Source of the DNA: Tautonia marina
GTDB lineage: Bacteria; Planctomycetota; Planctomycetia; Isosphaerales; Isosphaeraceae
DNA: 64,000 nt
Direction: 5' to 3'
Assembly (NCBI RefSeq): GCF_009177065.1
Contig: NZ_WEZF01000010.1
Span: forward strand, 1-64,000
In this document: piece by piece, positions 1 to 64,000 of the stretch
How positions within the stretch are numbered: the first letter of the stretch is position 1
Layout: each line of letters opens with the position of its first letter
Translations under genes and position numbers: made by a program
Notes under the pieces: generated by a model
Database searches by the model: none
The model's input: the letters and a program-made list of their open reading frames with translations, nothing else
Told to the model about the DNA's origin: nothing

Positions 1-82
1 TACGCGGAAAGGATTGTGTGGGAATTGTGGTAAGCGTCGGCATGTCTTAATCGGTAGCACGACTCGCAGCTCCGCGCAAGCA

Positions 83-277
83 TTACTTTCCAATCGGGCA
101 TCCCCGCTCGATCCATTCGGTCACCTCGGCCAGTCGCCAGCGGGTATTCCGCCCGATCCGCACGGGCTGGGGGACTTTCCCGCCGGAGAGCAGCCGCCAC
201 AGGGTGCGTTCGCTGACCTGCATGAGTTTGGCCAGCTCCTCGGCGGTGATCAGCCTGGGTGTCGTGTCGGTGCTCAT
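83..277 (-). CDS. AlpA/excisionase-like helix-turn-helix protein (64 aa)
   Basis: This is a small DNA-binding protein of the MerR-like/AlpA/Xis winged-helix type. The sequence shows the typical order: a LITAEELAKLMQVSERTLWRLL helix-turn-helix near residues 8-30, then a basic wing and a W-x-AEVTEW segment. I start at the internal ATG (277) because it makes a 4-bp ATGA overlap with the stop of the upstream gene; a longer open frame to 379 would cover that gene. Proteins of this type act as excisionases, plasmid regulators or relaxosome accessory factors. Which role applies here is not visible. Confidence 0.75.
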   Translation of the reverse strand: MSTDTTPRLITAEELAKLMQVSERTLWRLLSGGKVPQPVRIGRNTRWRLAEVTEWIERGCPIGK

Positions 278-870
278 CGCTCGCGCTCCTTTTCCTTTAC
301 CAGCTCCGATTCGTGTCTCTCGACCCCCAGCCCCTTGCCGTCCAGGATGTTCTGGAGTCGTTCCTGGGGCGTCTGCCACCGCTGCTCGATCTCGGGCAGC
401 ACTCTGTCCATATCCTCCGAACTCACTGCCGGAAGTTCTGGAGCGAGGTGTCTCACGGCGTCTGCCCCATCGGCCACCCGCTGCCCGTAGGTCGCCGCGT
501 CAGTCTCGCCGTAGTCTCGGACGCGGGCCGCGTGCTCGTCGGAGCGGATCTCTGCGGCCAGGGCCTTGATCTCCTCGGCGGAGGGATAACTCTCTTCGAT
601 CCCATCCATCCAGAGGTCGGGCTCGTCGCCTTCCAGAACGCGTCTGATGACGCCCTCTCTTTGCGACTCGGTGAAACCCCTCCAGTCGATCGCCACCGTC
701 AGTGCATCGGGTCGCTGGCTTTCGCTCAGGTCGTCCCAGAAGTGGTATCCGCCTTCCTGCCCGGGGGCTGCCTGGATGACTCGTCCCTCAGCGATAGAGA
801 CGACGTACAGGCCGGCCGTGAGGATCTCGATGGCGCTGGTGACCCGGTCCATCTGCTCGCGTGTCGGCAC
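274..870 (-). CDS. Hypothetical protein, acidic, 198 aa
   Basis: I do not recognise this family. The protein is acidic and charged with no membrane segment. Its segment FWDDLSESQR...AIDWRGFTESQ (about residues 45-70) resembles WQDMPERSK...AVDWSGVSNRDQ in the 110-aa gene at 2049-2381, so the two may be diverged paralogues. It overlaps the downstream helix-turn-helix gene by 4 bp, which suggests one minus-strand transcription unit. The function is unknown. Confidence 0.6.
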   Translation of the reverse strand: MPTREQMDRVTSAIEILTAGLYVVSIAEGRVIQAAPGQEGGYHFWDDLSESQRPDALTVAIDWRGFTESQREGVIRRVLEGDEPDLWMDGIEESYPSAEEIKALAAEIRSDEHAARVRDYGETDAATYGQRVADGADAVRHLAPELPAVSSEDMDRVLPEIEQRWQTPQERLQNILDGKGLGVERHESELVKEKERER

Positions 871-922
871 GGTTATGTCCCCCTGCCCACAATGGGATTG
901 TCAATCTCCCCGCTATCCGAAG

Positions 923-1615
923 TTAATGCTTGCTCGAACCCTTCGGCGCTGTCAGCGCAACCTCGGGCGTCCAGCCTTTCGTGATTCGACGCTTAAAGGT
1001 TTCTGGCAATACGGCACAACGCCTATCCCGCGACCAATCGACCATCAGTTTCGACTCGCCAAAGATAGTTAGAATCCGTAGATTGTCACTGTTTCTTCGC
1101 TGCTCAACGTAACTCACCCACCTGCAGTTGGATGGCTCGTAGTCGCCCCGTCTGTCAGGGTAACGATCTATCGTCAAGTCGTCGCGATAACCACTGGCAA
1201 GCGCCCAATCACGAAACGCTCCGTAGTTCTGGAGCCACTCCTGGCAGACTGCAATCCCCCTTCCTCCGTAGTACGGATAACAGGGCTGGTTGGGATCGCA
1301 GCAACGGCGCTTCATGTTCTCCCAGATTCTGTATAGACGTTTGTGATTGCCTTTGGGCGAATCCCCATGCGTGCGATTATTCTCAGCGACTTGGCACGAT
1401 CTGCACCGAGTAGACCTTCCCTTTAGGAGGTTCCTAACTGTGACCTTGCACATCCTTCCGCAATCACAGACACAGTCAATTCTGGCGTGCCAGAAGCTAT
1501 CCCCGCGTGATCCTGGGGGCAGTTCGAGAACCGTCCACTCGCCAAATCGTTGTCCGACTTCAATATAAGGGGATTTGCGCTTGATTGTGCTTGAACCAAA
1601 ATCATTGGTATGCAT
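923..1615 (-). CDS. HNH/AP2-like putative homing endonuclease (230 aa)
   Basis: The protein looks like the stand-alone phage endonucleases related to HNH and AP2-domain proteins. An N-terminal zinc-ribbon-like part has the pattern CVCDCG...CRSC (about residues 55-80). It is followed by the family signature YYGGRGIAVCQEWL, the IDRYPDRRGDYEPSNCRWV block and an EQRRNS motif. I choose the ATG at 1615 because GGAG lies 8 nt upstream; the longer frame to 1672 lacks a ribosome site. Such enzymes are often selfish genes inserted between unrelated genes, and this one interrupts a run of hypothetical genes. Activity is inferred from motifs only. Confidence 0.65.
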   Translation of the reverse strand: MHTNDFGSSTIKRKSPYIEVGQRFGEWTVLELPPGSRGDSFWHARIDCVCDCGRMCKVTVRNLLKGRSTRCRSCQVAENNRTHGDSPKGNHKRLYRIWENMKRRCCDPNQPCYPYYGGRGIAVCQEWLQNYGAFRDWALASGYRDDLTIDRYPDRRGDYEPSNCRWVSYVEQRRNSDNLRILTIFGESKLMVDWSRDRRCAVLPETFKRRITKGWTPEVALTAPKGSSKH

Positions 1616-1685
1616 AATTTGTTCTCCAATCTCGACAATTGGGAGCCTAGCCCGAAACGCCTGTAGGCGCAAGGGCTAGGTTCAT

Positions 1686-1871
1686 TCAACGCCTTGGGTT
1701 AATCTGCGTTGCCTTCTCCAATTCTTCCCGGATCGCCGCGTACATCTCGCGCAAGCACTCGCTAACTTCCTCCTGCCGCAACAACGGCTCAACGATTGAT
1801 GTGCACCTCTGGGCCAATTTGATGCAAAGAGCGTGAAGCGAGGCGTCAGTTGACTGATGGCTTTGCAGCAT
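1686..1871 (-). CDS. Small hypothetical protein (61 aa)
   Basis: This is a short, mostly helical protein with two cysteines and an acidic EEVSECLREM region. I do not recognise a family. It overlaps the 3' end of the 68-aa gene upstream (1846-2052) by 26 bp, which is compatible with translational coupling. Support is from coding frame, ATG start and position in the operon only. Confidence 0.5.
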   Translation of the reverse strand: MLQSHQSTDASLHALCIKLAQRCTSIVEPLLRQEEVSECLREMYAAIREELEKATQINPRR

Positions 1872-2052
1872 GGACAGCCCCCGGTAATCGCCGCCTCGCT
1901 TCCTTCACGGCTTCGAGGCAGGCGTAGGTTATGAAGGAGATCAGCTCCGGCGTGGTGGCGGTCGGGCTCGTCTGGATCATCTCGACGATCAGGATGGCGG
2001 CGGCCAGGGAGCAGTCGTACTCGATCGCTTCGGGGTCATCGGGCGGTTTCAT
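1846..2052 (-). CDS. Small hypothetical protein (68 aa)
   Basis: The reading frame starts at an ATG (2052) that overlaps the stop codon of the 110-aa gene by 4 bp (ATGA), so the two are probably translationally coupled. The protein has a central hydrophobic and helical stretch (AAAILIVEMIQTS) and a second helix containing ITYACLEAVKEARRR. I do not recognise the family. A much longer open frame through 2646 exists in the same phase but lacks a credible start and covers the upstream genes. Confidence 0.55.
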   Translation of the reverse strand: MKPPDDPEAIEYDCSLAAAILIVEMIQTSPTATTPELISFITYACLEAVKEARRRLPGAVHAAKPSVN

Positions 2053-2381
2053 CGCTCCCTCCCGCCGCGCTCGCGGATCCTCTCGACGGTCCTGTCCTCC
2101 TCCTGCGTGGCCATGCCGATCAACCGGTTGCGCTGGGAGTCGCTGATCTTCCCGGGGTCGATCTCGGACAGCAGGATGTGGGCCTGGTCGCGGTTCGAGA
2201 CGCCGGACCAGTCCACCGCGTCCTGGAGGATCGCGAGCTTGCTGCGCTCCGGCATGTCCTGCCACGGCCGCTCCTCGATCCGGTAGTTCTTTTCTTGACC
2301 GACCACGGCCGGGTAGTTGCCCTCCTTGATCCGCAGGATGTGGTCGAAAGCCTCCTTGAGTCGCTTCTCGTCGCTCGGCAT
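2049..2381 (-). CDS. Hypothetical protein (110 aa), related to the 274-870 product
   Basis: This is a soluble charged protein with the segment RPWQDMPERSK...DAVDWSGVSNRDQAHILL. The same spacing of W-D-L/M-x-E and A-x-D-W-x-G occurs in the 198-aa gene at 274-870. I read this as a shared domain seen twice in the element; no function can be assigned. It is part of the minus-strand run downstream of the coupling ATPase genes and overlaps the next gene by 4 bp. Confidence 0.6.
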   Translation of the reverse strand: MPSDEKRLKEAFDHILRIKEGNYPAVVGQEKNYRIEERPWQDMPERSKLAILQDAVDWSGVSNRDQAHILLSEIDPGKISDSQRNRLIGMATQEEDRTVERIRERGGRER

Positions 2382-2423
2382 GGCTCGCTCCGATCGGATG
2401 TGGGGCGTCCCTGCCCCGGTCGG

Positions 2424-2603
2424 TCATTTCCTGAGGTGCTTGAGGCCGAACAGGGTCGCCCTGCCGAGCCCGCGTGCGGCCCGGCCCATGTTGTCCTGGC
2501 CCATCTGGTTGAACTTGAAGACCGTGTCGGGGCGGGTGGCGAGCATCCAAGCCCAGAAGACGAACCAGGCGAAGAGGAACGCGCCGCCGATAACCTGTTC
2601 CAT
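2424..2603 (-). CDS. Small single-span membrane protein (59 aa)
   Basis: The N-terminal residues 5-22 are strongly hydrophobic and aromatic (FLFAWFVFWAWML) and form one membrane span. A basic, glycine-rich tail ending in GLKHLRK follows. A clear AAGGAG ribosome site lies 7 nt before the ATG at 2603. A second small membrane protein of similar plan lies just upstream (2732-2941). Because both sit between the coupling ATPase and hypothetical genes, they could be accessory membrane subunits of transfer, but that is only positional inference. Confidence 0.65.
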   Translation of the reverse strand: MEQVIGGAFLFAWFVFWAWMLATRPDTVFKFNQMGQDNMGRAARGLGRATLFGLKHLRK

Positions 2604-2731
2604 CGGGATCTCCTTGCGAATGATCGTTTGTCGCGCTAATGTCCATCCGCCGGCGCGGTGGGATGACGACCCAACGCCTTGCCTCGTCAGCGGGCGGCCG
2701 CCCGGCGGAACCTAACTCCGGCCTGGCCGGG

Positions 2732-2941
2732 TCATTTCCGCAGCATCTTTCCGATGGTCAGTCCGGCCTTCACGGCACCGCCCGCCATCCTGGACATCCG
2801 CTCGAGCTGCGCCCTCTTCGCCTCCTCGTGCTGCTTGGCGATGAAGGCCATGTCCTGGGTGCGGAACGTCCACATGTAGAGGTACCAGGCGATGAGCAGG
2901 CCGCAGAACACGATGCAGGCGGCCCAGAGCAGTTCGTTCAT
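2732..2941 (-). CDS. Small single-span membrane protein (69 aa)
   Basis: Residues 4-24 (LLWAACIVFCGLLIAWYLYMW) form one predicted membrane span. A charged helix (AKQHEEAKRAQLERMSR) and a glycine-containing basic tail ending GKMLRK follow. AAGGAG sits 8 nt before the ATG. The layout matches the neighbouring 59-aa protein (span, then amphipathic and basic tail), so the two may be a pair. A likely role in the membrane near the VirD4-type ATPase is speculative. Confidence 0.65.
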   Translation of the reverse strand: MNELLWAACIVFCGLLIAWYLYMWTFRTQDMAFIAKQHEEAKRAQLERMSRMAGGAVKAGLTIGKMLRK

Positions 2942-3021
2942 GCGAAGCTCCTTGATGCTTGGTGTGAAAGGCGCTATCGTCTGTTCGTCAGCTCCGCGCA
3001 AGTAGCGCGTGGAGCCTCGGT

Positions 3022-3057
3022 GGCCGGGGCCTGAACCTTGCGGTCGCAGCCCCGGCC
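3022..3057 (-). terminator. GC-rich hairpin after the 135-aa gene
   Basis: The arms GGCCGGGGC (3022-3030) and GCCCCGGCC (3049-3057) pair perfectly with an 18-nt loop, immediately downstream of the minus-strand gene ending at 3064. There is no strong T run, so this may be a processing or pausing hairpin rather than a true intrinsic terminator. Confidence 0.4.
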
Positions 3058-3063
3058 GCCCCA

Positions 3064-3471
3064 TCACATCTCCCGCCCCATGTCCCGGTCCTGCTGCTGC
3101 GAGGGGGGCGTCGGCTGGCTCCGGGCGTCCAGGAGGTCCTGGAGGCTGAAGTCGCGGGCAGTGGCGCCGATGTCCCTGAGGCCGCCCATCTCCTGCGTGA
3201 CGATCTGGGGAGTCGGATTGCCGAGGACGCCCGGCTCCTCCATCGGCTTGATGTTGCTGTCGGGAAAGGCGGCCAGGGCCTGCGTGAGCTCGTGGGCGCC
3301 GAGGCGCCCCATCGCCGCCAAATGCCCCTCGCCGAGCTTCTTGCCCGCGGGCTCCTCCTGCCCCGCACCCGGAATGTTCGCCATGTCGTTCATGGCGTGG
3401 CGAACCACCGTCTGATCCGTCTCGAACTTGTCGCGTCCGGCCAGGATGTCCTCGAACTTCGCTGCAGACAT
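3064..3471 (-). CDS. Hypothetical soluble protein (135 aa) next to coupling ATPase
   Basis: The protein is hydrophilic and acidic in its N-terminal half. It ends in a proline- and glutamine-rich tail (SQPTPPSQQQ). A GGGAGG site precedes the ATG at 3471. It lies 47 nt downstream of the VirD4/TraD-type ATPase gene on the same strand, so it is likely co-transcribed with it. I do not recognise the family; a role as transfer accessory factor is only suggested by position. Confidence 0.6.
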   Translation of the reverse strand: MSAAKFEDILAGRDKFETDQTVVRHAMNDMANIPGAGQEEPAGKKLGEGHLAAMGRLGAHELTQALAAFPDSNIKPMEEPGVLGNPTPQIVTQEMGGLRDIGATARDFSLQDLLDARSQPTPPSQQQDRDMGREM

Positions 3472-3518
3472 CTCGATGCCTCCCTCGGTTGGCCCGGCTT
3501 GAGCCGGGGGTTGTGGTG

Positions 3519-5255
3519 CTACATCCCCGCCATCGCAAGCCCCGCTGCTGCCGCTGTCGCCAGCAGGAGGATCGCCGTCAGCCACACCTCCGCCATCCGG
3601 AGGAGGTGGCTTCGTCGCCCGTTTCCCGGGCTGAGTTCCTCGAAGTACCGCGTCAGCGTGGTCTGGATCGGCGGCACGCCAGGGGTGAAGGTGATCGCCG
3701 TCCGTGCCGGCAGCGCCACGACCTCCTCCGGCTTGAGAAGCTTTCTGGCCTGCTGCGACCAGTTCGCGTTGCTGCCCCAGGACTCGGTCAGGCTCGTGCT
3801 CGGCTCCGGGCTGTTGACCTGCCGCGAGCCGCCGTTGTTCGTCCCGCCGGAGTCCACGACGATGGTCGACTCGCCCAGCCGGGAGCTCACGAACTCCGAG
3901 GTCTGCTGGTCGTTGACGCCGAAGAAGACCTGCGTGGTATTCGAGATAAGTGTGGTGTCGCCACCCTCGCCCCAGCACTTTCGGAGCTGCCCCATCGACT
4001 GGTAATAGAACTGGAGGCGCACGCCGTAGCCGCGATACTTGTCCACCGCGTCGTCGAGGCAGTCCATGCGCCCCAGGCTCGCGGCCTCGTCGAGGATGAA
4101 GTCCACCGCGTTCTGCTCCTGGAGGCCCCCATCCACGACCGCCCGCAGGGCCGCACCGACCCACAGCCGCAGCAACCCGGCCTGGGGCGAGATCTGCTTG
4201 GGCGGCAGGACCAGGTAGAGCGTCATCCTCCCCTTGCGTAGGTCGGACAGGTCGAAGCTGCTGGACCTCGTGCTCGCTGCGATGGCGGGCGTGTCGAGGA
4301 AGTTCATGAACCGGTTCGCCGTGCTCAGGACCGACCCGAGTTCCTTGTCCTTGAAGTTCGTGAGCTGGTTGCCGAGGCGGGCCACCATGCCCTCGTGGCC
4401 GGTCTCATTGCGCAGGACTTGGACGATCGCCTCTCGCTTGGCCGGGTCGGTCAGGAGCGTCCTCACGGCCTGCAGCGACCGGTTCTCGTCCCGCCCGTAC
4501 AGCGTTACGGCGACGATGATGGCGGTGATCCAGAGTTCGGCGCTGTCGTTCCAGTACGGGTCCTTCTCCTCGCCCGTCCTGATGACCATGGCGTTCGCGA
4601 GCGCCCGGCATTCGTCGATGAGCTGTGGCGACTTCGGATCGATCGAGTCGAGGGGGTTGAAGGTGTCGGGGCTCTGCGTGACGACTGTGAACGGATCGAG
4701 CACCACGGTCTTGTGGCCGAACCTCTCCTGGCGATGCCTGGCGGTGATCTGGTAGTTCTCGCCCTTGAAGTCAATGACGACCATCGACCGGGGGCTGTTG
4801 AGCAGGTGCGGGATGACGCAAGAGACTCCCTTGCCCACGCCGGTCGGGGCGAAGACCGCGATGTGGACGGCGTTCGAGAGGCGCACCAGGGCTGATTCCT
4901 GCCTGCCCCGCTGGAGCTTCCTCATCGAGTAGACGAACCGCTCGCACGCGACGCCGGCCGGGACACGCCTGTCGAACAGCCCATTGAGCGATTCGAAGAA
5001 TCCCCTCTTGGGCAGGGCGATCCGCCCGATGAGCAGGCCCGGCTTGTCGGACAGCAGCCCGGCTCGCTCCAGGTCGTCCGCGTCCGCCCATCGGGCCGTG
5101 CCGTGGCTGGTGAGCCGGACGACCTTGCGCCCGCCGAGATACACGACGGCAGCGGCGCCGACGATCAGGATCGCGGGGTATCGGAGCATGAAGGCGAAGC
5201 CGAGGGCGGCGATGCCGAGGATCCCGGCGATGAGGAGGGCGCGACAGAGTCGCAT
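3519..5255 (-). CDS. VirD4/TraD-type conjugative coupling ATPase (578 aa)
   Basis: Type IV coupling proteins are membrane-anchored ATPases that bring the relaxase-DNA complex to a type IV secretion channel. Two N-terminal hydrophobic spans (about residues 6-41) precede the motor. A Walker A motif PTGVGKGVS lies at about 137-145, followed by IDFKGENYQ, which is typical of VirD4/TraG, and then a Walker B ILDEAASLG at about 387-395. A QFYYQS motif and a VFFGVNDQQTS segment also fit this family. An extra hydrophobic helix ends the protein, which is not usual for VirD4. The ATG at 5255 has AGGAG upstream. No mating-channel genes accompany it in the window. Confidence 0.88.
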   Translation of the reverse strand: MRLCRALLIAGILGIAALGFAFMLRYPAILIVGAAAVVYLGGRKVVRLTSHGTARWADADDLERAGLLSDKPGLLIGRIALPKRGFFESLNGLFDRRVPAGVACERFVYSMRKLQRGRQESALVRLSNAVHIAVFAPTGVGKGVSCVIPHLLNSPRSMVVIDFKGENYQITARHRQERFGHKTVVLDPFTVVTQSPDTFNPLDSIDPKSPQLIDECRALANAMVIRTGEEKDPYWNDSAELWITAIIVAVTLYGRDENRSLQAVRTLLTDPAKREAIVQVLRNETGHEGMVARLGNQLTNFKDKELGSVLSTANRFMNFLDTPAIAASTRSSSFDLSDLRKGRMTLYLVLPPKQISPQAGLLRLWVGAALRAVVDGGLQEQNAVDFILDEAASLGRMDCLDDAVDKYRGYGVRLQFYYQSMGQLRKCWGEGGDTTLISNTTQVFFGVNDQQTSEFVSSRLGESTIVVDSGGTNNGGSRQVNSPEPSTSLTESWGSNANWSQQARKLLKPEEVVALPARTAITFTPGVPPIQTTLTRYFEELSPGNGRRSHLLRMAEVWLTAILLLATAAAAGLAMAGM

Positions 5256-5548
5256 GGCTGGTTCTCCTGATTGGGACGACGACGAGCGAGGGCGGCAAGG
5301 AACGCCACAAGGGCAGCGCCTCCGGACAGCACCGTGAACCGCTGCATCCACTGGGCATTACGAACGGCTAGGATCTGCTCTTGGCTGGGCTTTGCCTTGA
5401 GCGGGTTGGGCTGGTCGAAGAAGTCGAGGTTGCCCTCGATCTCCTCCGCCGCCCGTGGGACGCTGCTGGCCTTGTCGATGAGGGCGACCGACCGCTGGTA
5501 GCAGCACACCGCGCAGACCGTGAGCGCGGCGGCGATGATGAGCCGCAT
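5165..5548 (-). CDS. Membrane protein with two hydrophobic segments (127 aa)
   Basis: The start at 5548 has a strong GGAGG site. An N-terminal hydrophobic stretch (IIAAALTVCAVCC) may be a span or signal. A second one (FTVLSGGAALVAFLAALA) lies at about residues 71-88. The serine- and proline-rich C-terminal 35 residues are encoded over the first 91 bp of the coupling ATPase gene in another frame. The overlap suggests translational coupling of a small membrane partner to the ATPase. No family is recognised. Confidence 0.6.
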   Translation of the reverse strand: MRLIIAAALTVCAVCCYQRSVALIDKASSVPRAAEEIEGNLDFFDQPNPLKAKPSQEQILAVRNAQWMQRFTVLSGGAALVAFLAALARRRPNQENQPCDSVAPSSSPGSSASPPSASPSCSDTPRS

Positions 5549-5712
5549 AGGCACCTCCGAAAGTTGTTGACCGAATGGGCGAGGCGTGGCAGGGTTCGAG
5601 AGCTGCGGCGGCGTGGATGGACACGCTTGCAAGGACAGGGCGTCGCGTTCACGGCGTAACCTGAGACCGGAATCAAGCCCGGCCCGCAGCAACGCCCCCC
5701 GCCACATGGCGC

Positions 5713-5734
5713 ACCCGCCTCGCAAGGGGCGGGT
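5713..5734 (-). terminator. Hairpin just downstream of parB
   Basis: ACCCGCC (5713-5719) and GGCGGGT (5728-5734) form a 7-bp stem directly after the ParB stop codon (5737). No T run follows, so its terminator activity is uncertain. The rest of 5549-5712 holds no convincing gene. Confidence 0.35.
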
Positions 5735-5736
5735 TA

Positions 5737-6525
5737 TCACCCAGCCTTCGCCTTGTCCCTGCACACAGCCTGAAGCGTTTTGGCGTCGAGGCCCTGGTCG
5801 CGGCCCTTCCGCATTTCCTTTTGCGCTTCCTGCACGGCCTCGATGGCCTCATCCAGCGTCATGTCGTCGCCGGAGATCGTGACCGTGGTTCCGTTGGTCA
5901 GGGCGATCTTGATCTTGCTGGCTCGAACTGCGGGCGCTGCGCTGGCTCGCTTCTTCCGCCCCTGCTGCTCCAGCATGTCGCGGCTGGCGCCTGACAGCTT
6001 TAGGGCCAGGAGCGCGGGCTGGTCATCCGGCGGCAGCTTGCTGATCGCGTAGATGTCGCTAATGCCCAGCTTGCCCTCTCGCAGCGCCTCCTGCGCCTCG
6101 GGGATGCACCGCGATGGCGAGAGCAGCCGCGTCACCGTGGACGGGTCGAGGTGCAGATGCTCGGCCAGCTCCTTGCCCTGCCAGCCGTTCAGCTCCAGCA
6201 GCTCCCGGCACGCCTGCCACTTCTCGTAGGGCGTCAGGTCGGAGCGGTGGATGTTCTCGGTCAGCTGCATCCCACGCACCTGCGCTGTGGACAGCTCCCC
6301 GTCCACGACGATGACCTGGAGCGATTCGAGGCCGACCAAGGCGGCGGCCCGGTATCGCCTGTGCCCGGCGATGATCGTCCCGTCCGGCCGCGCCAGCACT
6401 GGCTGAAGCTGCCGCTCCCGAAGCGACTCGCCGAGGAGCCGCAGTTCACATTCGTCGTAGGTCTGCCTGGCCTGCCCCGTGTCGGGCTTGAAGAAGGCCA
6501 GCGGCTTGATCTCGAGTTTCGGCAT
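5737..6525 (-). CDS. parB: ParB/RepB/Spo0J-family partition protein (262 aa)
   Basis: ParB proteins bind centromere-like parS sites, spread as CTP-dependent clamps and work with a ParA ATPase to segregate plasmids. The ParB N-terminal domain is clear: GHRRYRAA at residues 54-61 and the ENIHRSDLTPYEK block at about 90-102. The helix-turn-helix KELAEHLHLDPSTVTRLL lies at about 118-135. A GAGGCGG site precedes the ATG at 6525. No ParA gene is visible in the window, so it either lies outside or the protein acts as a lone regulator. Three dyad repeats 170-230 bp upstream are possible binding sites. Confidence 0.85.
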   Translation of the reverse strand: MPKLEIKPLAFFKPDTGQARQTYDECELRLLGESLRERQLQPVLARPDGTIIAGHRRYRAAALVGLESLQVIVVDGELSTAQVRGMQLTENIHRSDLTPYEKWQACRELLELNGWQGKELAEHLHLDPSTVTRLLSPSRCIPEAQEALREGKLGISDIYAISKLPPDDQPALLALKLSGASRDMLEQQGRKKRASAAPAVRASKIKIALTNGTTVTISGDDMTLDEAIEAVQEAQKEMRKGRDQGLDAKTLQAVCRDKAKAG

Positions 6526-6651
6526 GGCCGCCTCGTAAATGCCTGTTATGCAAGACGTTAGGAGAACGGATTGCAGGATTTACAAATGGCGCGCCAAACC
6601 CTGCGCGACACAAAAAGAATGTCGCAAGGGATTTAAACAGAGCGAGTTGCG

Positions 6652-6680
6652 TTAACCGGACTCGCAGCGTCCGGTATTTA
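6652..6680 (+). promoter_or_regulatory. Possible weak plus-strand promoter
   Basis: TTAACC (6652-6657) and TATTTA (6675-6680) are separated by 17 bp, and a CCGGAC/GTCCGG dyad (6656-6661 and 6669-6674) lies between them. The match to sigma-70 consensus is only moderate. Its position just before the operator-like repeats at 6696-6753 makes it plausible as a repressed promoter. Confidence 0.3.
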
Positions 6681-6695
6681 TGGATGCGTGCGCCC

Positions 6696-6753
6696 GGCAA
6701 AGATTACCCGGTAAAGTTTGCCGGTGAGATGATGTGAATGGGTAAAGCTTACC
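6696..6753. repeat. Three operator-like dyads GGYAAAGNTTRCC
   Basis: The sites GGCAAAGATTACC (6696-6708), GGTAAAGTTTGCC (6710-6722) and GGTAAAGCTTACC (6741-6753) share a 13-bp near-palindromic consensus. Starts are 14 and 31 bp apart; 31 bp is close to three helical turns. They lie in the 605-bp non-coding region upstream of parB. I interpret them as binding sites for a dimeric protein, either a repressor or ParB itself. Confidence 0.6.
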
Positions 6754-6965
6754 CAAAAACAGCACCTATGAACGGAGTATCCCCCCGGAAAGCTGAAACC
6801 CGAGCTTTTTCGGATGGTCTCCATGGCTGGTACTGTACCGATGAGCGCTATTGCGGGCAAGGGGGCGGTCAGCGACACGTCGCTCTGCCCGCCCGATCTG
6901 GGGCAGCAGTCTGAACACTCAAAGCAATCCCCACCAGCTCCAGGCCCCGACCGACGCCTATTCTT

Positions 6966-7110
6966 GGCACGATGAACCCGCCGCCGGGATGCGCAAGCAG
7001 AGAATCGGCTCCCCCCGAGGGTCTCCCCCAATTCTCTGCTTGCCCACCGCCGAGGCTTCCCGTCCAAGGCGGGTTCTGTGGGCGTGCCGTAAGGCTCGAT
7101 GGTCGAGCCT
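6966..7110 (+). promoter_or_regulatory. Highly structured RNA leader upstream of the 65-aa gene
   Basis: Three nested helices are visible: GGCAC/GTGCC (6966-6970 with 7084-7088), GAACCCGCC/GGCGGGTTC (6974-6982 with 7068-7076) and a perfect 13-bp stem GCAAGCAGAGAAT/ATTCTCTGCTTGC (6993-7005 with 7031-7043). A separate 8-bp hairpin AGGCTCGA/TCGAGCCT (7092-7099 with 7103-7110) follows, 20 nt before the start codon at 7131. No protein-coding frame in this stretch looks real. It could be a 5' leader, a small RNA or an attenuator. Confidence 0.6.
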
Positions 7111-7130
7111 GTAACTAGAAGGAGAATGTT

Positions 7131-7328
7131 ATGACTGATTCCAAACCCATCGCCATCATCCGCCAGACCACGACTGTCTCTATCGCTTTCGCCGAGAAGC
7201 CCTCGGAAGAACGCCGCCGACAGCTGCGTGACGCTGGCTATCGCTACGAGAACGGCAACTGGTTCCGTAGCGAGCCGCATAGCCAGATGGCTACCGAGGA
7301 ACTGGTTGCGCAAGTCCTCGCGGCGTAG
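7131..7328 (+). CDS. Small conserved-type protein (65 aa)
   Basis: The gene has an AAGGAG ribosome site 8 nt before the ATG and a terminator-like hairpin after its stop. The C-terminal half carries LRDAGYRYENGNWFRSE, a short beta-rich motif that I associate with small plasmid and phage proteins of unknown function. The protein is otherwise charged and soluble. Its structured leader and its own terminator suggest a monocistronic, individually regulated gene. Confidence 0.65.
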   Translation: MTDSKPIAIIRQTTTVSIAFAEKPSEERRRQLRDAGYRYENGNWFRSEPHSQMATEELVAQVLAA

Positions 7329-7338
7329 TAACAACGAA

Positions 7339-7363
7339 GGGGTGCAGCCGGAAACTGCACCCC
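7339..7363 (+). terminator. Terminator-like hairpin after the 65-aa gene
   Basis: GGGGTGCAG (7339-7347) and CTGCACCCC (7355-7363) form a perfect 9-bp stem with a 7-nt loop, followed by TCAATTA. The T tract is weak. It separates the small gene from the methyltransferase gene. Confidence 0.6.
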
Positions 7364-7393
7364 TCAATTAACCGCTAAATGGAGTTAGCGATT

Positions 7394-9190
7394 ATGGATT
7401 CTGTTTACAACAGTCCCATCCCTCTGGCAATATCCCCTGACGAACTGATCGTCGACAACTTCGCTGGTGGCGGCGGCGCGTCGCTCGGCATCGGCATGGC
7501 CCTTGGCCGGTCACCGGACATCGCCATCAACCACGACCAGGAAGCGATCGCGATGCACGCCGCGAACCATCCAGAGACGAAGCACTACTGCGAGGACGTC
7601 TGGCACGTCGACCCCGTCGAGGCCTGCGCCGGTCGCCCGGTCGGCCTCGCTTGGTTCAGCCCGGACTGCAAGCACTTCTCGAAGGCCAAGGGCGGCAAGC
7701 CCGTCAGCAAAAAGATCCGCGGCCTCGCCTGGGTCGTGATCCGGTGGGCGAAGGCCGTCAAGCCGCGCGTCATCATCCTGGAGAACGTCGAGGAGTTTCA
7801 GGACTGGGGACCGGTCCTCCCCAACGGCCAGCCGTGCCCATTGCGGAAGGGCTTAACTTTCCGCCGCTGGAAGTCCCAGCTCGAAAACCTTGGGTACCGC
7901 GTCGAGCTGAAAGTCCTTCGGGCGTCGGACTTCGGCACACCCACAATTCGCAAGCGGCTATTCATGGTCGCCCGCTGTGACGGACTGCCGATCCGTTGGC
8001 CTGAGCCTACGCACGCAGATCCCAAGAAGATCCAGCAAGACCTGTTCAGCATCAACCTTAAGCCCTGGCGGACCGCCGCCGAGTGCATCGACTGGTCGCT
8101 GCCGTGCCCGAGCATCTTCGATCGAGACCGTCCACTGGCGGAGAACACGCTCCGCCGGATCGCCGCTGGTATCCGCCGGTTCGTCATCGAGGCGAGCGAG
8201 CCGTTCATCGTCAACCTGACCCATCACGGCAGCGACCGCGTCGAATCGCTCGATGAGCCGTTTCGAACCGTGACGGGGGCGAACCGCGGCGAGAAGGCGC
8301 TGGTGACGCCGTTCATCGCGCGAACCGCGCACGGCGACGTCGACAAGAACGGCAAGCGTCGGGGCAAAGGTCAGCATTCGGTAGGCGAGCCGCTCCATAC
8401 GGTGACCGCGTCCGGCGACTATGCCATTTGCACACCGTTCCTTGCCGGCGTCGGTGGCCGGGCCGGTCAGTCCCCAGAGCGCTCGCCGGACATGCCCTAT
8501 CAGACGATCACGGCGAAAGCGGATGCCGCTCTCGTATCCCCTATACTCGTCGGCACTGGCGGACCGGCCTACTCGGCAAAGCCCCGCCCTGCCGGGCAGC
8601 CCATCCACACGATGACGACAGACTCGCGGGCGGCCCTCGTGTCCGCGTTTCTTGCCCAGCACAACAGCGAGCGAGGGGACGGCGTGAAGGCGGGCCGTAA
8701 GGCAACCGAGCCTGTGAGCACGATCACGTCGTCCGGATCCCACCAGCAGGTAGTGACGTCCCACCTGCTCAAGCTCTACGGGACTTGCAGGGACGGCCAG
8801 CCGGTGACCGAGCCGGTCTCGACGATCCGGGCCGAGGGGACCCACCTCGCGGAGGTCCGGGCCTTCCTGATCAAATACTTCGGCACCGACCAAGACCCGA
8901 GGCTCGAGGAACCATTGCATACCGTCACCAGCAAGGACCGATTCGGCCTGGTCACCGTCCGGGGCGAGGACTATGTGATCGTGGATATCGGCCTTCGGAT
9001 GCTGACCCCGCCCGAACTCTACCGGGCGCAGGGCTTCCCCGAGCACTACCTGATCAGCCCGGTCATCGGCGGCAAGCGGCTCAGCAAGACCGCCCAGGTC
9101 CGGATGTGCGGCAACTCGGTCTGCCCGCCGATCGCGGCCGCGGTTGCGAGGGCGCAATTTGAAACCGCTCCTCTGGCGAGGGCGGCATGA
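7394..9190 (+). CDS. DNA cytosine-C5 methyltransferase with internal repeats (598 aa)
   Basis: The enzyme transfers a methyl group from S-adenosylmethionine to cytosine in DNA. Motif I (NFAGGGGASLGIG, about residues 22-34), the catalytic cysteine motif SPDCKHFS (Cys92; classical enzymes have PCQ) and ENVEEF (about 130) are present. A RKRLFMVARC motif follows, and the C-terminal motifs end in MCGNSVCPPIAAA. Between motifs VIII and IX lie about seven repeats of the form EPxxTVTxxxxxALV. I use the ATG at 7394, which has GGAG upstream; an ATG at 7379 is the alternative. The gene overlaps the next methyltransferase by 4 bp. Likely role: protection of element DNA from restriction. Confidence 0.88.
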   Translation: MDSVYNSPIPLAISPDELIVDNFAGGGGASLGIGMALGRSPDIAINHDQEAIAMHAANHPETKHYCEDVWHVDPVEACAGRPVGLAWFSPDCKHFSKAKGGKPVSKKIRGLAWVVIRWAKAVKPRVIILENVEEFQDWGPVLPNGQPCPLRKGLTFRRWKSQLENLGYRVELKVLRASDFGTPTIRKRLFMVARCDGLPIRWPEPTHADPKKIQQDLFSINLKPWRTAAECIDWSLPCPSIFDRDRPLAENTLRRIAAGIRRFVIEASEPFIVNLTHHGSDRVESLDEPFRTVTGANRGEKALVTPFIARTAHGDVDKNGKRRGKGQHSVGEPLHTVTASGDYAICTPFLAGVGGRAGQSPERSPDMPYQTITAKADAALVSPILVGTGGPAYSAKPRPAGQPIHTMTTDSRAALVSAFLAQHNSERGDGVKAGRKATEPVSTITSSGSHQQVVTSHLLKLYGTCRDGQPVTEPVSTIRAEGTHLAEVRAFLIKYFGTDQDPRLEEPLHTVTSKDRFGLVTVRGEDYVIVDIGLRMLTPPELYRAQGFPEHYLISPVIGGKRLSKTAQVRMCGNSVCPPIAAAVARAQFETAPLARAA

Positions 9191-10218
9191 CGATCACCAT
9201 CCTCACCGGCTGCTGCCTCTCCCTGCTTGCGACGCTTCCCGACCAGTCGGTTCATACCTGCGTGACAAGTCCGCCGTATTGGGGACTGCGGGACTACGGC
9301 ATCACCGGTCAGTTTGGTCTTGAGCAGACGCCTGCTGAGTTCATCCAGCACATGGTCCGCGTGTTCCGCGACGTGCGGCGGGTGCTGCGGGATAACGGCA
9401 CTCTCTGGCTGAATATCGGGGACAGCTATGCCGGACACTCTGGAGGCAATCAAGGAAAGAATGGTTGGCGGTCTGACCGCACTTTCACAGCCCGCGTGGC
9501 GGATAAGTTTGGGTCAGGCTTAAAGCCCAAGGACCTCGTCGGTATCCCGTGGCGCCTCGCGTTCGCCCTCCAGGACGACGGCTGGTTCCTTCGCAGCGAC
9601 ATCATCTGGTCGAAGCCGAACCCGATGCCCGAGAGCGTGACTGATCGGCCGACGAAGTCGCACGAGTACCTTTTCCTCCTGACCAAGAGCGAGCGGTATT
9701 ACTATGACCGCGAGGCCATCGCCGAGCCGTGCCGCTGGAATCCTGGCGACACCAAGATGCCGGATGGATGGGATACCGGTCCAGGGGCCCATGGTCGTTA
9801 TCACCGAGCCGGCCGCGAGCAAGGTGTTCGAATCAAGCGAAGCGGCAATAAAGAGCGGAAGTCCGGTTCTGCGCGTGGCTGCCCAGAAGGGACAGGGGCG
9901 AACGTGTGCGGGTCAGTACCGTGGGAAGGAACGACCCGGAACAAGCGGTCCGTTTGGACGGTAGCGACCAAGCCCTTCTCCGACGCCCACTTTGCCACCT
10001 ACCCTCCTGAGCTGATCGAACCATGCGTCCTCGCAGGCAGCCCCATCGGAGGCACCGTTCTCGACCCATTCTTCGGTGCAGGAACGACTGGCTTGGTCGC
10101 TGACCGCCACGGGCGGCACTGCATCGGAATAGAACTCAACCCGGACTACGTGCAGATCGCCGAGCGGCGGCTTCGAAAGGACGCGGGAATGTTCGCCGAC
10201 ATCGTCGTCGCGGCGTGA
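9187..10218 (+). CDS. N4-cytosine/N6-adenine DNA methyltransferase (343 aa)
   Basis: The protein belongs to the beta-type DNA methyltransferases that modify the exocyclic amino group of adenine or cytosine. The catalytic motif IV is TSPPYWGLRDYG at about residues 27-38. The AdoMet-binding motif I, DPFFGAGTTG, lies near the C terminus, followed by GIELNPDYVQIAERRL. This order (motif IV before motif I) defines the beta class. It is translationally coupled to the cytosine methyltransferase (ATGA overlap). No classical restriction enzyme partner is next to it, so it is probably an orphan modification enzyme. Confidence 0.9.
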   Translation: MTITILTGCCLSLLATLPDQSVHTCVTSPPYWGLRDYGITGQFGLEQTPAEFIQHMVRVFRDVRRVLRDNGTLWLNIGDSYAGHSGGNQGKNGWRSDRTFTARVADKFGSGLKPKDLVGIPWRLAFALQDDGWFLRSDIIWSKPNPMPESVTDRPTKSHEYLFLLTKSERYYYDREAIAEPCRWNPGDTKMPDGWDTGPGAHGRYHRAGREQGVRIKRSGNKERKSGSARGCPEGTGANVCGSVPWEGTTRNKRSVWTVATKPFSDAHFATYPPELIEPCVLAGSPIGGTVLDPFFGAGTTGLVADRHGRHCIGIELNPDYVQIAERRLRKDAGMFADIVVAA

Positions 10219-10240
10219 TCATCGACAACCCATTGCGTGC

Positions 10241-10972
10241 TTATAATTCAAGCCGACCTGATGCGGTTTTAAGCATTTCGACGACAGTCGTCGACAGCGT
10301 TTCAACAGTGTGGCCAGCAGGCATTGCCATTTCGCCCTCACCCAAAAGATGGTCAGCGAGGATTAGCATCAAGCCCCGCCAGTTGGTATTTGTATCGCTA
10401 TGAAGGTCCATGAGTGACAGAAGGTGTCCAGGGGTGGCAGCCGGGATGAACATTTCCTTCGATACAGCCACCTGCCCATTCGATGCACCTTGGCCAATAG
10501 CTGCCAGCAGATTGGTCGATGCAGTCCGCACAGTGTGGTGTCGGTCGATAATACTCTGAGCGATGCCAGCTATTATGTAAATGTCTGTGAAGTTGTACTG
10601 GACCGAGACATTCTGACCGTTGACCGTGAGCTGCATCAGGACGACCGCCCCCTCCACTCCTGGCGAAGCAGCGGGCTCATACCCAAAGCGCTCCCAGTTC
10701 CTAGGAACCGGCCTCAGCACGTATTTCTTAATGTCATCCCAGCGTTTCTTCTTAGAGGTGTTCAGTAAAGTTTTGAGCTGCAGGCGAACGACTCGGTCTG
10801 CGTCATCTAGGATCGCATCAAAACCATCATGATCGACGTCCGAATAATACGACCGCAGGTGATAGCCTCTCTCGGCAGCCGCCACTTTGGTGTCGTACAA
10901 GAGTCGGCAGTTGAAAATCTCCTCTCGCGCGTGACTGTTCCCAGACTCCTGGAGGTATTCGACCAGAGGCAT
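10241..10972 (-). CDS. Putative PD-(D/E)xK-like nuclease or defence protein (243 aa)
   Basis: This gene is convergent with the two methyltransferase genes and has a GGAG site before its ATG. The segment YYSDVDHDGFDAIL...VVRLQLKT (about residues 42-70) has the D-x(13-16)-Q-x-K spacing found in several PD-(D/E)xK restriction-like and DUF4365-like proteins. That assignment is tentative. Its base composition is visibly less GC-rich than its neighbours, which suggests recent acquisition. If it is a nuclease, the adjacent methyltransferases could be protective. Confidence 0.55.
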   Translation of the reverse strand: MPLVEYLQESGNSHAREEIFNCRLLYDTKVAAAERGYHLRSYYSDVDHDGFDAILDDADRVVRLQLKTLLNTSKKKRWDDIKKYVLRPVPRNWERFGYEPAASPGVEGAVVLMQLTVNGQNVSVQYNFTDIYIIAGIAQSIIDRHHTVRTASTNLLAAIGQGASNGQVAVSKEMFIPAATPGHLLSLMDLHSDTNTNWRGLMLILADHLLGEGEMAMPAGHTVETLSTTVVEMLKTASGRLEL

Positions 10973-11135
10973 CCGACTGCTCCAATCAGGGAAGGTTAGG
11001 GATCGCCCTGGAGTCCTTCCATTCTACTTGATCCTTCGGCCGGATAAAGCGGGTGCTTGGGCTCGCCCTTGTCCTCTACTTTCCGGTCCCACCCCGCTCA
11101 TGTGGCCTTTGGACGGGGAAGCTGAAGCCGCAGTC

Positions 11136-11232
11136 GGCCGGGTCAATCCTGCAGCGGGACCCTGCCCCCTTCGGTTGACCCGGCCGCCTCTGGCGGCTTC
11201 GGGGCGCTCCCGTAAGGCCCGATAGGCGGGCC
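11136..11232 (+). promoter_or_regulatory. Structured leader upstream of the 88-aa gene
   Basis: GGCCGGGTCAA (11136-11146) and TTGACCCGGCC (11175-11185) form a perfect 11-bp stem. A second hairpin, GGCCCG/CGGGCC (11216-11221 with 11227-11232), lies 25 nt before the ATG at 11258. The second hairpin matches the one before 7131 in position and in flanking CCGTAAGGC, with a T-A pair replaced by C-G. The remainder of 10973-11135 holds no gene that I can support. Confidence 0.5.
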
Positions 11233-11257
11233 GGAAACCGAAGAGAAGGAGAACACC

Positions 11258-11524
11258 ATGTCCACCCCCGCCCACAAACTCCGCGATGGCTGCCTGCAGG
11301 CCGTGATCTGGCGAAACCACGGCGAACGTGGCACCTACTACACGGTCAACGTGGCTCGCAGCTACCGCCAGGGCGACGAAACCTGGAAGGAGACCGACTC
11401 GCTCAACGCCGACGACCTGCTGGCCATGGCCGAGCTGCTCCGCGAGGCTTATGCCTGGATCAAGACGCAAAAGCGGGCCGACGCCAAAGGGCTGCGGGAA
11501 CGCGATGGCGTGACTGCGAAGTAG
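11258..11524 (+). CDS. Conserved plasmid/phage protein (88 aa)
   Basis: The pattern AVIWRNHGERGTYYTVNVARSY with a downstream WKETDSLNADDLLAMAELLREA is one I recognise from many small proteins on plasmids and phages. It suggests a short beta sheet followed by a helix, possibly a nucleic-acid-binding fold. An AAGGAG site lies 8 nt upstream. A strong hairpin follows the stop codon. No experimental function can be claimed. Confidence 0.7.
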   Translation: MSTPAHKLRDGCLQAVIWRNHGERGTYYTVNVARSYRQGDETWKETDSLNADDLLAMAELLREAYAWIKTQKRADAKGLRERDGVTAK

Positions 11525-11531
11525 CGGAACC

Positions 11532-11555
11532 GGGGCGGCTTCGTGCCGCCCCTTT
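11532..11555 (+). terminator. Intrinsic terminator-like hairpin
   Basis: GGGGCGGC (11532-11539) and GCCGCCCC (11545-11552) form an 8-bp stem with loop TTCGT, followed by TTTAT. It lies right after the 88-aa gene and overlaps the region before the next start. Confidence 0.65.
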
Positions 11556-11570
11556 ATCATGGAGGATGCT

Positions 11571-11768
11571 ATGTCACCGAAATTCAGCCTGGAAGAGTGC
11601 CTGAAACGCTATTTGTACGACCTCAATGCACGCCTGTACCTGGAATCCACTTCGCCGCCGGTGCCGGAAAGCCACAAGGAATGGCTGGCCGAAATTGTGA
11701 CTCAACAGGAGGATATCCGTTGCGTCCAATACTGGCTGGCGCGGGTGCAGTCTGGGGAAGTGATCTGA
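11571..11768 (+). CDS. Small hypothetical protein (65 aa)
   Basis: The GGAGG ribosome site at 11562-11566 selects the ATG at 11571 rather than the one at 11559. The protein is helical, with LEECLKRYLYDLNARLYLES followed by a second helix. I do not recognise a family. It is bracketed by two terminator-like hairpins, so it may be expressed as its own unit. Confidence 0.55.
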   Translation: MSPKFSLEECLKRYLYDLNARLYLESTSPPVPESHKEWLAEIVTQQEDIRCVQYWLARVQSGEVI

Positions 11769-11776
11769 GCGGAGCG

Positions 11777-11806
11777 GGGGCGGCTCCTTCGGGGGCCGCC
11801 CCTTTC
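11777..11806 (+). terminator. Intrinsic terminator-like hairpin
   Basis: GGGGCGGC (11777-11784) and GCCGCCCC (11795-11802) pair across a 10-nt loop and are followed by TTTCGTTT. The stem is the same as the one at 11532-11552, so the two terminators are near-identical repeats. Confidence 0.65.
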
Positions 11807-11808
11807 GT

Positions 11809-11837
11809 TTGACATCTCCGCAGGGCCGCGCTACTGT
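11809..11837 (+). promoter_or_regulatory. Sigma-70-type promoter candidate
   Basis: TTGACA (11809-11814) and TACTGT (11832-11837) are separated by exactly 17 bp. The promoter starts immediately after the terminator at 11777-11806 and would drive the operon beginning at 11947. Confidence 0.55.
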
Positions 11838-11946
11838 CCCCTCGCTGCGGCGGCGTTCGCGCGACGACCACGGTCCCGGGAGGCCGCCCCCTGAGGCCGG
11901 TGGTTAATCAGCCCGGCCCGCAGCACCTCGATCAGCAAGGAGGCCT

Positions 11947-12465
11947 ATGCCGAGAAAGTCCAGAGCCAAGAAAGCCCAGCCAGAATCCCCCGCCACCGAG
12001 CCCACGCCTATCGCCGCCGTTCTCGAAGAATCTCCTGCCATGGAGGCCATCCGGGCGAGCCGCGAGGCCAAGGAGCGGATCGAGCAGGAATACCCCTTGC
12101 CCGATCCCGCCCTCCAGCTCCCCGCGCCGGAGCCCAAGCAGGCCGAGCCGCAGGCCCCCGCCAAGCCCCGCTGGACCGACCGCTTCAAGTCCATGCGGAG
12201 CTACCCGCAGGAGGGCGTGCGGATGGTCGAGTCCCTCGACCACAGCCGCGTCGGGATAGCCTTCGACAACGACAAGCCGCCGACTTCGGATGAGAAGCTC
12301 GCCATGCAGTTCCCCGACGAAAGTCGCAGGGATCACGGCTTCGCCTATGACAAGAAGCCGAAGGTCTGGGAGCAAGCGGCATCCCCCGAAAGCCGTGACG
12401 CCGCGATCAAGCTGGCGGACACGATCGCCCAGCGTCGCCGGGAAGAGTCCGAGCGTGAGCGCTAA
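11947..12465 (+). CDS. Hypothetical protein with basic, proline-rich N terminus (172 aa)
   Basis: A very strong AAGGAGG site precedes the ATG. Residues 1-70 are basic, alanine- and proline-rich and likely disordered (RKSRAKKAQ, then PAPEPKQAEPQAP). The C-terminal half is charged, with an RRREESERER tail. I do not recognise a family. The gene begins a tightly overlapping operon that runs to 13130 under the promoter at 11809. Confidence 0.6.
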   Translation: MPRKSRAKKAQPESPATEPTPIAAVLEESPAMEAIRASREAKERIEQEYPLPDPALQLPAPEPKQAEPQAPAKPRWTDRFKSMRSYPQEGVRMVESLDHSRVGIAFDNDKPPTSDEKLAMQFPDESRRDHGFAYDKKPKVWEQAASPESRDAAIKLADTIAQRRREESERER

Positions 12466-12739
12466 GCCCGCCACCGGGCGAGACTTCCAGCCCTGCCCGG
12501 AGAAGCCCATCGTCTTCGGGCCAGGGGGCGTCCCTGAAGCCCGAGAACGGCTGCTCTTCGAGAAGGTCACCGAGCTCGCCTTCTCCCAGAACGAGACCTG
12601 CCGCGTCAGCCGCGAGCGGGACTCCCTGGCCAAGGCCCTCGAGCAGATCGCAGCCGGGCATGTGCAGGAACCGCGGCAATTCGCCAGCGAGATCCTCGCC
12701 AGACTGGCGAGCGGTAGCCTCCGGAAGGTGGGCGCATGA
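12455..12739 (+). CDS. Hypothetical protein (94 aa), GTG start
   Basis: The frame starts with GTG at 12455, inside the end of the previous gene, with GGAAGAG upstream. It ends in an ATGA overlap with the next gene. The middle of the protein is a long charged helix (RERLLFEKVTELAFSQNE...). It resembles small regulatory or structural phage proteins but no family is evident. Confidence 0.55.
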   Translation: MSAKPATGRDFQPCPEKPIVFGPGGVPEARERLLFEKVTELAFSQNETCRVSRERDSLAKALEQIAAGHVQEPRQFASEILARLASGSLRKVGA

Positions 12740-12975
12740 CCTGGCAGAACCGCATCAAGGGCATCCAGGTCGGCGACACCGTCCGCTACTCACGAACCTG
12801 GCTCCAGTCCACCGGCACAATCACCGGCGACCTGCCTCGGGCCAAGGGCATCGTCACGGCCATCAAGGACCTCGGCAGCACGAAGATCGCCACCATCGAA
12901 TGGGACAAGCCGGACATCCCGGAGCGGGTGAACGTCGCCAATCTCTCGAAGGTGAAGCAGCGCGAGGTTGAGTGA
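12736..12975 (+). CDS. Small beta-rich hypothetical protein (79 aa)
   Basis: The sequence begins IKGIQVGDTVRYSRTWL and continues with KGIVTAI...KIATIEWDKPDIPERVNVANL, a pattern typical of a small KOW/SH3-like beta barrel. This type of short protein is frequent in phage and plasmid early regions. It is coupled by 4-bp overlaps to both neighbours. The function is unknown. Confidence 0.6.
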   Translation: MTWQNRIKGIQVGDTVRYSRTWLQSTGTITGDLPRAKGIVTAIKDLGSTKIATIEWDKPDIPERVNVANLSKVKQREVE

Positions 12976-13130
12976 CCCGAGGCTCCGCAGGCGGGCGGGA
13001 GACGCTCAGGAGGCACGGGGTCGAGCACTTCCGCGAGATCGGACGCAAAGGCTTCCAGAGCTTTACAGACCGCTACTTCCAAGGTGACCGGCAGCAGGCC
13101 GGTGACTGGCTCAGGACGCGGGCCCATTAG
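12972..13130 (+). CDS. Small basic protein (52 aa) ending at an in-frame amber codon
   Basis: The GTG start at 12972 overlaps the previous stop. The sequence RHGVEHFREIGRKGFQSFTDRYFQGD resembles short GxxGF-repeat (con-10/stress-like) proteins seen in phages. The TAG at 13128-13130 is followed in the same frame by 37 further sense codons that read RRIESFVERELARRLENG and end in TAA at 13242. The extension looks protein-like, so the gene may be a longer protein interrupted by a nonsense codon, or one extended by readthrough. Confidence 0.5.
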   Translation: MTRGSAGGRETLRRHGVEHFREIGRKGFQSFTDRYFQGDRQQAGDWLRTRAH

Positions 13131-13244
13131 CGGCGGATCGAGTCGTTCGTGGAGCGGGAGCTTGCCCGCAGGCTCGAAAACGGTGAGCGGACGGTCTGCG
13201 AGGAATTGCCCGTGCTCAGTGAGCCGGGCGAGGTTCCTTTTTAA

Positions 13245-14315
13245 TCATGTAATTTCATCGTGATCCCCGGATTGCCCGCGAACGACGTGGACATTCTCGC
13301 AACCCGCCTTTTCCAACAGTTGCTCCACCTTGCCCTCGTATCCCGGCGCGGACTCGGGACTGACCACAACTTCAAGAATCGCGCCGGCCAGCTTCATCGG
13401 AAGGTTGAATCCGGGAACTTTCTTGCTCCTGACATCCTTGGAGACCCGCTTGATCTCCTCCGCCTTCGGAACACTAGCCTCCATAATTGCTTCGACGCGT
13501 TCTCGGTGGAACTCAGGTCCCTCATTCGTGAAAGGGCCCCAAGCTTTCCTGAAGTAAGCGATCGCTTCCTCCTCGGAACTGAAAGCCAACCGCTCGTTCA
13601 TATTGATGGTCACTGTTTTTGAGACGGTGAAGTTGATCTTTGCCAGCGCTGGGGACCTGGCGGAGAACCTGACTTCCCTTTGGTGCTTATACTTGCTTCG
13701 AACGAGCGAGAGGATGCCTTTGGCTCCGTCGTTCAGCGTGAAGTAAACGCCATGGCTCACATAGCCGACCTGGCAGACATCCGGGCGAGATGCTTCAGGT
13801 AGGTTTTGCGCACCAAGCAGGGCCTCCTTGACCAGGCCGACCGTGGACCGTACAGCTACGCCATCCTTACCTTGCTTCTTTGAATGGCGTCCCGAGAATC
13901 GCCACATCTTCGGATCCACGTTCTCGTTCATTTGCCAGCACGAGGCTCCGTAGAGGTCAGCGGTAGCCTCTATGGCGTCGTAAAGGTGCGCATTGCTGAC
14001 CGAGAGGTAGAGTTCACGGAGAGCAGCCGCTTCCTTCTTCTTCAGACCCTTCTTCTTGATCACCTTCTCGATGTACTTCTCTCTCTGCCTACTCCGGGCG
14101 GGGAGCTTGCCCTCGAAGCGGTCCTTGAATGACCATGGGTATCCGAACCAGAGTTGACCAGGAGGCTGGGGCTTTTCACTGCTCGGAGCGCTAATACCCC
14201 AGTCGGCATGGGCTGTGAACGGATCAAGCAACGTGGCAAACTTCGCGGCGTTCATGTAACGCCAAATCACGGTTTCCGGCTCGGGGGACTTGGGATCCGT
14301 ACTCGCCACGGTCAT
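13245..14315 (-). CDS. DUF2971-like protein (356 aa), possible defence effector
   Basis: The order of motifs matches DUF2971-type proteins. WRYMNAAKFATLL is at the start, then FGYPWSFKDRFEG (about residues 57-69), SCWQMNENVDPKMWRF (about 125-140), VGYVSHGVYF, a KHQREVRF block and a late VVVSPESAPGYEGKVEQLL. Its biochemical activity is not established, although such proteins occur in phage-defence contexts. The start overlaps the stop of the upstream HTH gene by 4 bp, so the two form one minus-strand operon inside a plus-strand region. Confidence 0.65.
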   Translation of the reverse strand: MTVASTDPKSPEPETVIWRYMNAAKFATLLDPFTAHADWGISAPSSEKPQPPGQLWFGYPWSFKDRFEGKLPARSRQREKYIEKVIKKKGLKKKEAAALRELYLSVSNAHLYDAIEATADLYGASCWQMNENVDPKMWRFSGRHSKKQGKDGVAVRSTVGLVKEALLGAQNLPEASRPDVCQVGYVSHGVYFTLNDGAKGILSLVRSKYKHQREVRFSARSPALAKINFTVSKTVTINMNERLAFSSEEEAIAYFRKAWGPFTNEGPEFHRERVEAIMEASVPKAEEIKRVSKDVRSKKVPGFNLPMKLAGAILEVVVSPESAPGYEGKVEQLLEKAGCENVHVVRGQSGDHDEIT

Positions 14316-14959
14316 CGGCTCTCTCCGCCTTGGGTGCCGTGCCTGTCTTTGTTCATGCGGTAGAGCGCGATGAAGGGGAAGCCTGCGGGCACAGACTGTC
14401 CCGCTACTTCGAAGGTGGCGCCACGGGCGTCGAGGACGGTCCGCTCGATCACGTCACCCAACCCTTCGATCGCGATCCCGACGTCCCTGGTCGGTGAGAA
14501 GGAAGCCCCAGAACCCAACCCTACCCCGCCTCGCTTCTTGATCAGAGGGTCACGAGTGGCCGCGGGCAAGCGGTTCAGAATCTGGTGGGCAGTGAGCCAG
14601 GCGTGGCTCCCATTCGTGTCCACTGCATCCTGGACAACTTGGAGCACCTCTTGCTGAAGTGGCGTCATCGCTGATGGCTCCTTGAGCGCGTAGAACTCCA
14701 GCATCGTCGAGCCAGCCGCCTCGACGATCCGCTCGATCGTAACTAGGCCCGGATTCGCGGTTTCTCCTCGAACGATCTTCCACACGGCCTGCCGGTCGAG
14801 CCCGGCGGCTTTGGCGAGGTCTACGACATTGAGGCCCTTCAGCGCCAGCAGCGAACGGATACGCTGGGCGGGGGTCAGCCTTATTTCCTCGATGGGGTTG
14901 CTTCTCCAGCGGGACGCGAGTCGGCTTCGACCTGAATGGTACGGACCGTCCTGATCCAC
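14312..14959 (-). CDS. XRE-type regulator with C-terminal extension (about 215 aa)
   Basis: The N-terminal part contains a lambda-repressor-like helix-turn-helix: RIRSLLALKGLNVVDLAKAAGLDRQAVWKIVRGETANPGLVTIERIVEAAG. A C-terminal domain of about 110 residues of unknown type follows. No ATG lies at a sensible place. I propose the GTG at 14959, which has a GAGGGA site; a longer frame to 15232 covers non-coding leader sequence. Coupling to the DUF2971-like gene suggests an antitoxin or repressor role. Confidence 0.6.
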   Translation of the reverse strand: MDQDGPYHSGRSRLASRWRSNPIEEIRLTPAQRIRSLLALKGLNVVDLAKAAGLDRQAVWKIVRGETANPGLVTIERIVEAAGSTMLEFYALKEPSAMTPLQQEVLQVVQDAVDTNGSHAWLTAHQILNRLPAATRDPLIKKRGGVGLGSGASFSPTRDVGIAIEGLGDVIERTVLDARGATFEVAGQSVPAGFPFIALYRMNKDRHGTQGGESR

Positions 14960-15023
14960 GTCAACAATAGTCCCTCTGGATTTTCTTCGCGTCTCCCCTC
15001 CGGGGCCGGGCCATCCCGGGGTG

Positions 15024-15238
15024 CGCTTCGCTCCCGTCGCTACGCGACCTGGCGCCCTCCCTGTCCCTGACGTGGGAAGAAGGGGCCTAACGCCCCTCGC
15101 TGCGTCAAGGACCTCGCAAGTCGCCTTCGCATCTTCCGCGCGCTGCACGCTTGTGCAGACGCTCGGCGATCCTTGACTGCGCACACCCCCGCTGAGGGCT
15201 TTTCCTTCGTTCCGGTTGAATGCGCGCGGCATTCAACC
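15024..15238 (+). promoter_or_regulatory. Structured leader upstream of the DUF932 gene
   Basis: This non-coding stretch has four parts in order. First is CGCTTCGCTCCCGTCGC with a GTCGC-TAC-GCGAC hairpin (15024-15067). Second is an outer stem GTCAAGGA/TCCTTGAC (15104-15111 with 15170-15177). Third is an inner hairpin CTGCAC/GTGCAG (15143-15158). Fourth is a 10-bp hairpin GGTTGAATGC/GCATTCAACC (15214-15223 with 15229-15238), 29 nt before the start. A very similar arrangement with partly identical sequence occurs at 25639-25858. Confidence 0.55.
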
Positions 15239-15267
15239 AGACCTTTTCAACGAAGGAGACCACTACC

Positions 15268-16077
15268 ATGACCACCACCCTCGCGACCCTCTCCAACGAG
15301 CAGCTCCGCCGCTCCGCCCCTTCCATCTTCGCCTCCACCCCTTGGCATCGCATGAGCGACCGCTACCGCTTCGTGCCGACGATCGAGGTCGTGGACATGC
15401 TGCGCGACCGGGGGTTCATGCCCGTCCGCGCCCAGCAGAGCCGATCCCGCATCGAGGGCAAGGGCGACTTCACCAAGCACCTGATCCGCTTCCGCCACGA
15501 TAGCCTGCTCGACTCGCCCCGCGTAGGCGAGGAGATCCCGGAGCTCGTGCTGGTCAACAGCCACGACGGAACCTCGTCGTATCAACTCATGGCGGGGATT
15601 TTCCGCCTGGTCTGCTCGAACGGCCTGGTCGTCCAGTCGGCCGACTTCGGCAGCATCCGGGTTCACCACTCCGGCGGCTCCGATTTCCACCAGCGGGTGA
15701 TCGACGCCACCTACCAGATCGTGGAGGAGGCACCCCGCACGATGGCCGCCATCGAGGAATGGAAGGGGATCACCCTGACCCGCCCGCAGCAGCTGGCCCT
15801 CGCGGACGCCGCCATGGAGATCAAGCCGAACGCCAGCATCCGCCCCGCTCACCTGCTGACTGCCCGGCGGAGCGAGGACTACACCGACCAGGATGGCCGC
15901 CGAGACCTCTGGCGCACGACGAACGTCTTGCAGGAGAATCTCCTCCGGGGTGGCCTGGCCGGGCACAACGCGAACGGACGCCGGGTCCGCACCCGCCCCA
16001 TCAAGAGCGTGTCGGAGGACGTGCGTGTGAACCGTGCCCTCTGGAGGCTGGCCGAGAGGATGGCCGAGCTGGTTTGA
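15268..16077 (+). CDS. DUF932-family plasmid protein (269 aa)
   Basis: DUF932 proteins are common on plasmids and large phages; their role is unknown. The match rests on the order FVPTIEVVDMLRDRGFMPVRAQQSR, HLIRFRHD, ELVLVNSHDGTSSYQLMAGIFRLVCSNGLVV and a DATYQIVEEA block, and on the usual length of 250-300 residues. The ATG at 15268 has GAAGGAGA upstream; an earlier in-frame ATG at 15220 lies inside the leader hairpin and is rejected. The protein supports a plasmid-like lifestyle for the element. Confidence 0.82.
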   Translation: MTTTLATLSNEQLRRSAPSIFASTPWHRMSDRYRFVPTIEVVDMLRDRGFMPVRAQQSRSRIEGKGDFTKHLIRFRHDSLLDSPRVGEEIPELVLVNSHDGTSSYQLMAGIFRLVCSNGLVVQSADFGSIRVHHSGGSDFHQRVIDATYQIVEEAPRTMAAIEEWKGITLTRPQQLALADAAMEIKPNASIRPAHLLTARRSEDYTDQDGRRDLWRTTNVLQENLLRGGLAGHNANGRRVRTRPIKSVSEDVRVNRALWRLAERMAELV

Positions 16078-16132
16078 GACTGGCGAGGGGGTGGCAGGGA
16101 TGCCGCCCCCTTCCTTCCTCGGAGTTACGACC

Positions 16133-16405
16133 ATGATCTGGCGCTTCGTCGGCCCCAACCGCGAGGGGGAGCTTGAAGACCACGAAATCACCGCATCGAG
16201 CCTTCCCGAAGCGATCGAGGCGCTCAAGGCAACGCACTGGAAGCCTGGCCTGTGCTGCTCGTATGCGGTCTGGCACGACTACGCACTCGTGGCCCACGTC
16301 TATGAGGGCCTGATGCTGGACACCGGGAAATATGACCTGTACTGGGTGCGGGTTCCGCCGTCGATCCTCCCCGCAACCTGGCCGCGGAACCCGAGCGATA
16401 ACTGA
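16133..16405 (+). CDS. Small hypothetical protein (90 aa), paralogue of next gene
   Basis: The ATG at 16133 follows GGAG by 8 nt. The sequence begins MIWRFVGPNREGELEDHEITASSL and shares its plan with the next gene (MPFRFIRPNSDGTLTDVTVVASDL). Both continue with a predicted helix, then a W/F-rich central part and a YVHEG- or HVYEG-type motif. They are tandem duplicates of unknown function. Confidence 0.6.
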   Translation: MIWRFVGPNREGELEDHEITASSLPEAIEALKATHWKPGLCCSYAVWHDYALVAHVYEGLMLDTGKYDLYWVRVPPSILPATWPRNPSDN

Positions 16406-16430
16406 GGCCTCCCTTCACCGGAGCATTCCC

Positions 16431-16676
16431 ATGCCCTTCCGCTTCATCCGCCCGAACTCTGACGGCACTCTGACCGACGTCACGGTCGTGGCTTCGGACC
16501 TGGTGACCGCGTTCCATCAGTTCATGCATCATCATCCCAGCCTCAGGGGCTGGTTCGCCGTGTGGTGCGGCGTGCGACTCGCCGGGTATGTCCACGAGGG
16601 AGAAAATCACCTCGTTCTGACCGACCTCAAGTCAGAGCCGCCCAGCTACGCGAACCCGTTTGCTTGTGGGGATTGA
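16431..16676 (+). CDS. Small hypothetical protein (81 aa), paralogue of previous gene
   Basis: GGAG lies 7 nt before the ATG at 16431. Shared features with the 90-aa gene are the opening FRFIRPNSDG, the VVASDL segment, a central WFAVWCGVRLAGYVHEG and a final SEPPS-like stretch. A cysteine-aspartate end (ACGD) differs. The function is unknown. Confidence 0.6.
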   Translation: MPFRFIRPNSDGTLTDVTVVASDLVTAFHQFMHHHPSLRGWFAVWCGVRLAGYVHEGENHLVLTDLKSEPPSYANPFACGD

Positions 16677-16748
16677 ACAGGAGGAGGTGCGGGAGAGGAG
16701 GCCCGCCCCGCAGGCCGCGAGGCTCGCTTCGCTCGCCAGCGTGATCAA

Positions 16749-16802
16749 CACAACGTGTAAATAATCGCTTGACCGAAGGATCAGGCTGCGCTACACGTTG
16801 TG
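16749..16802 (+). promoter_or_regulatory. Promoter with overlapping inverted repeat
   Basis: CACAACGTGTA (16749-16759) and TACACGTTGTG (16792-16802) form a perfect 11-bp inverted repeat. TTGACC (16769-16774) and TACACG (16792-16797) are 17 bp apart, so the right arm coincides with a candidate -10 box. A dimeric repressor bound to both arms could control the early operon that begins at 16828. The 16677-16748 stretch holds no gene. Confidence 0.45.
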
Positions 16803-16827
16803 ACGTAACCAGCAAGGAGGCTGCAAC

Positions 16828-17313
16828 GTGGATACCATCGAATATTACACCCAAGATAAAACCCAGTGGGGACGCGGCGATTGGGAAAGCGAACCCGACA
16901 AAAAGCAGTGGCTGGACCAGGCCACAGGCTACCCTTGCCTGATCGTTCGAGGACCTCTCGGCGCGCTCTGCGGCTACGTCGGCGTCTCGAAGGACCACCC
17001 ACATTTCGGTAAGGACTACGAGGTTCCGAACGTCGAGGTTCACGGTGGCCTGACCTTCGCCGGAGCCTGCCAGCCAAATGCCGACGAAGCCCGCCACATC
17101 TGCCATAAAGTGGATGGCGAGGACCATGTCTGGTGGTTCGGCTTTGACTGTGCCCACTACCGGGACTATGTGCCGGGGATGAGGTCGATCCGCCGCGAGG
17201 CTGAAATGGTTGATCCCTTTGGGGGCTTCGAGAGATACAGGAACCTCGCCTATGTGACCGGAGAGGTCGAGTCGCTCGCCCAGCAACTCAAGTCGCTGGC
17301 GGTCGCCGCATGA
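16828..17313 (+). CDS. Conserved phage hypothetical protein (161 aa)
   Basis: The GTG start has AAGGAGG 7 nt upstream. The sequence TGYPCLIVRGPLGALCGYVGV, then VEVHGGLTFAGAC and HVWWFGFDCAHYRDYVPG is a pattern that I recognise from many tailed-phage early proteins. It may be metal binding, since several His and Cys residues are placed regularly, but no activity is known. It leads a chain of overlapping genes that runs to 18263. Confidence 0.72.
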   Translation: MDTIEYYTQDKTQWGRGDWESEPDKKQWLDQATGYPCLIVRGPLGALCGYVGVSKDHPHFGKDYEVPNVEVHGGLTFAGACQPNADEARHICHKVDGEDHVWWFGFDCAHYRDYVPGMRSIRREAEMVDPFGGFERYRNLAYVTGEVESLAQQLKSLAVAA

Positions 17314-17498
17314 CCCCCGAGGAACTCAAGCCCATCGTCGCAGCGTGGGGCGGGCCGGAGAAGTTCGCCAAGCTGATCGACGTGAAGGAGCGAACCGTTA
17401 AGGCATGGCTATACGGGGAGCGCGGCATCAAGCCGCCCGTCGCCAAGCTGATACGGAGCCTGAAACTACCGAAACCAAGGAAGGAACTCAGTGAATGA
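17310..17498 (+). CDS. Small helix-turn-helix protein (62 aa)
   Basis: The protein reads AAWGGPEKFAKLIDVKERTVKAWLYGERGIKPPVAKLIR, which fits a Cro/YdaS-like helix-turn-helix. It probably acts as a local transcription regulator. It is coupled by 4-bp overlaps to both neighbours. A dyad in the promoter at 16749-16802 is a reasonable target, but that is a guess. Confidence 0.7.
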   Translation: MTPEELKPIVAAWGGPEKFAKLIDVKERTVKAWLYGERGIKPPVAKLIRSLKLPKPRKELSE

Positions 17499-17860
17499 GC
17501 GACATAGTTATCAAAGGCGACGCCATCGAAGCCATCATGGCAGCAGCAGCGATCAAAGTGTTCAAGGACAAAATCGAAGGCTGGCAAACGCCGCTTGGAC
17601 CGATCATTGAGGACGCCTTCAAGCTTCACTCCGAAGCCATTCGCAAGGCGGTTTACACGGCAACAGCAGAGTGCGTCAACTCGCCAGACTTTGCCAAGCA
17701 GCTTGTCCACCAGCTCAACCACAAGCTGGCGAACTTGGTGATCAATAAATGTAGCGGATTGGTAGAAAAGTCCTTCAACAACTTGATGAGAGATGAGGTT
17801 CTGAGAACCCGGCTGCAAACCGCAGTGATCGAGATCATCGAAAAGGAATCGGGTGCATGA
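17495..17860 (+). CDS. Hypothetical helical protein (121 aa)
   Basis: The protein is almost entirely helical with no recognised motif (for example IEDAFKLHSEAIRKAVYTATAEC and VLRTRLQTAVIEIIEKE). Its base composition is less GC-rich than its neighbours. It overlaps both neighbours by 4 bp, so it is likely to be translated as part of the early operon. Confidence 0.55.
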   Translation: MSDIVIKGDAIEAIMAAAAIKVFKDKIEGWQTPLGPIIEDAFKLHSEAIRKAVYTATAECVNSPDFAKQLVHQLNHKLANLVINKCSGLVEKSFNNLMRDEVLRTRLQTAVIEIIEKESGA

Positions 17861-18099
17861 ACACCGAGGCAACCCTCTGGCAGCCGATCGAGACCGCGCC
17901 CAAGACCGCCCTGAAGCGGATCGACCTGCTCGACGCCGGCAAGCGCCGCGTGCCCGACTGCTACTGGTCTCGGCATCACCAGAAATGGCGCTCGAAGCAC
18001 TTCGACCAGTACGGGCAGCGGCTGAAGATCCGCCGCCCCACGCACTGGATGTTCGTGCCGAAGCCGCCGAAGGCCGAGACGGCAGCGGGGATCCTGTGA
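17857..18099 (+). CDS. DUF551-family phage protein (80 aa)
   Basis: The opening WQPIETAPK is diagnostic of the DUF551 family of small phage and prophage proteins. It is followed by a variable part and a THWMFVPKPP ending, also typical. Length (about 80 residues) is normal for the family. The function is unknown. It overlaps the neighbouring genes by 4 bp. Confidence 0.8.
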   Translation: MNTEATLWQPIETAPKTALKRIDLLDAGKRRVPDCYWSRHHQKWRSKHFDQYGQRLKIRRPTHWMFVPKPPKAETAAGIL

Positions 18100-18263
18100 T
18101 CTGCCACGTCTGCGAAGGCTCCGGCTGCCACATGCTTATCCGCAACTGGAAGCCGGAATACTGGCCGTGCCCCTGCTGCCGGTACGCGGGCGTGACGGTG
18201 ATGTACGGCCCGGCAACCATTGGACGAGCGAGGCTCGTAAGAACGCAACAGAAGGAGAGATAG
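18096..18263 (+). CDS. Small zinc-finger-like protein (55 aa), GTG start
   Basis: The GTG at 18096 overlaps the previous stop. The protein has CHVCEGSGC and WPCPCCRYAG, giving paired cysteines suited to bind one zinc ion. Small zinc-ribbon proteins of this size are common in phage early operons. The 3' end of the gene encodes a hairpin ACGAGC/GCTCGT (18224-18238) that lies before the next ribosome site. Confidence 0.6.
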   Translation: MICHVCEGSGCHMLIRNWKPEYWPCPCCRYAGVTVMYGPATIGRARLVRTQQKER

Positions 18264-18266
18264 ACC

Positions 18267-18686
18267 ATGGAAGGAAAGAAACAAGATGTCGGGCTGACCG
18301 CCCCCACTTTTCAAGAGCGAGTTGGAGCCTGGATGGACGCCTGCTTCGGGCCCGTGATCTCCGCCGACAAGGTGGAGAGGAACCACCGCTTCCTTGAGGA
18401 AGCTCTGGAACTGGTTCAAGCCTGCGGAGCTACGCGCGAGGAGTGCCTGCAACTCGTGGACTATGTTTTCGGACGCCCGGTCGGCGAGCCGAAGCAGGAG
18501 TCGGGCGGGGTCTCCGTCACGCACGCCGCCCTCTGTCTGGCAAACGGCATCGAAGTGCACGAGGCGGCAGAAGTCGAGCTTAGCCGGGTCTGGACGAAGA
18601 TCGAGCAGATCCGGGCGAAGCAGGCGGCAAAGCCGAGGGGCTCGGTGCTCCCGATCTCGCCGAGCTACAGCGGCGCGGAAGGGTGA
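18267..18686 (+). CDS. MazG-like nucleotide pyrophosphohydrolase (139 aa)
   Basis: The protein matches the phage MazG-like NTP-PPase group. These enzymes hydrolyse nucleoside triphosphates and may influence alarmone or nucleotide pools during infection. Key features are FQERVGAWMDACFG, RFLEEALELVQACG (the metal-binding EExxE-like helix), LVDYVFGRPVGEPKQESGG and the VTHAALC block with IEQIRAKQ. The order and the length of about 140 residues are as expected. An AAGGAG site precedes the ATG. Confidence 0.75.
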   Translation: MEGKKQDVGLTAPTFQERVGAWMDACFGPVISADKVERNHRFLEEALELVQACGATREECLQLVDYVFGRPVGEPKQESGGVSVTHAALCLANGIEVHEAAEVELSRVWTKIEQIRAKQAAKPRGSVLPISPSYSGAEG

Positions 18687-18693
18687 GGCGGTC

Positions 18694-19218
18694 ATGGGAT
18701 GGGGAGATTGCGGCACCGACAGCAAGGGAAGGCCGATCGGCTACGTTCACGCGGCGACTTGCGACCATCCCGGATGCGACGCGAAGATCGACCGGGGACT
18801 GGCTTACGCTTGCGGCGGAATGCACGGGACTGGCGAAGGCGGCTGCGAGGGGTACTTCTGCGAGAAGCACCGCTACCATGTCGAGGACCCGTTCGGTTGG
18901 GTCGGCAGGCAGGAGGGCTTCGCTGTGCTGTGCGAGGCCTGCAAAAATGAACACAACGCCTACCTCGTCGAAGACCTGATCGAGGAACTGAAAGAACTTC
19001 GCGAGGGTCAGATCATGGCGCCCACCGACGCCCAACTCGCACGCCTGCGCGAGACGCTCCGCCCGACCATCGAGGAATGGGCTCGCGACTACGGCCTGCC
19101 GATGGGCAAAGAGCACGCCCAGCTCGAGAACCGTCTGGTGGCCGCGCTGCTTGCAATGCACGAGAGCGGGACGATAACGATTAACAGCAAGGCCGAGGGG
19201 CCGGAAGGAAGAGTATGA
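18694..19218 (+). CDS. Cys/His-rich hypothetical protein (174 aa)
   Basis: The N-terminal half contains many Cys and His residues in zinc-binding spacing: CDHPGCDAKID, CGGMH, GGCEGYFCEKHRYH and CEACKNEH. The C-terminal half is a charged helix (LIEELKELREGQ...). It resembles a zinc-finger protein with a helical tail. A GAGGCGG site precedes the ATG at 18694. The function is unknown. Confidence 0.6.
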   Translation: MGWGDCGTDSKGRPIGYVHAATCDHPGCDAKIDRGLAYACGGMHGTGEGGCEGYFCEKHRYHVEDPFGWVGRQEGFAVLCEACKNEHNAYLVEDLIEELKELREGQIMAPTDAQLARLRETLRPTIEEWARDYGLPMGKEHAQLENRLVAALLAMHESGTITINSKAEGPEGRV

Positions 19219-19388
19219 GAATAGGATTTGTGGAAGGATTATGGGTGGGTATGGCAGCGACGCTAATCCTGCTGATTTTGGTCGCAAAGACTTCGATGTG
19301 GATTTTGGATGATGCGTGTGCCCGCCAAGGTTGGAAGGGCGAGTCCTGCCAGTGCCGGAAGCTCGAAAAGGCGAAGGTGCAGCCATGA
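19215..19388 (+). CDS. Small membrane protein (57 aa)
   Basis: Residues 8-26 (GLWVGMAATLILLILVAKT) form one membrane span. Three cysteines follow (DDACARQGWKGESCQCRK). The ATG overlaps the previous stop and the stop overlaps the next start. It could be a Rz1-like or regulatory membrane peptide, but no family can be assigned. Confidence 0.55.
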   Translation: MRIGFVEGLWVGMAATLILLILVAKTSMWILDDACARQGWKGESCQCRKLEKAKVQP

Positions 19389-19738
19389 CCGCCCCCGACC
19401 TCCCCGCCCGCCTCGGTGCCGTTATCCGGCAGCGGCGCGTCCTGCTCGGGCTCTCGCAGCCCGCCCTCGCCAAGCGGGTCGGGGTGACCTTCCAGCAGGT
19501 CCAGAAGTACGAGAAGGGCACGAACCAGCCGACGTTTTGCCGCCTGGTCGACCTGGCGAACGCCCTCGGCACCACCGTAGGCGACCTGGCCGCGTCCGCC
19601 CTGCGTGGGGATGCCGGGGCCCAGGACGGACTTTCCGACCGCGAGACGCTGGAGCTGATGAAGTGGCTCGCCAGCCTCAGCCCGAACCAGCGGCGGGCCG
19701 TGCGGCAGCTGGTGGACGTCATGGCGGGGGCTGCGTGA
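19385..19738 (+). CDS. XRE-family transcription regulator (117 aa)
   Basis: A complete lambda-repressor-like helix-turn-helix lies at residues 10-65: RQRRVLLGLSQPALAKRVGV, TFQQVQKYEKG, then NQPTFCRLVDLANALGT. A C-terminal helix (SPNQRRAVRQLVDVMAG) could dimerise. Such proteins act as Cro/C-type repressors. The start at 19385 overlaps the preceding stop. Its targets are unknown; the inverted repeats at 16749-16802 are a candidate. Confidence 0.82.
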   Translation: MTAPDLPARLGAVIRQRRVLLGLSQPALAKRVGVTFQQVQKYEKGTNQPTFCRLVDLANALGTTVGDLAASALRGDAGAQDGLSDRETLELMKWLASLSPNQRRAVRQLVDVMAGAA

Positions 19739-19950
19739 ACGCCGGGCAGAACGACCCCCTCATGCCGGAGAACGAGCTGGTCGCCAAGGCCAAGCTCGAC
19801 ATCCGGGACGGCCGCATCCATTACCGTCTCTACCAGCAGGACGGAACCATGCAGCCGATGGACTGCCCCGATACGCCGAGCAACCGGCTATGCGTGTCCT
19901 GGATTCAGGCACACGACCGCTACACGCCAGGCGGTGCAAATGCGGCGTAA
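19735..19950 (+). CDS. Small hypothetical protein (71 aa), GTG start
   Basis: The GTG start (19735) overlaps the regulator stop by 4 bp. The protein contains ELVAKAKLDIRDGRIHYRLYQQDGTMQPMDCPDTP, likely a beta strand and loop pattern. No family is recognised. After its stop there is a GGGC-TGAG-GCCC hairpin (19964-19975) followed by AGGAGG. Confidence 0.5.
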   Translation: MNAGQNDPLMPENELVAKAKLDIRDGRIHYRLYQQDGTMQPMDCPDTPSNRLCVSWIQAHDRYTPGGANAA

Positions 19951-19986
19951 ACGATTAATCAAAGGGCTGAGGCCCGAAGGAGGAGT

Positions 19987-20142
19987 ATGGAAGAGAAGAA
20001 GGTTTTGCCGTTGAACGAACTGCTCGACACGCTGAGCGAGAAGCAAGCCACGTTCATCCTCAACGCTTTGGTGACCGCTGGTTATGTGAGCCGTGAGCTG
20101 CTGGAAGACGCGATCAAGCTGTCGCGCTGGGTCAAGCCATGA
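19987..20142 (+). CDS. Small hypothetical protein (51 aa)
   Basis: The ATG has GAAGGAGGAG upstream and the stop overlaps the next start (ATGA). The sequence LPLNELLDTLSEKQATFILNALVTAGYVSRELLEDAIKL is fully helical. The helix plan resembles a small winged-helix or dimerisation unit but no family is claimed. Confidence 0.55.
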   Translation: MEEKKVLPLNELLDTLSEKQATFILNALVTAGYVSRELLEDAIKLSRWVKP

Positions 20143-20666
20143 CCGCGGCCCCGAGCATGTCGCTCCTGAAGCGAGCTGCAGACCGCCTGATTCGGCCCTT
20201 CTACCGGGATCCAGACTTTTACATCGGCGGCAAGGAGGACCCGTACCTGCTCCGCTGGTGGGTCATCCCACGGAACCGCTTCTTCAACATCTACCTGCAC
20301 AAGTTCCTGCGGGACGACGACGACCGCGCGCTTCATGACCATCCCTGGGTCAGCCTGAGCATCATCCTGAAGGGCGGGTACATCGAGCACACCGCAACCG
20401 AAGTTCGGCGACGCTATGCAGGCAGCATTGTCTTCCGAAGGGCGAAGCACGCCCACCGGATTGAGCTGCTCCGCAATCATCGCTGCCCGGTCGTGCCACC
20501 TGGCGACGAGCCCGCCTACTTCCGGCTAAAGCCCGCCTGGACGTTGTTCGTCACCGGTCCCCGCATCCGCGAATGGGGCTTCCACTGCCCGCAAGGCTGG
20601 CGGCATTGGCGAGAGTTCACCAGCCCGGTTGATAGCGGGAACGTCGGGAAGGGCTGCGAGCCATGA
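20139..20666 (+). CDS. Cupin-like conserved phage protein (175 aa)
   Basis: The sequence has a run of conserved blocks known from siphophages: IGGKEDPYLLRWWVIPRN, FFNIYLHKFLRDDDDRALHDHPW, SIILKGGYIEH, KHAHRIEL, WTLFVTGPRIREWGFHCP and GWRHWREF. The histidine-rich strands (HDHPW and HRIEL) fit a metal-binding cupin barrel. The length is normal. It is often found among early or DNA-modification genes, but its reaction is not known. Confidence 0.75.
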   Translation: MTAAPSMSLLKRAADRLIRPFYRDPDFYIGGKEDPYLLRWWVIPRNRFFNIYLHKFLRDDDDRALHDHPWVSLSIILKGGYIEHTATEVRRRYAGSIVFRRAKHAHRIELLRNHRCPVVPPGDEPAYFRLKPAWTLFVTGPRIREWGFHCPQGWRHWREFTSPVDSGNVGKGCEP

Positions 20667-20944
20667 CGCCCTATGAACTGCGACTGGCCTGCGAGGAGCG
20701 AATCCAGCAGTGGGAGCGCGACAACTGGGCAGCCGCTGAGTATCCTCACATCTACCTCACGCTGCCCTGGCTGGCGACTGGCGAGAACACCCGTCTGGCA
20801 AAGACGAAGGGCCCCATGTCGGAGTTCATCGCCAACGTAGTCGCAGGCCGTGGCACCACGGCTGCGTTCGATGCCCGCAAGGTGCTGGCTTACCTCGAAC
20901 GCCATGCTGCTCCCCCTCCGCCCTCAGCCCCGCACGGCCTTTGA
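20663..20944 (+). CDS. Hypothetical phage protein (93 aa)
   Basis: It is coupled to the cupin gene by an ATGA overlap. The sequence opens PYELRLACEERIQQWERDNW, a helix, and contains LPWLATGENTRLAKTKGPMSEFI. I do not recognise a family with a known function. A proline-rich end (APPPPSAPHGL) follows. Confidence 0.55.
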   Translation: MTPYELRLACEERIQQWERDNWAAAEYPHIYLTLPWLATGENTRLAKTKGPMSEFIANVVAGRGTTAAFDARKVLAYLERHAAPPPPSAPHGL

Positions 20945-20977
20945 TGTGGTGATGCTGAGGCCGGAGCCATGCCGGGG

Positions 20978-21086
20978 CAAGGAAAAAAGACCGCTTTCCG
21001 CAAGCGGAAGCCTTCGGCTTTTTGTCCTTGCACGGCACAGCGCCACCGGCCTCGGGCGCACACACAGAAAGGCCCGATGAGCGGGC
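20978..21086 (+). promoter_or_regulatory. Attenuator-like structured leader
   Basis: CAAGGAAAAAAG (20978-20989) can pair with CTTTTT-G-TCCTTG (21018-21030) in a 12-bp stem with one bulge. Inside it CCGCTT/AAGCGG (20991-20996 with 21002-21007) pairs. A competing hairpin AAGCC-TTC-GGCTT followed by T's (21008-21023) looks like an intrinsic terminator and uses the same T-rich strand as the outer stem. A last hairpin GCCCG/CGGGC (21072-21086) lies 25 nt before the ATG at 21112. The alternatives could switch between termination and readthrough. Confidence 0.5.
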
Positions 21087-21111
21087 AAGAATCAGAGAAA
21101 GGAAGCTCGTT

Positions 21112-21459
21112 ATGACAACTCAAATTGCACAGCCTTCTCCAGCTCCTTGGAGCTACGAGTACAGCCCTTACACGGTCCGCAACCCCGGCACTCACGGAGA
21201 CAAGCAGGTGGGCGATGATATCCCCGCTTTCGAGATCTTCGACGCCGAGGGCAACAAGGTCTTCGACACGAATGAGGATACACCTGGTGAATTACAGGAG
21301 GCGAACGCCCGCTTGGGCTCCGCCGCTCCGAAACTGCTGAAGGCATTGGTCCGCTGCGCCGAGCTGCTTGCTGATCACGACGATTCCGAAGGCGAGGAAG
21401 GCGAAGCGTATCGTGATGCATTGGCCGCCATCGCTGAGGCGACCGGGAGGGCAGAATGA
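21112..21459 (+). CDS. Phage hypothetical protein (115 aa) with AIAEATG ending
   Basis: The ATG at 21112 has AAAGGAAG upstream. The C-terminal half reads SAAPKLLKALVRCAELL...DALAAIAEATG, a helix-rich pattern shared with the two following genes. The N-terminal part contains PAPWSYEYSPYTVRNPG. Proteins with this LLxAL...AIAEATG ending are common in tailed phages; their function is unknown. Confidence 0.6.
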   Translation: MTTQIAQPSPAPWSYEYSPYTVRNPGTHGDKQVGDDIPAFEIFDAEGNKVFDTNEDTPGELQEANARLGSAAPKLLKALVRCAELLADHDDSEGEEGEAYRDALAAIAEATGRAE

Positions 21460-21812
21460 CCAAGTACAACGTCCACATCTACAGGGAAATGAAGCTTTAC
21501 TTCCCCGGTATCGAGGCCGAGAGCCCTCAAGCAGCCGCCGATCTGGCAGCCAAGATGGATACCGCTGACGCTGATGACATCGTAAGTTGCGACGGTATCG
21601 ACCTGGCCGCATTGGTCGATGTGGATGGCGACGATAACTTTGAACAAAGCGTCACTATCGCCTTCGAGCCGCAGCGCATGCTGGATGCAGCGCCGAGACT
21701 GCTCGCAGCGCTAAGTGAAATAGTCCGAGTGTACGCGGAGTATCCAGATGAGACTGCCCGGCAAATCGCCGAATCCGCCATAGCAGAAGCCACCGGCAAG
21801 GAGGCCGCATGA
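21456..21812 (+). CDS. Phage hypothetical protein (118 aa), paralogue
   Basis: It overlaps the previous gene by 4 bp and shares its C-terminal region (DAAPRLLAALSEIV...ESAIAEATG). The N-terminal half (YNVHIYREMKLYFPGIEAESPQAAADLAAKM) resembles a small ferredoxin-like beta-alpha unit. This supports serial duplication of a short helical tail joined to different N-terminal parts. Confidence 0.6.
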   Translation: MTKYNVHIYREMKLYFPGIEAESPQAAADLAAKMDTADADDIVSCDGIDLAALVDVDGDDNFEQSVTIAFEPQRMLDAAPRLLAALSEIVRVYAEYPDETARQIAESAIAEATGKEAA

Positions 21813-22414
21813 ACGTCATCGCCATCAAGCTCACCACCCCGGACGAGATCCGCACCGCCTGCGACATGGCTGTCCTGATGGGCGAGGAGCAGTTCCAGGT
21901 CATGTACAAGCCCGACCAGGCCGAGGACGACGACTACATCGGCGTCGACCTGGGCGAGTTCTCCCAAGCAAGGAGCGACGACTACTTCCTCGTCGAGTTC
22001 CTCGAAGGCCGCCACTCCTGGGAGATGTGGGTCTACGAGTTGAGGCCTGCGGCCGTGGCCGATTCCGCCACGGCGAGCCTTCCTCCCGGCCCCTACCACT
22101 TCGAGCCTGGCGAAACCGCCGACACCTACCGCATCTTCGCGGCTGGCGAAGACAGGCCGATGGTCGAGATGATCTACATCGGCGGGGCGGAGGACTTCGC
22201 GGCCACAGCCAAGGCGCTGGCCCGGCTGTTTGCGGCAGGGCCGAAGCTGGTGCAATCGCTCCGGACCCTCGCTGAGCAGGCCGACGAGGATTGCCCACAC
22301 GAATATCGGAGCAGGCATTTTGTCGAGGCTTTGGCAGACGCCAATGATGCCATCGTCGGGGCGACCATCGGACAGCCCAGCCAGCCTACCCCACCTCCCT
22401 CTCGATCTCCTTGA
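21809..22414 (+). CDS. Phage hypothetical protein (201 aa), third paralogue
   Basis: It overlaps the previous gene by 4 bp. Its C-terminal segment AAGPKLVQSLRTLAEQ...ALADANDAIVGATIG is a diverged version of the shared helical tail. The N-terminal part is acidic (TPDEIRTACDMAVLMGEEQFQ; EDDDYIGVDLGEF). A proline-rich end overlaps the 3' end of the convergent minus-strand gene by 29 bp. Confidence 0.55.
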   Translation: MNVIAIKLTTPDEIRTACDMAVLMGEEQFQVMYKPDQAEDDDYIGVDLGEFSQARSDDYFLVEFLEGRHSWEMWVYELRPAAVADSATASLPPGPYHFEPGETADTYRIFAAGEDRPMVEMIYIGGAEDFAATAKALARLFAAGPKLVQSLRTLAEQADEDCPHEYRSRHFVEALADANDAIVGATIGQPSQPTPPPSRSP

Positions 22415-22835
22415 TCTGGATGCTCGTGATCAGAGCCTCGCCTTCGGCCCCTGCCGCGAACCCCCGGTCGCTCAGCCTGACCCACGGCATCCGATGCTGG
22501 TGGATCAGGTCGTAGAGCCGCCAGAGGTTGAGCCCTCCGATCGTAACCTCCCAGATCTTCGAGCCCACGAACCGCAGGCGGATGATCTGGCCCTCCTTCT
22601 CGGCCCTGAACTCGCTGTGGCTGTCGAGCTGCACAAACTGGAAGCTCACGCAGCCCTTCGCCCCCAGCAGGCAATGCAGGGCGTAGACGGCCTTGTTCGC
22701 CGCCCTCGCGTGCGCCTGGTACGGGGCGTCCAGGGCGGGCAGCTCGGTTTCGCCCGCGTCGTCGACTGCCGGAACATCCGGCTTGGGGACCAGGCCATTC
22801 GGCCCGCCCTTCAGGATTCTATCGAGTTCGGACAT
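22386..22835 (-). CDS. Hypothetical protein downstream of the relaxase (149 aa)
   Basis: The ATG at 22835 has AAGGAG upstream and lies within the last codons of the relaxase gene (overlap of 17 bp). It is therefore probably coupled to relaxase translation. The protein contains AANKAVYALHCLLGAKGCVSFQFVQLD and a KIWEVTIGGLNLWRLYDLIHQHR segment. I do not recognise the family. Position suggests an accessory role in DNA transfer. Confidence 0.6.
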   Translation of the reverse strand: MSELDRILKGGPNGLVPKPDVPAVDDAGETELPALDAPYQAHARAANKAVYALHCLLGAKGCVSFQFVQLDSHSEFRAEKEGQIIRLRFVGSKIWEVTIGGLNLWRLYDLIHQHRMPWVRLSDRGFAAGAEGEALITSIQIKEIEREVG

Positions 22836-25557
22836 AGGCTCTCTCCTTCTCTCGCTGCACTGCAATAACAGTCGCAGCCTTCTCGCGCAACTGGGCAAAT
22901 GCGAGCCGCATCCGCTCCGCGAGCGTGCGGACCCGCCGCCTCGGCTTCATCGGCACGGGAGCGCGGCGCAGCAGTTCCGTCGCCGACTTCCGCGGATCCG
23001 CCCTCTGGATGGCCTCGCGCAGCTCGGCCGGCGTCAGGTCGCTGTAGACCGTCGCCTGCTCCCGGCCCCGCGACACTGAGACGTAGAACTGCTCCGCGCC
23101 CATCGCCGGGCGGGACTCGTGGCCCATGGCGATCAGCACGCGGTCGACCGTCTTGCCCTGGCTCGCGTGCGAGGTGGTGACGTAGCCGTGGGCCAGGTGG
23201 CCGAAGTCACGCCCCACGACCCAGCCGTTCTCCAGCACGATGTCGTCGTCCTTCGTGAAGCCCTTGACCCGATACATCGCTCCGTTGTTCAGCTTGTGCT
23301 TACCGTCCTTCGTCTTCCCGTTGGCGGTGACGCGGATCTGGTCCCCGGCGGCCAGCTCGATGGACGACGGCGTGTAGACCGAGAAGTGCGACGGCTTGGC
23401 GAAGTGGGCACCGGGCTTCCAGTCGAGCACCCGGACGCGGTCCCCGGCCCGGAAGGTGCCCGAGTTCCGGTGGAACTGCATGACCTCGCCGCCCTCGTAC
23501 CGCCCCAGGTCGCCCCGCTCGGCCTCCGTCCAGCCAAGGGGCACCAGCACCCCGACCTGCTTACCCTCGCTGGCGATTGCGCCCCGCTGCTTGAGCCGGG
23601 CCCGGATCTCCGCGGTGATCTCCCCGCCCTCCGCATGGGTCGGGGCGACGACCAGGACGGACTTCCGGGAATCGAGGGCCGCCAGGTAGTCCTCGACCAG
23701 CGTGGCATCGTCCTGGGCCTCCTTGACCCAGCCCAGGCCTTCGAGCTGGTCGTACCCGCCGAGGAGGTCGCCCTTGGCCAGTGACGCCACGGCGGCCTTG
23801 TAGCGGCCCTTCTGGCGGCGGATATCCTTCAGCTCCGCCACGGGCAGTCCGGCGAACTCCTCGAGCACCCGGAGCGTGGCTCCGCGCTCGACCGATCCGT
23901 GTTGCTTCCGGTCGCCCTGGAGCACGACGCGGGCACCGAGCCGCTCGGCGGCGTCGAAGACCTCCCGCACCTGCCGCATGCCCAGCAGCCCGGCCTCGTC
24001 CACCCAGATGACGCCGTCCCGAGCCTCCTCCTGGAACCTCTCGTCGATCAGGAACCGGGCCACGGTGTTGGCCTCCTGGAAGCCCTCCTTGCGGAGCACG
24101 GCCCGGCTGGCCTCGGCAGAGGGGGCCAGCACGACCACCGGGCGATCCAGCCCCTCGATGGTCGCCTTCATCGTGTGGGTCTTGCCAGTCCCGGCGGCCC
24201 CGCGGATCAGGATGACGCGGTCGGGCGAGTTCCAGACGTGGCGGGCGATGGCGGCCTGGTCGGGGGAGAGGTCAGTTCTCGGTTGCGCGAGCGGTGAGGT
24301 TGTGGCAGGATGCCTTTGGGATGCAGTAGTGGGAGCTTGAGGGTCGCAACCTGGGCTGTCCACACGGAGGGTCAAGAACTCCTGCATCCCAACCCCCATC
24401 GGCCGACACGTCCCCCGCCCGTTGCGGGCGAACCCGATCACCCGCTGCTCCTCGGCGTGCACCAGCCGGGTCGTGGCCTCCCCGTCCTTCGTGAGCAGGC
24501 CCTGCCGCTTCGCCTCCTCCTGAACCAGCTCCGGCGTGACCGAGCCGACGCCGTGGCGGATGGCCGTCTCGTAGAGCCTCTTCTCGTCCACCACGCTCCT
24601 GCGCTCGAACAGGTGGCCGATGGCGAACTCGACGGCCGCCTTCACGTCCCCCTCGTACCCCGCCTTGCCGACCAGCCCGGCAAGCTGCTGGCGCTCCGCG
24701 TCAGTCAGGCGGCTGACCCAGTAGCGGTTGAGGTCGTCGGCCCGCTCCTTGACCTTGCCCAGCCGGGTGGTCGCCCCGAGCGTGTTCCGGCCCTCGGGGC
24801 TGGTGATGCCCAGCTTCTCGGCGACCTGGTCGATGTACGCACGACGGCGGCTGAACTTCCTGACCAGCTCGTCGGAGATGCCCGCGATCTCGAAGGCCTT
24901 GTCCTTCTTCCGCACGCCGTAGCCGAGCTGCCGGAGGTTTGACGCCAGCCGGTTGTGGTAGATGGCCTCGTAGTAGGGCGCGTCGTGCTTGATCTGCCCC
25001 ATCTCGGCGGCCTTCCACTTGCCCTCGGCCTGGTCCTCGGTGGCGTTGAAGACGACCACGTGGTCGTGAAGGCTCATGTCGGGCATGGCGTCCTGCCCGC
25101 TGACCCGCGTGTCTCGGTGCGTCACGCGGAAGGCGACCATGTTGCCGGTGATCCTGTCCTCGTTCTTTCCACCGGCCCGGACGCGACCGCGCATGTCCGC
25201 CTCGACATAGCCCATGGCATGGGCCACCGCCTCGCGGTGAGCCCACTCGATACGGTCGTCACCTCGGTTGCCTGGCCCAGCCAACTCCCGCGCGATGCCC
25301 ACCGACTTCGTGCTGTTAAAGTTCAAGTCGATGCCGACCCGCCTGCCGTCTCGGGTGTAGGTCGTCAGCGGCTGGCCGGTGAGCGGGTTCACATTGTCGC
25401 AGAGCAGCTCGAAGTCTTCCTTCCGAGCGGGCCCCACAAGCCCGAGAACCTCAGCGCCCTTGCCCAGCCAGTCGCCTTGCGACTGCGCGTAGTAGTCCGA
25501 CGCCTGGTAGTAGGCCTTCGCGGCAGCAGCATCGGTAATCCAGTGTGTTCGCAGCAC
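22819..25557 (-). CDS. MobF/TrwC-type relaxase-helicase (912 aa)
   Basis: The enzyme would nick the origin of transfer, attach to the 5' end through tyrosine and unwind the strand. The N-terminal relaxase domain has the paired catalytic tyrosines AYYQASDYY (Tyr16/17 and Tyr22/23). A metal-binding histidine set follows: His147 (FRVTHR) and His164/His166 in SLHDHVVVFN. The helicase domain has Walker A RGAAGTGKT (about 452-460), Walker B WVDEAGLLG (about 518-526), QGDRKQHGSVERG, HASQGKTVDR and YVSVSRGREQATVYSD. Length is typical. The start is GTG at 25557 without a Shine-Dalgarno site. Confidence 0.92.
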   Translation of the reverse strand: MLRTHWITDAAAAKAYYQASDYYAQSQGDWLGKGAEVLGLVGPARKEDFELLCDNVNPLTGQPLTTYTRDGRRVGIDLNFNSTKSVGIARELAGPGNRGDDRIEWAHREAVAHAMGYVEADMRGRVRAGGKNEDRITGNMVAFRVTHRDTRVSGQDAMPDMSLHDHVVVFNATEDQAEGKWKAAEMGQIKHDAPYYEAIYHNRLASNLRQLGYGVRKKDKAFEIAGISDELVRKFSRRRAYIDQVAEKLGITSPEGRNTLGATTRLGKVKERADDLNRYWVSRLTDAERQQLAGLVGKAGYEGDVKAAVEFAIGHLFERRSVVDEKRLYETAIRHGVGSVTPELVQEEAKRQGLLTKDGEATTRLVHAEEQRVIGFARNGRGTCRPMGVGMQEFLTLRVDSPGCDPQAPTTASQRHPATTSPLAQPRTDLSPDQAAIARHVWNSPDRVILIRGAAGTGKTHTMKATIEGLDRPVVVLAPSAEASRAVLRKEGFQEANTVARFLIDERFQEEARDGVIWVDEAGLLGMRQVREVFDAAERLGARVVLQGDRKQHGSVERGATLRVLEEFAGLPVAELKDIRRQKGRYKAAVASLAKGDLLGGYDQLEGLGWVKEAQDDATLVEDYLAALDSRKSVLVVAPTHAEGGEITAEIRARLKQRGAIASEGKQVGVLVPLGWTEAERGDLGRYEGGEVMQFHRNSGTFRAGDRVRVLDWKPGAHFAKPSHFSVYTPSSIELAAGDQIRVTANGKTKDGKHKLNNGAMYRVKGFTKDDDIVLENGWVVGRDFGHLAHGYVTTSHASQGKTVDRVLIAMGHESRPAMGAEQFYVSVSRGREQATVYSDLTPAELREAIQRADPRKSATELLRRAPVPMKPRRRVRTLAERMRLAFAQLREKAATVIAVQREKERAYVRTR

Positions 25558-25563
25558 GCTGGA

Positions 25564-25591
25564 ATAATAGGGCTGGACAAGCGCGTGTCAA
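25564..25591 (-). promoter_or_regulatory. Near-canonical promoter for the relaxase gene
   Basis: On the minus strand, TTGACA (25591-25586) and TATTAT (25569-25564) are separated by 16 bp. Transcription would start about 7 nt after the -10 box, at or very near the GTG start codon at 25557. This implies a leaderless mRNA, in agreement with the absence of a ribosome site. Confidence 0.65.
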
Positions 25592-25638
25592 TTAATGCTA
25601 TGGGCGATTCGGCAAGCCGACCGGGCTGCTATGGGGTT

Positions 25639-25858
25639 CGCTTGCGCTCCCGTCGCGAGCGACCGGCTGGCGCCGCCCTCCGCATCCCTATCGCAATCGG
25701 CGAGAGATGGAGGCCAACGGGGCGCTGCAATGCCACGGCCCGGCCTTAATGCGGTCAAGGGTTTCACGAGCGGCTGCGCCGCCCTTGACCGCAGTCCGGG
25801 CCGCGGCGAAGGGGCATCCATTCGGCAGTAGGGCGAGGCATCGAGCAAGCTCGTGCCT
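25639..25858 (+). promoter_or_regulatory. Structured leader and candidate oriT region
   Basis: The 338-bp gap between relaxase and the 106-aa gene holds several elements. CGCTTGCGCTCCCGTCGC with a GTCGC-GA-GCGAC hairpin lies at 25639-25689. A perfect 11-bp stem GCGGTCAAGGG/CCCTTGACCGC (25751-25761 with 25782-25792) encloses CGGC/GCCG. A bulged 10-bp hairpin AGGCA-CGAGC/GCTCG-TGCCT (25836-25858) follows. The plan matches 15024-15238. Because it lies directly upstream of a MobF relaxase, the region is also the best oriT candidate; no nic consensus was recognised. Confidence 0.5.
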
Positions 25859-25895
25859 TCCCTACTACCTCAACCATTAACAGAAAGGGAATCTC

Positions 25896-26216
25896 ATGAG
25901 CACCAAGCAGCTTGGCATACAGGAAATCCAGAGAATCGCGAAGGAGTTAGGCGATCGTCTGGAGCAAGTAAGTAACCGAATGCCGTTGGGACGCAGGTTA
26001 AGGGACAAGGCCGATCGAATCAGAACCCTCGCCAAGACACTGGACGTGATAGCCAAGACGCCCAACGCCGCCGTGAACCGCGAGGCCCTCGACGCGTGGC
26101 TTGCAGAACTCCGTGAGGCCCATGCGGCGCTCAAGGCATGGTGCAAGCGGATGCTCCGCCTCGATGACCTTCAGGCCGACGAGGACGAAAGCGATTGGGA
26201 CGAGATCCCGTTCTGA
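25896..26216 (+). CDS. Hypothetical helical protein (106 aa)
   Basis: The protein is helical with repeated basic residues (RIAKELGDRLEQVSNRMPLGRRLRDKADRIRTLAKTLD) and an acidic tail (DEDESDWDEIPF). An AGAAAGGGAA site precedes the ATG. It is divergent from the relaxase gene, with the candidate oriT in between, a position often held by relaxosome accessory proteins. That role is only inferred. Confidence 0.6.
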   Translation: MSTKQLGIQEIQRIAKELGDRLEQVSNRMPLGRRLRDKADRIRTLAKTLDVIAKTPNAAVNREALDAWLAELREAHAALKAWCKRMLRLDDLQADEDESDWDEIPF

Positions 26217-26222
26217 GGGGGC

Positions 26223-26250
26223 GGGGCCGGGTGAGAATCCGGCCCCTCTC
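26223..26250 (+). terminator. Intrinsic terminator-like hairpin
   Basis: GGGGCCGG (26223-26230) and CCGGCCCC (26239-26246) form a perfect 8-bp stem with loop GTGAGAAT directly after the 106-aa gene, followed by TCTCC. The 26251-26367 stretch holds no gene. Confidence 0.55.
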
Positions 26251-26367
26251 CTGAGTCGGTCAACTGAGCCGGGCGGGCAAGCCGCGGTGAAATCCCGTGA
26301 GATTCGGCTTCACACATCTCTCCTGTGGGTTGCCCCCAGGTGATGGAACGGAGCAAGCTAACGGAGA

Positions 26368-26523
26368 TCACCGAAAGTTTAGCTGCCAAAGCTCATCGTC
26401 CTGCGCCGGCAGCGTAGCGTCGGTATAGATCGCCTCCGGCGATTCCTGATGCCAGGCAGCGTATCCGACCACGCCCCAGAACAGGGCAAGGGCGAGCAGC
26501 GACCAGATCAGCCCCCAGTTCAT
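26368..26523 (-). CDS. Small membrane protein (51 aa)
   Basis: The protein starts MNWGLIWSLLALALFWGVVGYAAW, a clear membrane span at residues 4-24. A hydrophilic acidic tail follows (PAQDDELWQL). It lies 6 nt downstream of the next minus-strand gene. No family is recognised. It is too short for most gene finders but its coding pattern is convincing. Confidence 0.55.
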   Translation of the reverse strand: MNWGLIWSLLALALFWGVVGYAAWHQESPEAIYTDATLPAQDDELWQLNFR

Positions 26524-26529
26524 CGGCAA

Positions 26530-26703
26530 TCAATCCTTCGGTTGGCCGCAGTAGATACACACCCCGTCTTGTGTGACGCAAACAGTGTGGCGGATTTCGC
26601 CGTAACGCTTGCTGCCGTCTGGGTAGGTATATTCGGTCTGGTAGAATCCTGGCATGACCACCCTGACGCGGGCGTCAATCACGGTTGCTTTGTAGACGGC
26701 CAT
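26530..26703 (-). CDS. Small hypothetical protein with CxxC end (57 aa)
   Basis: The ATG overlaps the stop of the 291-aa gene (TGATG). The sequence VYKATVIDARVRVVMPGFYQTEYTYPDG is beta-rich and the end carries VTQDGVCIYCGQP, a possible half zinc site. The function is unknown. Confidence 0.5.
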   Translation of the reverse strand: MAVYKATVIDARVRVVMPGFYQTEYTYPDGSKRYGEIRHTVCVTQDGVCIYCGQPKD

Positions 26704-27578
26704 CACTCCCCCATCTCCCGCTCAAGGGCGGCGAGGGCGGTTTTCACCATCCGCCAGTTGCCAGTTTCTATCCCGCGTTGCAGGCCAGCCCTGACCTGCA
26801 CCAAACTCTCGCGCTTTTCCTGTGTCATGGCTGGGCGGGTAAGTTGCTGGCGAAGCCTTCCAACCTCAGCCCTTTCAGACCAGAATCTGTCGTACCAGTC
26901 ATTCCCAGAATTTTGGGTTGGCCGCTGGCATCCCTCGTAAAGCCCCTCCATGTAGGCTTGATGCAGGAATGCCTCTATTGCAGATGGCGCACCTTTAATG
27001 GCCTCCACGGAATCGGTTAGATTCACACGAAGCGCCCATCTTTCTGCCATATTTTCAAGGCAGCGAATTGCCTCATCAATCACCGGCTCCTGCGCTGGTG
27101 CGAGGGTGGGGAGGAGGGCTGCGACTACCGAGTTGGTTATCGCCTCTATGCCGCCTTCGGTTAGGATGTCAGGCGTAGAGAGCGCGGCATGCACCGAGTC
27201 ACCGAGATGCTTCTTAATGGCAGCGCGGTAGTTTTGATGCCCTACGCGTACCGCCTCCCGAATCTTCTCCACCGCATCGGGCGCTACCATTTTCATGGCG
27301 TCAGGATTATGGTCTGTGGCAGCCTGTCCAGCAGATAGCACTTTTGCATGTTCCGCCTGCAACTTCTCGTACATTACAAGAAGCTGCGCATACATGGCCG
27401 ATGGCACCGCATCGGGCTGTGGCGCGGGGCGGGTGCGCTCGTATTCGCCACGCCCACACCATGCGTCATAGGCTTGCGGGTGCTCAAGGAATAAAGGCGT
27501 TCCGCGCTTCTTCATCCATTTCTCAAACGCCTCGCGCTCACTCAGCGCCTCTGCGGGGGTGGTGTTTGTGGGGGTCAT
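26703..27578 (-). CDS. Phage hypothetical protein (291 aa)
   Basis: The N-terminal block REAFEKWMKKRGTPLFLEHPQAYDAWCGRGEYE is like the opening of many phage early proteins of unknown function that begin with an EAFExW motif. The rest is helical with coiled-coil-like segments (YAQLLVMYEKLQAEHAKVL; ERAEVGRLRQQLTR). Its base composition is lower in GC than the surrounding region. It lies in a minus-strand run of genes coupled by short overlaps. Confidence 0.6.
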   Translation of the reverse strand: MTPTNTTPAEALSEREAFEKWMKKRGTPLFLEHPQAYDAWCGRGEYERTRPAPQPDAVPSAMYAQLLVMYEKLQAEHAKVLSAGQAATDHNPDAMKMVAPDAVEKIREAVRVGHQNYRAAIKKHLGDSVHAALSTPDILTEGGIEAITNSVVAALLPTLAPAQEPVIDEAIRCLENMAERWALRVNLTDSVEAIKGAPSAIEAFLHQAYMEGLYEGCQRPTQNSGNDWYDRFWSERAEVGRLRQQLTRPAMTQEKRESLVQVRAGLQRGIETGNWRMVKTALAALEREMGE

Positions 27579-27826
27579 GCTTCATCCTTGATGTGCTTGG
27601 GTTGCTCGTCTCGCCGCTCGTAGGCCAGATACGGTTTGCCGATGGCTCGTATCCGGTCGTGGTGGATTCCGCACTGCCGCTTGGACAGGCTGGCCTCCCC
27701 GCGAGGTTGGATGTCGTACTGCCACGGGTTGCAGCGATGCACGCCCATGACCTTGCCCCGGCCTTCGTAGTTGCCCCGGTGGTCGAACACCATGACCTCT
27801 TGGCCGTGGGTGTAAGGTTCGGCCAT
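27575..27826 (-). CDS. Hypothetical protein (83 aa)
   Basis: The ATG at 27826 has GAGGTGG upstream and overlaps the stop of the membrane-protein gene (TGATG). The protein contains HGQEVMVFDHRGNYEGRGKVMGVHRCNPWQYDI, likely a small SH3-like beta barrel. No family is assigned. Confidence 0.55.
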   Translation of the reverse strand: MAEPYTHGQEVMVFDHRGNYEGRGKVMGVHRCNPWQYDIQPRGEASLSKRQCGIHHDRIRAIGKPYLAYERRDEQPKHIKDEA

Positions 27827-28125
27827 CACCACCACCTCTTGTAGCTGTCGATGTTCTCCGGCGTGATGTTCCACACCTCGGCGATGACCTCGGCCCGTTC
27901 GTGGCTGTCGTAGATGACGTAGCCGTTCTTGCGGAGGACGACCGGCTCGGCGGGCTGATACACCTCAGACGGCCTCTTCACCGGCGCGGACGGTAGGCCA
28001 TGCTTCGCCATCACGACGCTCATAGCCATGGACGCCAAGCCGGCGGCTATCAGGCCGTGGATGCCGGCGGAGAGCGGGGTGAGGCCCCGGTATGGACTGT
28101 CGAAGAGGCAAAGGAGCTTATTCAT
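27826..28125 (-). CDS. Putative membrane protein (99 aa)
   Basis: A hydrophobic stretch at about residues 19-38 (AGIHGLIAAGLASMAMSVVMA) can span the membrane once. The C-terminal part is soluble (VLRKNGYVIYDSHERAEVIAEVW). It overlaps the upstream 137-aa gene by 8 bp. The function is unknown. Confidence 0.5.
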   Translation of the reverse strand: MNKLLCLFDSPYRGLTPLSAGIHGLIAAGLASMAMSVVMAKHGLPSAPVKRPSEVYQPAEPVVLRKNGYVIYDSHERAEVIAEVWNITPENIDSYKRWW

Positions 28126-28531
28126 GGTCGAATCCTTTCGTTGCGGGGTTGGTCGGGATGGGGCGGAGCGTGTCGCGCAGCAGCTTGCTGCCGTCGATTG
28201 GCTTCGGGCGAAATGTATCGAACAGCCGCTCGGCTTCGGCGGCGATCAGCTTGTCGCTGTCCACAGGGGTGACGCTGAAGGTGTGGGTCGGGCACAGCTC
28301 CTCCAGCTCTGTCAGCGCGTGGTCGAACTCGTGGGCCATGCCTTCGGAGACCTGCTCCATGATGCAGGCCAGCTCGCGCTCGTGGTACGAAACCCGGTCC
28401 TTGATCGCTGCGTCCACCACGGCCTTCAGGACGTTGTGCCAGTGGCGGTGCGCCCGCTGCAGCTCACCATCGGCCTCCTCGACGCGGTGCTCGGGGGTGT
28501 ACTCGATGTTGTCTCCTTTTCGTGCTGACAT
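28118..28531 (-). CDS. Hypothetical soluble protein (137 aa)
   Basis: The internal ATG at 28531 is preferred because AAAAGG precedes it and because the longer frame to 28684 would run over the divergent helix-turn-helix gene. The protein is helical, with RHWHNVLKAVVDAAIKDRVSYHERELACIMEQV and later helices. It leads the minus-strand operon 28531 to 26368. No family is recognised. Confidence 0.55.
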   Translation of the reverse strand: MSARKGDNIEYTPEHRVEEADGELQRAHRHWHNVLKAVVDAAIKDRVSYHERELACIMEQVSEGMAHEFDHALTELEELCPTHTFSVTPVDSDKLIAAEAERLFDTFRPKPIDGSKLLRDTLRPIPTNPATKGFDHE

Positions 28532-28598
28532 GACGCTAACCTTTTTGTTGACTTGATGGAAACACCATGCCACAACTGGAATAGCAGCGCAAGCACTA

Positions 28599-28613
28599 TT
28601 TACGCGATGTAAA
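28599..28613. promoter_or_regulatory. Dyad in a divergent control region
   Basis: TTTAC-GCGAT-GTAAA is a perfect 5-bp dyad in the 97-bp divergent gap between the 137-aa gene and the helix-turn-helix gene at 28629. It may be an operator bound by the latter product. Confidence 0.35.
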
Positions 28614-28628
28614 CAACGAAGTGACAAC

Positions 28629-28799
28629 ATGCTGAACGACAAGAATTTTATGTCCGTAGCCGAGGCCGCTGAGGCGCTTGGCATAACCCGCCAGTGGCTT
28701 CACAAGCTGGTCAAGGCCGGGAAGGCCCCGGCACATATCCAGGTTGCCGGGCGGACCATCTTCGACCGAGCGGACGTCGAACGGCACGCCAAGAAGTAA
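28629..28799 (+). CDS. Excisionase-type helix-turn-helix protein (56 aa)
   Basis: The sequence MSVAEAAEALGITRQWLHKLVKAGKAP followed by IFDRADVERHAKK is a typical MerR-like/Xis DNA-binding domain and nothing else. Such short proteins regulate excision or transcription in phages and plasmids. The gene is divergent from an operon on the minus strand, with a TTTAC/GTAAA dyad in between. It has no clear ribosome site. Confidence 0.7.
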   Translation: MLNDKNFMSVAEAAEALGITRQWLHKLVKAGKAPAHIQVAGRTIFDRADVERHAKK

Positions 28800-28820
28800 C
28801 CATTGACAGGGAGAAACCAC

Positions 28821-28991
28821 ATGAAATTCCAGATCACCCCCACGAAGAAGGGCCACACTATCGAACTGCTGGACGGGAACGGCAAGCCGATCATGAGCGG
28901 CACGCGCCGCTATGCCCGCGCCCGCGATGCCGAGCGGGCCGTCGAGCGCATCCAGGAGCGGGCGATGTTCGCCCCCGTGGAGGTCGCGTGA
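28821..28991 (+). CDS. DUF1508/YegP-like small protein (56 aa)
   Basis: The segment MKFQITPTKKGHTIELLDGNGKPIMSG followed by ARARDAERAVERIQ resembles one YegP/DUF1508 repeat, which normally has a beta-alpha fold and a length near 50-60. The ATG at 28821 has GGGAG upstream. No reaction is known for the family. Confidence 0.55.
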   Translation: MKFQITPTKKGHTIELLDGNGKPIMSGTRRYARARDAERAVERIQERAMFAPVEVA

Positions 28992-29125
28992 ACGCCCTCG
29001 GGTTCACCTGCGGCCTGCTGCTGCTCTCGCATCACGTAGGCTATCCTCTGGCGACGTCCAGCTGGTGGCTGTGCTTCGTCGGAGTGCTCCTCGGCACGTC
29101 ATCCTCGTCGGGGAGGTCGAAATGA
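28988..29125 (+). CDS. Small membrane peptide (45 aa), GTG start
   Basis: The GTG at 28988 and the stop at 29125 overlap the neighbours by 4 bp on each side, which supports real translation. The sequence is hydrophobic (LGFTCGLLLLSHHV and WWLCFVGVLLGT), perhaps two short spans. The function is unknown. Confidence 0.45.
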   Translation: MNALGFTCGLLLLSHHVGYPLATSSWWLCFVGVLLGTSSSSGRSK

Positions 29126-29310
29126 AGATCGATTTGCTCACGCTCACCAGGCAGAAGTACTCCCAACGGCACCCGGAGCGCGATACGCGCCAGATGCCGG
29201 TAGATGACACCCTCTTGGCTGCCCTTGAGGCCGTCGAGGAGCAGCTTGAACGCCTCCGGACGCGGCAGGAACGCCTGGAGGCCAAGCTGAACGCACGGGA
29301 CGCGGAGTAG
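29122..29310 (+). CDS. Small coiled-coil protein (62 aa)
   Basis: The C-terminal half (LLAALEAVEEQLERLRTRQERLEAKL) is a clear heptad coiled coil. The ATG is inside the previous stop (ATGA). It could be a small regulatory or scaffold factor; no family is recognised. Confidence 0.5.
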   Translation: MKIDLLTLTRQKYSQRHPERDTRQMPVDDTLLAALEAVEEQLERLRTRQERLEAKLNARDAE

Positions 29311-29313
29311 GCC

Positions 29314-29925
29314 ATGCTGCACCACGCGTACCTCATCAAGGGATGGCTCCTCGACAAGGACCCGCCCGCGGCCGTGACCGAGGCACTGGAGGCGATTATC
29401 GGCTCTCTCGGCCGTGAGACGGCTCCCGAGCAGGCTATTCCGGTTCTGCCGATCCCCACTCAGCCACCTGCCCCGGCTCCTGACACTGCCGATGAACAGC
29501 AGGAGCAGGCCGGCAGCGAACCCAAGGACGACCATGAGCCACCGGCTCCCGCCAGGAAGAAGCACAACATGTCCCCCGAGGCCCGCGAGGCCGCCCGGCA
29601 GCGAATGATCGCCATGCAGGCCCGGAAGCGGGCCGAGCGTGAGGCCGCCACAAGGGAACATCAGCCTGTCTTTACGAAAGAGGAGCTCCGCATCACCGTT
29701 CCCGCACCCAGGCGGAAGACCAGCTTGTCGGACGGCGACTGGCCCGAGATCAAGCGGATGCTCGCCGAAGGCCGGAGCCGAGCTGCGATCGCCAGCGATT
29801 ACGACGAAGACCCCGAGGACCTCGACTTCTTCATCTCCTCCTGCCAGCGCCGGGAGGCAAGAACACCGGGGGAAGCCCTCGCGCCCCTGCCGGGAGCGGC
29901 GGCGGGCGCAGCGAGGCGGACATGA
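29314..29925 (+). CDS. Hypothetical protein with disordered middle (203 aa)
   Basis: The N-terminal 35 residues form a short domain (HHAYLIKGWLLDKDPPAAVTEALEAI). A proline- and glutamate-rich linker and a basic helix (REAARQRMIAMQARKRAERE) follow. The C-terminal part DGDWPEIKRMLAEGRSRAAIASDYDED looks like a small helix-turn-helix. It may be a phage DNA-binding regulator. It overlaps the following gene by 4 bp. Confidence 0.5.
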   Translation: MLHHAYLIKGWLLDKDPPAAVTEALEAIIGSLGRETAPEQAIPVLPIPTQPPAPAPDTADEQQEQAGSEPKDDHEPPAPARKKHNMSPEAREAARQRMIAMQARKRAEREAATREHQPVFTKEELRITVPAPRRKTSLSDGDWPEIKRMLAEGRSRAAIASDYDEDPEDLDFFISSCQRREARTPGEALAPLPGAAAGAARRT

Positions 29926-30368
29926 TCGCGGCTTTCATCCAGGAGCGCGGGGTGACGGTCTGCCCGCCGAGGACAGGGGATTGGACGCATAAGGCTACCG
30001 CCAATGGTCACGATACGCCGGATTGCTCTCTCTTCCGCGAGAGCAACACCAGCAGGACACCGGAGCAGAAGCTGGCGGTCGCAAAGATCCTCACGATGCT
30101 TCAGGACTTGGCCGGAAAGTCGCATGTCGGCGCGAGCGAGAGGGGCATAATCCGCTGGGACGCTGAACGCTGGTTCTTCGAGAAGTCTGACTTGGATCTC
30201 TGGTGCGAGATGGCCGGTCTTGAGGTACACGTCGTGCGGGCGAAGGCCCGTGACATTCTGCAGAACGGCTGGCCGCAGTGGCGTGCTGAGGCGGGAAAGG
30301 GGGCGCGCTACGAGGAGCGCAAAGCCTACCGGATCGGCCGCAAGCGCCGGAAGGCAGGCCTCGCATGA
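29922..30368 (+). CDS. Phage hypothetical protein (148 aa)
   Basis: The C-terminal half contains GIIRWDAERWFFEKSDLDLWCEMAGLEVHVVRAKARDIL, a pattern that I have seen in phage proteins of unknown function next to replication or recombination genes. The end is strongly basic (GRKRRKAGLA), suitable for nucleic-acid contact. After its stop a 13-codon ORF (30365-30406) leads into the next gene. Confidence 0.55.
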   Translation: MIAAFIQERGVTVCPPRTGDWTHKATANGHDTPDCSLFRESNTSRTPEQKLAVAKILTMLQDLAGKSHVGASERGIIRWDAERWFFEKSDLDLWCEMAGLEVHVVRAKARDILQNGWPQWRAEAGKGARYEERKAYRIGRKRRKAGLA

Positions 30369-30405
30369 AGCAGCCCCCTATCGCCGTTGACCGGAGGGCA
30401 AGCTG

Positions 30406-30792
30406 ATGGCCCGCGAGATCGACTGGTCGCCCGAACTCCACGACCCCGTCCTGATCCGGCTTCGGAAGGGACGCAAGCTCAGCATCGAGGCCTGCGCCGA
30501 GGAGATGCGGTTCAGCTACAGCACCATCCGTCGGCACGCCCACCGCCTCGGACTTATGCCGACCCTCAAGCCGAACCTGCCATCCGAGCCGCCTCCGCCG
30601 AAAAACGAGAAGCCCAACCCCATGGCCGTGGCCCAGTTCTGGCTCGGCACACGCCTCGAAGAGCGACCGGCCGGGTACTTCCTGGACCGGCAGCCAGCCG
30701 GCCTCGATACGATTATGCGCGAGGCGAACCGCGTGGCCATGGCCAGCGGCGCCGAGCCGCTGCTCTACAAGGACAGCTGGCGGCCATGCTGA
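30406..30792 (+). CDS. GcrA-like/HTH phage regulator (128 aa)
   Basis: The N-terminal 45 residues DWSPELHDPVLIRLRKGRKLSIEACAEEMRFSYSTIRRHAHRLGL form a helix-turn-helix reminiscent of the GcrA/Hin type (ending S-x-x-x-V/I-R-x-H-x-x-x-LGL). A proline-rich linker (PSEPPPPKNEKPNP) and a C-terminal part without known motif follow. A tiny ORF of 13 codons precedes it and shares a TGATG junction. Confidence 0.6.
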   Translation: MAREIDWSPELHDPVLIRLRKGRKLSIEACAEEMRFSYSTIRRHAHRLGLMPTLKPNLPSEPPPPKNEKPNPMAVAQFWLGTRLEERPAGYFLDRQPAGLDTIMREANRVAMASGAEPLLYKDSWRPC

Positions 30793-30974
30793 TCACCCCG
30801 GGCTTTGCGATCGTCTACAACCGCACCTACGCCCTTCGGCAGGAATACGAGCTGGCCCGGAAAGAATACGACGAGGTCTTCGACCTGCCCTACGACGCCC
30901 CGGACCGTCGCGAACGATTCCAGGCCGCCCGGGAGCGGATCGACCGAGCCAGGGGGCTGCTCGCCAGTGCGTAG
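30786..30974 (+). CDS. Small helical protein (62 aa)
   Basis: The ATG at 30786 overlaps the previous stop by 7 bp. The sequence RQEYELARKEYDEVFDLPYDAPDRRERFQAARERIDRARG is a charged helix pair. No family is recognised. Confidence 0.5.
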   Translation: MLITPGFAIVYNRTYALRQEYELARKEYDEVFDLPYDAPDRRERFQAARERIDRARGLLASA

Positions 30975-31140
30975 TAAGCCCGAGGAGCCAGCCGACGACG
31001 CGGAGCGGACCGGTTTGCCGATCCAGCCGGTCGACACCTACACGGACGAGCTCGGACGGAAGATCACGATCTATCCCACTCGCTACGCCGAGGGAAGCGG
31101 CGTCCAGCCATTCACGGCCAAACCGAGGCGTCGTGAGTAG
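30967..31140 (+). CDS. Small hypothetical protein (57 aa), GTG start
   Basis: The GTG at 30967 and the stop at 31140 overlap both neighbours by 8 bp. The middle part QPVDTYTDELGRKITIYPTRYAEG appears beta-rich. The basic end (FTAKPRRRE) may contact nucleic acid. The function is unknown. Confidence 0.45.
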   Translation: MRSKPEEPADDAERTGLPIQPVDTYTDELGRKITIYPTRYAEGSGVQPFTAKPRRRE

Positions 31141-31495
31141 CGAGTCGGTAATCGTCGCCCAATGCCTCGAATGGCTCGCGCTCCATCGCGTGTTCGCATG
31201 GTGCAACAACACCGGAGCTGGCAGAATCGATGGCCGCTGGATCAGATACGGTCATCCGGGAAGCGGCGACATCCTCGGAATCCTGCCCAGTGGCTTGTTC
31301 CTCTCCGTCGAGTGCAAGACCCCCACTGGCAGACAGGCCAAGCAGCAGAAACTGTTCCAGAAGATGATCGAGCGGAACTGCGGCGTGTATATCCTTGCAC
31401 GCAACGCCGCCGACCTAGAACGGCACCTCATCGAACACCCACGATTCGCAACCTTCGGCCTGAACCTCGGCGGGCGGAATGGCCTCGGCAAGTGA
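31133..31495 (+). CDS. VRR-NUC-like endonuclease (120 aa)
   Basis: The protein has the compact PD-(D/E)xK pattern of VRR-NUC nucleases that cut branched DNA. GHPGSGDILGIL gives the aspartate, FLSVECKTPTGRQAKQQ gives E-x-K, and VYILARNAADL follows. Length (about 110-120 residues) is as expected. Phages use these enzymes as resolvases or recombination nucleases. The start is GTG at 31133, overlapping the previous gene. Confidence 0.75.
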   Translation: MSSESVIVAQCLEWLALHRVFAWCNNTGAGRIDGRWIRYGHPGSGDILGILPSGLFLSVECKTPTGRQAKQQKLFQKMIERNCGVYILARNAADLERHLIEHPRFATFGLNLGGRNGLGK

Positions 31496-31639
31496 GCACA
31501 CCCCGCCGCTCCAGTGCTGGCATGTGCGGCAGGATCGCCGGACATCAATACGTTCGAGAAAAGTCAATAAAGTCCTCAACGCCTGCAGCATCTCCTGCCT
31601 CAGCTTCGGGTCCATTAACCGTGAATCCTGTAAGGTCAT
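31415..31639 (-). CDS. Small zinc-finger phage protein (74 aa)
   Basis: The C-terminal half CRTCQHWSGGVCSLAEAIPPAEVQAEGC followed by WVFDEVPF is a widespread phage motif with four cysteines and a final D-x-VPF. The gene overlaps the nuclease 3' end by 81 bp in convergent orientation. It also starts inside the last 95 bp of the helicase gene on the same strand. An alternative start is the ATG at 31615. Confidence 0.65.
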   Translation of the reverse strand: MTLQDSRLMDPKLRQEMLQALRTLLTFLERIDVRRSCRTCQHWSGGVCSLAEAIPPAEVQAEGCESWVFDEVPF

Positions 31640-33230
31640 AGCCAGTAATCTCCCAGTACTTATCTTGCTGCTTCACACGAATGCCGAACGGCTTTCGCAG
31701 CACGTCGGCATAATATAGGGCCGTCTCAATATGGTCGGGTGGCTCGATGCCGGACCGCCGCTTCCACCAACCGATCGCCTTCGCCCTCGCGAAGCCCGGC
31801 GGGTGCTGGAGGCAGATCCACTCGCGATAGGTCTGAAGGCCGCATCGGTACTCGACCCTAAGGCTCGGAATCTTCCCTTCCTTTGCATGCTTGTGATAGC
31901 TGACCGACTCGACCCTGACCCACTCGCCAAGGTCGGGCGGAGGCGGTGGCTCAAGAACCATAACCTCGGCCGTGCTCGCCTCGGTCCCGTGACTAACCCG
32001 CTCTGGCCGGGTGAACGGGCGGCCGCAGTCGGCGCACTCCAACGTGCCTAGGGGGGATGCCATCCGGCAGTCTGGGCAAACCAGGCAGGTTCTCTCGTGG
32101 GACTCACGAGGCCCTCTACTGCCTGCCGCGCGCGGCGGCTTGAGCTGGGTGATTGGCCCGTGGTAGTCGATGTTCCCGGCGTAATCAAGGACGAGGCAGT
32201 TCAGTTTACCGGGGTGCAGCCGCATCCCCCGGCCGAGGATCTGGTAGTAGAGACCGGGCGACAGGGTTTTCCTCAGCAGAACGAGCAGGTCGATGTTCGG
32301 GGCGTCGAAGCCGGTCGTGTGCACCCCGAGCGACACCAGGGCCCGCAACTTCCCAGCCTTGAAGTCGGCGTGCGCGGCGTCCCGCTCGTCGTCGGGCGTG
32401 TCGCCGTGCACGAACCTGGCGGTGATGCCACGAGCGAGGAGAGCAGCCTCGACGTGCTCCCCGTGGGTTCGGCCCGCAACGAACACGAGCCATGATTTGC
32501 GGTCCGAGGCCAGCGAGAACACCTCGTCCAGCGCGGCCTGAGTCAGCTCCTCCTTGTCCACCGCGGCTTCCTGCTGGCGGTTGTTGAGTTCGCCACCTTC
32601 GATCGCCACCCCGGTCAGATCGGCCTGGATCAGCGAGGGGCGGCTCTTCAGCGGGCTGATGTGCCCGGCGTCCAGAAGCTCGGTCAGGCTCACCTCGGCC
32701 GCGATGTCGGTGAACAACCGGTCTTTCCCCTCGTGCAGCATCCCGGTCTTTAGGCGGTATGCCGTTGCCGTGAGGCCCACGACCTTGAGCCGCGGGTTGG
32801 TCTGCTTCAGCCCTTCGAGGAACGTGCGGTACATGGAATCCGAGTCGGGCGAAAGCAGATGGCACTCGTCGATCAGCACCAGGTCCCGCCAGCCGAAGAG
32901 GTGGGACTTGCGGTAGACGGACTGGATGCCGGCCACCGTGATGGGATCTCGGCTGCGTTTCTGACGGAGCCCGGCGCTGTATAGCCCGGCCGGAGCCTGC
33001 GGCCAGAAGGCCGTGATCTTGCCGAAGTTCTGTGCGAGCAGCTCCTTAACATGCGACAGGATCATCAGCCGCTGGTCCGGCCAGGCCTGGAGGATCACCT
33101 TACATAGAGCACCGATGATCACGGACTTCCCTGCCCCGGTCGGTAGGACGAGGAGCGGATTGCCTGTGTTGTGCTCGAAATACTCGAACAGCCCGTCTAT
33201 CACACGCTGCTGGTAATCTCGGAGCTGCAT
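31545..33230 (-). CDS. Superfamily 2 DEAD/DEAH-type helicase (561 aa)
   Basis: The enzyme would use ATP to unwind nucleic acid in phage replication or recombination. Motif Q/I (LRDYQQRVIDGL and LPTGAGKS, residues 29-36), motif II (LIDECHLL, residues 119-126) and motif III-like VGLTATAYRL are present. Motifs V and VI (TTGFDAPNIDLLVLLR; QILGRGMRLHPGK) also occur. A zinc-ribbon-like CLVCPDCR...CADCGR insertion follows, and the C-terminal domain is typical of phage SSL2/UvsW-like helicases. The start at 33230 overlaps the lipoprotein stop (TGATG). Confidence 0.85.
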   Translation of the reverse strand: MQLRDYQQRVIDGLFEYFEHNTGNPLLVLPTGAGKSVIIGALCKVILQAWPDQRLMILSHVKELLAQNFGKITAFWPQAPAGLYSAGLRQKRSRDPITVAGIQSVYRKSHLFGWRDLVLIDECHLLSPDSDSMYRTFLEGLKQTNPRLKVVGLTATAYRLKTGMLHEGKDRLFTDIAAEVSLTELLDAGHISPLKSRPSLIQADLTGVAIEGGELNNRQQEAAVDKEELTQAALDEVFSLASDRKSWLVFVAGRTHGEHVEAALLARGITARFVHGDTPDDERDAAHADFKAGKLRALVSLGVHTTGFDAPNIDLLVLLRKTLSPGLYYQILGRGMRLHPGKLNCLVLDYAGNIDYHGPITQLKPPRAAGSRGPRESHERTCLVCPDCRMASPLGTLECADCGRPFTRPERVSHGTEASTAEVMVLEPPPPPDLGEWVRVESVSYHKHAKEGKIPSLRVEYRCGLQTYREWICLQHPPGFARAKAIGWWKRRSGIEPPDHIETALYYADVLRKPFGIRVKQQDKYWEITGYDLTGFTVNGPEAEAGDAAGVEDFIDFSRTY

Positions 33231-33736
33231 CAGTCCTCGACCTTGATGCGCTTGGCCTTCTTGACCTTCTCCGGCAGGTGCTTGGCGGGCAGCACCCGCT
33301 GGTACTCGCCCGACTGCTGGACCATGACGCGGTCGCCCTCCTTGATGCCCTCGATCTCCTTCTCGAAGGTCTGGACGATGGTCAGGATCTCGCCGTTCTC
33401 CAGGGCGACGGTGAACTCGACCCCGTCGTAGTCCTGGATGGCCTGCTCGACCATGTGCCCGGCGATGCCGGCCACCAGTGCGCCGGCGATCATGCCGCCG
33501 AGGGAGCCTCCGCCGTTGCCGATGTACGAGCCGCCGAGGGCGCCACCTGCGGCCCCGGCCAACGCGCCGGTCCCGGTGTTCCTGCCCTGGACCTGCACGA
33601 GGCGATAGGAGACGACGGTGCCGAACATGACGCGGGTCGCCTTGCCGACGTCCGGGTATCCGTAGCGGTTCTGGCCGGGGTGCTGGCAAGCGGTCAATAG
33701 AGTTAACGCTAAACACATTGCAATCATTCTGTTCAT
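33230..33736 (-). CDS. Glycine-zipper outer-membrane lipoprotein, SlyB/17-kDa antigen-like (168 aa)
   Basis: The N terminus MNRMIAMCLALTLLTAC is a lipoprotein signal with lipobox LTAC (Cys17 would be lipidated). A glycine zipper (GTGALAGAAGGALGGSYIGNGGGSLGGMIAGALVAGIAG) of the Rick_17kDa/SlyB type follows. A small C-terminal soluble domain completes it. Such proteins sit in the outer membrane of Gram-negative bacteria. An AAGGAG site precedes the ATG. Its presence between a helicase and a nuclease gene is unexpected; it may alter the envelope, for example in superinfection or entry exclusion. Confidence 0.8.
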   Translation of the reverse strand: MNRMIAMCLALTLLTACQHPGQNRYGYPDVGKATRVMFGTVVSYRLVQVQGRNTGTGALAGAAGGALGGSYIGNGGGSLGGMIAGALVAGIAGHMVEQAIQDYDGVEFTVALENGEILTIVQTFEKEIEGIKEGDRVMVQQSGEYQRVLPAKHLPEKVKKAKRIKVED

Positions 33737-33753
33737 GGTTATTCTCCTTACGA

Positions 33754-34488
33754 TTAATATCTTTGATGGCAGGCTTCGTGGAAGTCGCACATTTTGCATT
33801 TGAAGTACTCCGGCCGCTCCGAGAGGCGGGCCGGAGGCGATCCCGCCGACAGGATTCGCTGGGCCTTGGCAAGTAGCGCCCTGGCCATTGTCGGATTTGC
33901 CTCGGTGCGGCAGGCGTTGTGATCCCGACCGCCGGGCGTGCAAACCGTCAGGAAGTGGCGGGTCAGGTCGAGCAGCTCCATGTAGACGACGGCCTGGGCG
34001 TAATACACCGGGTCCCAGGCTTGGAGCGTCAGCTTCTCCCCAAGCGAGGACTTCAGCTTCCCGAACTCGTCGAACTTCTTCTGGCCGACCTGCTTGTGTT
34101 CCCAGACGTGGGGTGTCTCGGGTGACTGCAAGAGGCCACGGATCACGCCGTCGACGTGCCAGCCAAACCTTCCCTCGAACAAGGTTCCCCCGATCTGTCC
34201 TCCCGTCTGATCGTCCTCCGTCCAAAGCTCCACGCCGGGCACCATTCGTAGCCGCTCGGCCATGATGGCTTCGCCCCGGTGGCCGTCATCGAATCGCTTG
34301 ATGCTGGCTGCGTTGAATGGCTTGCGCGGGACCTCGGGCCGGATCGAGTACCATAGCTTTCGCTCGCACTCGTCGCCGATGGCCGACGCCCCGAGATAGG
34401 AGCGGCGAGGCTCCAACGCCTTACGCCGCTCCAGTTCCCGGTCGATCGCCGCGAGCGTGGGGTCGCACACTTCGGGGATCAGCGCCAT
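33754..34488 (-). CDS. Cas4/RecB-like PD-(D/E)xK exonuclease (244 aa)
   Basis: The protein resembles phage Cas4/RecB-type exonucleases with an iron-sulfur or zinc cluster. Cys41 in DECERKLWY and the C-terminal CKMCDFHEACH supply four cysteines. Between them are a VDGVIRGL (D of the nuclease core), an HVWEHKQVGQKKF (E-x-K) and a YYAQAVVYME helix. This is the expected order. It likely resects DNA ends for the recombination ATPase and ssDNA-binding protein encoded next to it. Confidence 0.8.
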   Translation of the reverse strand: MALIPEVCDPTLAAIDRELERRKALEPRRSYLGASAIGDECERKLWYSIRPEVPRKPFNAASIKRFDDGHRGEAIMAERLRMVPGVELWTEDDQTGGQIGGTLFEGRFGWHVDGVIRGLLQSPETPHVWEHKQVGQKKFDEFGKLKSSLGEKLTLQAWDPVYYAQAVVYMELLDLTRHFLTVCTPGGRDHNACRTEANPTMARALLAKAQRILSAGSPPARLSERPEYFKCKMCDFHEACHQRY

Positions 34489-34491
34489 GGG

Positions 34492-35007
34492 CTACTTACG
34501 GGCCCAGGCGGGGGCCGCCTTCGCTCCTGCGGAGGCCGACCCGGTAGGTGCACCGACAGCGCTGGAAACCCCTTCGCTGCCAACAGCCTCGAAGCCCTTG
34601 ATGACATTTCGGGGGTTGTAGCCTTCCTTCCGCTCGACATCGACCTTGATCATCAGCGGCTTGTTATGCAGCTCGCTGGAGTCCTTGACTTTCAGCTTGC
34701 CGACCGCATGGCAGACCGCAGATAGCTCACGCTGGCCGATTTCCTGGGCCTGCGGGTTCGTGTTGACAATGTTGAGGTTCGAGAAGATCAGGGCATCTTT
34801 GTGATCGCCCTCGATGACGCGGAAGCTCAGGGTCAGGAGGCGGTCATTCGCCTCCGGCCCACCGTACTGCGTGGCCTCCTGCGCCTTCTTGGTGGGTTTC
34901 ACGTCGCTGGCCTCGATGATCGCCTTGTACCAGCCGGGGGGCACCACTTCGCGTGGCTTGGAGGGTTCTACCTGGGAAGCGTCGAATTCAGCACCTAAGT
35001 AAGCCAT
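34492..35007 (-). CDS. DUF669-type ssDNA-binding-like protein (171 aa)
   Basis: DUF669 proteins occur beside Sak4 and Cas4-like genes in tailed phages and probably bind single-stranded DNA. The opening GAEFDASQVEP and the following VVPPGWYKAIIEASDVKPTK are characteristic. So are LTLSFRVIEGDHKDALIFSNLNI and the C-terminal VKVDVERKEGYNPRNVIKGFEAV-like part. The start at 35007 has AAAGGAAAG upstream. Confidence 0.75.
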   Translation of the reverse strand: MAYLGAEFDASQVEPSKPREVVPPGWYKAIIEASDVKPTKKAQEATQYGGPEANDRLLTLSFRVIEGDHKDALIFSNLNIVNTNPQAQEIGQRELSAVCHAVGKLKVKDSSELHNKPLMIKVDVERKEGYNPRNVIKGFEAVGSEGVSSAVGAPTGSASAGAKAAPAWARK

Positions 35008-35092
35008 AAGTCTTTCCTTTCGTAAGTTGATTGATGGTTGTCGGCTTGAGCGGGGAGCCACCCCAATGGCGGGGGTCAGGCCGCCATGTTCC

Positions 35093-35863
35093 TTATGCTG
35101 CCTCGGCAGACGGTTCCGAGATGGCGTTGGTCATTGCGTCGTTGAACGCTGCCCAAGAGAACGGAAGCTCCGGCGGCAACCCGTATCGATTGCCTGCCAT
35201 GAAGGCGGGGCTCTCGACGGTATGCAGCACGCGGTCGCCCGCGCGGCCCTTCGTTACCTTCTTCTTGAAGCCAACGTCCTTTGCGTCTATGTATACGTCC
35301 TGGTTGGCGAACAGAAGGCAGTCCGACCACTCGGTGAGGATCGCGGCCGACTTTGCATGAAGCTTAAGCATGTGTCGGTCGTAGGAGTCGGTGAGCGGGT
35401 TATCGTAGCGTTTCACCTGGTCGTGGGCGATCAGAAGCACGGCCATCCCCTTGTCGTTGCGCAGGGCGGTCAAGCCATCGAAGAGTTGCTTCCACAGGTT
35501 GACGGCAGCCACATAGCCGGCCCCGTAGCCGATGTCCTCGATGGACTTCTTCCCGGCCTCGGCGGCGACCTGCTGGAAGATCAGCGCCTCAAGCCAGTCG
35601 GCGGAGTCGATAACAACCGTGGAGAACGGGTGCTCCTGAGTGTAGAGTGCCTCGACCGCACCGATCACGTCGCTGTAGGAGGTGAGTTTGTCTTTCGTGA
35701 CGCGGGCGACATTGAGCGCCCCAGAGCCGCCTTCGATGTCGAGCACGATGGCGCCCTCGATGTCGGCGGCGAAGGTCGTCTTGCCGATCTTCGGGGGCCC
35801 GTAGAGGACGAGGCGGGGGGGGAGAATGACGCGGGAGGGTTTGATCTCGGAGAGGTTTAGCAT
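35093..35863 (-). CDS. Sak4-like RecA-fold recombination ATPase (256 aa)
   Basis: The protein has Walker A GPPKIGKTTF at residues 22-31, a core VLDIEGG, Walker B VVIDSADWLEAL and a sensor motif VLLIAHDQVKRY. These features and its neighbours match the phage Sak4/AAA_24 group, which promotes single-strand annealing or strand exchange. It belongs to the minus-strand set with DUF669 and Cas4-like proteins and is likely co-transcribed with them. Confidence 0.82.
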   Translation of the reverse strand: MLNLSEIKPSRVILPPRLVLYGPPKIGKTTFAADIEGAIVLDIEGGSGALNVARVTKDKLTSYSDVIGAVEALYTQEHPFSTVVIDSADWLEALIFQQVAAEAGKKSIEDIGYGAGYVAAVNLWKQLFDGLTALRNDKGMAVLLIAHDQVKRYDNPLTDSYDRHMLKLHAKSAAILTEWSDCLLFANQDVYIDAKDVGFKKKVTKGRAGDRVLHTVESPAFMAGNRYGLPPELPFSWAAFNDAMTNAISEPSAEAA

Positions 35864-35890
35864 TAGTGAGTCCTTTCACACTTAGAGTTG

Positions 35891-36286
35891 TTACGCGGCT
35901 TCTTTTACGCTGAACGCCGGCTTCTTCGGCTTCAGCGTCAGGGCGGGCTGGATCTTCTGGTAAGCCTCCGGCACGTTGTCGCGCAGGTATCCGATCGCCT
36001 TACCGTCCGGCTTCCATACGCCGGTGAACGGAAACGGCACGGATGCGTCCCAGTCCTGATAGGCAGCTGTGATCCGCTCCTGCGACCATTCCTCGCTGTA
36101 ACCGGTGGCGATCTTCATGCCCGTCGGCAGTGTGTGCGTGCCCTTCTCCGGTAGCTCGCTCTCGACAAGTTCGTAGATCTGGGATTCGATCGCGATTCGG
36201 CGTGCGTTGGCGTCTGTCTCTTGCTGTTTCGCTTCTTTCCACGCGGCAGTAAGCAGCGCGAGCTTCTTGTCGGCGTCTTGGTCCAT
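35891..36286 (-). CDS. Phage hypothetical protein in the recombination operon (131 aa)
   Basis: It is the first gene of the minus-strand recombination operon. Residues 1-55 are helical (AALTAAWKEAKQQETDANARRIAIES...). The C-terminal half contains KIATGYSEEWSQERITAAYQDW and YLRDNVPEAYQKIQPALTLKPKKPAFSV, which matches a phage family of unknown function that is commonly placed next to Sak4-like genes. It is probably an accessory of the recombination complex. Confidence 0.65.
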   Translation of the reverse strand: MDQDADKKLALLTAAWKEAKQQETDANARRIAIESQIYELVESELPEKGTHTLPTGMKIATGYSEEWSQERITAAYQDWDASVPFPFTGVWKPDGKAIGYLRDNVPEAYQKIQPALTLKPKKPAFSVKEAA

Positions 36287-36331
36287 AGGTCGTTCCTTCA
36301 GTTGGTTGTTGCATGAATAAATGAGTTGGTG

Positions 36332-36366
36332 TATTGATACCTAATAGCTTCTACGCTAACTGTCAA
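36332..36366. promoter_or_regulatory. Divergent promoter/operator region
   Basis: On the minus strand TTGACA (36366-36361) is followed after 17 bp by TAGGTA (36343-36338), a possible promoter for the recombination operon. On the plus strand TTGCAT (36309-36314) and TATTGA (36332-36337) are 17 bp apart. The near-palindrome GGTGTATTGATACC lies between the two and may be the operator of the ribbon-helix-helix protein encoded at 36385. Confidence 0.4.
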
Positions 36367-36384
36367 CCGAAAAATGAGGTCCCA

Positions 36385-36546
36385 ATGGAGGAAGAAACAA
36401 TCAGCAGCAAAACAGAGTCCTATTACCTTCCGTCCGACGTGTCAGCCTGGATCGAGCAGCAAGCGAAAGCGGAGAATCGCTCAGCAAGCAATTTCTTAAC
36501 GACCCTGATACGGAAGATTCGCGACAGCGGCGGTAACGCAGCATGA
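36385..36546 (+). CDS. Ribbon-helix-helix (Arc/CopG-type) protein (53 aa)
   Basis: The segment ESYYLPSDVSAWIEQQAKAENRSASNFLTTLIRK fits a ribbon-helix-helix DNA-binding domain. Such small dimeric repressors control replication or partition genes. The ATG at 36385 has GAGG upstream; an ATG at 36334 lacks one and lies in the promoter. It overlaps the primase gene by 4 bp and may repress its own operon. Confidence 0.75.
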   Translation: MEEETISSKTESYYLPSDVSAWIEQQAKAENRSASNFLTTLIRKIRDSGGNAA

Positions 36547-38720
36547 CACGCAGTCCCTTTCAGGCCGCCGCACCGGCCATGCGTGCACATGGCTATTCCG
36601 TCATCCCGCTCGCGCCCACCCAGAAGTACCCGACGATCGAGCGTTGGAGTGAATACTGCTCCCGCCTTCCGACGGACGAGGAGCACACTCGCTGGATGGG
36701 CTGGGTGGCCTCGAACATCGGGTTATGCCTGGGCTCCGCCTCCGGCGTCATGGCGCTCGACTTCGACGACGACGTCGACGGACTTCACGAGCGCATCCTG
36801 GCGATCGTGCCCGACTCCCCGGTCAAGAAGCGGGGCGCCAAGGGGTTCACGGCTTTCTACCGGTACGGCGGGCAGCGTAGCCAAGGGCTCAGCCTGCGTG
36901 GAACCCGTGTGCTCGACGTGCTCTCCGACGGCCGCCAGACCGTCCTGCCGCCCTCCCTGCATCCGTCCGGCGGGGCCTACGAATGGATGACCCCGAGAAC
37001 GCTCGCCGACCTCTCTCCGGATGACCTCCCCGAGATCCCAGCCGCCGCGATGCAGGCGGTGGGGGCGCTGTTCCGCTCGGAACCGGCCCGTCCGGCTTCC
37101 AGGCCCTTCCTCCAGGACCCCTACCGCGAGACCGACCTGGCCGAGGTCGCCGATGCCTTACGCTGCATTCCGGCCGACGACTACGACGTCTGGATCAGGA
37201 TGGGGATGGCGCTCAGGCAGCACCTGGGCGACCGAGGCATGGCCCTCTGGGATCAATGGTCCTCGACCAGCTCGAAATACGACGCCCGGGAGATCCCGAA
37301 GCGATGGAGGAGCTTCAACCGGGCTGACATCACGATCGCCAGCCTCTTCTATACGGCCATGGATCACGGCTACATCCCCCCGAGGCGGATGCCCGAGCGG
37401 CCCGAGTTGCCGGCGGTGGTCATCGAGGAGGGAGGGAACCTGCGCCCTTTCGCCAGCGGCCGCGCGGCCCAGCCATCGGTCGACGCGGCCATCCTGAACC
37501 CTCCGGGTTTGGTCGGTAGGGTCGCCCGCTGGATCAACGACACGAGCATCTATCCCCAGCCCATGCTCGCCGTGGCGGCGGCGATCACCGCGGCCGGGGT
37601 CGCGATGAGCCACAAGGTCCAGTCGCCGACGCGATTGCGGACGAACTTCTACACGATGGGCCTGGCGCCCAGCGGCGCGGGCAAGGACCATGCTCGCGAC
37701 TGCGTCACGACCCTGCTATGCCGCGCCGGGCTGGAAGGTCTCATCGGGGGCACACCGGCGAGCGGCGCGGGGCTACTGACGGCCCTGCGGGAAGGTGGCG
37801 GGCGCTGCCTGGTGCTCTGGGACGAGTTCGGGCGTGTGCTGAAGAACCTGACCCACAAGAACGCGGGGAGCCATCAGCGGGACATCCTGACCTACCTGAT
37901 CGAGCTATTCAGCTCATCGAAGAGCATGTACGCCGGGGTCCAGTACGCCAACCACGACGGCAAGATGAAGCGGACACCGATCGACCAGCCCTGCCTGTCG
38001 GTCTACGCGACCACGGTGCCCGAGCGCTTCTTCCAGACGCTGACCTCGGACGACGCGATTGACGGCTTCCTGGCTCGCTGGCTGGTCCTGGAGAGCAAGG
38101 AATACACGCTGAAGCCGGCCAAACCCGCAGGCAACGTGAACGACCCCCCGGAGGAGATCCTCGCCGAGCTGCGGCGGTGGAAGGATGCCCCTAGCAACTA
38201 CGACCCCCGCGGCAACGTCGATGGGGTGCTCCGGATCAGTCCGATGGTGGTCAGCTATTCGGAGGAGGCGGAGAAGATCATCGGGGAGTACAGCGAGACC
38301 ATGCGACGCCGGGCCGCAGAGGAATCGGCGGCACGCAGCGGCCTGTCTGCCATCTACGCCCGCTCGGCCGAGCACGCCATCAAGCTGGCCCTGGTCGCCC
38401 ATGAGGGGGACACGATCGGGGCCGAGGCGATGAGCTGGGGCATCGCCATGGCCGACCACTGCGCGGCCTACATGGCCGAAGCCGTGAAGGCCAACGTCGC
38501 GGAAAGCGACCACGAGCGGAACCTCAACAGGGTCCTGCAGGTCATCCGCGACGGCAAGGGAGCCTGGGTCGAGAACCGCACGCTACTCCTGCGCACCCGC
38601 AACCTCAAGTTCAGGGAGCGAAACGAGATAATCGCGGACCTGGTCGAGTCGGGCGAGATCGAGCGTGAGGAGGTCGAGGGCAAGACCAAACGCTCTTACC
38701 GCTTCCGCGCGGTACGATAG
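36543..38720 (+). CDS. Bifunctional primase-polymerase/helicase replication protein (725 aa)
   Basis: The N-terminal primase-polymerase domain has the GYSVIPLAPTQKYP opening, the catalytic pair ALDFDDDVDG (Asp73 and Asp75) and the DVLSDGRQTVLPPSLHPSG block. A PriCT-like region follows (EVADALRCIPADDYDVWIRMG...LWDQWSS). The C-terminal DUF3987-like ATPase has Walker A APSGAGKD and Walker B LVLWDEFG. It would prime and unwind DNA at the element's origin. No separate Rep protein is visible, and an iteron-rich candidate origin lies 1.5 kb downstream. Confidence 0.85.
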   Translation: MTRSPFQAAAPAMRAHGYSVIPLAPTQKYPTIERWSEYCSRLPTDEEHTRWMGWVASNIGLCLGSASGVMALDFDDDVDGLHERILAIVPDSPVKKRGAKGFTAFYRYGGQRSQGLSLRGTRVLDVLSDGRQTVLPPSLHPSGGAYEWMTPRTLADLSPDDLPEIPAAAMQAVGALFRSEPARPASRPFLQDPYRETDLAEVADALRCIPADDYDVWIRMGMALRQHLGDRGMALWDQWSSTSSKYDAREIPKRWRSFNRADITIASLFYTAMDHGYIPPRRMPERPELPAVVIEEGGNLRPFASGRAAQPSVDAAILNPPGLVGRVARWINDTSIYPQPMLAVAAAITAAGVAMSHKVQSPTRLRTNFYTMGLAPSGAGKDHARDCVTTLLCRAGLEGLIGGTPASGAGLLTALREGGGRCLVLWDEFGRVLKNLTHKNAGSHQRDILTYLIELFSSSKSMYAGVQYANHDGKMKRTPIDQPCLSVYATTVPERFFQTLTSDDAIDGFLARWLVLESKEYTLKPAKPAGNVNDPPEEILAELRRWKDAPSNYDPRGNVDGVLRISPMVVSYSEEAEKIIGEYSETMRRRAAEESAARSGLSAIYARSAEHAIKLALVAHEGDTIGAEAMSWGIAMADHCAAYMAEAVKANVAESDHERNLNRVLQVIRDGKGAWVENRTLLLRTRNLKFRERNEIIADLVESGEIEREEVEGKTKRSYRFRAVR

Positions 38721-38811
38721 CCCCCGACGCGGGCTAGACGCCACGAACCCGGCAGCCCCGTGGCGTGTCGGCTATAAGTTTCGATGATCAAACGGGTTCG
38801 GAGCCCCCCCC

Positions 38812-40212
38812 GTGGACATCCTCACGCCTGTGGTCCCCGAGGACCGGCAGCACCCCAACTTCCGCATGCTGACGAGCATCGAGCTCTCCGGCCCTGAACG
38901 GGCCGTGCTTCAGGGCTGGGCGGATGGATTTCGTGACCGGGACGGCAAGTTCGCGAAGGAATTCCAGACGACCTACAATTCCAGCTTCTGGGAGCTCTAC
39001 CTGTTCGCGGCCTTCAGGGAGCTGGGCTGCGATGTCGACCAGAGCCACTCGTCGCCGGATTTTGTCCTGAGGACCCCGGTCGGTGAAATCGTCGCAGAGG
39101 CCACGATCGCCTCGCATGCGGAGGGGTACGCCCCGGAGTGGGAGCGCCCGGATCCCGAGGCAAGGCTCGACGTCAACCGCGAGGAGCTCATCACGCTGGC
39201 CACGATCCGCCTGGCGAACGCGGTCACGTCGAAGCACCGGAAGTACTTTGCCTCCTATGCGACGCTACCTCACGTCGCCGGCAAGCCGTATGTGATCTGC
39301 GTGGCCCCGTTCGAGCAGCCCTTCTTCTTCATGCAGAACGACCTGGCGCTCCGGAGGGTCCTGTACGGCTTCGACCAGCACATCTTCATCGACGACAAGG
39401 GGACCGGGGCGAGGCTGGTGCTCGGGGTGGCGACGCGCGACAGCGTCACGAAGGACAACGGGTCGCAGGTGCCACTGGGGCTATTCACACGCCCAGGCAT
39501 GGAGGACGTCAGCGCCGTCATCTTCAGCAACACAGCGACCTTCACCAAGGTTCAAGCCCTTGCGAGCGAGGGTTCGTACCCGGTCATCTTTCTGGCGAGC
39601 CGATACAATGCGGCCGGGATCGAGCCTCACCTGATCCGCCTGCCGCGCCCCCACTACCAGGAGACGTTGCTCGACGGCCTTCACGTCTGCCTCAACCCGT
39701 TCGCTACCCGGCCCCTCGACCCCGGCTGGTTGCTAGAACGAGGGGCGGCGCTTCACACCTATGACCCGGCGACCAAAGAATACTCGGGGCTTGGGCCAGA
39801 CGGATTCCTGATCCAGCACGGCAGCTTTTCGGCGTTGCGACCGGGCATGGCGCGGGGCTTCGCGAGGGAGCCCAAGCCCCCGGATTCGTTCAAGCGGCCG
39901 AGCCTACCCGATTTCCCCGAGGGTCAGTTGGTGGCCGTTGGCGGTCAGGTAATGAGCTTCGTCGACCACCACCTCGGCCATTATCGCGGCTGGACCGTCA
40001 TGGTCGCCCGCGACCGAGGGGACAACGACTGGGGAGCCCAAGCGTTCGAGGGGCTATATCGGTCGCTTGCCGAGTGCCAGAGCGTGCCGAAGGAGATGCG
40101 ATACCTGCCGGCGGCGGACTGGCGGGCGACCCGAGATGAGGCGTTCGAGGACATGAAGCGACGGATCGACCGCGAAGTCGCCCGTTCGCGGGAATCGAGA
40201 CAGGCCGACTGA
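38812..40212 (+). CDS. Large hypothetical protein with nuclease-like core (466 aa)
   Basis: The segment FWELYLFAAFRELGCDVDQSHSSPDFVLRTPVGEIVAEATIA (about residues 58-100) has the E-x(n)-D-x(n)-E-x-T pattern of PD-(D/E)xK-type restriction-like nucleases. The remaining 350 residues do not resemble a family that I can name with function. It begins with GTG at 38812 without a clear ribosome site. It lies alone between the replication gene and the candidate origin, as a defence cargo gene might. Confidence 0.6.
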   Translation: MDILTPVVPEDRQHPNFRMLTSIELSGPERAVLQGWADGFRDRDGKFAKEFQTTYNSSFWELYLFAAFRELGCDVDQSHSSPDFVLRTPVGEIVAEATIASHAEGYAPEWERPDPEARLDVNREELITLATIRLANAVTSKHRKYFASYATLPHVAGKPYVICVAPFEQPFFFMQNDLALRRVLYGFDQHIFIDDKGTGARLVLGVATRDSVTKDNGSQVPLGLFTRPGMEDVSAVIFSNTATFTKVQALASEGSYPVIFLASRYNAAGIEPHLIRLPRPHYQETLLDGLHVCLNPFATRPLDPGWLLERGAALHTYDPATKEYSGLGPDGFLIQHGSFSALRPGMARGFAREPKPPDSFKRPSLPDFPEGQLVAVGGQVMSFVDHHLGHYRGWTVMVARDRGDNDWGAQAFEGLYRSLAECQSVPKEMRYLPAADWRATRDEAFEDMKRRIDREVARSRESRQAD

Positions 40213-40231
40213 GATAAGTAACAATGATCGA

Positions 40232-40501
40232 GATAAATCGCACGGCTCCTTGCGATTTATTCGAGGACGCCGTTCCCTTAAATTTCAATATATTATTGTA
40301 ATATGATTATATAAATAATAAATAAGTAACATAAATCACATGGTATCTCTTGCCCTCCTCTTCTACAGTAGGGATGTGCTATAGGGTGTACTGCTGCGAT
40401 TTATTCTGGCGACGTCCGGCTGGCAGCGAGATTTACTAGCAATGTCATCAGGTTAGAGCGACAAGATAAATCGCTGCGACTTTTTCGGCCTGCGATTTAT
40501 C
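40232..40501. repeat. AT-rich iteron region, candidate replication origin
   Basis: Five copies of a 9-bp core ATAAATCGC occur: 40232-40242 (+), 40251-40260 (-), 40395-40404 (-), 40465-40474 (+) and 40491-40501 (-). The first two form a perfect 10-bp inverted repeat across 8 nt. The last two form another. Between them 40276-40340 is almost only A and T. AT-rich sequence plus iterons next to a primase-helicase gene is the classical layout of a replication origin. The first inverted repeat may also end transcription of the gene at 38812. No protein-coding gene fits in 40213-40590. Confidence 0.65.
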
Positions 40502-40590
40502 TCCCCTCCCCGCAACAGCTCCCCATAAAGAACCCGCTTGCGCACCACTTCATTTCGTGGCAGTGTTTGGCAAACCAGCTAGGGGGGGCT

Positions 40591-41091
40591 ATGCGGGGGC
40601 ACATCATCACCTGGGAACGGGCGGCCAAGGGCGACCTTCACATCACGCAGGACGCCGCAGGGTTCATGTCACGGGCGTCCGTGATCGACAACAGCATCAT
40701 CAGCAGGCTGCACGAGAAGCGGATCCTCGGATGGAAGCACATCGAGGCCGCAGCGACCTACTCCCTGTGGCAGCACGCCTTCAAGCGCCCCTTTTACGCC
40801 GAGCCCCGCAAGCTCTACATGATCGAGATCGCCGGCGGCCAGTCGAACGGCAAGAAGGACGAGGGCAGCTACCGGAAGCTCCTCCGCAGGCTTACGCGGC
40901 TCGACCAGTACATCGTCGACACGGCGATCACCGGCGACTACGTCGAGCCCGTGACCGAGCAGGAGGTGATCCGCCAGGCCCACACGAACAAGCAGGTGGT
41001 GCATGCCTTCGACCTGCTGTGCGAGGCCATCCGGCAGGTGAAGGAGGAGATCGAGCGGGATGAAGATAACGCTTGCGCAACGGATAATTAA
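40591..41091 (+). CDS. Phage hypothetical protein before the terminase genes (166 aa)
   Basis: The ATG at 40591 follows a run of seven G's that can serve as ribosome site; the TTG at 40567 is an alternative. The sequence MRGHIITWERAAKGDLHITQDAAGF is followed by helices (IISRLHEKRILGWKHIEAAATYSLWQHAFKRPFY and LLRRLTRLDQYIVD). Proteins of this type often precede small terminase genes in siphophages. The function is unknown. Confidence 0.6.
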   Translation: MRGHIITWERAAKGDLHITQDAAGFMSRASVIDNSIISRLHEKRILGWKHIEAAATYSLWQHAFKRPFYAEPRKLYMIEIAGGQSNGKKDEGSYRKLLRRLTRLDQYIVDTAITGDYVEPVTEQEVIRQAHTNKQVVHAFDLLCEAIRQVKEEIERDEDNACATDN

Positions 41092-41140
41092 CTGCTATCC
41101 TTAGAATTAAGCCACGCCACAGGTGCGTCCAGAATTTACC

Positions 41141-41163
41141 GCCCGCGTTCAGCGGGCTTTTTT
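41141..41163 (+). terminator. Strong intrinsic terminator before the terminase genes
   Basis: GCCCGC (41141-41146) and GCGGGC (41152-41157) form a stem with loop GTTCA and are followed by six T's (41158-41163). It ends only 9 nt before the start codon of the small terminase subunit gene. Confidence 0.8.
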
Positions 41164-41172
41164 ATTGCCCAC

Positions 41173-41718
41173 ATGTCCGAGACCCTTACCCCGAAACAGG
41201 AAAAGTTCGCGCAGAAGTTCGTCGAGATCGACAACGCCAGCGAGTCATATCGCTTTGCGTATGACGCCGAAAACATGAGCGACGAAGCAATCGCGGTTGA
41301 GGCTTGCCGCCTTCGAGACAACCCTAAGGTGGCCCTAAGAATTGAAGAGCTTAGGAAATACCAGCTCAAGCGGCACGAAGCGACCGCGGATCGCGTCATC
41401 GCCGAGCTGGCCCGTCTGGCCTTCCTGGATATCCGCAAGGCCTTCGATGAAGAAGGCAACTTGAAGCCGATCCACGAGCTGGATGACGACACCGCGGCCG
41501 CCATCTCCGGCCTCGAGGTCGAGACCCTCTTCGAGGGCAAGGGGTCGGAACGTGAGGCGGTAGGCCGCCTGCACAAGATCAAGCTCAGCGACAAGAAAGG
41601 GGCGTTGGACAGCCTGGCGAAGACGCTCGGCATCGCCCCCGACAAGCTGATCGTGATGAACCAGCCCCTGCCCGAGGAGGATCGGGCACTGCTTGACGAG
41701 TACACGAAGGCCAAGTGA
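41173..41718 (+). CDS. terS: Terminase small subunit (181 aa)
   Basis: The small subunit recognises the packaging site and recruits the large terminase. The opening LTPKQEKFAQKFVEIDNASESYRFAYDAENMSDEAIAVEACRLRDNPKVALRIEEL is a typical terminase small-subunit helix-turn-helix domain with Pac-like spacing. The length (about 180) is normal. No Shine-Dalgarno site is present, and a terminator with a T tract lies immediately upstream. The 3' end overlaps the large subunit gene by 26 bp. Confidence 0.85.
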   Translation: MSETLTPKQEKFAQKFVEIDNASESYRFAYDAENMSDEAIAVEACRLRDNPKVALRIEELRKYQLKRHEATADRVIAELARLAFLDIRKAFDEEGNLKPIHELDDDTAAAISGLEVETLFEGKGSEREAVGRLHKIKLSDKKGALDSLAKTLGIAPDKLIVMNQPLPEEDRALLDEYTKAK

Positions 41719-43108
41719 CCAGGAGGCGTTCGACGCCCTCCTGCGCCATCGGCTGTCCGCGTTCACGCGAAAGGCATTCGCGACCGTAGATCCGGGGGCG
41801 ACCTACAGCCACAACTGGCACATCGACCTTATCGCCGAGTACCTGGAGGCATGCACCAGGCGCGAGATCAAGCGGCTGATCATCAACATCCCGCCCCGCT
41901 ACATGAAGTCGATATCGGTCACGGTGGCGTGGCCGGCATGGCTCCTAGGCAGAGACCCGAGCGAGCGCATCCTCGCGGCGTCCTACGCCGAAGTGCTCTC
42001 CCTGAAGCACAGCATGGACTGCCGCCTGGTGATGCAGTCGGACTGGTACCGGCGCATCTTCCCCGGGCTTCAGCTCACCGGGGACCAGAACGAGAAACGC
42101 AAATTCGTCACGACGGCGCGGGGCCATCGCTTCGCCACCTCAGTCGGCGCCTCGGTCATCGGCGAGGGCGGGCGGTTCCTGATCGTGGATGACCCGCTCA
42201 ATGCCCAGCAGGCATTGTCCGACACCCAACGCGAGGCCGCGAACACCTGGTTCGACCAGGGGTTCTCGACCCGCCTCGACGACAAGGAGAACGGCGTCAT
42301 CGTCGTGGTGATGCAGAGGCTCCACGCCGACGACCTATCCGGCCACCTGCTGGCGAAGGGCGGCTGGGAGCACCTGTGCATCCCCGGCATAGCCGAGGTC
42401 CGCACGGTCGTTGATTTCGGGCGGGTGAAAGTCATCCGGGAACCGGGCGACGTGCTTCATCCGGCCCGCGAGAGCCGGCAGGCTATCGAGCGGCAGAAGA
42501 CCGAGATGGGTTCCTACGCCTTCGCCGGGCAGTACCAGCAACGTCCCGCGCCTGCGGACGGCGGCATCTTCAAGGCCGGCTGGTTCAGACGCTACGAGAA
42601 GCCCCTGGAGACTTACGAGCAGATCATCCAGAGCTGGGACACGGCGAGCAAGCCGGGCCAGCTCAACGACCCGAGCTGCTGCCTGACCTTCGGTGTCAGG
42701 AAAGACGGCTTCGACCTGCTGCAGGCGGTTGTTCGCCGCCTCGAGTACCCGGACCTGAAGGCCCTCGTGCTCAAGCAGGCCGTCGACTGGAACCCGAACG
42801 CCATCCTGATCGAGGACAAGTCGTCCGGTCAGGCGCTCCTGCAAGACCTTCGACGGGAGACGAAGCTGCCGCTGATCGGGATCAATCCCGAGAAGGACAA
42901 GATCACCCGGGCTTCGGCCGTCTCCGCCATGGTGGAGGCTGGCAAGCTGGCCCTGCCTACGCAGGCACCATGGCTAACCGATTTCGAGATGGAACTGATG
43001 ACCTTCCCCAACGCTCCGCATGACGACCAAGTGGACGGGCTGAGCCAGTTCTTGAACTGGATGCGGGAGCGCCAGCACGCCCCCGAGATCCGCATCCGCA
43101 GGCTCTAG
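41693..43108 (+). CDS. terL: Terminase large subunit (471 aa)
   Basis: This ATPase-nuclease pumps DNA into the prohead and cuts concatemers. The Walker-A-like NIPPRYMKSIS (about residues 65-75), Walker B FLIVDDPL (about 162-169) and the C-terminal RNase-H-like nuclease aspartates in SWDTASK, IEDKSSG and HDDQVDGL are present. It probably starts with TTG at 41693, since GAGGAGG lies 11 nt upstream and no ATG or GTG is available. It is followed directly by the portal gene. Confidence 0.9.
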   Translation: MTSTRRPSDQEAFDALLRHRLSAFTRKAFATVDPGATYSHNWHIDLIAEYLEACTRREIKRLIINIPPRYMKSISVTVAWPAWLLGRDPSERILAASYAEVLSLKHSMDCRLVMQSDWYRRIFPGLQLTGDQNEKRKFVTTARGHRFATSVGASVIGEGGRFLIVDDPLNAQQALSDTQREAANTWFDQGFSTRLDDKENGVIVVVMQRLHADDLSGHLLAKGGWEHLCIPGIAEVRTVVDFGRVKVIREPGDVLHPARESRQAIERQKTEMGSYAFAGQYQQRPAPADGGIFKAGWFRRYEKPLETYEQIIQSWDTASKPGQLNDPSCCLTFGVRKDGFDLLQAVVRRLEYPDLKALVLKQAVDWNPNAILIEDKSSGQALLQDLRRETKLPLIGINPEKDKITRASAVSAMVEAGKLALPTQAPWLTDFEMELMTFPNAPHDDQVDGLSQFLNWMRERQHAPEIRIRRL

Positions 43109-44467
43109 ATGGTCTGGCCCTTCCGCCGCAAGGACGTGGCGCCCCCGCCCGGCCGTAAGAACGCGACCTACTTCTTCTCGCTCGGCCTCGGCAAGGCCGG
43201 GCTCACCGGAGCCGGATATGACAAGCTCGCGAGCGAGGGCTACGCCCAGTGCGTGGTGGCCTACGCCTGCATCAACCTGAAGGCGACTGCGGTCGCCTCG
43301 GTGGACCTCCAGCTCTACCGGCGCGGCAAGAAGGGCAAGCTGGCGAAGGTTGAGGCGCACGAGCTGCTCAGGCTGCTGGAGAACCCGAACCCGACCCAGT
43401 CGGGCCGCGAGTTCATGCGGCACCTGACAAGCTACCAGCAACTCTGCGGCAACGCCTACATCTTCGGCAACGGCATCGACCCGGCGAAGCGCACCGGCAA
43501 GCCGCCCCGGGAACTTCAGCTGCTGAACCCGGGCAAGATGCGGATCGAGCCGGGGACGGGTCTGTTCCCGAAGCAGTACGAATACCGCTCGGCCCAGAAC
43601 GTGGCCACCACCTTCCCGGTGGAACAGATCACGGGCCGCTCGGCGATCCTGCACCTGAAGTCGTTCAATCCGCTCAACGCCTGGTACGGCATGAGCCCGC
43701 TGGAGGCGGCCGCCCTCGGCGTGGACATCCACAACGACGGCCAGCGCTGGAACAAGCGGCTGATCGAGAACGGGGCCCGCCCCTCTGGCGCCCTGGTGGT
43801 CAAGGGCGGCGAGGGCCATCCGGCAACGCTCTCGGACGATCAGTACCTCCGCGTCAAGCAGATGATCGACGAGCAGTTCAGCGGCCCGGCCAACGCAGGC
43901 CGACCGATGCTCCTCGAGGGCGGGCTGGAATGGAAGGAGATGAGCCTGAACCCCAAGGACATGGAGTTCTTGGAGGGCAAGCACTCCGCCGCCCGCGACA
44001 TCGCCCTGGCCTACGGGGTGCCGCCGCAGCTTCTCGGCATCCCGGGCGACTCGACCTATTCGAATTACTCCGAGGCCCGCACCGCCTTCTGGACGGACAC
44101 CGTCCTACCGGAGCTGGGCTGGACGCTCGACGCCCTGAACCGCTGGCTGACGCCGCTCTACGGCGAGGATCTCTACGTCTGGTACGACGAGGAGATGATC
44201 CCCGCGCTGGAGACCCGGCGCAAGGAGAAGGCCGAGCGGATCAACGCCGCGAGCTACATGACGATCAACGAGAAGCGCCGGGCGATGGGCCTGGACGACG
44301 TCGAGGGCGGGGACGTGATCTTCGTGCCCAGCACGAACGTGCCTCTGGAACTGGCCGGTCAGATAGACCTGCCCGAGCCGGGGAGCCAGGCTGACCAGGG
44401 CGGAGAGCCCGCGACGGACGCCCCGGAAGACGACACGGACGATCCGGAAGACGACGAGGCCGAGTGA
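43109..44467 (+). CDS. HK97-family portal protein (452 aa)
   Basis: The portal forms the dodecameric ring through which DNA enters the head. The family hallmarks are AYACINLKATAVASVDLQLYRR near residue 53, then LLENPNPTQSGREFMRHLTSYQQLCGNAYIFG. Later ones are LHLKSFNPLNAWYGMSPLEAA and DIALAYGVPPQLLGIPGDSTYSNYSEA. An acidic C-terminal tail follows (DAPEDDTDDPEDDEAE). The gene begins at the nucleotide after the terminase stop. Confidence 0.92.
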   Translation: MVWPFRRKDVAPPPGRKNATYFFSLGLGKAGLTGAGYDKLASEGYAQCVVAYACINLKATAVASVDLQLYRRGKKGKLAKVEAHELLRLLENPNPTQSGREFMRHLTSYQQLCGNAYIFGNGIDPAKRTGKPPRELQLLNPGKMRIEPGTGLFPKQYEYRSAQNVATTFPVEQITGRSAILHLKSFNPLNAWYGMSPLEAAALGVDIHNDGQRWNKRLIENGARPSGALVVKGGEGHPATLSDDQYLRVKQMIDEQFSGPANAGRPMLLEGGLEWKEMSLNPKDMEFLEGKHSAARDIALAYGVPPQLLGIPGDSTYSNYSEARTAFWTDTVLPELGWTLDALNRWLTPLYGEDLYVWYDEEMIPALETRRKEKAERINAASYMTINEKRRAMGLDDVEGGDVIFVPSTNVPLELAGQIDLPEPGSQADQGGEPATDAPEDDTDDPEDDEAE

Positions 44468-45213
44468 CCGACCGCCGCCTCGCCCTCCGCGCCTGGCTAC
44501 TCGCGATGAGTCGGCTCGAAGTCCAGCTCCGCGTCGAGCAGGCCCGCGCCCGCAACGCGATGATCCGGGCGGCGGCCAGGGCCTACGAGAAGAACGGCCA
44601 CCCACCGTCCCATGTCTTCCTCGCCCATCGGGTGAGGGTGAAGGGCGTGCTGGACGATCACTACCGCCGCACCATCCCCCTCTTCGGGCAGATGGCACTG
44701 AAGCAGGTCAAGTCCCGCCGCATCGAGCGGAAGGCCGCCCAGACCATCTACGAGGCGCTGGTTGCCGAATGGATCGGTCGCGAGGCACTGCGCAAGGCGA
44801 CGCTGATCGCGGACACCGACCGCGACGACGTCCTCGGCGCCATCGAAGGCGGCATGGCCGAGGGGATCGGCACGGAGGAAATAGGGAGGAGGATACGGAA
44901 GGTCGCGCAGATGACACCGTATCGGGCCGCCACGGTCGCCCGCACGGAGACGCACGCCGCCGCCACGTTCGGCAGCATCGAGAGTGTCCGGCAGGCAGAG
45001 CGCGACCTGGGCGTGGTCATGGTCAAGGAATGGCTGGCCACGAAGGACGACCGCACCCGCCCGGAGCACCTTGCTGCGGACGGGCAGAAGGTCGGCATGG
45101 ACGAGAAATTCACCGTCGGCGGCGAGCTGATGGACCGGCCGGGGGATTCGAGCGCGAGTGCGGAGAACGTCATCGCGTGCCGGTGTGCGCTGGTTTATGA
45201 GGAGAAAAGTTAG
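44464..45213 (+). CDS. Phage head morphogenesis protein, Mu F/SPP1 gp7-like (249 aa)
   Basis: The C-terminal third has the minor head protein signature TPYRAATVARTETHAAATFGSIESVRQ, then KEWLATKDDRTRPEHLAADGQKV and NVIACRCAL. These minor proteins join portal and head. The N-terminal helices are variable as usual. The start is GTG at 44464, overlapping the portal stop by 4 bp. Confidence 0.88.
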   Translation: MTDRRLALRAWLLAMSRLEVQLRVEQARARNAMIRAAARAYEKNGHPPSHVFLAHRVRVKGVLDDHYRRTIPLFGQMALKQVKSRRIERKAAQTIYEALVAEWIGREALRKATLIADTDRDDVLGAIEGGMAEGIGTEEIGRRIRKVAQMTPYRAATVARTETHAAATFGSIESVRQAERDLGVVMVKEWLATKDDRTRPEHLAADGQKVGMDEKFTVGGELMDRPGDSSASAENVIACRCALVYEEKS

Positions 45214-45590
45214 TGATTCCAGTCAAACAGAGCAAGCTCTACGCGAAAGACGGCATCCACAACGGGAATTGCTTTGCTGCCTGCCTTGCCTCACTGCTTG
45301 AGATTCCTCTATGGATGGTCCCGCCCTTCGATGACATGTTCGGGCGGAGCGATTGGCGTCCGCGTGTTGACGAGTGGCTGCTACAGCTTTTCAAGCTCAA
45401 GCTAGTGCGCTGGGACGCAGGCGATGACCCGGTGGAATTCCCCGATTTCTACATCGCCAGCGGCATGTCCGCTCGTGGCGTGCAGCACTCGGTCATCTAC
45501 AGCAATGGCGTGATGGTGCACGACCCGCACTACAGCGACAGCGGCATCGCCGAGGTGGATTGGGTTTGGTATCTGGCACCGGCCGCATGA
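45213..45590 (+). CDS. Papain/C39-peptidase-like phage protein (125 aa)
   Basis: The opening KLYAKDGIHNGNCFAACLASLLEIPLWMVPPF is a conserved phage motif in which the Cys of GNCF could be the nucleophile of a papain-like fold. SARGVQHSVIYSNGVMVHDPHYSD provides the His. It is often found within phage head or early gene clusters. Its substrate is not known. The GTG start at 45213 shares one base with the previous stop. Confidence 0.65.
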   Translation: MIPVKQSKLYAKDGIHNGNCFAACLASLLEIPLWMVPPFDDMFGRSDWRPRVDEWLLQLFKLKLVRWDAGDDPVEFPDFYIASGMSARGVQHSVIYSNGVMVHDPHYSDSGIAEVDWVWYLAPAA

Positions 45591-45805
45591 CCGACCGCAT
45601 CCGCTCCCAGCACGGCAACGTCATCGCCGCCGACTTCCGGCCGCGCGTGGGCGAAATCACGGTAGGAATCGAGTTCCGCTCCGAAACGCTCTACTGCGAC
45701 GACCACATCATCCTGACCCGAGCGACCGCCTTCATGGATGGCGAGGTCATCGCGGTCATGCACTTCGCCGGGAATCTGCAGACCGGCACCATCGTAACGC
45801 TGTAA
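45587..45805 (+). CDS. Small hypothetical protein (72 aa)
   Basis: It overlaps the previous gene by 4 bp. The sequence GEITVGIEFRSETLYCDDHIILTRATAFMDGEVIAVMHFAGNLQTGTIVTL is beta-rich. No family is recognised. It is inserted between head morphogenesis and protease genes, where small accessory genes are common. Confidence 0.5.
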   Translation: MTDRIRSQHGNVIAADFRPRVGEITVGIEFRSETLYCDDHIILTRATAFMDGEVIAVMHFAGNLQTGTIVTL

Positions 45806-45820
45806 CAACTGGGAACCCAT

Positions 45821-46465
45821 ATGGACAAGGAAGTCTCCTACTTCGCCTTCACCGAATTCAAGGCGGACGACGAAACCCGCACTATCGAAGGTTGGGCGTC
45901 CATCTACGACTACGTCGACTCGCAGAAGGACATCGTCGTCCGCGGGGCGTTCGCCAAGTCGCTCAAGAGCGGCAAGCCGGCCATGCTCTGGCAGCACCGC
46001 CAGGACTCCCCGATCGGCGTTTGGGACGTGGCCGAGGAAACCGACAAGGGCCTGCTCGTGCGGGGGCGCATCCTCGACACGACCTTGGGAAACGATGCCT
46101 ACAAGCTGGCCAAGGCCGGCGCCATCAAGGGCCTCTCCATCGGGTACACGGCCAAGCGTCAGGAGTTCGACCGTGATAAGGGCACGCGCAAGCTGCTCGA
46201 GGTGGACCTCTGGGAGGTGTCGCTCGTCACCTTCCCGGCCAACGACCGGGCCAAGCTGACCAGAGTCAAATCGGACGACGGCGCGTTCATGACCGAGCGC
46301 GACTTCGAGGAATTCCTGCGGGACGCAGGAGGTTTGAGCCACAAGGAGGCCAAGATCGTGGTCTCCGAGGGCTACAAGGCTTTGCTGAAGCACCGGGACG
46401 GTGGGGCGGAGGAGCAGACGGTATTGCGCGAATTGCGCGACGTATTAACCAACTTTAGGATTTAG
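45821..46465 (+). CDS. HK97-type prohead maturation protease (214 aa)
   Basis: The S78-type serine protease cleaves the capsid scaffold. The opening EFKADDETRTIEGWASIYDYVDSQKDIVVRGAF is typical. The catalytic residues are His59 (MLWQHRQDSPIG) and Ser106 (IKGLSIGY), with a later VDLWEVSLVTFPAN block. Length is normal. It lies directly before the capsid gene, as in HK97. Confidence 0.92.
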   Translation: MDKEVSYFAFTEFKADDETRTIEGWASIYDYVDSQKDIVVRGAFAKSLKSGKPAMLWQHRQDSPIGVWDVAEETDKGLLVRGRILDTTLGNDAYKLAKAGAIKGLSIGYTAKRQEFDRDKGTRKLLEVDLWEVSLVTFPANDRAKLTRVKSDDGAFMTERDFEEFLRDAGGLSHKEAKIVVSEGYKALLKHRDGGAEEQTVLRELRDVLTNFRI

Positions 46466-46469
46466 CAAC

Positions 46470-47789
46470 ATGAGTGAGATTGTAATTAACGAGGTCAAGG
46501 AAGCCCTCAAGGGCATGGAGACCAAATTCTCGACCGCAATGAACGGCTTCGACGCCTTCAAGTCCGAAATCGCCCCGAAGCTCAGCAAGCTCGACAGCCT
46601 GGACGAGGCTAAGTTCAGCAAGATTTCCGAAACCATCGCCAACGCGGTCGAGGAAAGCCAGAAGCTGAACCTCAAGCTCAAAGCGGCTGAAGAAGCCATC
46701 GAGACCAAGACCAAGGCCCTCGAAACCGAACTGGCAGATGTGAAGACCGCCTTCAACCGCCAGGCCGCCTCCGGCGGCGGCGACGGCGATAAGGAAGCGA
46801 AAGCACAGCTCACCAAGCTGTTTAATCAGTTCGCCCGCTCGAAGAAGTCCCAGAACCAGGACTTCCACGAGTATCTGGAATCGGTCGACGCCCCGGCCGA
46901 GGTGAAGGCCCTGTCGGTCGGCAGCGACCCTGACGGCGGCTACCTGGTCATGCCGGAGTTCGGCGGGATCATCCAGACGAAGGTGTTCGAGTCGACCCCG
47001 CTGCGCCAGCTGGCCAGCGTGATCACCATCAACACCGACTCCTACGAGTACGTGCTGGATAACGGCGAGGCCGACGGCGAGTGGGTGGGCGAAACCTCCT
47101 CGGGTTCGACCGAAACCACCCCGACCCTGGGCAAGAAGTCGATCGTCGTGCACGAGCTGGCGGCCAAGCCGAAGGCCACGCAGAAGATGATCGACGACGG
47201 CATCGTGGACATCGAAGCATGGCTGGCCGGCAAGGTGGGCGACATCTTCGCTCGCAAGCAGGCCACCGCGTTCGTGTCCGGCAACGGCGTCGGCAAGCCC
47301 CGCGGCATCCTGACCTACACCGCAGGCACCGACATCGCCCAGGAGCAGGTCGAGCAGGTCGTGTCCGGTTCGGCCAGCACCGTCACCTACGACGGCATGG
47401 TCGACCTGCAGAACGCGCTGAAGGAGCCCTACCAGGCGAACGCGGCGTGGCTCTACAAGCGCTCCACCAACGCGGCGATCCTGAAGATCAAGGACCTGGA
47501 AGGTCGCCCGATCTTCAACATGACCTACGACAAGAACGCGGGCCTGCGCCCGACGCTCCTGGGTCAGCCCGCCTACTTCGGCAACGACATGCCGGCGATC
47601 GCGAGCAACGCTCTGCCCCTGGCCTACGCCGACTTCAAGCGTGCCTACCAGATCGTGGATCGCATCGGCATCCGCGTGCTGCGTGACCCGTATACCGCCA
47701 AGCCGTTCGTGATGTTCTACAGCACGACCCGCGTCGGCGGTGCGGTGATCAACCACGAGGCGATCAAGCTGCAGAAGATCAGCACCTAA
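46470..47789 (+). CDS. HK97-fold major capsid protein with delta domain (439 aa)
   Basis: The protein forms the icosahedral head. The first 130 residues form a coiled-coil delta (scaffold) domain, for example KISETIANAVEESQKLNLKLKAAEEAIETKTKALE. The mature shell probably begins near GSDPDGGYLVMPE after protease cleavage. The HK97 core is visible in VITINTDSYEYVLDNGEADGEWVGET, AWLAGKVGDIFARKQATAFVSGNG and the RDPYTAKPFVMFYSTTRVGGAVI end. Its place after the protease agrees. Confidence 0.93.
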   Translation: MSEIVINEVKEALKGMETKFSTAMNGFDAFKSEIAPKLSKLDSLDEAKFSKISETIANAVEESQKLNLKLKAAEEAIETKTKALETELADVKTAFNRQAASGGGDGDKEAKAQLTKLFNQFARSKKSQNQDFHEYLESVDAPAEVKALSVGSDPDGGYLVMPEFGGIIQTKVFESTPLRQLASVITINTDSYEYVLDNGEADGEWVGETSSGSTETTPTLGKKSIVVHELAAKPKATQKMIDDGIVDIEAWLAGKVGDIFARKQATAFVSGNGVGKPRGILTYTAGTDIAQEQVEQVVSGSASTVTYDGMVDLQNALKEPYQANAAWLYKRSTNAAILKIKDLEGRPIFNMTYDKNAGLRPTLLGQPAYFGNDMPAIASNALPLAYADFKRAYQIVDRIGIRVLRDPYTAKPFVMFYSTTRVGGAVINHEAIKLQKIST

Positions 47790-47802
47790 GCCACCTCCTC
47801 CG

Positions 47803-47830
47803 GACGGCCGGCGCTAACTCGTCGGCCGTC
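47803..47830 (+). terminator. Hairpin after the capsid gene
   Basis: GACGGCCG (47803-47810) and CGGCCGTC (47823-47830) form an 8-bp stem with a 12-nt loop in the gap after the major capsid gene. No T run follows. Such hairpins often protect or process abundant capsid mRNA. Confidence 0.4.
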
Positions 47831-47862
47831 GCACTCCCCACATTCGCAAGAAAGGAATCACC

Positions 47863-48303
47863 ATGCGTGACATTACTTCCAACTTCCTCGTGAAACGGGC
47901 CATCAGCCCCGTTTCTGTGTCGGACAACACCGCCCAGGTATCGCAGATCATCGATCGCCAGGGGTTCGACTCCCTCATGTTCGCAATCGCCATCGGCTCG
48001 GTCGCCGATGCCGACGTCACCTTCACCACGTTACTCGAAGAATCGGACAACTCCGACCTCTCGAGCGGCAATGCGGTGGCCGATGCTGACATGACGAGCC
48101 AGACCTACGGCACTGCCCCCGAAACCGCCGCGTCGTTCCAGTTCGACGACGACAACGAGGTGCGCAAGATCGGCTATCTCGGCAACAAGCGCTACGTGCG
48201 GCTGACCATCACCCCGGCCAATAACGCCTCGGCAGCTCTCTTGGCCGCCGTTGCGATCCTCGGCCACGCGGGTCAGAAGCCGGTGACGCAGTCCGCGTCC
48301 TAA
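47863..48303 (+). CDS. Probable virion decoration or minor head protein (146 aa)
   Basis: The protein begins DITSNFLVKRAISPVSVSDNTAQVSQIIDRQGFDSLMFAI and ends GYLGNKRYVRLTITPANNASAALLAAVAILGHA. This pattern is known from phage structural proteins encoded right after the capsid gene, which are mostly beta-rich. A ribosome site AAGGAA precedes the ATG. A role as head-decoration protein is inferred from position and fold pattern. Confidence 0.65.
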   Translation: MRDITSNFLVKRAISPVSVSDNTAQVSQIIDRQGFDSLMFAIAIGSVADADVTFTTLLEESDNSDLSSGNAVADADMTSQTYGTAPETAASFQFDDDNEVRKIGYLGNKRYVRLTITPANNASAALLAAVAILGHAGQKPVTQSAS

Positions 48304-48355
48304 CCACCTTGGGGGGGGGCTCGGGCCTCCCCCGCACTTTCTTATGGAGCGATAA

Positions 48356-48736
48356 ATGAAGCAGAAAGTCAAAATGCTGAAGACCCTGGCAGGCGTAGAC
48401 GAGGGGAAAGTTTACCCCGAGACCTACCGCGAAGGTCAGGAATACGCGGTCGGCGAAGATCTGCTCCGCTGTTTCGTCGACCTCGGCGGCGTGGAGCTGG
48501 TCGATGCTCCGACCTCGACCGGCAAGGCTCACAGCCGCGAGACGAAGGTCGGAGGCCCCGATGAGACCAAGCCCTTCGACATCACGAAACTCAACAAAAA
48601 GCAGATCGTGCAGTTCGCCAAGGACAACTTCAACCTGGAGCTGAACGAGGAAGACAAAAAAGACGACCTGCTCGCCGCCATCGAACTGGCCGCGGAGCAG
48701 AGCAAGAGCCAGAGCGAAGAAGCTCCCGCCGAGTAA
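48356..48736 (+). CDS. Phage head protein with HeH/LEM-like C terminus (126 aa)
   Basis: The N-terminal half is a short beta domain (VKMLKTLAGVDEGKVYPETYREGQEY). The C-terminal part DITKLNKKQIVQFAKDNFNLELNEEDKKDDLLAAIE is a HeH/LEM helix-turn-helix that is common in small head-associated proteins of siphophages. An acidic tail follows. Its exact role is not known. Confidence 0.6.
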   Translation: MKQKVKMLKTLAGVDEGKVYPETYREGQEYAVGEDLLRCFVDLGGVELVDAPTSTGKAHSRETKVGGPDETKPFDITKLNKKQIVQFAKDNFNLELNEEDKKDDLLAAIELAAEQSKSQSEEAPAE

Positions 48737-48739
48737 ACC

Positions 48740-49387
48740 GTGCTCCGTCAGTCCCTCGCCCTCGTCACCCCTCCGGCCAGCGAGCCCGTTTCGCTGTCCG
48801 AGGCCAAGGCGTGGGCGAGGATCGACGGCAGCGACGACGACGCGACCCTTACGGCGCTCATCACCGCCGCCCGTCTGGCCGCCGAGCAGTACCTCCGCCG
48901 CTCGCTGATCACCCAGACCTGGAAGCTAACCCTCGACCTGTGCGGCGCCAGGGGCTCCGAGCCGTGGTGGGACGGCGTCGTGGACGGGCCGCTCAATTCC
49001 CTCTATGGCGGCCTGCCCAACACGATTCCCCTTCCCAGGGGGCCGGTCTCCGCCATCTCCTCGGTCGTAACCTACGACCTGGACAACTCTTCCGCGACCT
49101 ATTCCGCCAGCAACTACCGCCTGGACAACTCCGGCGACCGCCTGATCCTGAACTACGGGGCCATCTGGCCCGCGAACATCCGCCCGAAGGCCGGGTGCGA
49201 GATCACCTACACCGCCGGGTACGGTTCGGCTGCCACTGCCGTCCCCCAGCCGATCAAGCAGGGCATCCTGATCCACGTCGCGAGCCTCTACGAGCAGCGT
49301 GGCAACTGCGAGGACGCCATGGCCCTGCCGCCCGGAACCGCCATGCTCTACTCGCCTTACCGGATCATGGGGGATCGCCTTGGCTGA
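48740..49387 (+). CDS. Head-tail connector, gp6-like (215 aa)
   Basis: The gene begins with GTG at 48740. Its opening VTPPASEPVSLSEAKAWARIDGSDDDATLTALITAARLAAEQYLRRSLI is the signature of phage gp6-like head-tail connectors (DNA-packaging adaptors), which attach below the portal. The C-terminal half contains ITYTAGYGSAATAVPQPIKQGILIHVASLYEQRG. Length is typical. Confidence 0.88.
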   Translation: MLRQSLALVTPPASEPVSLSEAKAWARIDGSDDDATLTALITAARLAAEQYLRRSLITQTWKLTLDLCGARGSEPWWDGVVDGPLNSLYGGLPNTIPLPRGPVSAISSVVTYDLDNSSATYSASNYRLDNSGDRLILNYGAIWPANIRPKAGCEITYTAGYGSAATAVPQPIKQGILIHVASLYEQRGNCEDAMALPPGTAMLYSPYRIMGDRLG

Positions 49388-51098
49388 ATGCTGCGCGTCG
49401 ATCGTCAACAGCCTGAGCAAGCGGGTAGCCATCCAGCGCGTCCAGTACCAGGCCGACGGGCAGGGAGGCTTCGAGGAAAGTTGGGCGGACGTCGCCACGG
49501 TGTACGCCTCCATCGTGCCGCTGAAGTCCTACGAGCGCTACCAGGCCATGCAGCTCGCGGTGCCGATCACCCACAAGGTGGTCATGCGCTACAACCCGGA
49601 CGTGGACGAGACGACCCGGCTGCGGTACGGCGAGCGGATCTTCACCGTTAAGGAGGTGATCAACCACGAGGAGCAGAACCGCTTCCTGTTCCTGAAGGTC
49701 ATCGAGACAGACGTCATCGACAGCAACACCGACCCCGTGGTGGCCATCAACTCGCTGACCGACGAACTCGGCCAGCTCATTACCGACGAGCTTGACAACC
49801 CGATCGACATCACCCCCAACCCGGTGCCGATCATCACTAGCGCGAGCAATTACACCGTTACCGAAGGAGTTACACTCACCTTTGCCGTAGCGGCCGATGG
49901 TCCGGTCACCTGGAGCATCGAGGGCGCGGACGAAACCCGATTCACCCTGGTCGGTAACGTCATCACCCTGCCGTACCAGGATTTCGAGACCCCGACCGAC
50001 GCCGACGGCGACAACGTCTACGAGCTCACCGTCCGGGCCACCAACGCCCAGGGCAACTCGACCGCGCAGGCCGTTCGGGTCACGGTCACGAACCTGATCG
50101 ACGACATCACGCCGGACGCCTTCGTATTCCCGGACGTGCTGACGCCGCTGCGCGACACGCCCTTCACGACAGAGACCATCACCCTCTCGGGCATGAACGT
50201 GCCCGCTAACCTGACGATTACCAACGGCCTGTATTCGCTTAACGGTGGAGAATTCACGAGCGCCCCGGCCGTCGTGTTCACGGGGGATACCATCGCCCTG
50301 CGTGCCACCTCGTCGTCGGACGGCACACCGGTGGTGGCAACACTCACCGTGGGGACCTACTCAACGAACTTCGGCATCTACGACGACCCGAACCCGCCCG
50401 TCACCTCAGGCCTTCGGCTGTGGCTCAGTTCCTCGGTCGCCGAATACATCGTCAGCTCTGGCGGACTGGTCAGCCAATGGACGGATCGCAGCGGGAACGG
50501 GAACCACCTCACCCAGGGCACGGCGGTCAACCAGCCTACAACGGGCACCCGCACGCTCAACGGCCGCAATGCCCTCGACTTCGACGGCACAAACGACTTC
50601 ATGCTCCTGCCGAGCGCACTGCACTCGATCCCCGGCGCGAACAACACCGTCTTCGTCGTGGCTCTGAGCGACACCGGGGCTGGCTCCGGTGGGGCCCAGG
50701 CTCTGCTACGTGGTGATACGACGAACTTCCAGATGCAGTTCAACCCCGGCAGCGCCCGCATCGAGAATCGGAACCACACCAGCACCAACGTCTTCACCAC
50801 CGTAACAAAGAACGCCACGGCCAACATTTTCGCCCAGTGCCGGAACGGCTCTGCCCTGACCGCCTGCTTTAACACCACACAGACCGTCAACGCCTCAGGC
50901 GCGAACAACGTGACCGTGACCGGCATCGGCCTGGGTGGCAGCGCGACCGGTACGCAACCGTTCAATGGCCTGATCGCCGAGGTGCTCGTCTACAACCGGG
51001 CGTTGACGCTGGCCGAGGCCAACCAGGTGGCGACTTTCCTGAAGGACAAGTGGAACGTGGCCAACTTCTCCGGCTCCTACGCCAGCGGCTTCGCCTGA
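49380..51098 (+). CDS. Head-closure protein fused to cadherin/Ig-like and LamG-like domains (572 aa)
   Basis: The first 115 residues (LSKRVAIQRVQYQADGQGGFEESWADVATVYASI through RLRYGERIFTVKEVI) are a head-tail adaptor of the SPP1 gp16 type. About 450 additional residues follow. They include a cadherin-like domain (VPIITSASNYTVTEGVTLTF), an Ig-like domain (TITLSGMNVPANLTITNGLYSLNGGEFTS) and a LamG/concanavalin-like domain (GLRLWLSSSVAEYI; LDFDGTNDFMLLP; EVLVYNRALTLAEANQVATFL). Start codon is TTG at 49380, overlapping the previous gene by 8 bp. The extension likely displays glycan- or surface-binding domains at the neck. Confidence 0.85.
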   Translation: MAECCASIVNSLSKRVAIQRVQYQADGQGGFEESWADVATVYASIVPLKSYERYQAMQLAVPITHKVVMRYNPDVDETTRLRYGERIFTVKEVINHEEQNRFLFLKVIETDVIDSNTDPVVAINSLTDELGQLITDELDNPIDITPNPVPIITSASNYTVTEGVTLTFAVAADGPVTWSIEGADETRFTLVGNVITLPYQDFETPTDADGDNVYELTVRATNAQGNSTAQAVRVTVTNLIDDITPDAFVFPDVLTPLRDTPFTTETITLSGMNVPANLTITNGLYSLNGGEFTSAPAVVFTGDTIALRATSSSDGTPVVATLTVGTYSTNFGIYDDPNPPVTSGLRLWLSSSVAEYIVSSGGLVSQWTDRSGNGNHLTQGTAVNQPTTGTRTLNGRNALDFDGTNDFMLLPSALHSIPGANNTVFVVALSDTGAGSGGAQALLRGDTTNFQMQFNPGSARIENRNHTSTNVFTTVTKNATANIFAQCRNGSALTACFNTTQTVNASGANNVTVTGIGLGGSATGTQPFNGLIAEVLVYNRALTLAEANQVATFLKDKWNVANFSGSYASGFA

Positions 51099-51125
51099 TA
51101 GCAACCAGAATGTAGAGGAATGTGA

Positions 51126-52682
51126 ATGCGGATTAACGAGTTGAACGGCGGCAATGCACTCGGCTTCGCCAAACTGATCGCGCCCAGTGCCCAGTTCCCC
51201 ATCATTCAGGGCGGCGTGACCTACCCCATCGCACTTCAGGACGCCCTTCGCGCCGGCCAGTTCTACATCGACCCCCACGCCTTTGGTGCGAAGGGGGATG
51301 CAGTGGCAAACGTGGATGGGGTGATCACGAACGGCACGACCCTCACCTCCGCGACCTACCAGTTCACCGAGAAGGACGTGGGCAAGCTCTGCTTCATCAA
51401 CTCCAGCGAGCGAACCATCACGTCCGTATCGAACGGCTCGGCCACACTGAGCGCCTCGGTATCCAACGCCAGCGCCGTGCGCTGGCTCATCGGCACGGAC
51501 GATACGGCCGCGATCGAGGCGGCGATGGAGGCGGCACGGACTGTGGGCGTCACCATCCCCGACGGGAACACGTCCGAAACCTCCCGCTGGGGCAGCATCC
51601 CATTCGGCGGTTTGGTTCAGCTTCGCAGTAGGGGCTACCTCGTGCGCAACACCCAAGCCCGCTACGACGCTGGGAAGCTTGGCGCCATCACCGTCCCTCG
51701 CCGGTGCGGCCTGCGTGGGGCCGGCATGGGCCAGACGCACATCTACCTGGCCCCCGGCAACATCGGTCACGGCATCGCCAACCGGGGTTCCTCGGTATCC
51801 GGCGGCGGCTGGGACGACTTCATGCAGCTCAGTGATTTCACACTGTTCGGAAACCACGACCTGCAGACCTCCGCCTGCCTGGACGGCATCCATTACGAGG
51901 CCGCTTTCAACAACTACCTCAAGGTGGACAACTTCACCTGCATGTCGAACATCCGCGTCTACGAGCCACGCCGGCACGGCATCTACATCAACGGTCGCGG
52001 CGAGATGGTCTACTTCAACCTCTTCGTGTACTCGGCGTTCCAGTACGGCGTGTTCATCGAGAACAACATGGACAGCCGCTTCTACTCGATCAACGCGGGC
52101 GGTTGTTCCCGAACCGGCATCCGCATCAACAAATCGGCGAACATCCACCTGACCAACTGCAAGTCGTTCTACAGCGGCAACAGTGGTGGAACGAATGCCG
52201 CCGACAGCGCCAACTTCGCGCTCATCGCGGACACATACCTCAACGGGCAGGTCATCATGACGGCCTGCGAAGCGCAGGAGTCCCGCGGTTCTGGCTTCTA
52301 CATCACCAGCGGCCTGAACATCTTCAACGGTTGCCTCGCCGCCGATCCCAGTCGCGCCGCGTTGGTGGGAAGCAGCACCCCGCCGACCGTCCGTGCCGGA
52401 TTCCACCTGGCGGACACGAACTCGGTACACGCGAACCCGAAGCACAACATCTTCAACGGATGCTACGTCCGCCCGGCCTTGACCTTGAACTACGCTGACG
52501 CCGCCGCCACGGACATGTACTGCGGCACCCACGCCGTCTACATCGATGACGCGGGCAGGGCGAATCGCGGCGACATCTACACCTTCGACCAAGCAGCCTA
52601 CGACGCCTCGAAGCTCGGAGGGCCTGGCATCTCGAACGGTCGGAACACGGGGCTGCGCGTAGACGGCACGGCATTAACCTAA
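51126..52682 (+). CDS. Pectate-lyase-like beta-helix protein (518 aa)
   Basis: The protein has the organisation of phage tailspike and appendage proteins. An N-terminal motif DPHAFGAKGDAVANVDGV and GTDDTAAIEAAMEAA leads into a right-handed beta helix with repeated Asn and Gly turns (for example RVYEPRRHGIYINGRGEMVYFNLFVY, SRTGIRINKSANIHLTNCKSF). It may bind or cleave polysaccharide; catalytic residues cannot be assigned by eye. Its place at the neck instead of the tail end is unusual. Confidence 0.75.
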   Translation: MRINELNGGNALGFAKLIAPSAQFPIIQGGVTYPIALQDALRAGQFYIDPHAFGAKGDAVANVDGVITNGTTLTSATYQFTEKDVGKLCFINSSERTITSVSNGSATLSASVSNASAVRWLIGTDDTAAIEAAMEAARTVGVTIPDGNTSETSRWGSIPFGGLVQLRSRGYLVRNTQARYDAGKLGAITVPRRCGLRGAGMGQTHIYLAPGNIGHGIANRGSSVSGGGWDDFMQLSDFTLFGNHDLQTSACLDGIHYEAAFNNYLKVDNFTCMSNIRVYEPRRHGIYINGRGEMVYFNLFVYSAFQYGVFIENNMDSRFYSINAGGCSRTGIRINKSANIHLTNCKSFYSGNSGGTNAADSANFALIADTYLNGQVIMTACEAQESRGSGFYITSGLNIFNGCLAADPSRAALVGSSTPPTVRAGFHLADTNSVHANPKHNIFNGCYVRPALTLNYADAAATDMYCGTHAVYIDDAGRANRGDIYTFDQAAYDASKLGGPGISNGRNTGLRVDGTALT

Positions 52683-52700
52683 CGCGACGAGAGGCAGATC

Positions 52701-53045
52701 ATGTCGACCACCATTATCGGCGAGTACAAGACCGTAACCATCACCAATGGGCAACCTTCCACCGGCCCCATCGACCTATTGGGCAACCGCCTGATGGGTA
52801 TCATCTGGCCCGCTGTCATGACGAATTCCGCGTTCAAGGTTCAGGTGTCCGGCAACGGCATCGATTTCGTTGACCTCAAGACGACCGAGGCGGCCAGCGC
52901 CGACCTTTCAGTCACCGTCTCCGTCGGCGAGGCGATCCCGATCACGAATGCTGCGGTACTCGCTGGCTGGCGGTGGATTCAACTCGTGGGCTCATCGAAC
53001 GAACTCGGCGATCGCAGCCTGATCCTGGCGGTAAGGCCCGTTTAA
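52701..53045 (+). CDS. Small structural-type protein (114 aa)
   Basis: The sequence is beta-rich and close to small phage structural proteins: IIGEYKTVTITNGQPSTGPIDLLGNRLMGIIWPA, then FKVQVSGNGIDFVDL and AVLAGWRWIQLVGSS. It lies between the beta-helix protein and the second LamG-like protein and overlaps the latter by one base. It probably belongs to the neck appendage. Confidence 0.6.
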   Translation: MSTTIIGEYKTVTITNGQPSTGPIDLLGNRLMGIIWPAVMTNSAFKVQVSGNGIDFVDLKTTEAASADLSVTVSVGEAIPITNAAVLAGWRWIQLVGSSNELGDRSLILAVRPV

Positions 53046-54085
53046 TGGGGCGTCTGCTCACCCTCCTCAGTCCGCGTGGTACGGGAGACACCACGGCCCC
53101 GAGCGGGTATGCAGTGGCGTTCACCACAGACCCGATCAGCGACGTCAACGCAGCGGCGGCCGCCTTTCAGATCACGCTGGCGGAGGTCGGGGCAACCTTC
53201 GATTACACGATCACCAGCTCCGGCGGCGGTACACCCGTGGCCGGCTCTGGAACTATCTCGACGGCTACGCAGAACGTGACCGGGGTGAACGTATCTGGTC
53301 TGAACGACGGCACACTTACCTTGTCGCTGACCCTAACCGATCTTTCAGGCAACACCGGGCTCGCTGCCACCGACACCGTGGTCAAGGCGTTCGCCCCCAC
53401 CGACATTTCGAACATCGCCCTGTGGCTTGATGCGGCGGACACTAGCAGCATCACGGCATCGGGCGGTGCAGTGAGCCAGTGGAACGACAAGTCCGGGAAC
53501 GCGCGCCACGCAACACAGGGCACACCGAGTAACAGGCCCACATCGGGCTCACGCACCCTCAACGGACTCAATGTCTTGGACTTCGTCCGCACCTCGCAGC
53601 ACGTGCTTGAGCTCCCGTCTGGGATGTTCGGAGTATCGGCCGGACCGAACACGGTGATCATCGTCGCTTCAGCCGACGATACCACTAACAACCACCGCCT
53701 ATACCAGGGCAGCATCTCTGGTACGGTCGGGGTGTCCGTTCGATACGCCTCTACCACGACCATGGGGGTTCAGAACCGCACGACCCTGACTCTCACAAAC
53801 ATCACTATTACGCGAAACACGAACCCTCATGTGTTCGGATTCCGCAGGTCGGGAACCTCGATAACGCCGTTCTATGACGGCACGGAAGGTTCAACAGCCT
53901 CCACCGCTCAGGATGCAACACTCACGACGCTAGGCATCGGGCGCGATCCTGCGGCCACCACGGATAGTACGGACGGGCTGTTTGCCGAGGTTCTCGTATT
54001 CGCCAAGTCGCTTTCGAACGCCGAACTGAACAAGGTGGGCAACTACCTTGCCAGCAAGTGGGGCGTTACTTGGGCTGGGGTGTAG
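53045..54085 (+). CDS. Ig-like plus LamG-like surface protein (346 aa)
   Basis: The N-terminal 125 residues form an Ig-like domain (ITLAEVGATFDYTITSSGG; VNVSGLNDGTLTLSLTLTDLSGN). The rest is a LamG/concanavalin-type lectin domain clearly related to that of the head-closure fusion protein. Shared blocks are LWLDAADTSSI, VSQWNDKSGNARHATQGTPSNRPTSGSRTLNG, LDF and EVLVFAKSLSNAELNKVGNYL. It is probably a virion surface lectin. The start overlaps the previous stop (TAATG). Confidence 0.75.
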   Translation: MGRLLTLLSPRGTGDTTAPSGYAVAFTTDPISDVNAAAAAFQITLAEVGATFDYTITSSGGGTPVAGSGTISTATQNVTGVNVSGLNDGTLTLSLTLTDLSGNTGLAATDTVVKAFAPTDISNIALWLDAADTSSITASGGAVSQWNDKSGNARHATQGTPSNRPTSGSRTLNGLNVLDFVRTSQHVLELPSGMFGVSAGPNTVIIVASADDTTNNHRLYQGSISGTVGVSVRYASTTTMGVQNRTTLTLTNITITRNTNPHVFGFRRSGTSITPFYDGTEGSTASTAQDATLTTLGIGRDPAATTDSTDGLFAEVLVFAKSLSNAELNKVGNYLASKWGVTWAGV

Positions 54086-54089
54086 GCGG

Positions 54090-54542
54090 ATGGACTTTGA
54101 AGTGAAGGTGGAGGGTCTCGACCGCATCCAGAACGCTACGCAGGAGATGCAGCGATCTGTCGAGGCCGAACTGGTCAAGGGCCTATTCGCCTCCGCCAAG
54201 CGCGTCGAAGCCGAGGCCAAGCGGAGCATCACGGCGGGGGGGAAGACCGGTCGCGTCTACCGTCGCCGCACGGTCACCCACCAGGCTTCCGCTCCGGGCG
54301 AGGCCCCGGCATCCGACACCGGGCGGTTGGTCAACTCGATCAACTCCTCCGTCGAGGGGTTGGACGGCGTCGTCGTGGCCGGCGGCGGGCTGGTCAAGTA
54401 TGCCCGCATGCTTGAGTTCGGAACCGCCAGGATGGCCGCCCGTCCCTTCATGTTCCCGGCCCTCGAAAAGAGCAAGGCCTGGATCCGCGAGCGACTCGCT
54501 AAAGCCGTCCGCATCGCGGCGGCGAAGTCCGTGGGGCGCTGA
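54090..54542 (+). CDS. HK97 gp10-family tail completion protein (150 aa)
   Basis: The HK97 gp10-like pattern is clear: VEGLDRIQNATQEMQRSVEAELVKGLFASAKRVEAEAKRSI, SAPGEAPASDTGRLVNSI, YARMLEFGTARMAARPFMFPALEKSK. It closes the tail at the neck. The normal gene order places it directly after the head-tail adaptor, so the four-gene surface cassette interrupts that order. Confidence 0.88.
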   Translation: MDFEVKVEGLDRIQNATQEMQRSVEAELVKGLFASAKRVEAEAKRSITAGGKTGRVYRRRTVTHQASAPGEAPASDTGRLVNSINSSVEGLDGVVVAGGGLVKYARMLEFGTARMAARPFMFPALEKSKAWIRERLAKAVRIAAAKSVGR

Positions 54543-54976
54543 TGCCAACACCGGATAACGCACTCCAGGCCGGCATCTACGCCCGGCTGACCGGCTACGC
54601 GCCGCTGACCACGGCGTTGCGCGGGCAGCGAGTGTTCGATTATGTCCAACCGAAACAGTCTGCCCCCTACGTCGTGATCGGCGACGACACCATCGGGGAC
54701 TTCAGCACCAAGAACGGCAACGGCTGGGACTGCACGCTCACGATCCACGTCTGGGACTTCGAGAAGGCGGGCCGCAAGTCGGTCAAGGCACTGCTCGGGC
54801 ACATTTACGACGCGCTACACCGGCAGGAGGCCAGCGTCAGCGTTTCGGGCTTCGCACTTATCGAGCTGCGCTTCGACGGCTTCCAGGCCACGTTCCAGGA
54901 GACCGCTATCGAGGGAGAGAACGACCACTACTACCACGGCGTCGCGCGGTATCGGGCGCTCGTGCAAGCAACTTAG
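54542..54976 (+). CDS. DUF3168-type tail completion/terminator protein (144 aa)
   Basis: The sequence QAGIYARLTGYAPLTTALRGQRVFDYVQPKQSAPYVVIGDDTIGDFSTKN followed by LTIHVWDFEKAGRKSVKALLGHIYDALH is typical of the DUF3168 tail terminator family, which caps the tail tube. Length is normal. The ATG overlaps the previous stop (TGATG). Confidence 0.88.
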   Translation: MPTPDNALQAGIYARLTGYAPLTTALRGQRVFDYVQPKQSAPYVVIGDDTIGDFSTKNGNGWDCTLTIHVWDFEKAGRKSVKALLGHIYDALHRQEASVSVSGFALIELRFDGFQATFQETAIEGENDHYYHGVARYRALVQAT

Positions 54977-54997
54977 AGCAACATCCAAGGAGGGATT

Positions 54998-55408
54998 ATG
55001 GCATTACAACGTGGCCGCGACATGGTCATCAAACTGGGTTCGGGGCCGTCCGCGCAGCTGATCGGGGGGCTGACCGAGACGTCCATCAGCATGAACGGCA
55101 CCGTGATTGACGGCAGCACGAAAGACACCGAGGGCTGGCGAGAACTGGTGGAGGACGCAGCGCTCAAGTCGTTCAGCATCGCCTGCTCAGGCATGTTCAA
55201 GGACTCGACCACCGACGACCTGATGCGTCAGAAGGCGTTCGGCCAGACCATCGACACCTACACCCTGGTCTTCCCGAACGGCGACACCATCGTGTGCGAC
55301 TTCCAGATCACCGGCTACAGCCGAGCCGGTTCGGTCGAGGGCGTGGAGACCTACAACTACACGCTCGAAAGCTCCGGCATCCCCGTATTCACCAAAGCCT
55401 CAATCTAA
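54998..55408 (+). CDS. Major tail tube protein, TP901-1-like (136 aa)
   Basis: The sequence opens QRGRDMVIKLGSGPSAQLIGGLTETSISMNGTVIDGSTKDTEGWRELVEDAALKSFSIACSGMF. This is the signature of phage major tail tube proteins of the TP901-1/HK97 gp type. The middle has YTLVFPNGDTIVCDFQITGYSRAGSVEGVETYNYTLESSG. A strong AAGGAGG site upstream agrees with high expression. Confidence 0.9.
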   Translation: MALQRGRDMVIKLGSGPSAQLIGGLTETSISMNGTVIDGSTKDTEGWRELVEDAALKSFSIACSGMFKDSTTDDLMRQKAFGQTIDTYTLVFPNGDTIVCDFQITGYSRAGSVEGVETYNYTLESSGIPVFTKASI

Positions 55409-55420
55409 AGGAGATAACCT

Positions 55421-55777
55421 ATGGGCACCCTGACTGTTCAATCCTGTGACCGCGACGGCCTGCAATACACCCTTGGCGCCGCAAGCACCTCGGACAACTT
55501 CGCCAACGACGGCAAGACGCTGCTGGTCTTCGTCAACGCCAACGCATCCTCGCGCACGTTGACCATCGCGGCCAACGACACCACCAAGACCGGCTACGGC
55601 GACATCGACGTGCCGAACACGACCATCACCGTCCCCGGCTCCGGTACCAACGGCGGCCGCCTGATCGTGGGTTTCTTCCCCCAGGCCCGCTTCAACGACG
55701 TCGGCGGCCGCGTGAACTACACGCTCGACAACGCCACGGACATGTCCGTAGCCGCCGTCAGCGTGGCCTCCCAGTGA
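55421..55777 (+). CDS. Small tail or virion structural protein (118 aa)
   Basis: The protein is beta-rich and low in charge: DRDGLQYTLGAASTSDNFANDGKTLLVFVNANASSRTLTIAAN and RLIVGFFPQARFNDVGGRVNYTLDNA. The pattern is known from phage structural proteins near the tail tube gene. It may decorate the tail tube. It follows the tube gene after 12 nt. Confidence 0.6.
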   Translation: MGTLTVQSCDRDGLQYTLGAASTSDNFANDGKTLLVFVNANASSRTLTIAANDTTKTGYGDIDVPNTTITVPGSGTNGGRLIVGFFPQARFNDVGGRVNYTLDNATDMSVAAVSVASQ

Positions 55778-56196
55778 CGGCCTTCGAACCTGCCCGCCCT
55801 CGTTATGTCCTTCCCTTCGCCGGGAAGGACTACGAGCTCTTCGGCACCATGGAGGTGATCGAGGCCATCGAGTTCTCCATGAAGGAAAGCGTGCTGGACG
55901 TCTGCTTCCGCGTCATCGACATGGGCGTTACGGATACCGCGAGAGTCATAGCGGCTATCCTCTCGGCCAGCGGGCACAAGGATCACTCGCCTCGTTCGGT
56001 GAGTCAGGCCCTCATGGACATGGGTGTGGCCGGGCAAGCGTTCACCGTGCTGAGAGCACATATCAGCTGCTTCCTGCAGATCATCCTGCAGCCCCCCGAA
56101 CTGCGCGAGGAGACCGCGAAGCGGATGGGGGAGGTGATGGGGAAGTTCGACGCCCGGACCGCTTCCCCTGGCGAGAATACCAGCAGTTCTGCCTAG
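55774..56196 (+). CDS. Tail assembly chaperone, upstream (G-like) part (140 aa)
   Basis: The gene begins with GTG at 55774. The sequence LPFAGKDYELFGTMEVIEAIEFSMKESVLDVCFRVIDMGVTDTARVIAAIL resembles the gene-transfer-agent and siphophage tail assembly chaperone family (gpG role). A -1 open frame follows at its 3' end and encodes the second part of the pair, so a programmed frameshift is likely, as is usual for this gene pair. Confidence 0.8.
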   Translation: MTAFEPARPRYVLPFAGKDYELFGTMEVIEAIEFSMKESVLDVCFRVIDMGVTDTARVIAAILSASGHKDHSPRSVSQALMDMGVAGQAFTVLRAHISCFLQIILQPPELREETAKRMGEVMGKFDARTASPGENTSSSA

Positions 56197-56402
56197 GGGC
56201 GCTGCGCTGGCCGCCATCCGAGTTCTGGAAGGCCACGACGTGGGACGTGATGCGGGCGCAGAAGGGATACCTGGCGAGCAAGGGCGTAAAGACAGACCAG
56301 CCGCATCAGCACAAGCCCACTAGCGAGGACGTGAAGCGATGGAAGGCGTTGATTCGGGAGGCCGAGATTGAAGAAGCCAAGCATAAGCAGGAAGCGAAAT
56401 GA
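56157..56402 (+). CDS. Tail assembly chaperone, frameshifted (T-like) part
   Basis: In the -1 frame the product continues FPWREYQQFCLGALRWPPSEFWKATTWDV, a signature of the rcc01693-type chaperone. No ATG or GTG is available before this motif in that frame, so a -1 slip in the upstream gene is the best explanation. Candidate slip sites are ATGGGGGAG (56124-56132) and ATGGGGAAG (56136-56144). The segment ends four bases into the tape measure gene. Confidence 0.65.
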   Translation, partial: DRFPWREYQQFCLGALRWPPSEFWKATTWDVMRAQKGYLASKGVKTDQPHQHKPTSEDVKRWKALIREAEIEEAKHKQEAK

Positions 56403-58129
56403 CGGATATCGGTGAACTCGTAGTCAGGATCAAGGCCGACGCTGCTCAACTGGAGCGCGAGATCAAGAAGGCGAACGGCGTCGTCAAGAAGAGCGCAGGA
56501 GAGATGGAGCTTTCCGTCAGCAGCCTGCGTCGGCAGTTCATCGCACTGACCGCGGCCATCGGCGGAGCCCAGATCGTTCGGTCGATCATGACCTACGAGA
56601 AGCTGCAAGCGTCGCTCAAGACCGTGACGGGCTCCGCCGAGGCTGCCAGTCGGGCTTTCTCCCTGATCGAGGGCTTCGCTGCGACGACCCCGTTTTCGCT
56701 GGAGCAGGTAACTGCCGCATTCATCAAGCTGAAGGCCCTTGGCCTGACTCCTTCCGAGGAAGCGTTGCGCTCCTACGGGAACACCGCCTCCGCGATGGGC
56801 AAGTCTCTCAATCAGATGATCGAGGCCGTCGCCGACGCGACTACCGGTGAGTTTGAACGCCTGAAGGAGTTCGGGATTAAGACCCGCCAGGAAGGCGACT
56901 CCGTGGTGTTCACCTTCCAGGGGATGTCGACCAAGGTCGGTAAGAATGCGGCGGAGATCGAAGGCTATCTCCGCAAGATCGGCGACGTGAACTTCGCCGG
57001 GGCGATGAAAGAGCAGGAGAACACGGTCAGCACCGCCCTGTCCAACATGGGGGACAGTTTCGGCAAGCTTGCCAAGCAGATCGGCGACGCCGGCCTCAGC
57101 GAGATCATCATCGCGATTGCTAACACGATCCGCTCAATGAACGAGGAGATGGCGGAGACGATCCGCCTGATGACTCAGATCAATCAGGCAGGCACGGCGA
57201 ACAATACTGCCTCTCCGATCGACCTTCAGGACAACTTCCCCACCACGACGGATCGGATGCGATTTGGCCAGCGCCCGAGGAGGGCATCGCAGGTCAGCGA
57301 CACCCCATTCGGCCCTGAGTTTCAGCAGCCACGGTCCGCTTCCGTGGACGAGAAGGCGGTCGAGAGGATCAAGAAGGGGCGAGAGGCGCTGTCAGACTAC
57401 AACCGCGCCCTCCGCGAGGAGCAAGTGCTTCTCGGCCTCTCTGGCCGCGACCGGGCTGCGCAGGAGTCGAGATTTCGCGTGGAGGAGATAGCCCGCAAAA
57501 GCGGCATCAAGCTCACAAATGAGCAGATCGAGGCGAACGCCGAACTCGCGGCCTCGAATTACGACCTGCAGGAGGCGCAGGAAAAAATGAAAGAATCTAT
57601 GCGGGAGGCGGAGCAGATCCGCGCCCTGTTCTACGATCGCCTGACCAGCAGCCTGACCGACGTAGTGTTCCGCGCCAACAGCGCCCGCGACGCAATGCTC
57701 GGGTTCGCCGAATCCATCGCCCGCGCCGCCTTCGAGCGAAAGGTTGCCGGGCCGCTGGCAGATGCCCTAGTCGGCAGAAACGGCGGAACCGGCCTGTTGG
57801 ACAGTGTCTTCGACAGCATTGGCGGCGCGTTCGGAGGCTTCTTCGCAGACGGTGGCCGCCCTCCAGTGGGCGTCCCGTCCATCGTCGGTGAGCGCGGGCC
57901 GGAGCTATTCGTGCCTGATTCAGCCGGCACCGTCATCCCGAACCACTCGCTCGGCGGGCAGTCCGTGACCGTGTACCAGAGCTTCAACCTGAACCCGGGG
58001 GCCACCGAGCAGACCGTGGCCCAGCTCCGCAACCTGGTGCCGAGCATCATGGCCGAGACCAAGGCCGCGGTGTTCGCCGAAATGCAGCGTGGCGGCACGG
58101 GTAGCAAGATCATCGGAGCGAGGAACTGA
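56399..58129 (+). CDS. Tape measure protein (576 aa)
   Basis: The tape measure protein sets tail length. The opening IGELVVRIKADAAQLEREIKKANGVVKKSAGEMELSVSSLRRQFIALTAAIGG and the following TYEKLQASLKTVTGSAEAASRAFSLIEGFAATTPFSLEQVTAAF is typical of the lambda-type family. The end has AGGFFADGGRPPVGVPSIVGERGPELFVPDSAGTVIPNHSL, also typical. At 576 residues it is short, which suggests a short siphovirus tail. Confidence 0.88.
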   Translation: MTDIGELVVRIKADAAQLEREIKKANGVVKKSAGEMELSVSSLRRQFIALTAAIGGAQIVRSIMTYEKLQASLKTVTGSAEAASRAFSLIEGFAATTPFSLEQVTAAFIKLKALGLTPSEEALRSYGNTASAMGKSLNQMIEAVADATTGEFERLKEFGIKTRQEGDSVVFTFQGMSTKVGKNAAEIEGYLRKIGDVNFAGAMKEQENTVSTALSNMGDSFGKLAKQIGDAGLSEIIIAIANTIRSMNEEMAETIRLMTQINQAGTANNTASPIDLQDNFPTTTDRMRFGQRPRRASQVSDTPFGPEFQQPRSASVDEKAVERIKKGREALSDYNRALREEQVLLGLSGRDRAAQESRFRVEEIARKSGIKLTNEQIEANAELAASNYDLQEAQEKMKESMREAEQIRALFYDRLTSSLTDVVFRANSARDAMLGFAESIARAAFERKVAGPLADALVGRNGGTGLLDSVFDSIGGAFGGFFADGGRPPVGVPSIVGERGPELFVPDSAGTVIPNHSLGGQSVTVYQSFNLNPGATEQTVAQLRNLVPSIMAETKAAVFAEMQRGGTGSKIIGARN

Positions 58130-58734
58130 TGCCCATCGACATGCCCACCCTCCCAGGATTCAACGGCAGCCGCTTCGGTTTGGAGACAAATACCCAGCGG
58201 TTCGAGAGCCCCTTCACCCGCTCCGTGCAGCGAGTCGCCCTCGGCGGCTCCCGATGGATCGCGACCTACAGCCTCCCCCCGATGAAGCGGGAGCGGGCCG
58301 CCGAGTGGCAGGCCTTCTTCCTGAATCTGGAGGGCGGGGCGAACACGTTCAACGCCTTCGACCCGGACGCAAGGCGTCCGCGAGGGGTGGCGACTGGCTC
58401 GCCGCTTGTGAAGGGCGGTTCCCAGACCGGCAGCACGCTGAACATCGACGGCGCGACCGCGAACATCCTGGCATGGCTCCGGCCCGGCGACTACTTCTCG
58501 GTGAACGGCGAGTTGAAGATGGTCACCGCCCCGGCGAACACGGACAGCAGCGGTGAGGCGACGATCAGCTTCAAGCCCGCCTTGCGGAACAGCCCCCCGG
58601 ACAATACGCCCATCATTCTCGACAAGCCGACCTGCACCATGGCCCTGGTGGACGACCAGCAGGCCATCTGGGAGTGCGACGTGGTCGGTCTGTACCAGCC
58701 TAAGACGTTCTCGGCGATCGAGGTGTTTAGCTGA
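58129..58734 (+). CDS. Distal tail-type protein (201 aa)
   Basis: The sequence SRFGLETNTQRFESPFTRSVQRVALGGSRWIATYSLPPMKRERAAEWQAFFLNLEGG resembles the gene product encoded after the tape measure in many siphophages. It continues with ANTFNAFDPDARRPRG. It probably forms the ring at the end of the tail tube. It overlaps the tape measure stop by one base. Confidence 0.7.
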   Translation: MPIDMPTLPGFNGSRFGLETNTQRFESPFTRSVQRVALGGSRWIATYSLPPMKRERAAEWQAFFLNLEGGANTFNAFDPDARRPRGVATGSPLVKGGSQTGSTLNIDGATANILAWLRPGDYFSVNGELKMVTAPANTDSSGEATISFKPALRNSPPDNTPIILDKPTCTMALVDDQQAIWECDVVGLYQPKTFSAIEVFS

Positions 58735-58743
58735 GGAACGGCT

Positions 58744-58959
58744 CTACTGGACCACTACGTGCCTGCCCATGAACAGGAGATGGAGGCCCGTTGCCCGGTC
58801 GTAGTAGATGACGAACAGCGGTCGGCCTTCCGAATCCGTTGCCCTCATCAAGTGGCACAGCTCGTGTCGTTTAACCCTGACGCAGCCGCCGAGATTCGCC
58901 TGATCGATGGCGGACTCCAGCGCAGCCTGCTGGGAAGGTCGATTCGATTCGGTCTCCAT
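58744..58959 (-). CDS. Small minus-strand moron gene (71 aa)
   Basis: This frame reads opposite to all late genes in the gap of 268 bp between the distal tail gene and the GH16 gene. The product SQQAALESAIDQANLGGCVRVKRHELCHLMRATDSEGRPLFVIYYDRATGLHLLFMG looks like a genuine small alpha-beta protein. No competing plus-strand frame there is convincing. It is probably a moron expressed independently; no family is recognised. Confidence 0.5.
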   Translation of the reverse strand: METESNRPSQQAALESAIDQANLGGCVRVKRHELCHLMRATDSEGRPLFVIYYDRATGLHLLFMGRHVVVQ

Positions 58960-59002
58960 ACGCCGTCAACCGTATCAGAAACAACATAGCCGTCAACGAT
59001 TT

Positions 59003-59917
59003 ATGACCGACACCCTGAACCTAGACCGCGCCATCCCGACCCTGACCGAGGAATTCGACCGCCTGCTCGAGTGGCGACGGGGCTGCACGCAGGTAGACGC
59101 CAAGCCGCTCCCGTTGAACGACCCCGGCTTCAATTGGGCCGCCGGATACGTCTGGAACCACCCGATCGTAGGCCCTGACGCGCCGAAGGAGAAGTGGCCC
59201 GCAAAGAAAGCCGCCTCCTACCCGGCGTGGACCTCGAACCTTGGCTCCGGCGCCGTGGATGTCTGTCCGAATGGCGACATGATCCGCAGAATGGGCCGCA
59301 GCCTGGGGCCGTTCGACCTGTCGGGCAGCCAGGAACTTCTGGTATCGGCGAAGCCGCTGCCCGCCTACCTGGCCAAGACCGTTGGCCCCCAGGACCGGGT
59401 GAACGGCGCGGCCCCCGCCTACATGGGCGGGGCCTTCGTCAGCTTCCCCTACTCGCAGACCTTCGGCGTGTTCGAGATGCGGGCAAGGATCGCCAAAGGC
59501 AAGGGCCTCTGGCCTGCGTTCTGGCTGCTGCCGTGCGACCACTCCTGGCCGCCCGAGATCGACGTGATGGAGGTGCTCGGCAAGAGCCCCGAGACCGTCG
59601 TCTCGACCCTCCACTTCAAGGACCCGTCCGGCAAGCACAAGCAGGCGTCCGGGATCCTCAAGGGGGCTGACCTGAGCCTCGCAGTCCACGATTACGCCGT
59701 GGACTGGGGGCCGGAGGTCATCCGCTTCTACCTCGACGGCCGCCTGTTCTTCACCCATCCGACCCCTGCCTCCATGAAGAAGCCGCATTACCTGATCGTT
59801 GACCACGCCGTCGGCGGCCCGAAAAGCTGGCCAGGAGCGCCAGACGCGACCACCAAATTCCCCGCCCAGATGAGGATCTCCCACATCCGCGCCTGGCAGC
59901 GGCCCGAGTACCTATGA
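59003..59917 (+). CDS. GH16-family glycoside hydrolase in the tail module (304 aa)
   Basis: GH16 enzymes cut beta-glucans and related polysaccharides. The segment SQTFGVFEMRARIAKGKGLWPAFWLLPCD leads to the catalytic signature EIDVMEVLG, with nucleophile Glu185, Asp187 and acid/base Glu190. The later HDYAVDWGPEVIRFYLDGRLFFTHPTP and RAWQRPEYL also fit. No signal peptide is present, so the protein is probably part of the virion. The ATG at 59003 has no good ribosome site, so the start is uncertain. Confidence 0.85.
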   Translation: MTDTLNLDRAIPTLTEEFDRLLEWRRGCTQVDAKPLPLNDPGFNWAAGYVWNHPIVGPDAPKEKWPAKKAASYPAWTSNLGSGAVDVCPNGDMIRRMGRSLGPFDLSGSQELLVSAKPLPAYLAKTVGPQDRVNGAAPAYMGGAFVSFPYSQTFGVFEMRARIAKGKGLWPAFWLLPCDHSWPPEIDVMEVLGKSPETVVSTLHFKDPSGKHKQASGILKGADLSLAVHDYAVDWGPEVIRFYLDGRLFFTHPTPASMKKPHYLIVDHAVGGPKSWPGAPDATTKFPAQMRISHIRAWQRPEYL

Positions 59918-60489
59918 CCGGAACCCGCGACGCAGCCACCGCCACCCTGACCGCCGCCGAGCAGGACCTCATCCTGCCCGTGCTGTTCGCCAAGCTGGAG
60001 TTCGACAGCGGCGACGTGCTGGCCCATTCCTGGCTGGGCGAGATCACCTGGGGAGGCGACACCTACCTCGGCATCGGCCAGTTCGGCGGGGTGAGCCCGG
60101 CGGGCGAGCCGAGCGACCTTTCTCGCTCCGGCCTGTCCCTGACGCTCTCGAACATCCCCGGTGCCATGGGGGCGCTCGTCCTGGGCGAGTACTACCAGCG
60201 CCGCCGGGCCACGCTGTATCTGGGCTACCTCGACCAGACGACGATGCAACTCGTGGACGACCCCGTGATCGTCTACCGCGGCCGCATGGACAACTCGCGC
60301 ATCAAGCAGGACGGGAAGACCTTCACGGTGACGGTCAACGTCGAGAGCGCCTTCGCCGCGTGGGACAAGCCGCAGATCAGGCGGTTCAACAACGCCTATC
60401 AGCAGTCGGTGTACCCCGGCGACCGGGGCTTCGAGTTCGCGGAGCAGGCAGCGGATAAACAAGTAGTTTGGGGCGGGAAGCTGACGTGA
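59914..60489 (+). CDS. Tail tip-associated protein, DUF2163-like plan (191 aa)
   Basis: The sequence LILPVLFAKLEFDSGDVLAHSWLGEITWGGDTYLGIGQFGGVSPAGEP, then LSRSGLSLTLSNI and RRRATLYLGYLD is typical of the siphophage protein encoded before the cell-wall hydrolase and tip genes. It likely belongs to the baseplate/tip. The ATG overlaps the GH16 stop by 4 bp. Confidence 0.75.
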   Translation: MTGTRDAATATLTAAEQDLILPVLFAKLEFDSGDVLAHSWLGEITWGGDTYLGIGQFGGVSPAGEPSDLSRSGLSLTLSNIPGAMGALVLGEYYQRRRATLYLGYLDQTTMQLVDDPVIVYRGRMDNSRIKQDGKTFTVTVNVESAFAAWDKPQIRRFNNAYQQSVYPGDRGFEFAEQAADKQVVWGGKLT

Positions 60490-60881
60490 GGAATGAGGGC
60501 TGGGAGGCAATTCTCGCCGAGCACATCGAGCAGGCGAGGAACAATGCATTTGAATGGGGCATGAACGACTGCGCCCTCTGGTCAGCCGACTGGGTCAGGA
60601 AGGCCACGGGCGAGGACTTCGCCTCGACCTGGCGCGGCCGGTACACGACCGAGACTGAGCTGAACGCCCTGCTGGCCGCGATGGACATCGAGTCGCCGGG
60701 CGACATCGCCTCCGAGCACCTGCCCGAGATGGACGTGCCGTTCGCCCAGCGGGGCGACATCGTGCTGCACCCGCAAGGCTGCCTCGGCATCTGCAACGGC
60801 CTGGACAGCTACTTCCTTATGGAACAGGGCGTGACCCGCATCCGCACCCGCAACTGCGTCAAAGCCTGGGCGGTGCGCTGA
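60486..60881 (+). CDS. NlpC/P60-like tail peptidase (131 aa)
   Basis: The GTG start at 60486 overlaps the previous stop. The segment FEWGMNDCALWSADWVRKATGEDF holds the probable catalytic cysteine in NDCALW. FAQRGDIVLHPQGCLGICNG carries a possible histidine. The layout matches the DUF6950 and NlpC/P60-like proteins of phage tail tips, which open the peptidoglycan or aid assembly. Activity is inferred. Confidence 0.75.
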   Translation: MRNEGWEAILAEHIEQARNNAFEWGMNDCALWSADWVRKATGEDFASTWRGRYTTETELNALLAAMDIESPGDIASEHLPEMDVPFAQRGDIVLHPQGCLGICNGLDSYFLMEQGVTRIRTRNCVKAWAVR

Positions 60882-63508
60882 TGGGTCCGGCTGTTCCCGT
60901 CGTCGCGGCCCTCGCCGGCGCGGCAGCATCCTCGGCCATCGGGGCGACCGCCATCGGCGGCGCTTTCACCGTGGGCCTCCTGAACGCGGGCATCGGCTTC
61001 AGCGCGGGTGGCGCCATCGCATTCACGGGGGCCATCGCGGGCTTTGCCGTGTCCACGGCGGTGAACGCCGTCGGCAGCCGCATGGTCTCGAGCAAGCCCA
61101 AGCCGGGCGCGAACACCGCCCAGGAGGTTCGCGGCCAATCGGTCATGGTCCGCTCCTCGGTCGAGAGCCACAAGATCATCTACGGCCAGACCCGCGTTTC
61201 CGGCCCCATCGTGCTGGTCACCACCACGAACAGCGGTCCCGATTCCACCGGCGCGACGGTGACGGCCGACAACCTGTTCCTGCACATGGTCATCCCTCTT
61301 GCCGGGCACGAGGTGGAGGAGATCGGCACCGTTTATCTGAACGACGTGGCTGTCAGCCTCGACGGCAACGGCTTCGTGCAGACCGCCCCGTACCTGAAGG
61401 ACGGCAAGTCCTACGTCCGCATCAAGAAATACCTGGGAACCGCCAGCCAGACGGCGGACCCGCTGCTTATGGCGGAAGTGTCGAGCTGGACCTCGGCCCA
61501 CCGCCTGCAGGGCATCCCGTACCTCTACATTCGGATGCAGTGGAACCCGGACGTCTACCCGAACGGCACGCCCAACGTCAGCGCCGTGGTCAAGGGCAAG
61601 AAGGTCTACGACCCCCGCAGCGGGCTGACCGCCTGGACCGACAACTCCGCCCTGTGCGCCCGCGACTACCTCGCGTCCGATTACGGCTTCAACGTCGACG
61701 CCGACGAGTTGAACGACGACTTCTTCGAGGCCGCCGCCAACGTCTGCGACGAATCCGTGGCCCTCAACGCCGGCGGCACCCAGAAGCGGTACACGACCAA
61801 TGGCGTGATCGACACGGCGGCCTCCCCGCTCGACAACCTGAACGCTCTGGTCGCGGCCATGGCCGGTACGGTCACCTACGTCCAGGGCAAGTTCCGGGCC
61901 TACGCGGGCGCCTACGACGCCCCGGTCGGCGACATCGACCTGGACATGGTGGTGGACGGCATCGACGTGGTCGAGAGCCCGCCCCGCCAGGACCTGTTCA
62001 ACCGCGTGCAGGGCACCTACGTCGACCCGAACAAGAACTGGCAGCCGACCGATTTCCCACCGGTCACGAACAGCCTGTACGAGACGCAGGACGGGGGCGA
62101 GGTCATCCCCCGCGACGTGGTGCTGACGCTCACCAACCACCCCGAGGCCGCCCAGCGCATCGCCAAGATCATCCTGGAGCAGGGACGCCAGGGCATCCAG
62201 GTTGAGCTGAAGCTCAAGCACAGCGCCCTGTCCTACGCCGTGTGGGACACCGTGACGCTCACCAACACCCCGCTCGGCTGGGAGAGCAAGGTCTTCCGCA
62301 TCAGTAACTTGCAGACGGAGGGCATCGGTCCGATCACCCTGAGCCTCCAGGAGGAGAGCGCGGCCAGCTACGACTGGGCGGCCGGTCAGGCGTCCACCTA
62401 CGACGCGGCCCCGGACACGAACCTGCCCAGCCCGTTCAACGTGGCACCGCCCGTGTCGCTGACCGTGACCGAGGACTTGTACGTCACCCGCGAGGGGGAC
62501 GGCGTGAAGGCGAAGGCCATCATGAGCTGGGTCGCCTCGCCGGACGCCTTCATCTATCTATACCAGCCCGAATACAAGCTCGCGTCCGATACCGAGTGGA
62601 TCCCGCTACCGCGTACCCCTTCTACGACCGCCGAGGTGTTGGACATCGCGCCGGACATCTACAACTTCCGGGTCAAGGCGATCAACACGCTGAACGCTTC
62701 GTCGGTGTACACCGAGACCACCAAACAGATCTCGGGCCTCGCGGCCCCGCCGACCGCCCCGCAGAACCTCTACTGGACGGCCATCGGCGGGTTGGCCTAC
62801 CTGAATTGGGCTCCGTCCCCCGACCTCGACGTGCGCATCGGCGGCAAGTACGTCTTCCGCTACTCGCCGGACACTTCGGACGGGTGGGCGAACAGCACCA
62901 CCATCGGCAACGCCGTGCCGGGCAGTTCGTCGCAGGCTCTCCTGCCGCTCAAGACGGGCATATATCTGGTGAAGGCCGAGGACTCAAGCGGCGTGCAGTC
63001 ATCCACCACCTCCAGCGTCATCGTGACGCAGGACACGATTTACGCCCTGTCGGTCATTGCCACGTTGACCGAGGACCCCACGTTCGGCGGTTCGAAGACC
63101 AACTGCTCGGTCTCCGGTGGCGTTCTCTCGCTCACCGACACAACCCTGCCCGGGACGTACCTGTTCAGCAGCAAGATGGACCTCGGGAGCGTAAAGCGGG
63201 TGCGCCTCACTGCGAAGTTAAAGGCCGCCGTGGTGAACCCATCCGACTTGTTCGACAGCCGCTCCGGATTGTTCGACGACGCGGAAGGCAGTTTCGACGG
63301 TGACGACACCGCGTCCGCTGATGCCGTGGTGTTCGTGCGGTCAACGCAGACTGATCCCAACGGCAGCCCGACGTGGACGGCTTGGAACCGACTGGATTCC
63401 GGTGAGTTCGTGGCAAGAGGGTTCGACTTCAAGGTAGAGCTGGTGTCATACGACTCAGCGTTCAACATCGAGATCAGCGAATTAGAAGCAGAAGCAGCGG
63501 AGTTGTAA
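60881..63508 (+). CDS. Central tail tip protein, lambda gpJ-like (875 aa)
   Basis: The N-terminal 70 residues are glycine- and alanine-rich and hydrophobic (AALAGAAASSAIGATAIGG...), as in many tail tip proteins. The tip core follows: VMVRSSVESHKIIYGQTRVSGPIVLV, HMVIPLAGHEVEEIGTVYLNDV, and QGIPYLYIRMQWNPDVYPNGTPNVSAVVKGKKVYDP. Fibronectin-type III-like domains are visible near residues 555-660 and 665-730. The protein is the hub that contacts the host. The C-terminal part is specific to this element. Confidence 0.88.
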   Translation: MGPAVPVVAALAGAAASSAIGATAIGGAFTVGLLNAGIGFSAGGAIAFTGAIAGFAVSTAVNAVGSRMVSSKPKPGANTAQEVRGQSVMVRSSVESHKIIYGQTRVSGPIVLVTTTNSGPDSTGATVTADNLFLHMVIPLAGHEVEEIGTVYLNDVAVSLDGNGFVQTAPYLKDGKSYVRIKKYLGTASQTADPLLMAEVSSWTSAHRLQGIPYLYIRMQWNPDVYPNGTPNVSAVVKGKKVYDPRSGLTAWTDNSALCARDYLASDYGFNVDADELNDDFFEAAANVCDESVALNAGGTQKRYTTNGVIDTAASPLDNLNALVAAMAGTVTYVQGKFRAYAGAYDAPVGDIDLDMVVDGIDVVESPPRQDLFNRVQGTYVDPNKNWQPTDFPPVTNSLYETQDGGEVIPRDVVLTLTNHPEAAQRIAKIILEQGRQGIQVELKLKHSALSYAVWDTVTLTNTPLGWESKVFRISNLQTEGIGPITLSLQEESAASYDWAAGQASTYDAAPDTNLPSPFNVAPPVSLTVTEDLYVTREGDGVKAKAIMSWVASPDAFIYLYQPEYKLASDTEWIPLPRTPSTTAEVLDIAPDIYNFRVKAINTLNASSVYTETTKQISGLAAPPTAPQNLYWTAIGGLAYLNWAPSPDLDVRIGGKYVFRYSPDTSDGWANSTTIGNAVPGSSSQALLPLKTGIYLVKAEDSSGVQSSTTSSVIVTQDTIYALSVIATLTEDPTFGGSKTNCSVSGGVLSLTDTTLPGTYLFSSKMDLGSVKRVRLTAKLKAAVVNPSDLFDSRSGLFDDAEGSFDGDDTASADAVVFVRSTQTDPNGSPTWTAWNRLDSGEFVARGFDFKVELVSYDSAFNIEISELEAEAAEL

Positions 63509-64000
63509 GTGTCCCAGCATGATTTGGTAATCGATAACGCCACGTTCCCGTCCGTCCGTTCCGATGTGAACAGCGCCCTCCAGGCCCTCGGCAGCACGAG
63601 CAAGGGCAACAGCCGCCCGGCCACACCGTATGCCGGGCAGTTATGGCTCGACGACAACACCCCGAGCGCCACCGTGTGGTCGCTCTACATGTACGACGGC
63701 AGCGACGACATCAAGCTGGGCGAGTTCGACAGTACGGCCAACAACTTCATGCCGTTCGTCAACGGCGTCTCCCTGACCTCGTTCCTCTCGGCCTACACCT
63801 TCCCCGGCACGGAGGCCAGCCTCGCGTCGGCGTCCACCACGAACCTCGGCTCAACCGGCGTGTTCGCCGTCTCGATCACTGGCACGACGACCATTAACTC
63901 GTTCGGCAGTTCCGCCAGCACCTCGGCCCCGCTTTATTTCATCCGGTTCACCGGCGCCCTGACCATCACCCACAACGCCACCAGCCTGATCCTGCCGGGC
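63509..64000 (+). CDS. Tail fibre-type protein, partial (164 aa visible)
   Basis: The GTG at 63509 starts directly after the tail tip stop. The opening SQHDLVIDNATFPSVRSDVNSALQALGSTSKGNSRPATPYAGQLWLDDN is a known start of siphophage tail fibre or hydrolase-associated proteins. The frame remains open to the end of the window, so the C-terminal, host-specific part is missing. Confidence 0.75.
   Translation, partial: MSQHDLVIDNATFPSVRSDVNSALQALGSTSKGNSRPATPYAGQLWLDDNTPSATVWSLYMYDGSDDIKLGEFDSTANNFMPFVNGVSLTSFLSAYTFPGTEASLASASTTNLGSTGVFAVSITGTTTINSFGSSASTSAPLYFIRFTGALTITHNATSLILPG

Follow-up and report, generated by a model that had tools for sequence, protein, structure and literature searches.

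What is encoded between the head-closure and gp10 genes of the prophage studied here, and do the products belong to the neck of the virion? The window, a stretch of 64,000 nt of Tautonia marina DNA, carries a siphophage-type prophage whose host is likely a planctomycete, and the original prediction had seen a surface cassette interrupting the conserved order of head-tail genes at this point. All genes that it named were recovered with open reading frames and profile searches, and the order at the neck is Ad1, Hc1 fusion, cassette (beta-helix-like, small and second LamG proteins after the fusion), gp10 and terminator (Table 1). The fusion ORF overlaps the Ad1 gene by 8 bases; a longer version from GTG-49299 is a mechanical extension, and TTG-49380 was taken as the start. 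The structural genes are open over the stretch examined, from the terminase to the hub and to a tail-fibre-like gene that follows the hub.

Table 1. Features of the neck locus, with positions in the window
Feature	Position	Strand	Evidence
Ad1 head-tail connector, upstream slot flank	48740..49387	+	Phage_connect_1 E 3.6e-9; 73% identity to L022
Fusion, 572 residues (head closure + extension)	49380..51098	+	TTG start at 49380
Head-closure (stopper, gp16-type) domain, N-terminal part of fusion	49380..49712	+	Phage_HCP E 1.5e-21
C-terminal extension of fusion: linker, cadherin-like and Ig-like stretches, LamG domain	49713..51098	+	LamG fold in model; L195 homology
Candidate mobile module	49755..54087	+	70% DNA identity to L195 7374-11719
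Beta-helix-like protein, 518 aa	51126..52682	+	Beta_helix E 1.7e-5, 24.9 bits, below cut-off 25.9; L195/L256 homologues
Small protein, 114 aa	52701..53045	+	homologues close to neck in related prophages; 46% to L195
Second LamG protein, 346 aa	53045..54085	+	75% to L195; 36% to first LamG
gp10 / Neck1 tail completion protein, downstream slot flank	54090..54542	+	HK97-gp10_like E 5e-6; 87% to L022
Tail terminator (DUF3168 / gp17 type)	54542..54976	+	Tail_completion_gp17 E 7.5e-20

A head-closure protein with a lectin-like extension

Residues 11-108 of the fusion match Phage_HCP (PF05521) with 77.4 bits against a cut-off of 25, and the N-terminus matches PHROG head closure Hc1 (E 4.7e-19). A profile of 21 head-closure homologues further matches SPP1 gp16 (2kca, E 7.3e-13) and the RcGTA stopper (6tba, E 2.6e-11). 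The predicted extension of about 450 residues was borne out, with about 460 extra residues that end in a LamG lectin-like domain; the cadherin-like and Ig-like labels on it describe a sequence pattern only. At the stop frequency of the window a 463-codon extension would stay open by chance with P ~1e-4, and the differences from its homologue in the viral contig L195 are mostly silent (dN 0.24, dS 1.03, the latter near saturation). One of the four cassette proteins is, as encoded, covalently tied to a predicted neck ring protein. The covalent fusion was seen in the window only, in 1 of 121 neck loci and in 1 of the 82 head-closure matches from 397 sampled genomes of the class. A six-peptide scan of viral contigs, a kind of scan that missed one known homologue, returned no close relative of the whole fusion, and our literature search found no earlier report of a neck adhesin fused to a stopper. 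With a single case there is no recurrence that could speak against a recent or damaging event.

The domain search proposed with the original prediction gave a borderline answer. Residues 426-546 of the fusion reach 27.2 bits against Laminin_G_3 (PF13385; E 4.8e-6), just under the gathering score of 27.6, and the Pfam profile search gave no PF13385 match for the second LamG protein, so that the LamG label is by fold only. The structure prediction, which had also been proposed, was run on residues 119-572, the arm without the head-closure domain, and yielded a model with mean pLDDT 77 and values mostly >90 in the LamG part. Structure comparison of the first LamG domain gave Z 20.0 to the tailspike of cyanophage Pan3 (9vyh_p, 213 aligned, 2.9 A) and Z 19.7 to domain 4 of the arabinanase AbnA (5hon_A, 192 aligned, 2.7 A); the domain is thus predicted to have a jelly-roll fold. 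The modelled fold supports an adhesin-like cassette, with sugar binding as a putative activity. The 5hon_A structure was solved with an arabino-oligosaccharide. An alignment that combined head-closure and LamG sequences placed LamG rows partly on the head-closure region and was dropped, as was a model of the beta-helix-like protein with pLDDT 38 and only 3 sequences in its alignment. With 36% identity over 238 residues (E 7e-36), the two LamG domains are paralogues, in agreement with the claim that they share a descent. L195, however, holds a separate 75-76% counterpart of each, which dates the duplication to before the window phage.

The four-gene set in other phages

All four genes recur in the same order in L195 (viral contig IMGVR_UViG_3300044960_000921), with 46-75% protein identity. 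The blastn alignment spans 4385 columns at 69.8% identity, and its edges are sharp, one in the linker past the head-closure domain and the other 2 bases beyond the last stop codon. Residues 119-572 of the fusion align with residues 149-603 of the L195 protein at 69% identity, while the beta-helix-like protein is 62% identical to its homologue in L195 and 56% to that in a further contig, L256. Against L195, dN is below dS for all four parts: besides the arm, the values are 0.30/0.90 for the beta-helix-like protein, 0.54/1.60 for the small protein and 0.17/1.20 for the second LamG protein.

Together with the adjoining L281, L195 represents a contractile-tailed phage (Baseplate_J E 1.8e-38, Phage_base_V E 4.9e-8); a tail sheath was found with PHROG (phrog_23, E 5.4e-38), and Pfam gave no sheath match in the L195 record. 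There the module lies behind baseplate and tail-fibre genes, and its first protein begins with matches to phrog_1084 (3.5e-15) and phrog_3304, 'L-shaped tail fiber protein assembly' (1.1e-8); Pfam LtfC does not match this protein, and its LtfC likeness is that of the PHROG profile. A DUF1559 scan of the same record was silent everywhere and hence uninformative. In L256 a small-type protein, a LamG protein and the beta-helix homologue lie behind the tail hub. These comparisons support the set as a cassette that recurs as a unit in another phage, and since it starts there with an LtfC-like domain instead of head closure, they point to a module that is mobile and has had its anchor changed.

Peptide scans for the beta-helix-like protein returned only the window itself among the 397 class genomes, nothing among 50,697 phage records and one locus, L256, among viral contigs; the last scan missed the 62% identical L195 homologue, which came via the LamG scan, so that absence in such scans is weak evidence. 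In Azospirillum phage Cd, the best phage-record match to the capsid (52%), the genes behind gp38 are tail-like by eye and not adhesins.

The slot between head closure and gp10 in related prophages

Whether the conserved order is interrupted depends on the group with which the window is compared. The claim holds against the wider group, where gp10 overlaps Hc1 or sits ≤150 b away in 69 of the 89 loci with both genes found, but not within the phage's own clade, where the slot is filled in all nine readable relatives (those of the 12 closest prophages with both flanks legible) with 2.2-9.7 kb of mostly different genes. Judged by gene layout, the clade has a hot spot here and not a one-off interruption. 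We found no protein common to the slots of the window and of its nearest relative, L022, despite the close identity of the flanking Ad1 and gp10 proteins. The greedily picked ORFs used for slot comparison dropped the small protein of the window, which another comparison covers for L022-L025; homologues of this protein occur in L024, L025, L047, L154, L155, L156 and L159.

A head-closure-to-gp10 gap of at least 1500 b was present in 17 loci, eight of which were counted as true (the window, L022, L023, L024, L025, L047, L098 and L106, the last having no terminator match). The remainder (L026, L027, L029, L031, L035, L038, L104, L125 and L126) are doubtful, with the terminator match well ahead of the gp10 match; L023 and L047 were kept, as their terminator starts 91-118 b ahead of gp10 merely through an over-long ORF. 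Relatives L023/L074 and L076 carry a separate LtfC-like gene directly behind the head-closure gene. An 18-row LtfC profile matches L023, L074 and L076 and gave no match in ORFs of at least 50 residues from the window or L040; against Pfam LtfC the L023 protein scores weakly (E 0.0011, 20 bits, cut-off 27).

A candidate neck adhesin and its alternatives

We consider it fairly probable that the set is a mobile adhesion module of planctomycete-type temperate phages whose anchor has been exchanged, LtfC-like in one case and the stopper in the other, and which acts here as an ancillary adhesin of the neck. The arm continues in frame from the stopper in the window; in L195 it begins with the LtfC-like domain. 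In the gp16 family, six stopper copies make up a ring that sits between connector and tail terminator, so about six lectin arms would be expected to project from the neck. The beta-helix-like, small and second LamG proteins may assemble with or near these arms; both their neck position and a depolymerase role of the beta-helix-like protein are putative. Together the four proteins could form an ancillary adhesin for a host surface polysaccharide, possibly with a glycan-cutting spike, working beside the product of the tail-fibre-like gene. A possible route, offered as a guess, is that the head-closure gene was once followed directly by an LtfC-plus-adhesin module and that a deletion then joined both. 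We infer neck location and sugar binding of the cassette from its genes. For the decorated lectin collar originally proposed speak the recurrence of the cassette, the adhesin-like LamG fold and the fusion of one member to a neck ring protein; the other members are presumed to sit at the neck.

A placement at the tail tip, or a soluble role, for the three unfused proteins (or for all four if the fusion is cleaved), with only the head-closure domain left in the neck, is rather unlikely in our estimate. In L195 and L256 the genes of the homologues follow those of the baseplate or tail hub, and the N-terminal peptide of the beta-helix-like protein presumably resembles tail-fibre N-termini, both of which suit such a placement; but the reading frame runs from head closure into the arm with no stop, dN is well below dS along the arm, and the slot lies between neck genes in every readable relative. 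An arm at the neck might also be a structural decoration or steadying whisker that does not bind the host. In Staphylococcus phage 812, neck decoration proteins are proposed to have a reinforcing role (PMC12886913), and the sugar-binding module in the neck fibre of Anabaena phage A-1(L) did not bind the host, its authors doubting a role in primary recognition (PMC10966104). We judge this unlikely, since the same module occurs at tail-fibre positions in L195 and L256 and the strong slot differences among close relatives are more easily explained by selection for host range than by reinforcement.

A recent accident in a decaying prophage, leaving head closure impaired and the phage defective, seems very improbable. 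The fusion is a single instance and its head-closure domain, with 57% aa identity to L022 (dN 0.39), is more diverged than Ad1 (73%) or gp10 (87%), yet all structural genes examined are open. That an assembly error joined two phages is scarcely credible: nothing found speaks for it, a false join would have to be made at each of the two edges on a 258-kb contig, with the frame kept, and the L195 homologue is just 70% identical, too unlike to confuse an assembler.

If the module is a neck adhesin with an exchanged anchor, one may go further and suppose, tentatively and with some doubt, that in planctomycete phages the head-closure-to-gp10 gap is a general docking locus, and that whole modules shift between tail-fibre locus and neck by anchor swap, relocating attachment in one recombination step. 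A Pfam match for just 3 of the 9 slot proteins searched lowers the probability of this reading. The window would offer a specific example, open to experiment, of an attachment device relocated between tail and neck by a change of anchor, across phages of different tail types, and it adds a locus of variable content to what is described for phages of planctomycete-type hosts; if this reading is true, the search for receptor-binding proteins should extend to neck loci and not stop behind the tail hub. Among the titles listed by literature searches on planctomycete phages, none names an isolated tailed phage from these hosts; a listed paper on a cultured planctomycete mentions phage many times (PMC10945688).

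The neck had been called an uncommon place for receptor proteins, a claim weakened by the neck-borne sugar-binding proteins already known from lactococcal phages and A-1(L); fusion to the stopper is new as far as we found. In lactococcal 936 and TP901-1 phages the neck passage structures (NPS) form arms whose tips differ from phage to phage, being sugar-binding, beta-helix or esterase-like; weak binding to host cells was seen for the sugar-binding domain of a lactococcal neck protein, and the TP901-1 collar is non-essential (PMC6669499). NPS are encoded by a separate gene with a BppU-like N-terminal domain, for which an 18-mer collar is proposed (PMC6669499), and are not described there as joined to the stopper, whereas the N-terminus of our fusion is head closure; we do not class the window cassette as NPS, and it possibly works like one. 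The A-1(L) neck fibre gp82-gp81-gp80 likewise ends in a carbohydrate-binding module, but is a separate trimer hooked to a 15-mer ring (PMC10966104). The 812 stopper gp97 has an extra external beta-sandwich, and its N- and C-termini touch decoration proteins that probably hold the neck whiskers (PMC12886913); in contrast to the window fusion, it is described as having no lectin arm, and the whiskers are other proteins. LtfC of the T5-like phage DT57C is a dodecameric collar that anchors lateral fibres at the tail tip (PMC10713586); by PHROG profile the N-terminal domain of the L195 arm is related to it, unlike anything found in the window phage. Cyanophage KBS-S-2A resembles the window in carrying a LamG 'virion structural protein' (CPKG_00053) directly before Hc1, although as a separate gene and on the opposite side of Hc1. 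The block between its Ad1 and Hc1 also holds genes that are fibre- or lectin-like by eye.

Head-closure fusion and its frequency

Gene calls and profile searches place structural genes of a siphophage-type prophage at the end of the window: large terminase, portal, capsid, the head-tail connector Ad1, head closure, the tail completion protein gp10, tail terminator, tail tube, tape measure, tail tip genes and hub, several names being assigned by position and by eye. A tail-fibre-like gene of 406 residues and a phage lysozyme follow downstream on the same contig. PF07596 (DUF1559-type) is typical of planctomycetes, and the host was taken as a planctomycete because its genome gave 63 matches to this family compared with none in 14 control genomes.

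The head closure protein (stopper) is part of a 572-residue fusion. Profile searches place the standard domain at residues 11-108, and profile comparison relates it to SPP1 gp16 and the RcGTA stopper. About 460 residues follow: first a linker, then stretches of cadherin-like and Ig-like sequence, and last a LamG domain. The originally predicted extension of about 450 residues was thus confirmed, and the model supports a LamG fold. The cadherin and Ig labels describe a sequence pattern, these stretches having no Pfam match above cut-off. The predicted structure of residues 119-572 has a mean pLDDT of 77 (LamG mostly >90, cadherin-like about 75-85, Ig-like about 35-63). The LamG model resembles the cyanophage Pan3 tailspike (Z 20.0, 213 aligned, 2.9 Å) and domain 4 of arabinanase AbnA (Z 19.7, 192 aligned, 2.7 Å), and profile searches of solved structures rank an S-layer domain protein, a PilC minor pilin and AbnA highest. 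The fold is frequent in viral protein predictions, with 467 matches at E ≤ 0.001; one cyanophage gene of LamG type bears a neurotoxin name in its annotation, most likely a label transferred from fold similarity.

Ad1-seeded searches yielded 125 loci including the window (27 from named genomes, the best 80 of 470 from viral contigs, 17 from relatives). Head closure was recognised in 121, of which L153 runs off the contig end and some are copies of one prophage; the window alone (1/121, within the best 80 of 470 for viral contigs) carries a C-terminal extension of at least 60 residues. A second, overlapping set, 397 genomes sampled from the class, gave 82 head-closure matches in 57 genomes. In 62 cases the frame is below 200 residues and therefore too short to hold such an arm. 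The 20 in open frames of at least 200 residues are the window, G188 (locus L154), whose head closure is unextended, and 18 others, none of which on inspection extends more than 52 residues beyond the domain.

Coordinates of the fusion, module and further features
Feature	Sequence	Position	Strand
Head closure-LamG fusion	window	49380-51098	
Head closure part	window	49380-49712	
DNA match to L195	window	49755-54087	
Small 114-residue protein	window	52701-53045	
GH16 glycosidase gene	window	59003-59917	
Methylase/helicase-type protein, 2142 residues	L040 (G000:C10, downstream of window)	5540-11968 (about 68539-74967 of G000:C10)	
Large slot protein	L022	7513-10218	minus
Large slot protein	L023	7997-13975	
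Second block	L024	4921-7973	minus
LamG-type gene, neurotoxin name	ON014754.1	57655-58320	

The slot between head closure and gp10

Across the wider group, gp10 overlaps head closure or starts at most 150 b after it in 69 of 89 loci with both genes; the gap reaches at least 1500 b in 17 (8 of these trusted) and is intermediate in 3. Clade relatives were the 12 other capsid matches of at least 50% identity in 397 genomes, with a maximum of 4 candidates scored per genome. Nine have readable head closure and gp10 (L022, L023, L024, L025, L154, L155, L156, L157, L159), gp10 of L155 (genome G204, same class) being read from its twin L047, which has the same genes. All nine carry 2.2-9.7 kb in the slot and an unfused head closure. 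The predicted interruption of a conserved order therefore holds against the wider group, but not against the window's own clade, where none of the nine shows the close arrangement. As for the remaining three, the head-closure ORF of L158 was not called and a 700-residue ORF immediately precedes gp10, L160 is without a head-closure match and has one gene resembling, by eye, the sheath of viral locus L281, and in L161 neck genes beyond capsid were not recognised.

Pfam matched three of nine slot proteins of relatives and none of the other six; L023 has a GDSL lipase and L022 a G8 domain, each scoring above cut-off, and the third match, LamG in L022, falls short of its cut-off, so that 'surface proteins' holds for some slots only. 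The window slot has zero protein matches to that of L022, the nearest relative; among the nine it has an 86-residue cadherin-like stretch in common with L023 and small-protein homologues in L024 (32%) and L025 (43%). Other clade members have some slot proteins in common, most of all L156 and L159, which come from one genome. Several carry a 135-residue protein near head closure with a PHROG 'virion structural protein' match (L047 and L157 searched). The large slot proteins of L022 and L023 share 52% identity over 850 residues, the former having the G8 domain and, below cut-off, a match to a CEMIP-type beta-helix. Between tail terminator and tail tube, L024 has a second block that encodes a 213-residue protein and a beta-helix protein scoring 29.3 bits (cut-off 25.9). 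Homologues of the window's small protein were seen in L024, L025, L047, L154, L155, L156 and L159, upstream of Ad1 in some and within the slot in others.

The module and its anchor

Scanning viral contigs for LamG (best 80 of 406) brought up L195 (IMGVR_UViG_3300044960_000921), with arm (69% protein identity), beta-helix-like (62%), small (46%) and second LamG (75%) proteins ordered as in the window. Genes for terminase, tail sheath and tape measure occur on L195 together with the adjoining L281, as do genes for baseplate V, baseplate J and a tail protein that matches Collar weakly; this gene content places the module where a contractile-tailed phage has its tail fibres. The L195 arm begins with a domain like LtfC, a tail-fibre collar protein. 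Remaining window DNA matches to both loci are short (80-181 b). Downstream of the window, a methylase/helicase-type gene matches L195 over 2.3 kb at 85% (first 750 residues 85% identical), which suggests related hosts. Behind the tail hub of L256 lie a small-type protein at 28% identity, a LamG protein at 34% and a beta-helix domain at 56%.

In L203 and L240, two of the same best 80 of 406 LamG loci, a stand-alone LtfC-like gene lies immediately upstream of the LamG gene, and in a third, L251, it lies about 490 b upstream; the iterated profile also drew in ORFs of other LamG loci, adjacency being read for these three. Such a gene immediately follows head closure in L023/L074 (one prophage) and L076, and the profile search gave none in the window or the following 15 kb.

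The simplest account of these sequences is an adhesion module whose anchor would have been switched, the stopper protein taking the place of an LtfC-like collar domain. Relative to L022, head closure (57% identity) is more diverged than the neighbouring Ad1 (73%) and gp10 (87%), as if it had adapted to a new load or originated with a different segment. Silent changes exceed amino-acid changes in all four module parts compared with L195, as expected for proteins in use, with dS near saturation.

By analogy the neck would be a workable site for such arms, since known phages carry structures there. The neck collars of 936 and TP901-1 phages have ends of sugar-binding, beta-helix or esterase type (PMC6669499); other sources describe five neck fibres in A-1(L) (PMC10966104), an external domain on the phage 812 stopper with putative whiskers nearby (PMC12886913) and hexameric stoppers in lambda and SPP1 (PMC10721106, PMC9701221). 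A host-binding role of the arm would find a parallel in one lactococcal collar sugar-binding domain that bound host cells, weakly (PMC6669499); against it, the A-1(L) neck-fibre module did not bind its host (PMC10966104) and the TP901-1 collar is non-essential (PMC6669499). Literature searches on neck fibres, receptor binding and LamG, with subscription journals mostly outside coverage, turned up no earlier description of a stopper that carries a lectin arm.

The 2142-residue methylase/helicase-type protein has a putative intein-like insert after its GAGK motif, as judged by eye, and Pfam at E 0.001 recognises Helicase_C alone. The GH16 gene (E 1.2e-20) lies between the DUF2460 and DUF2163 tail-tip genes; the gap between these two measures 1180 b in the window and does not exceed 395 b in the 16 other loci with both genes, one of which (L078) is a spurious pair.
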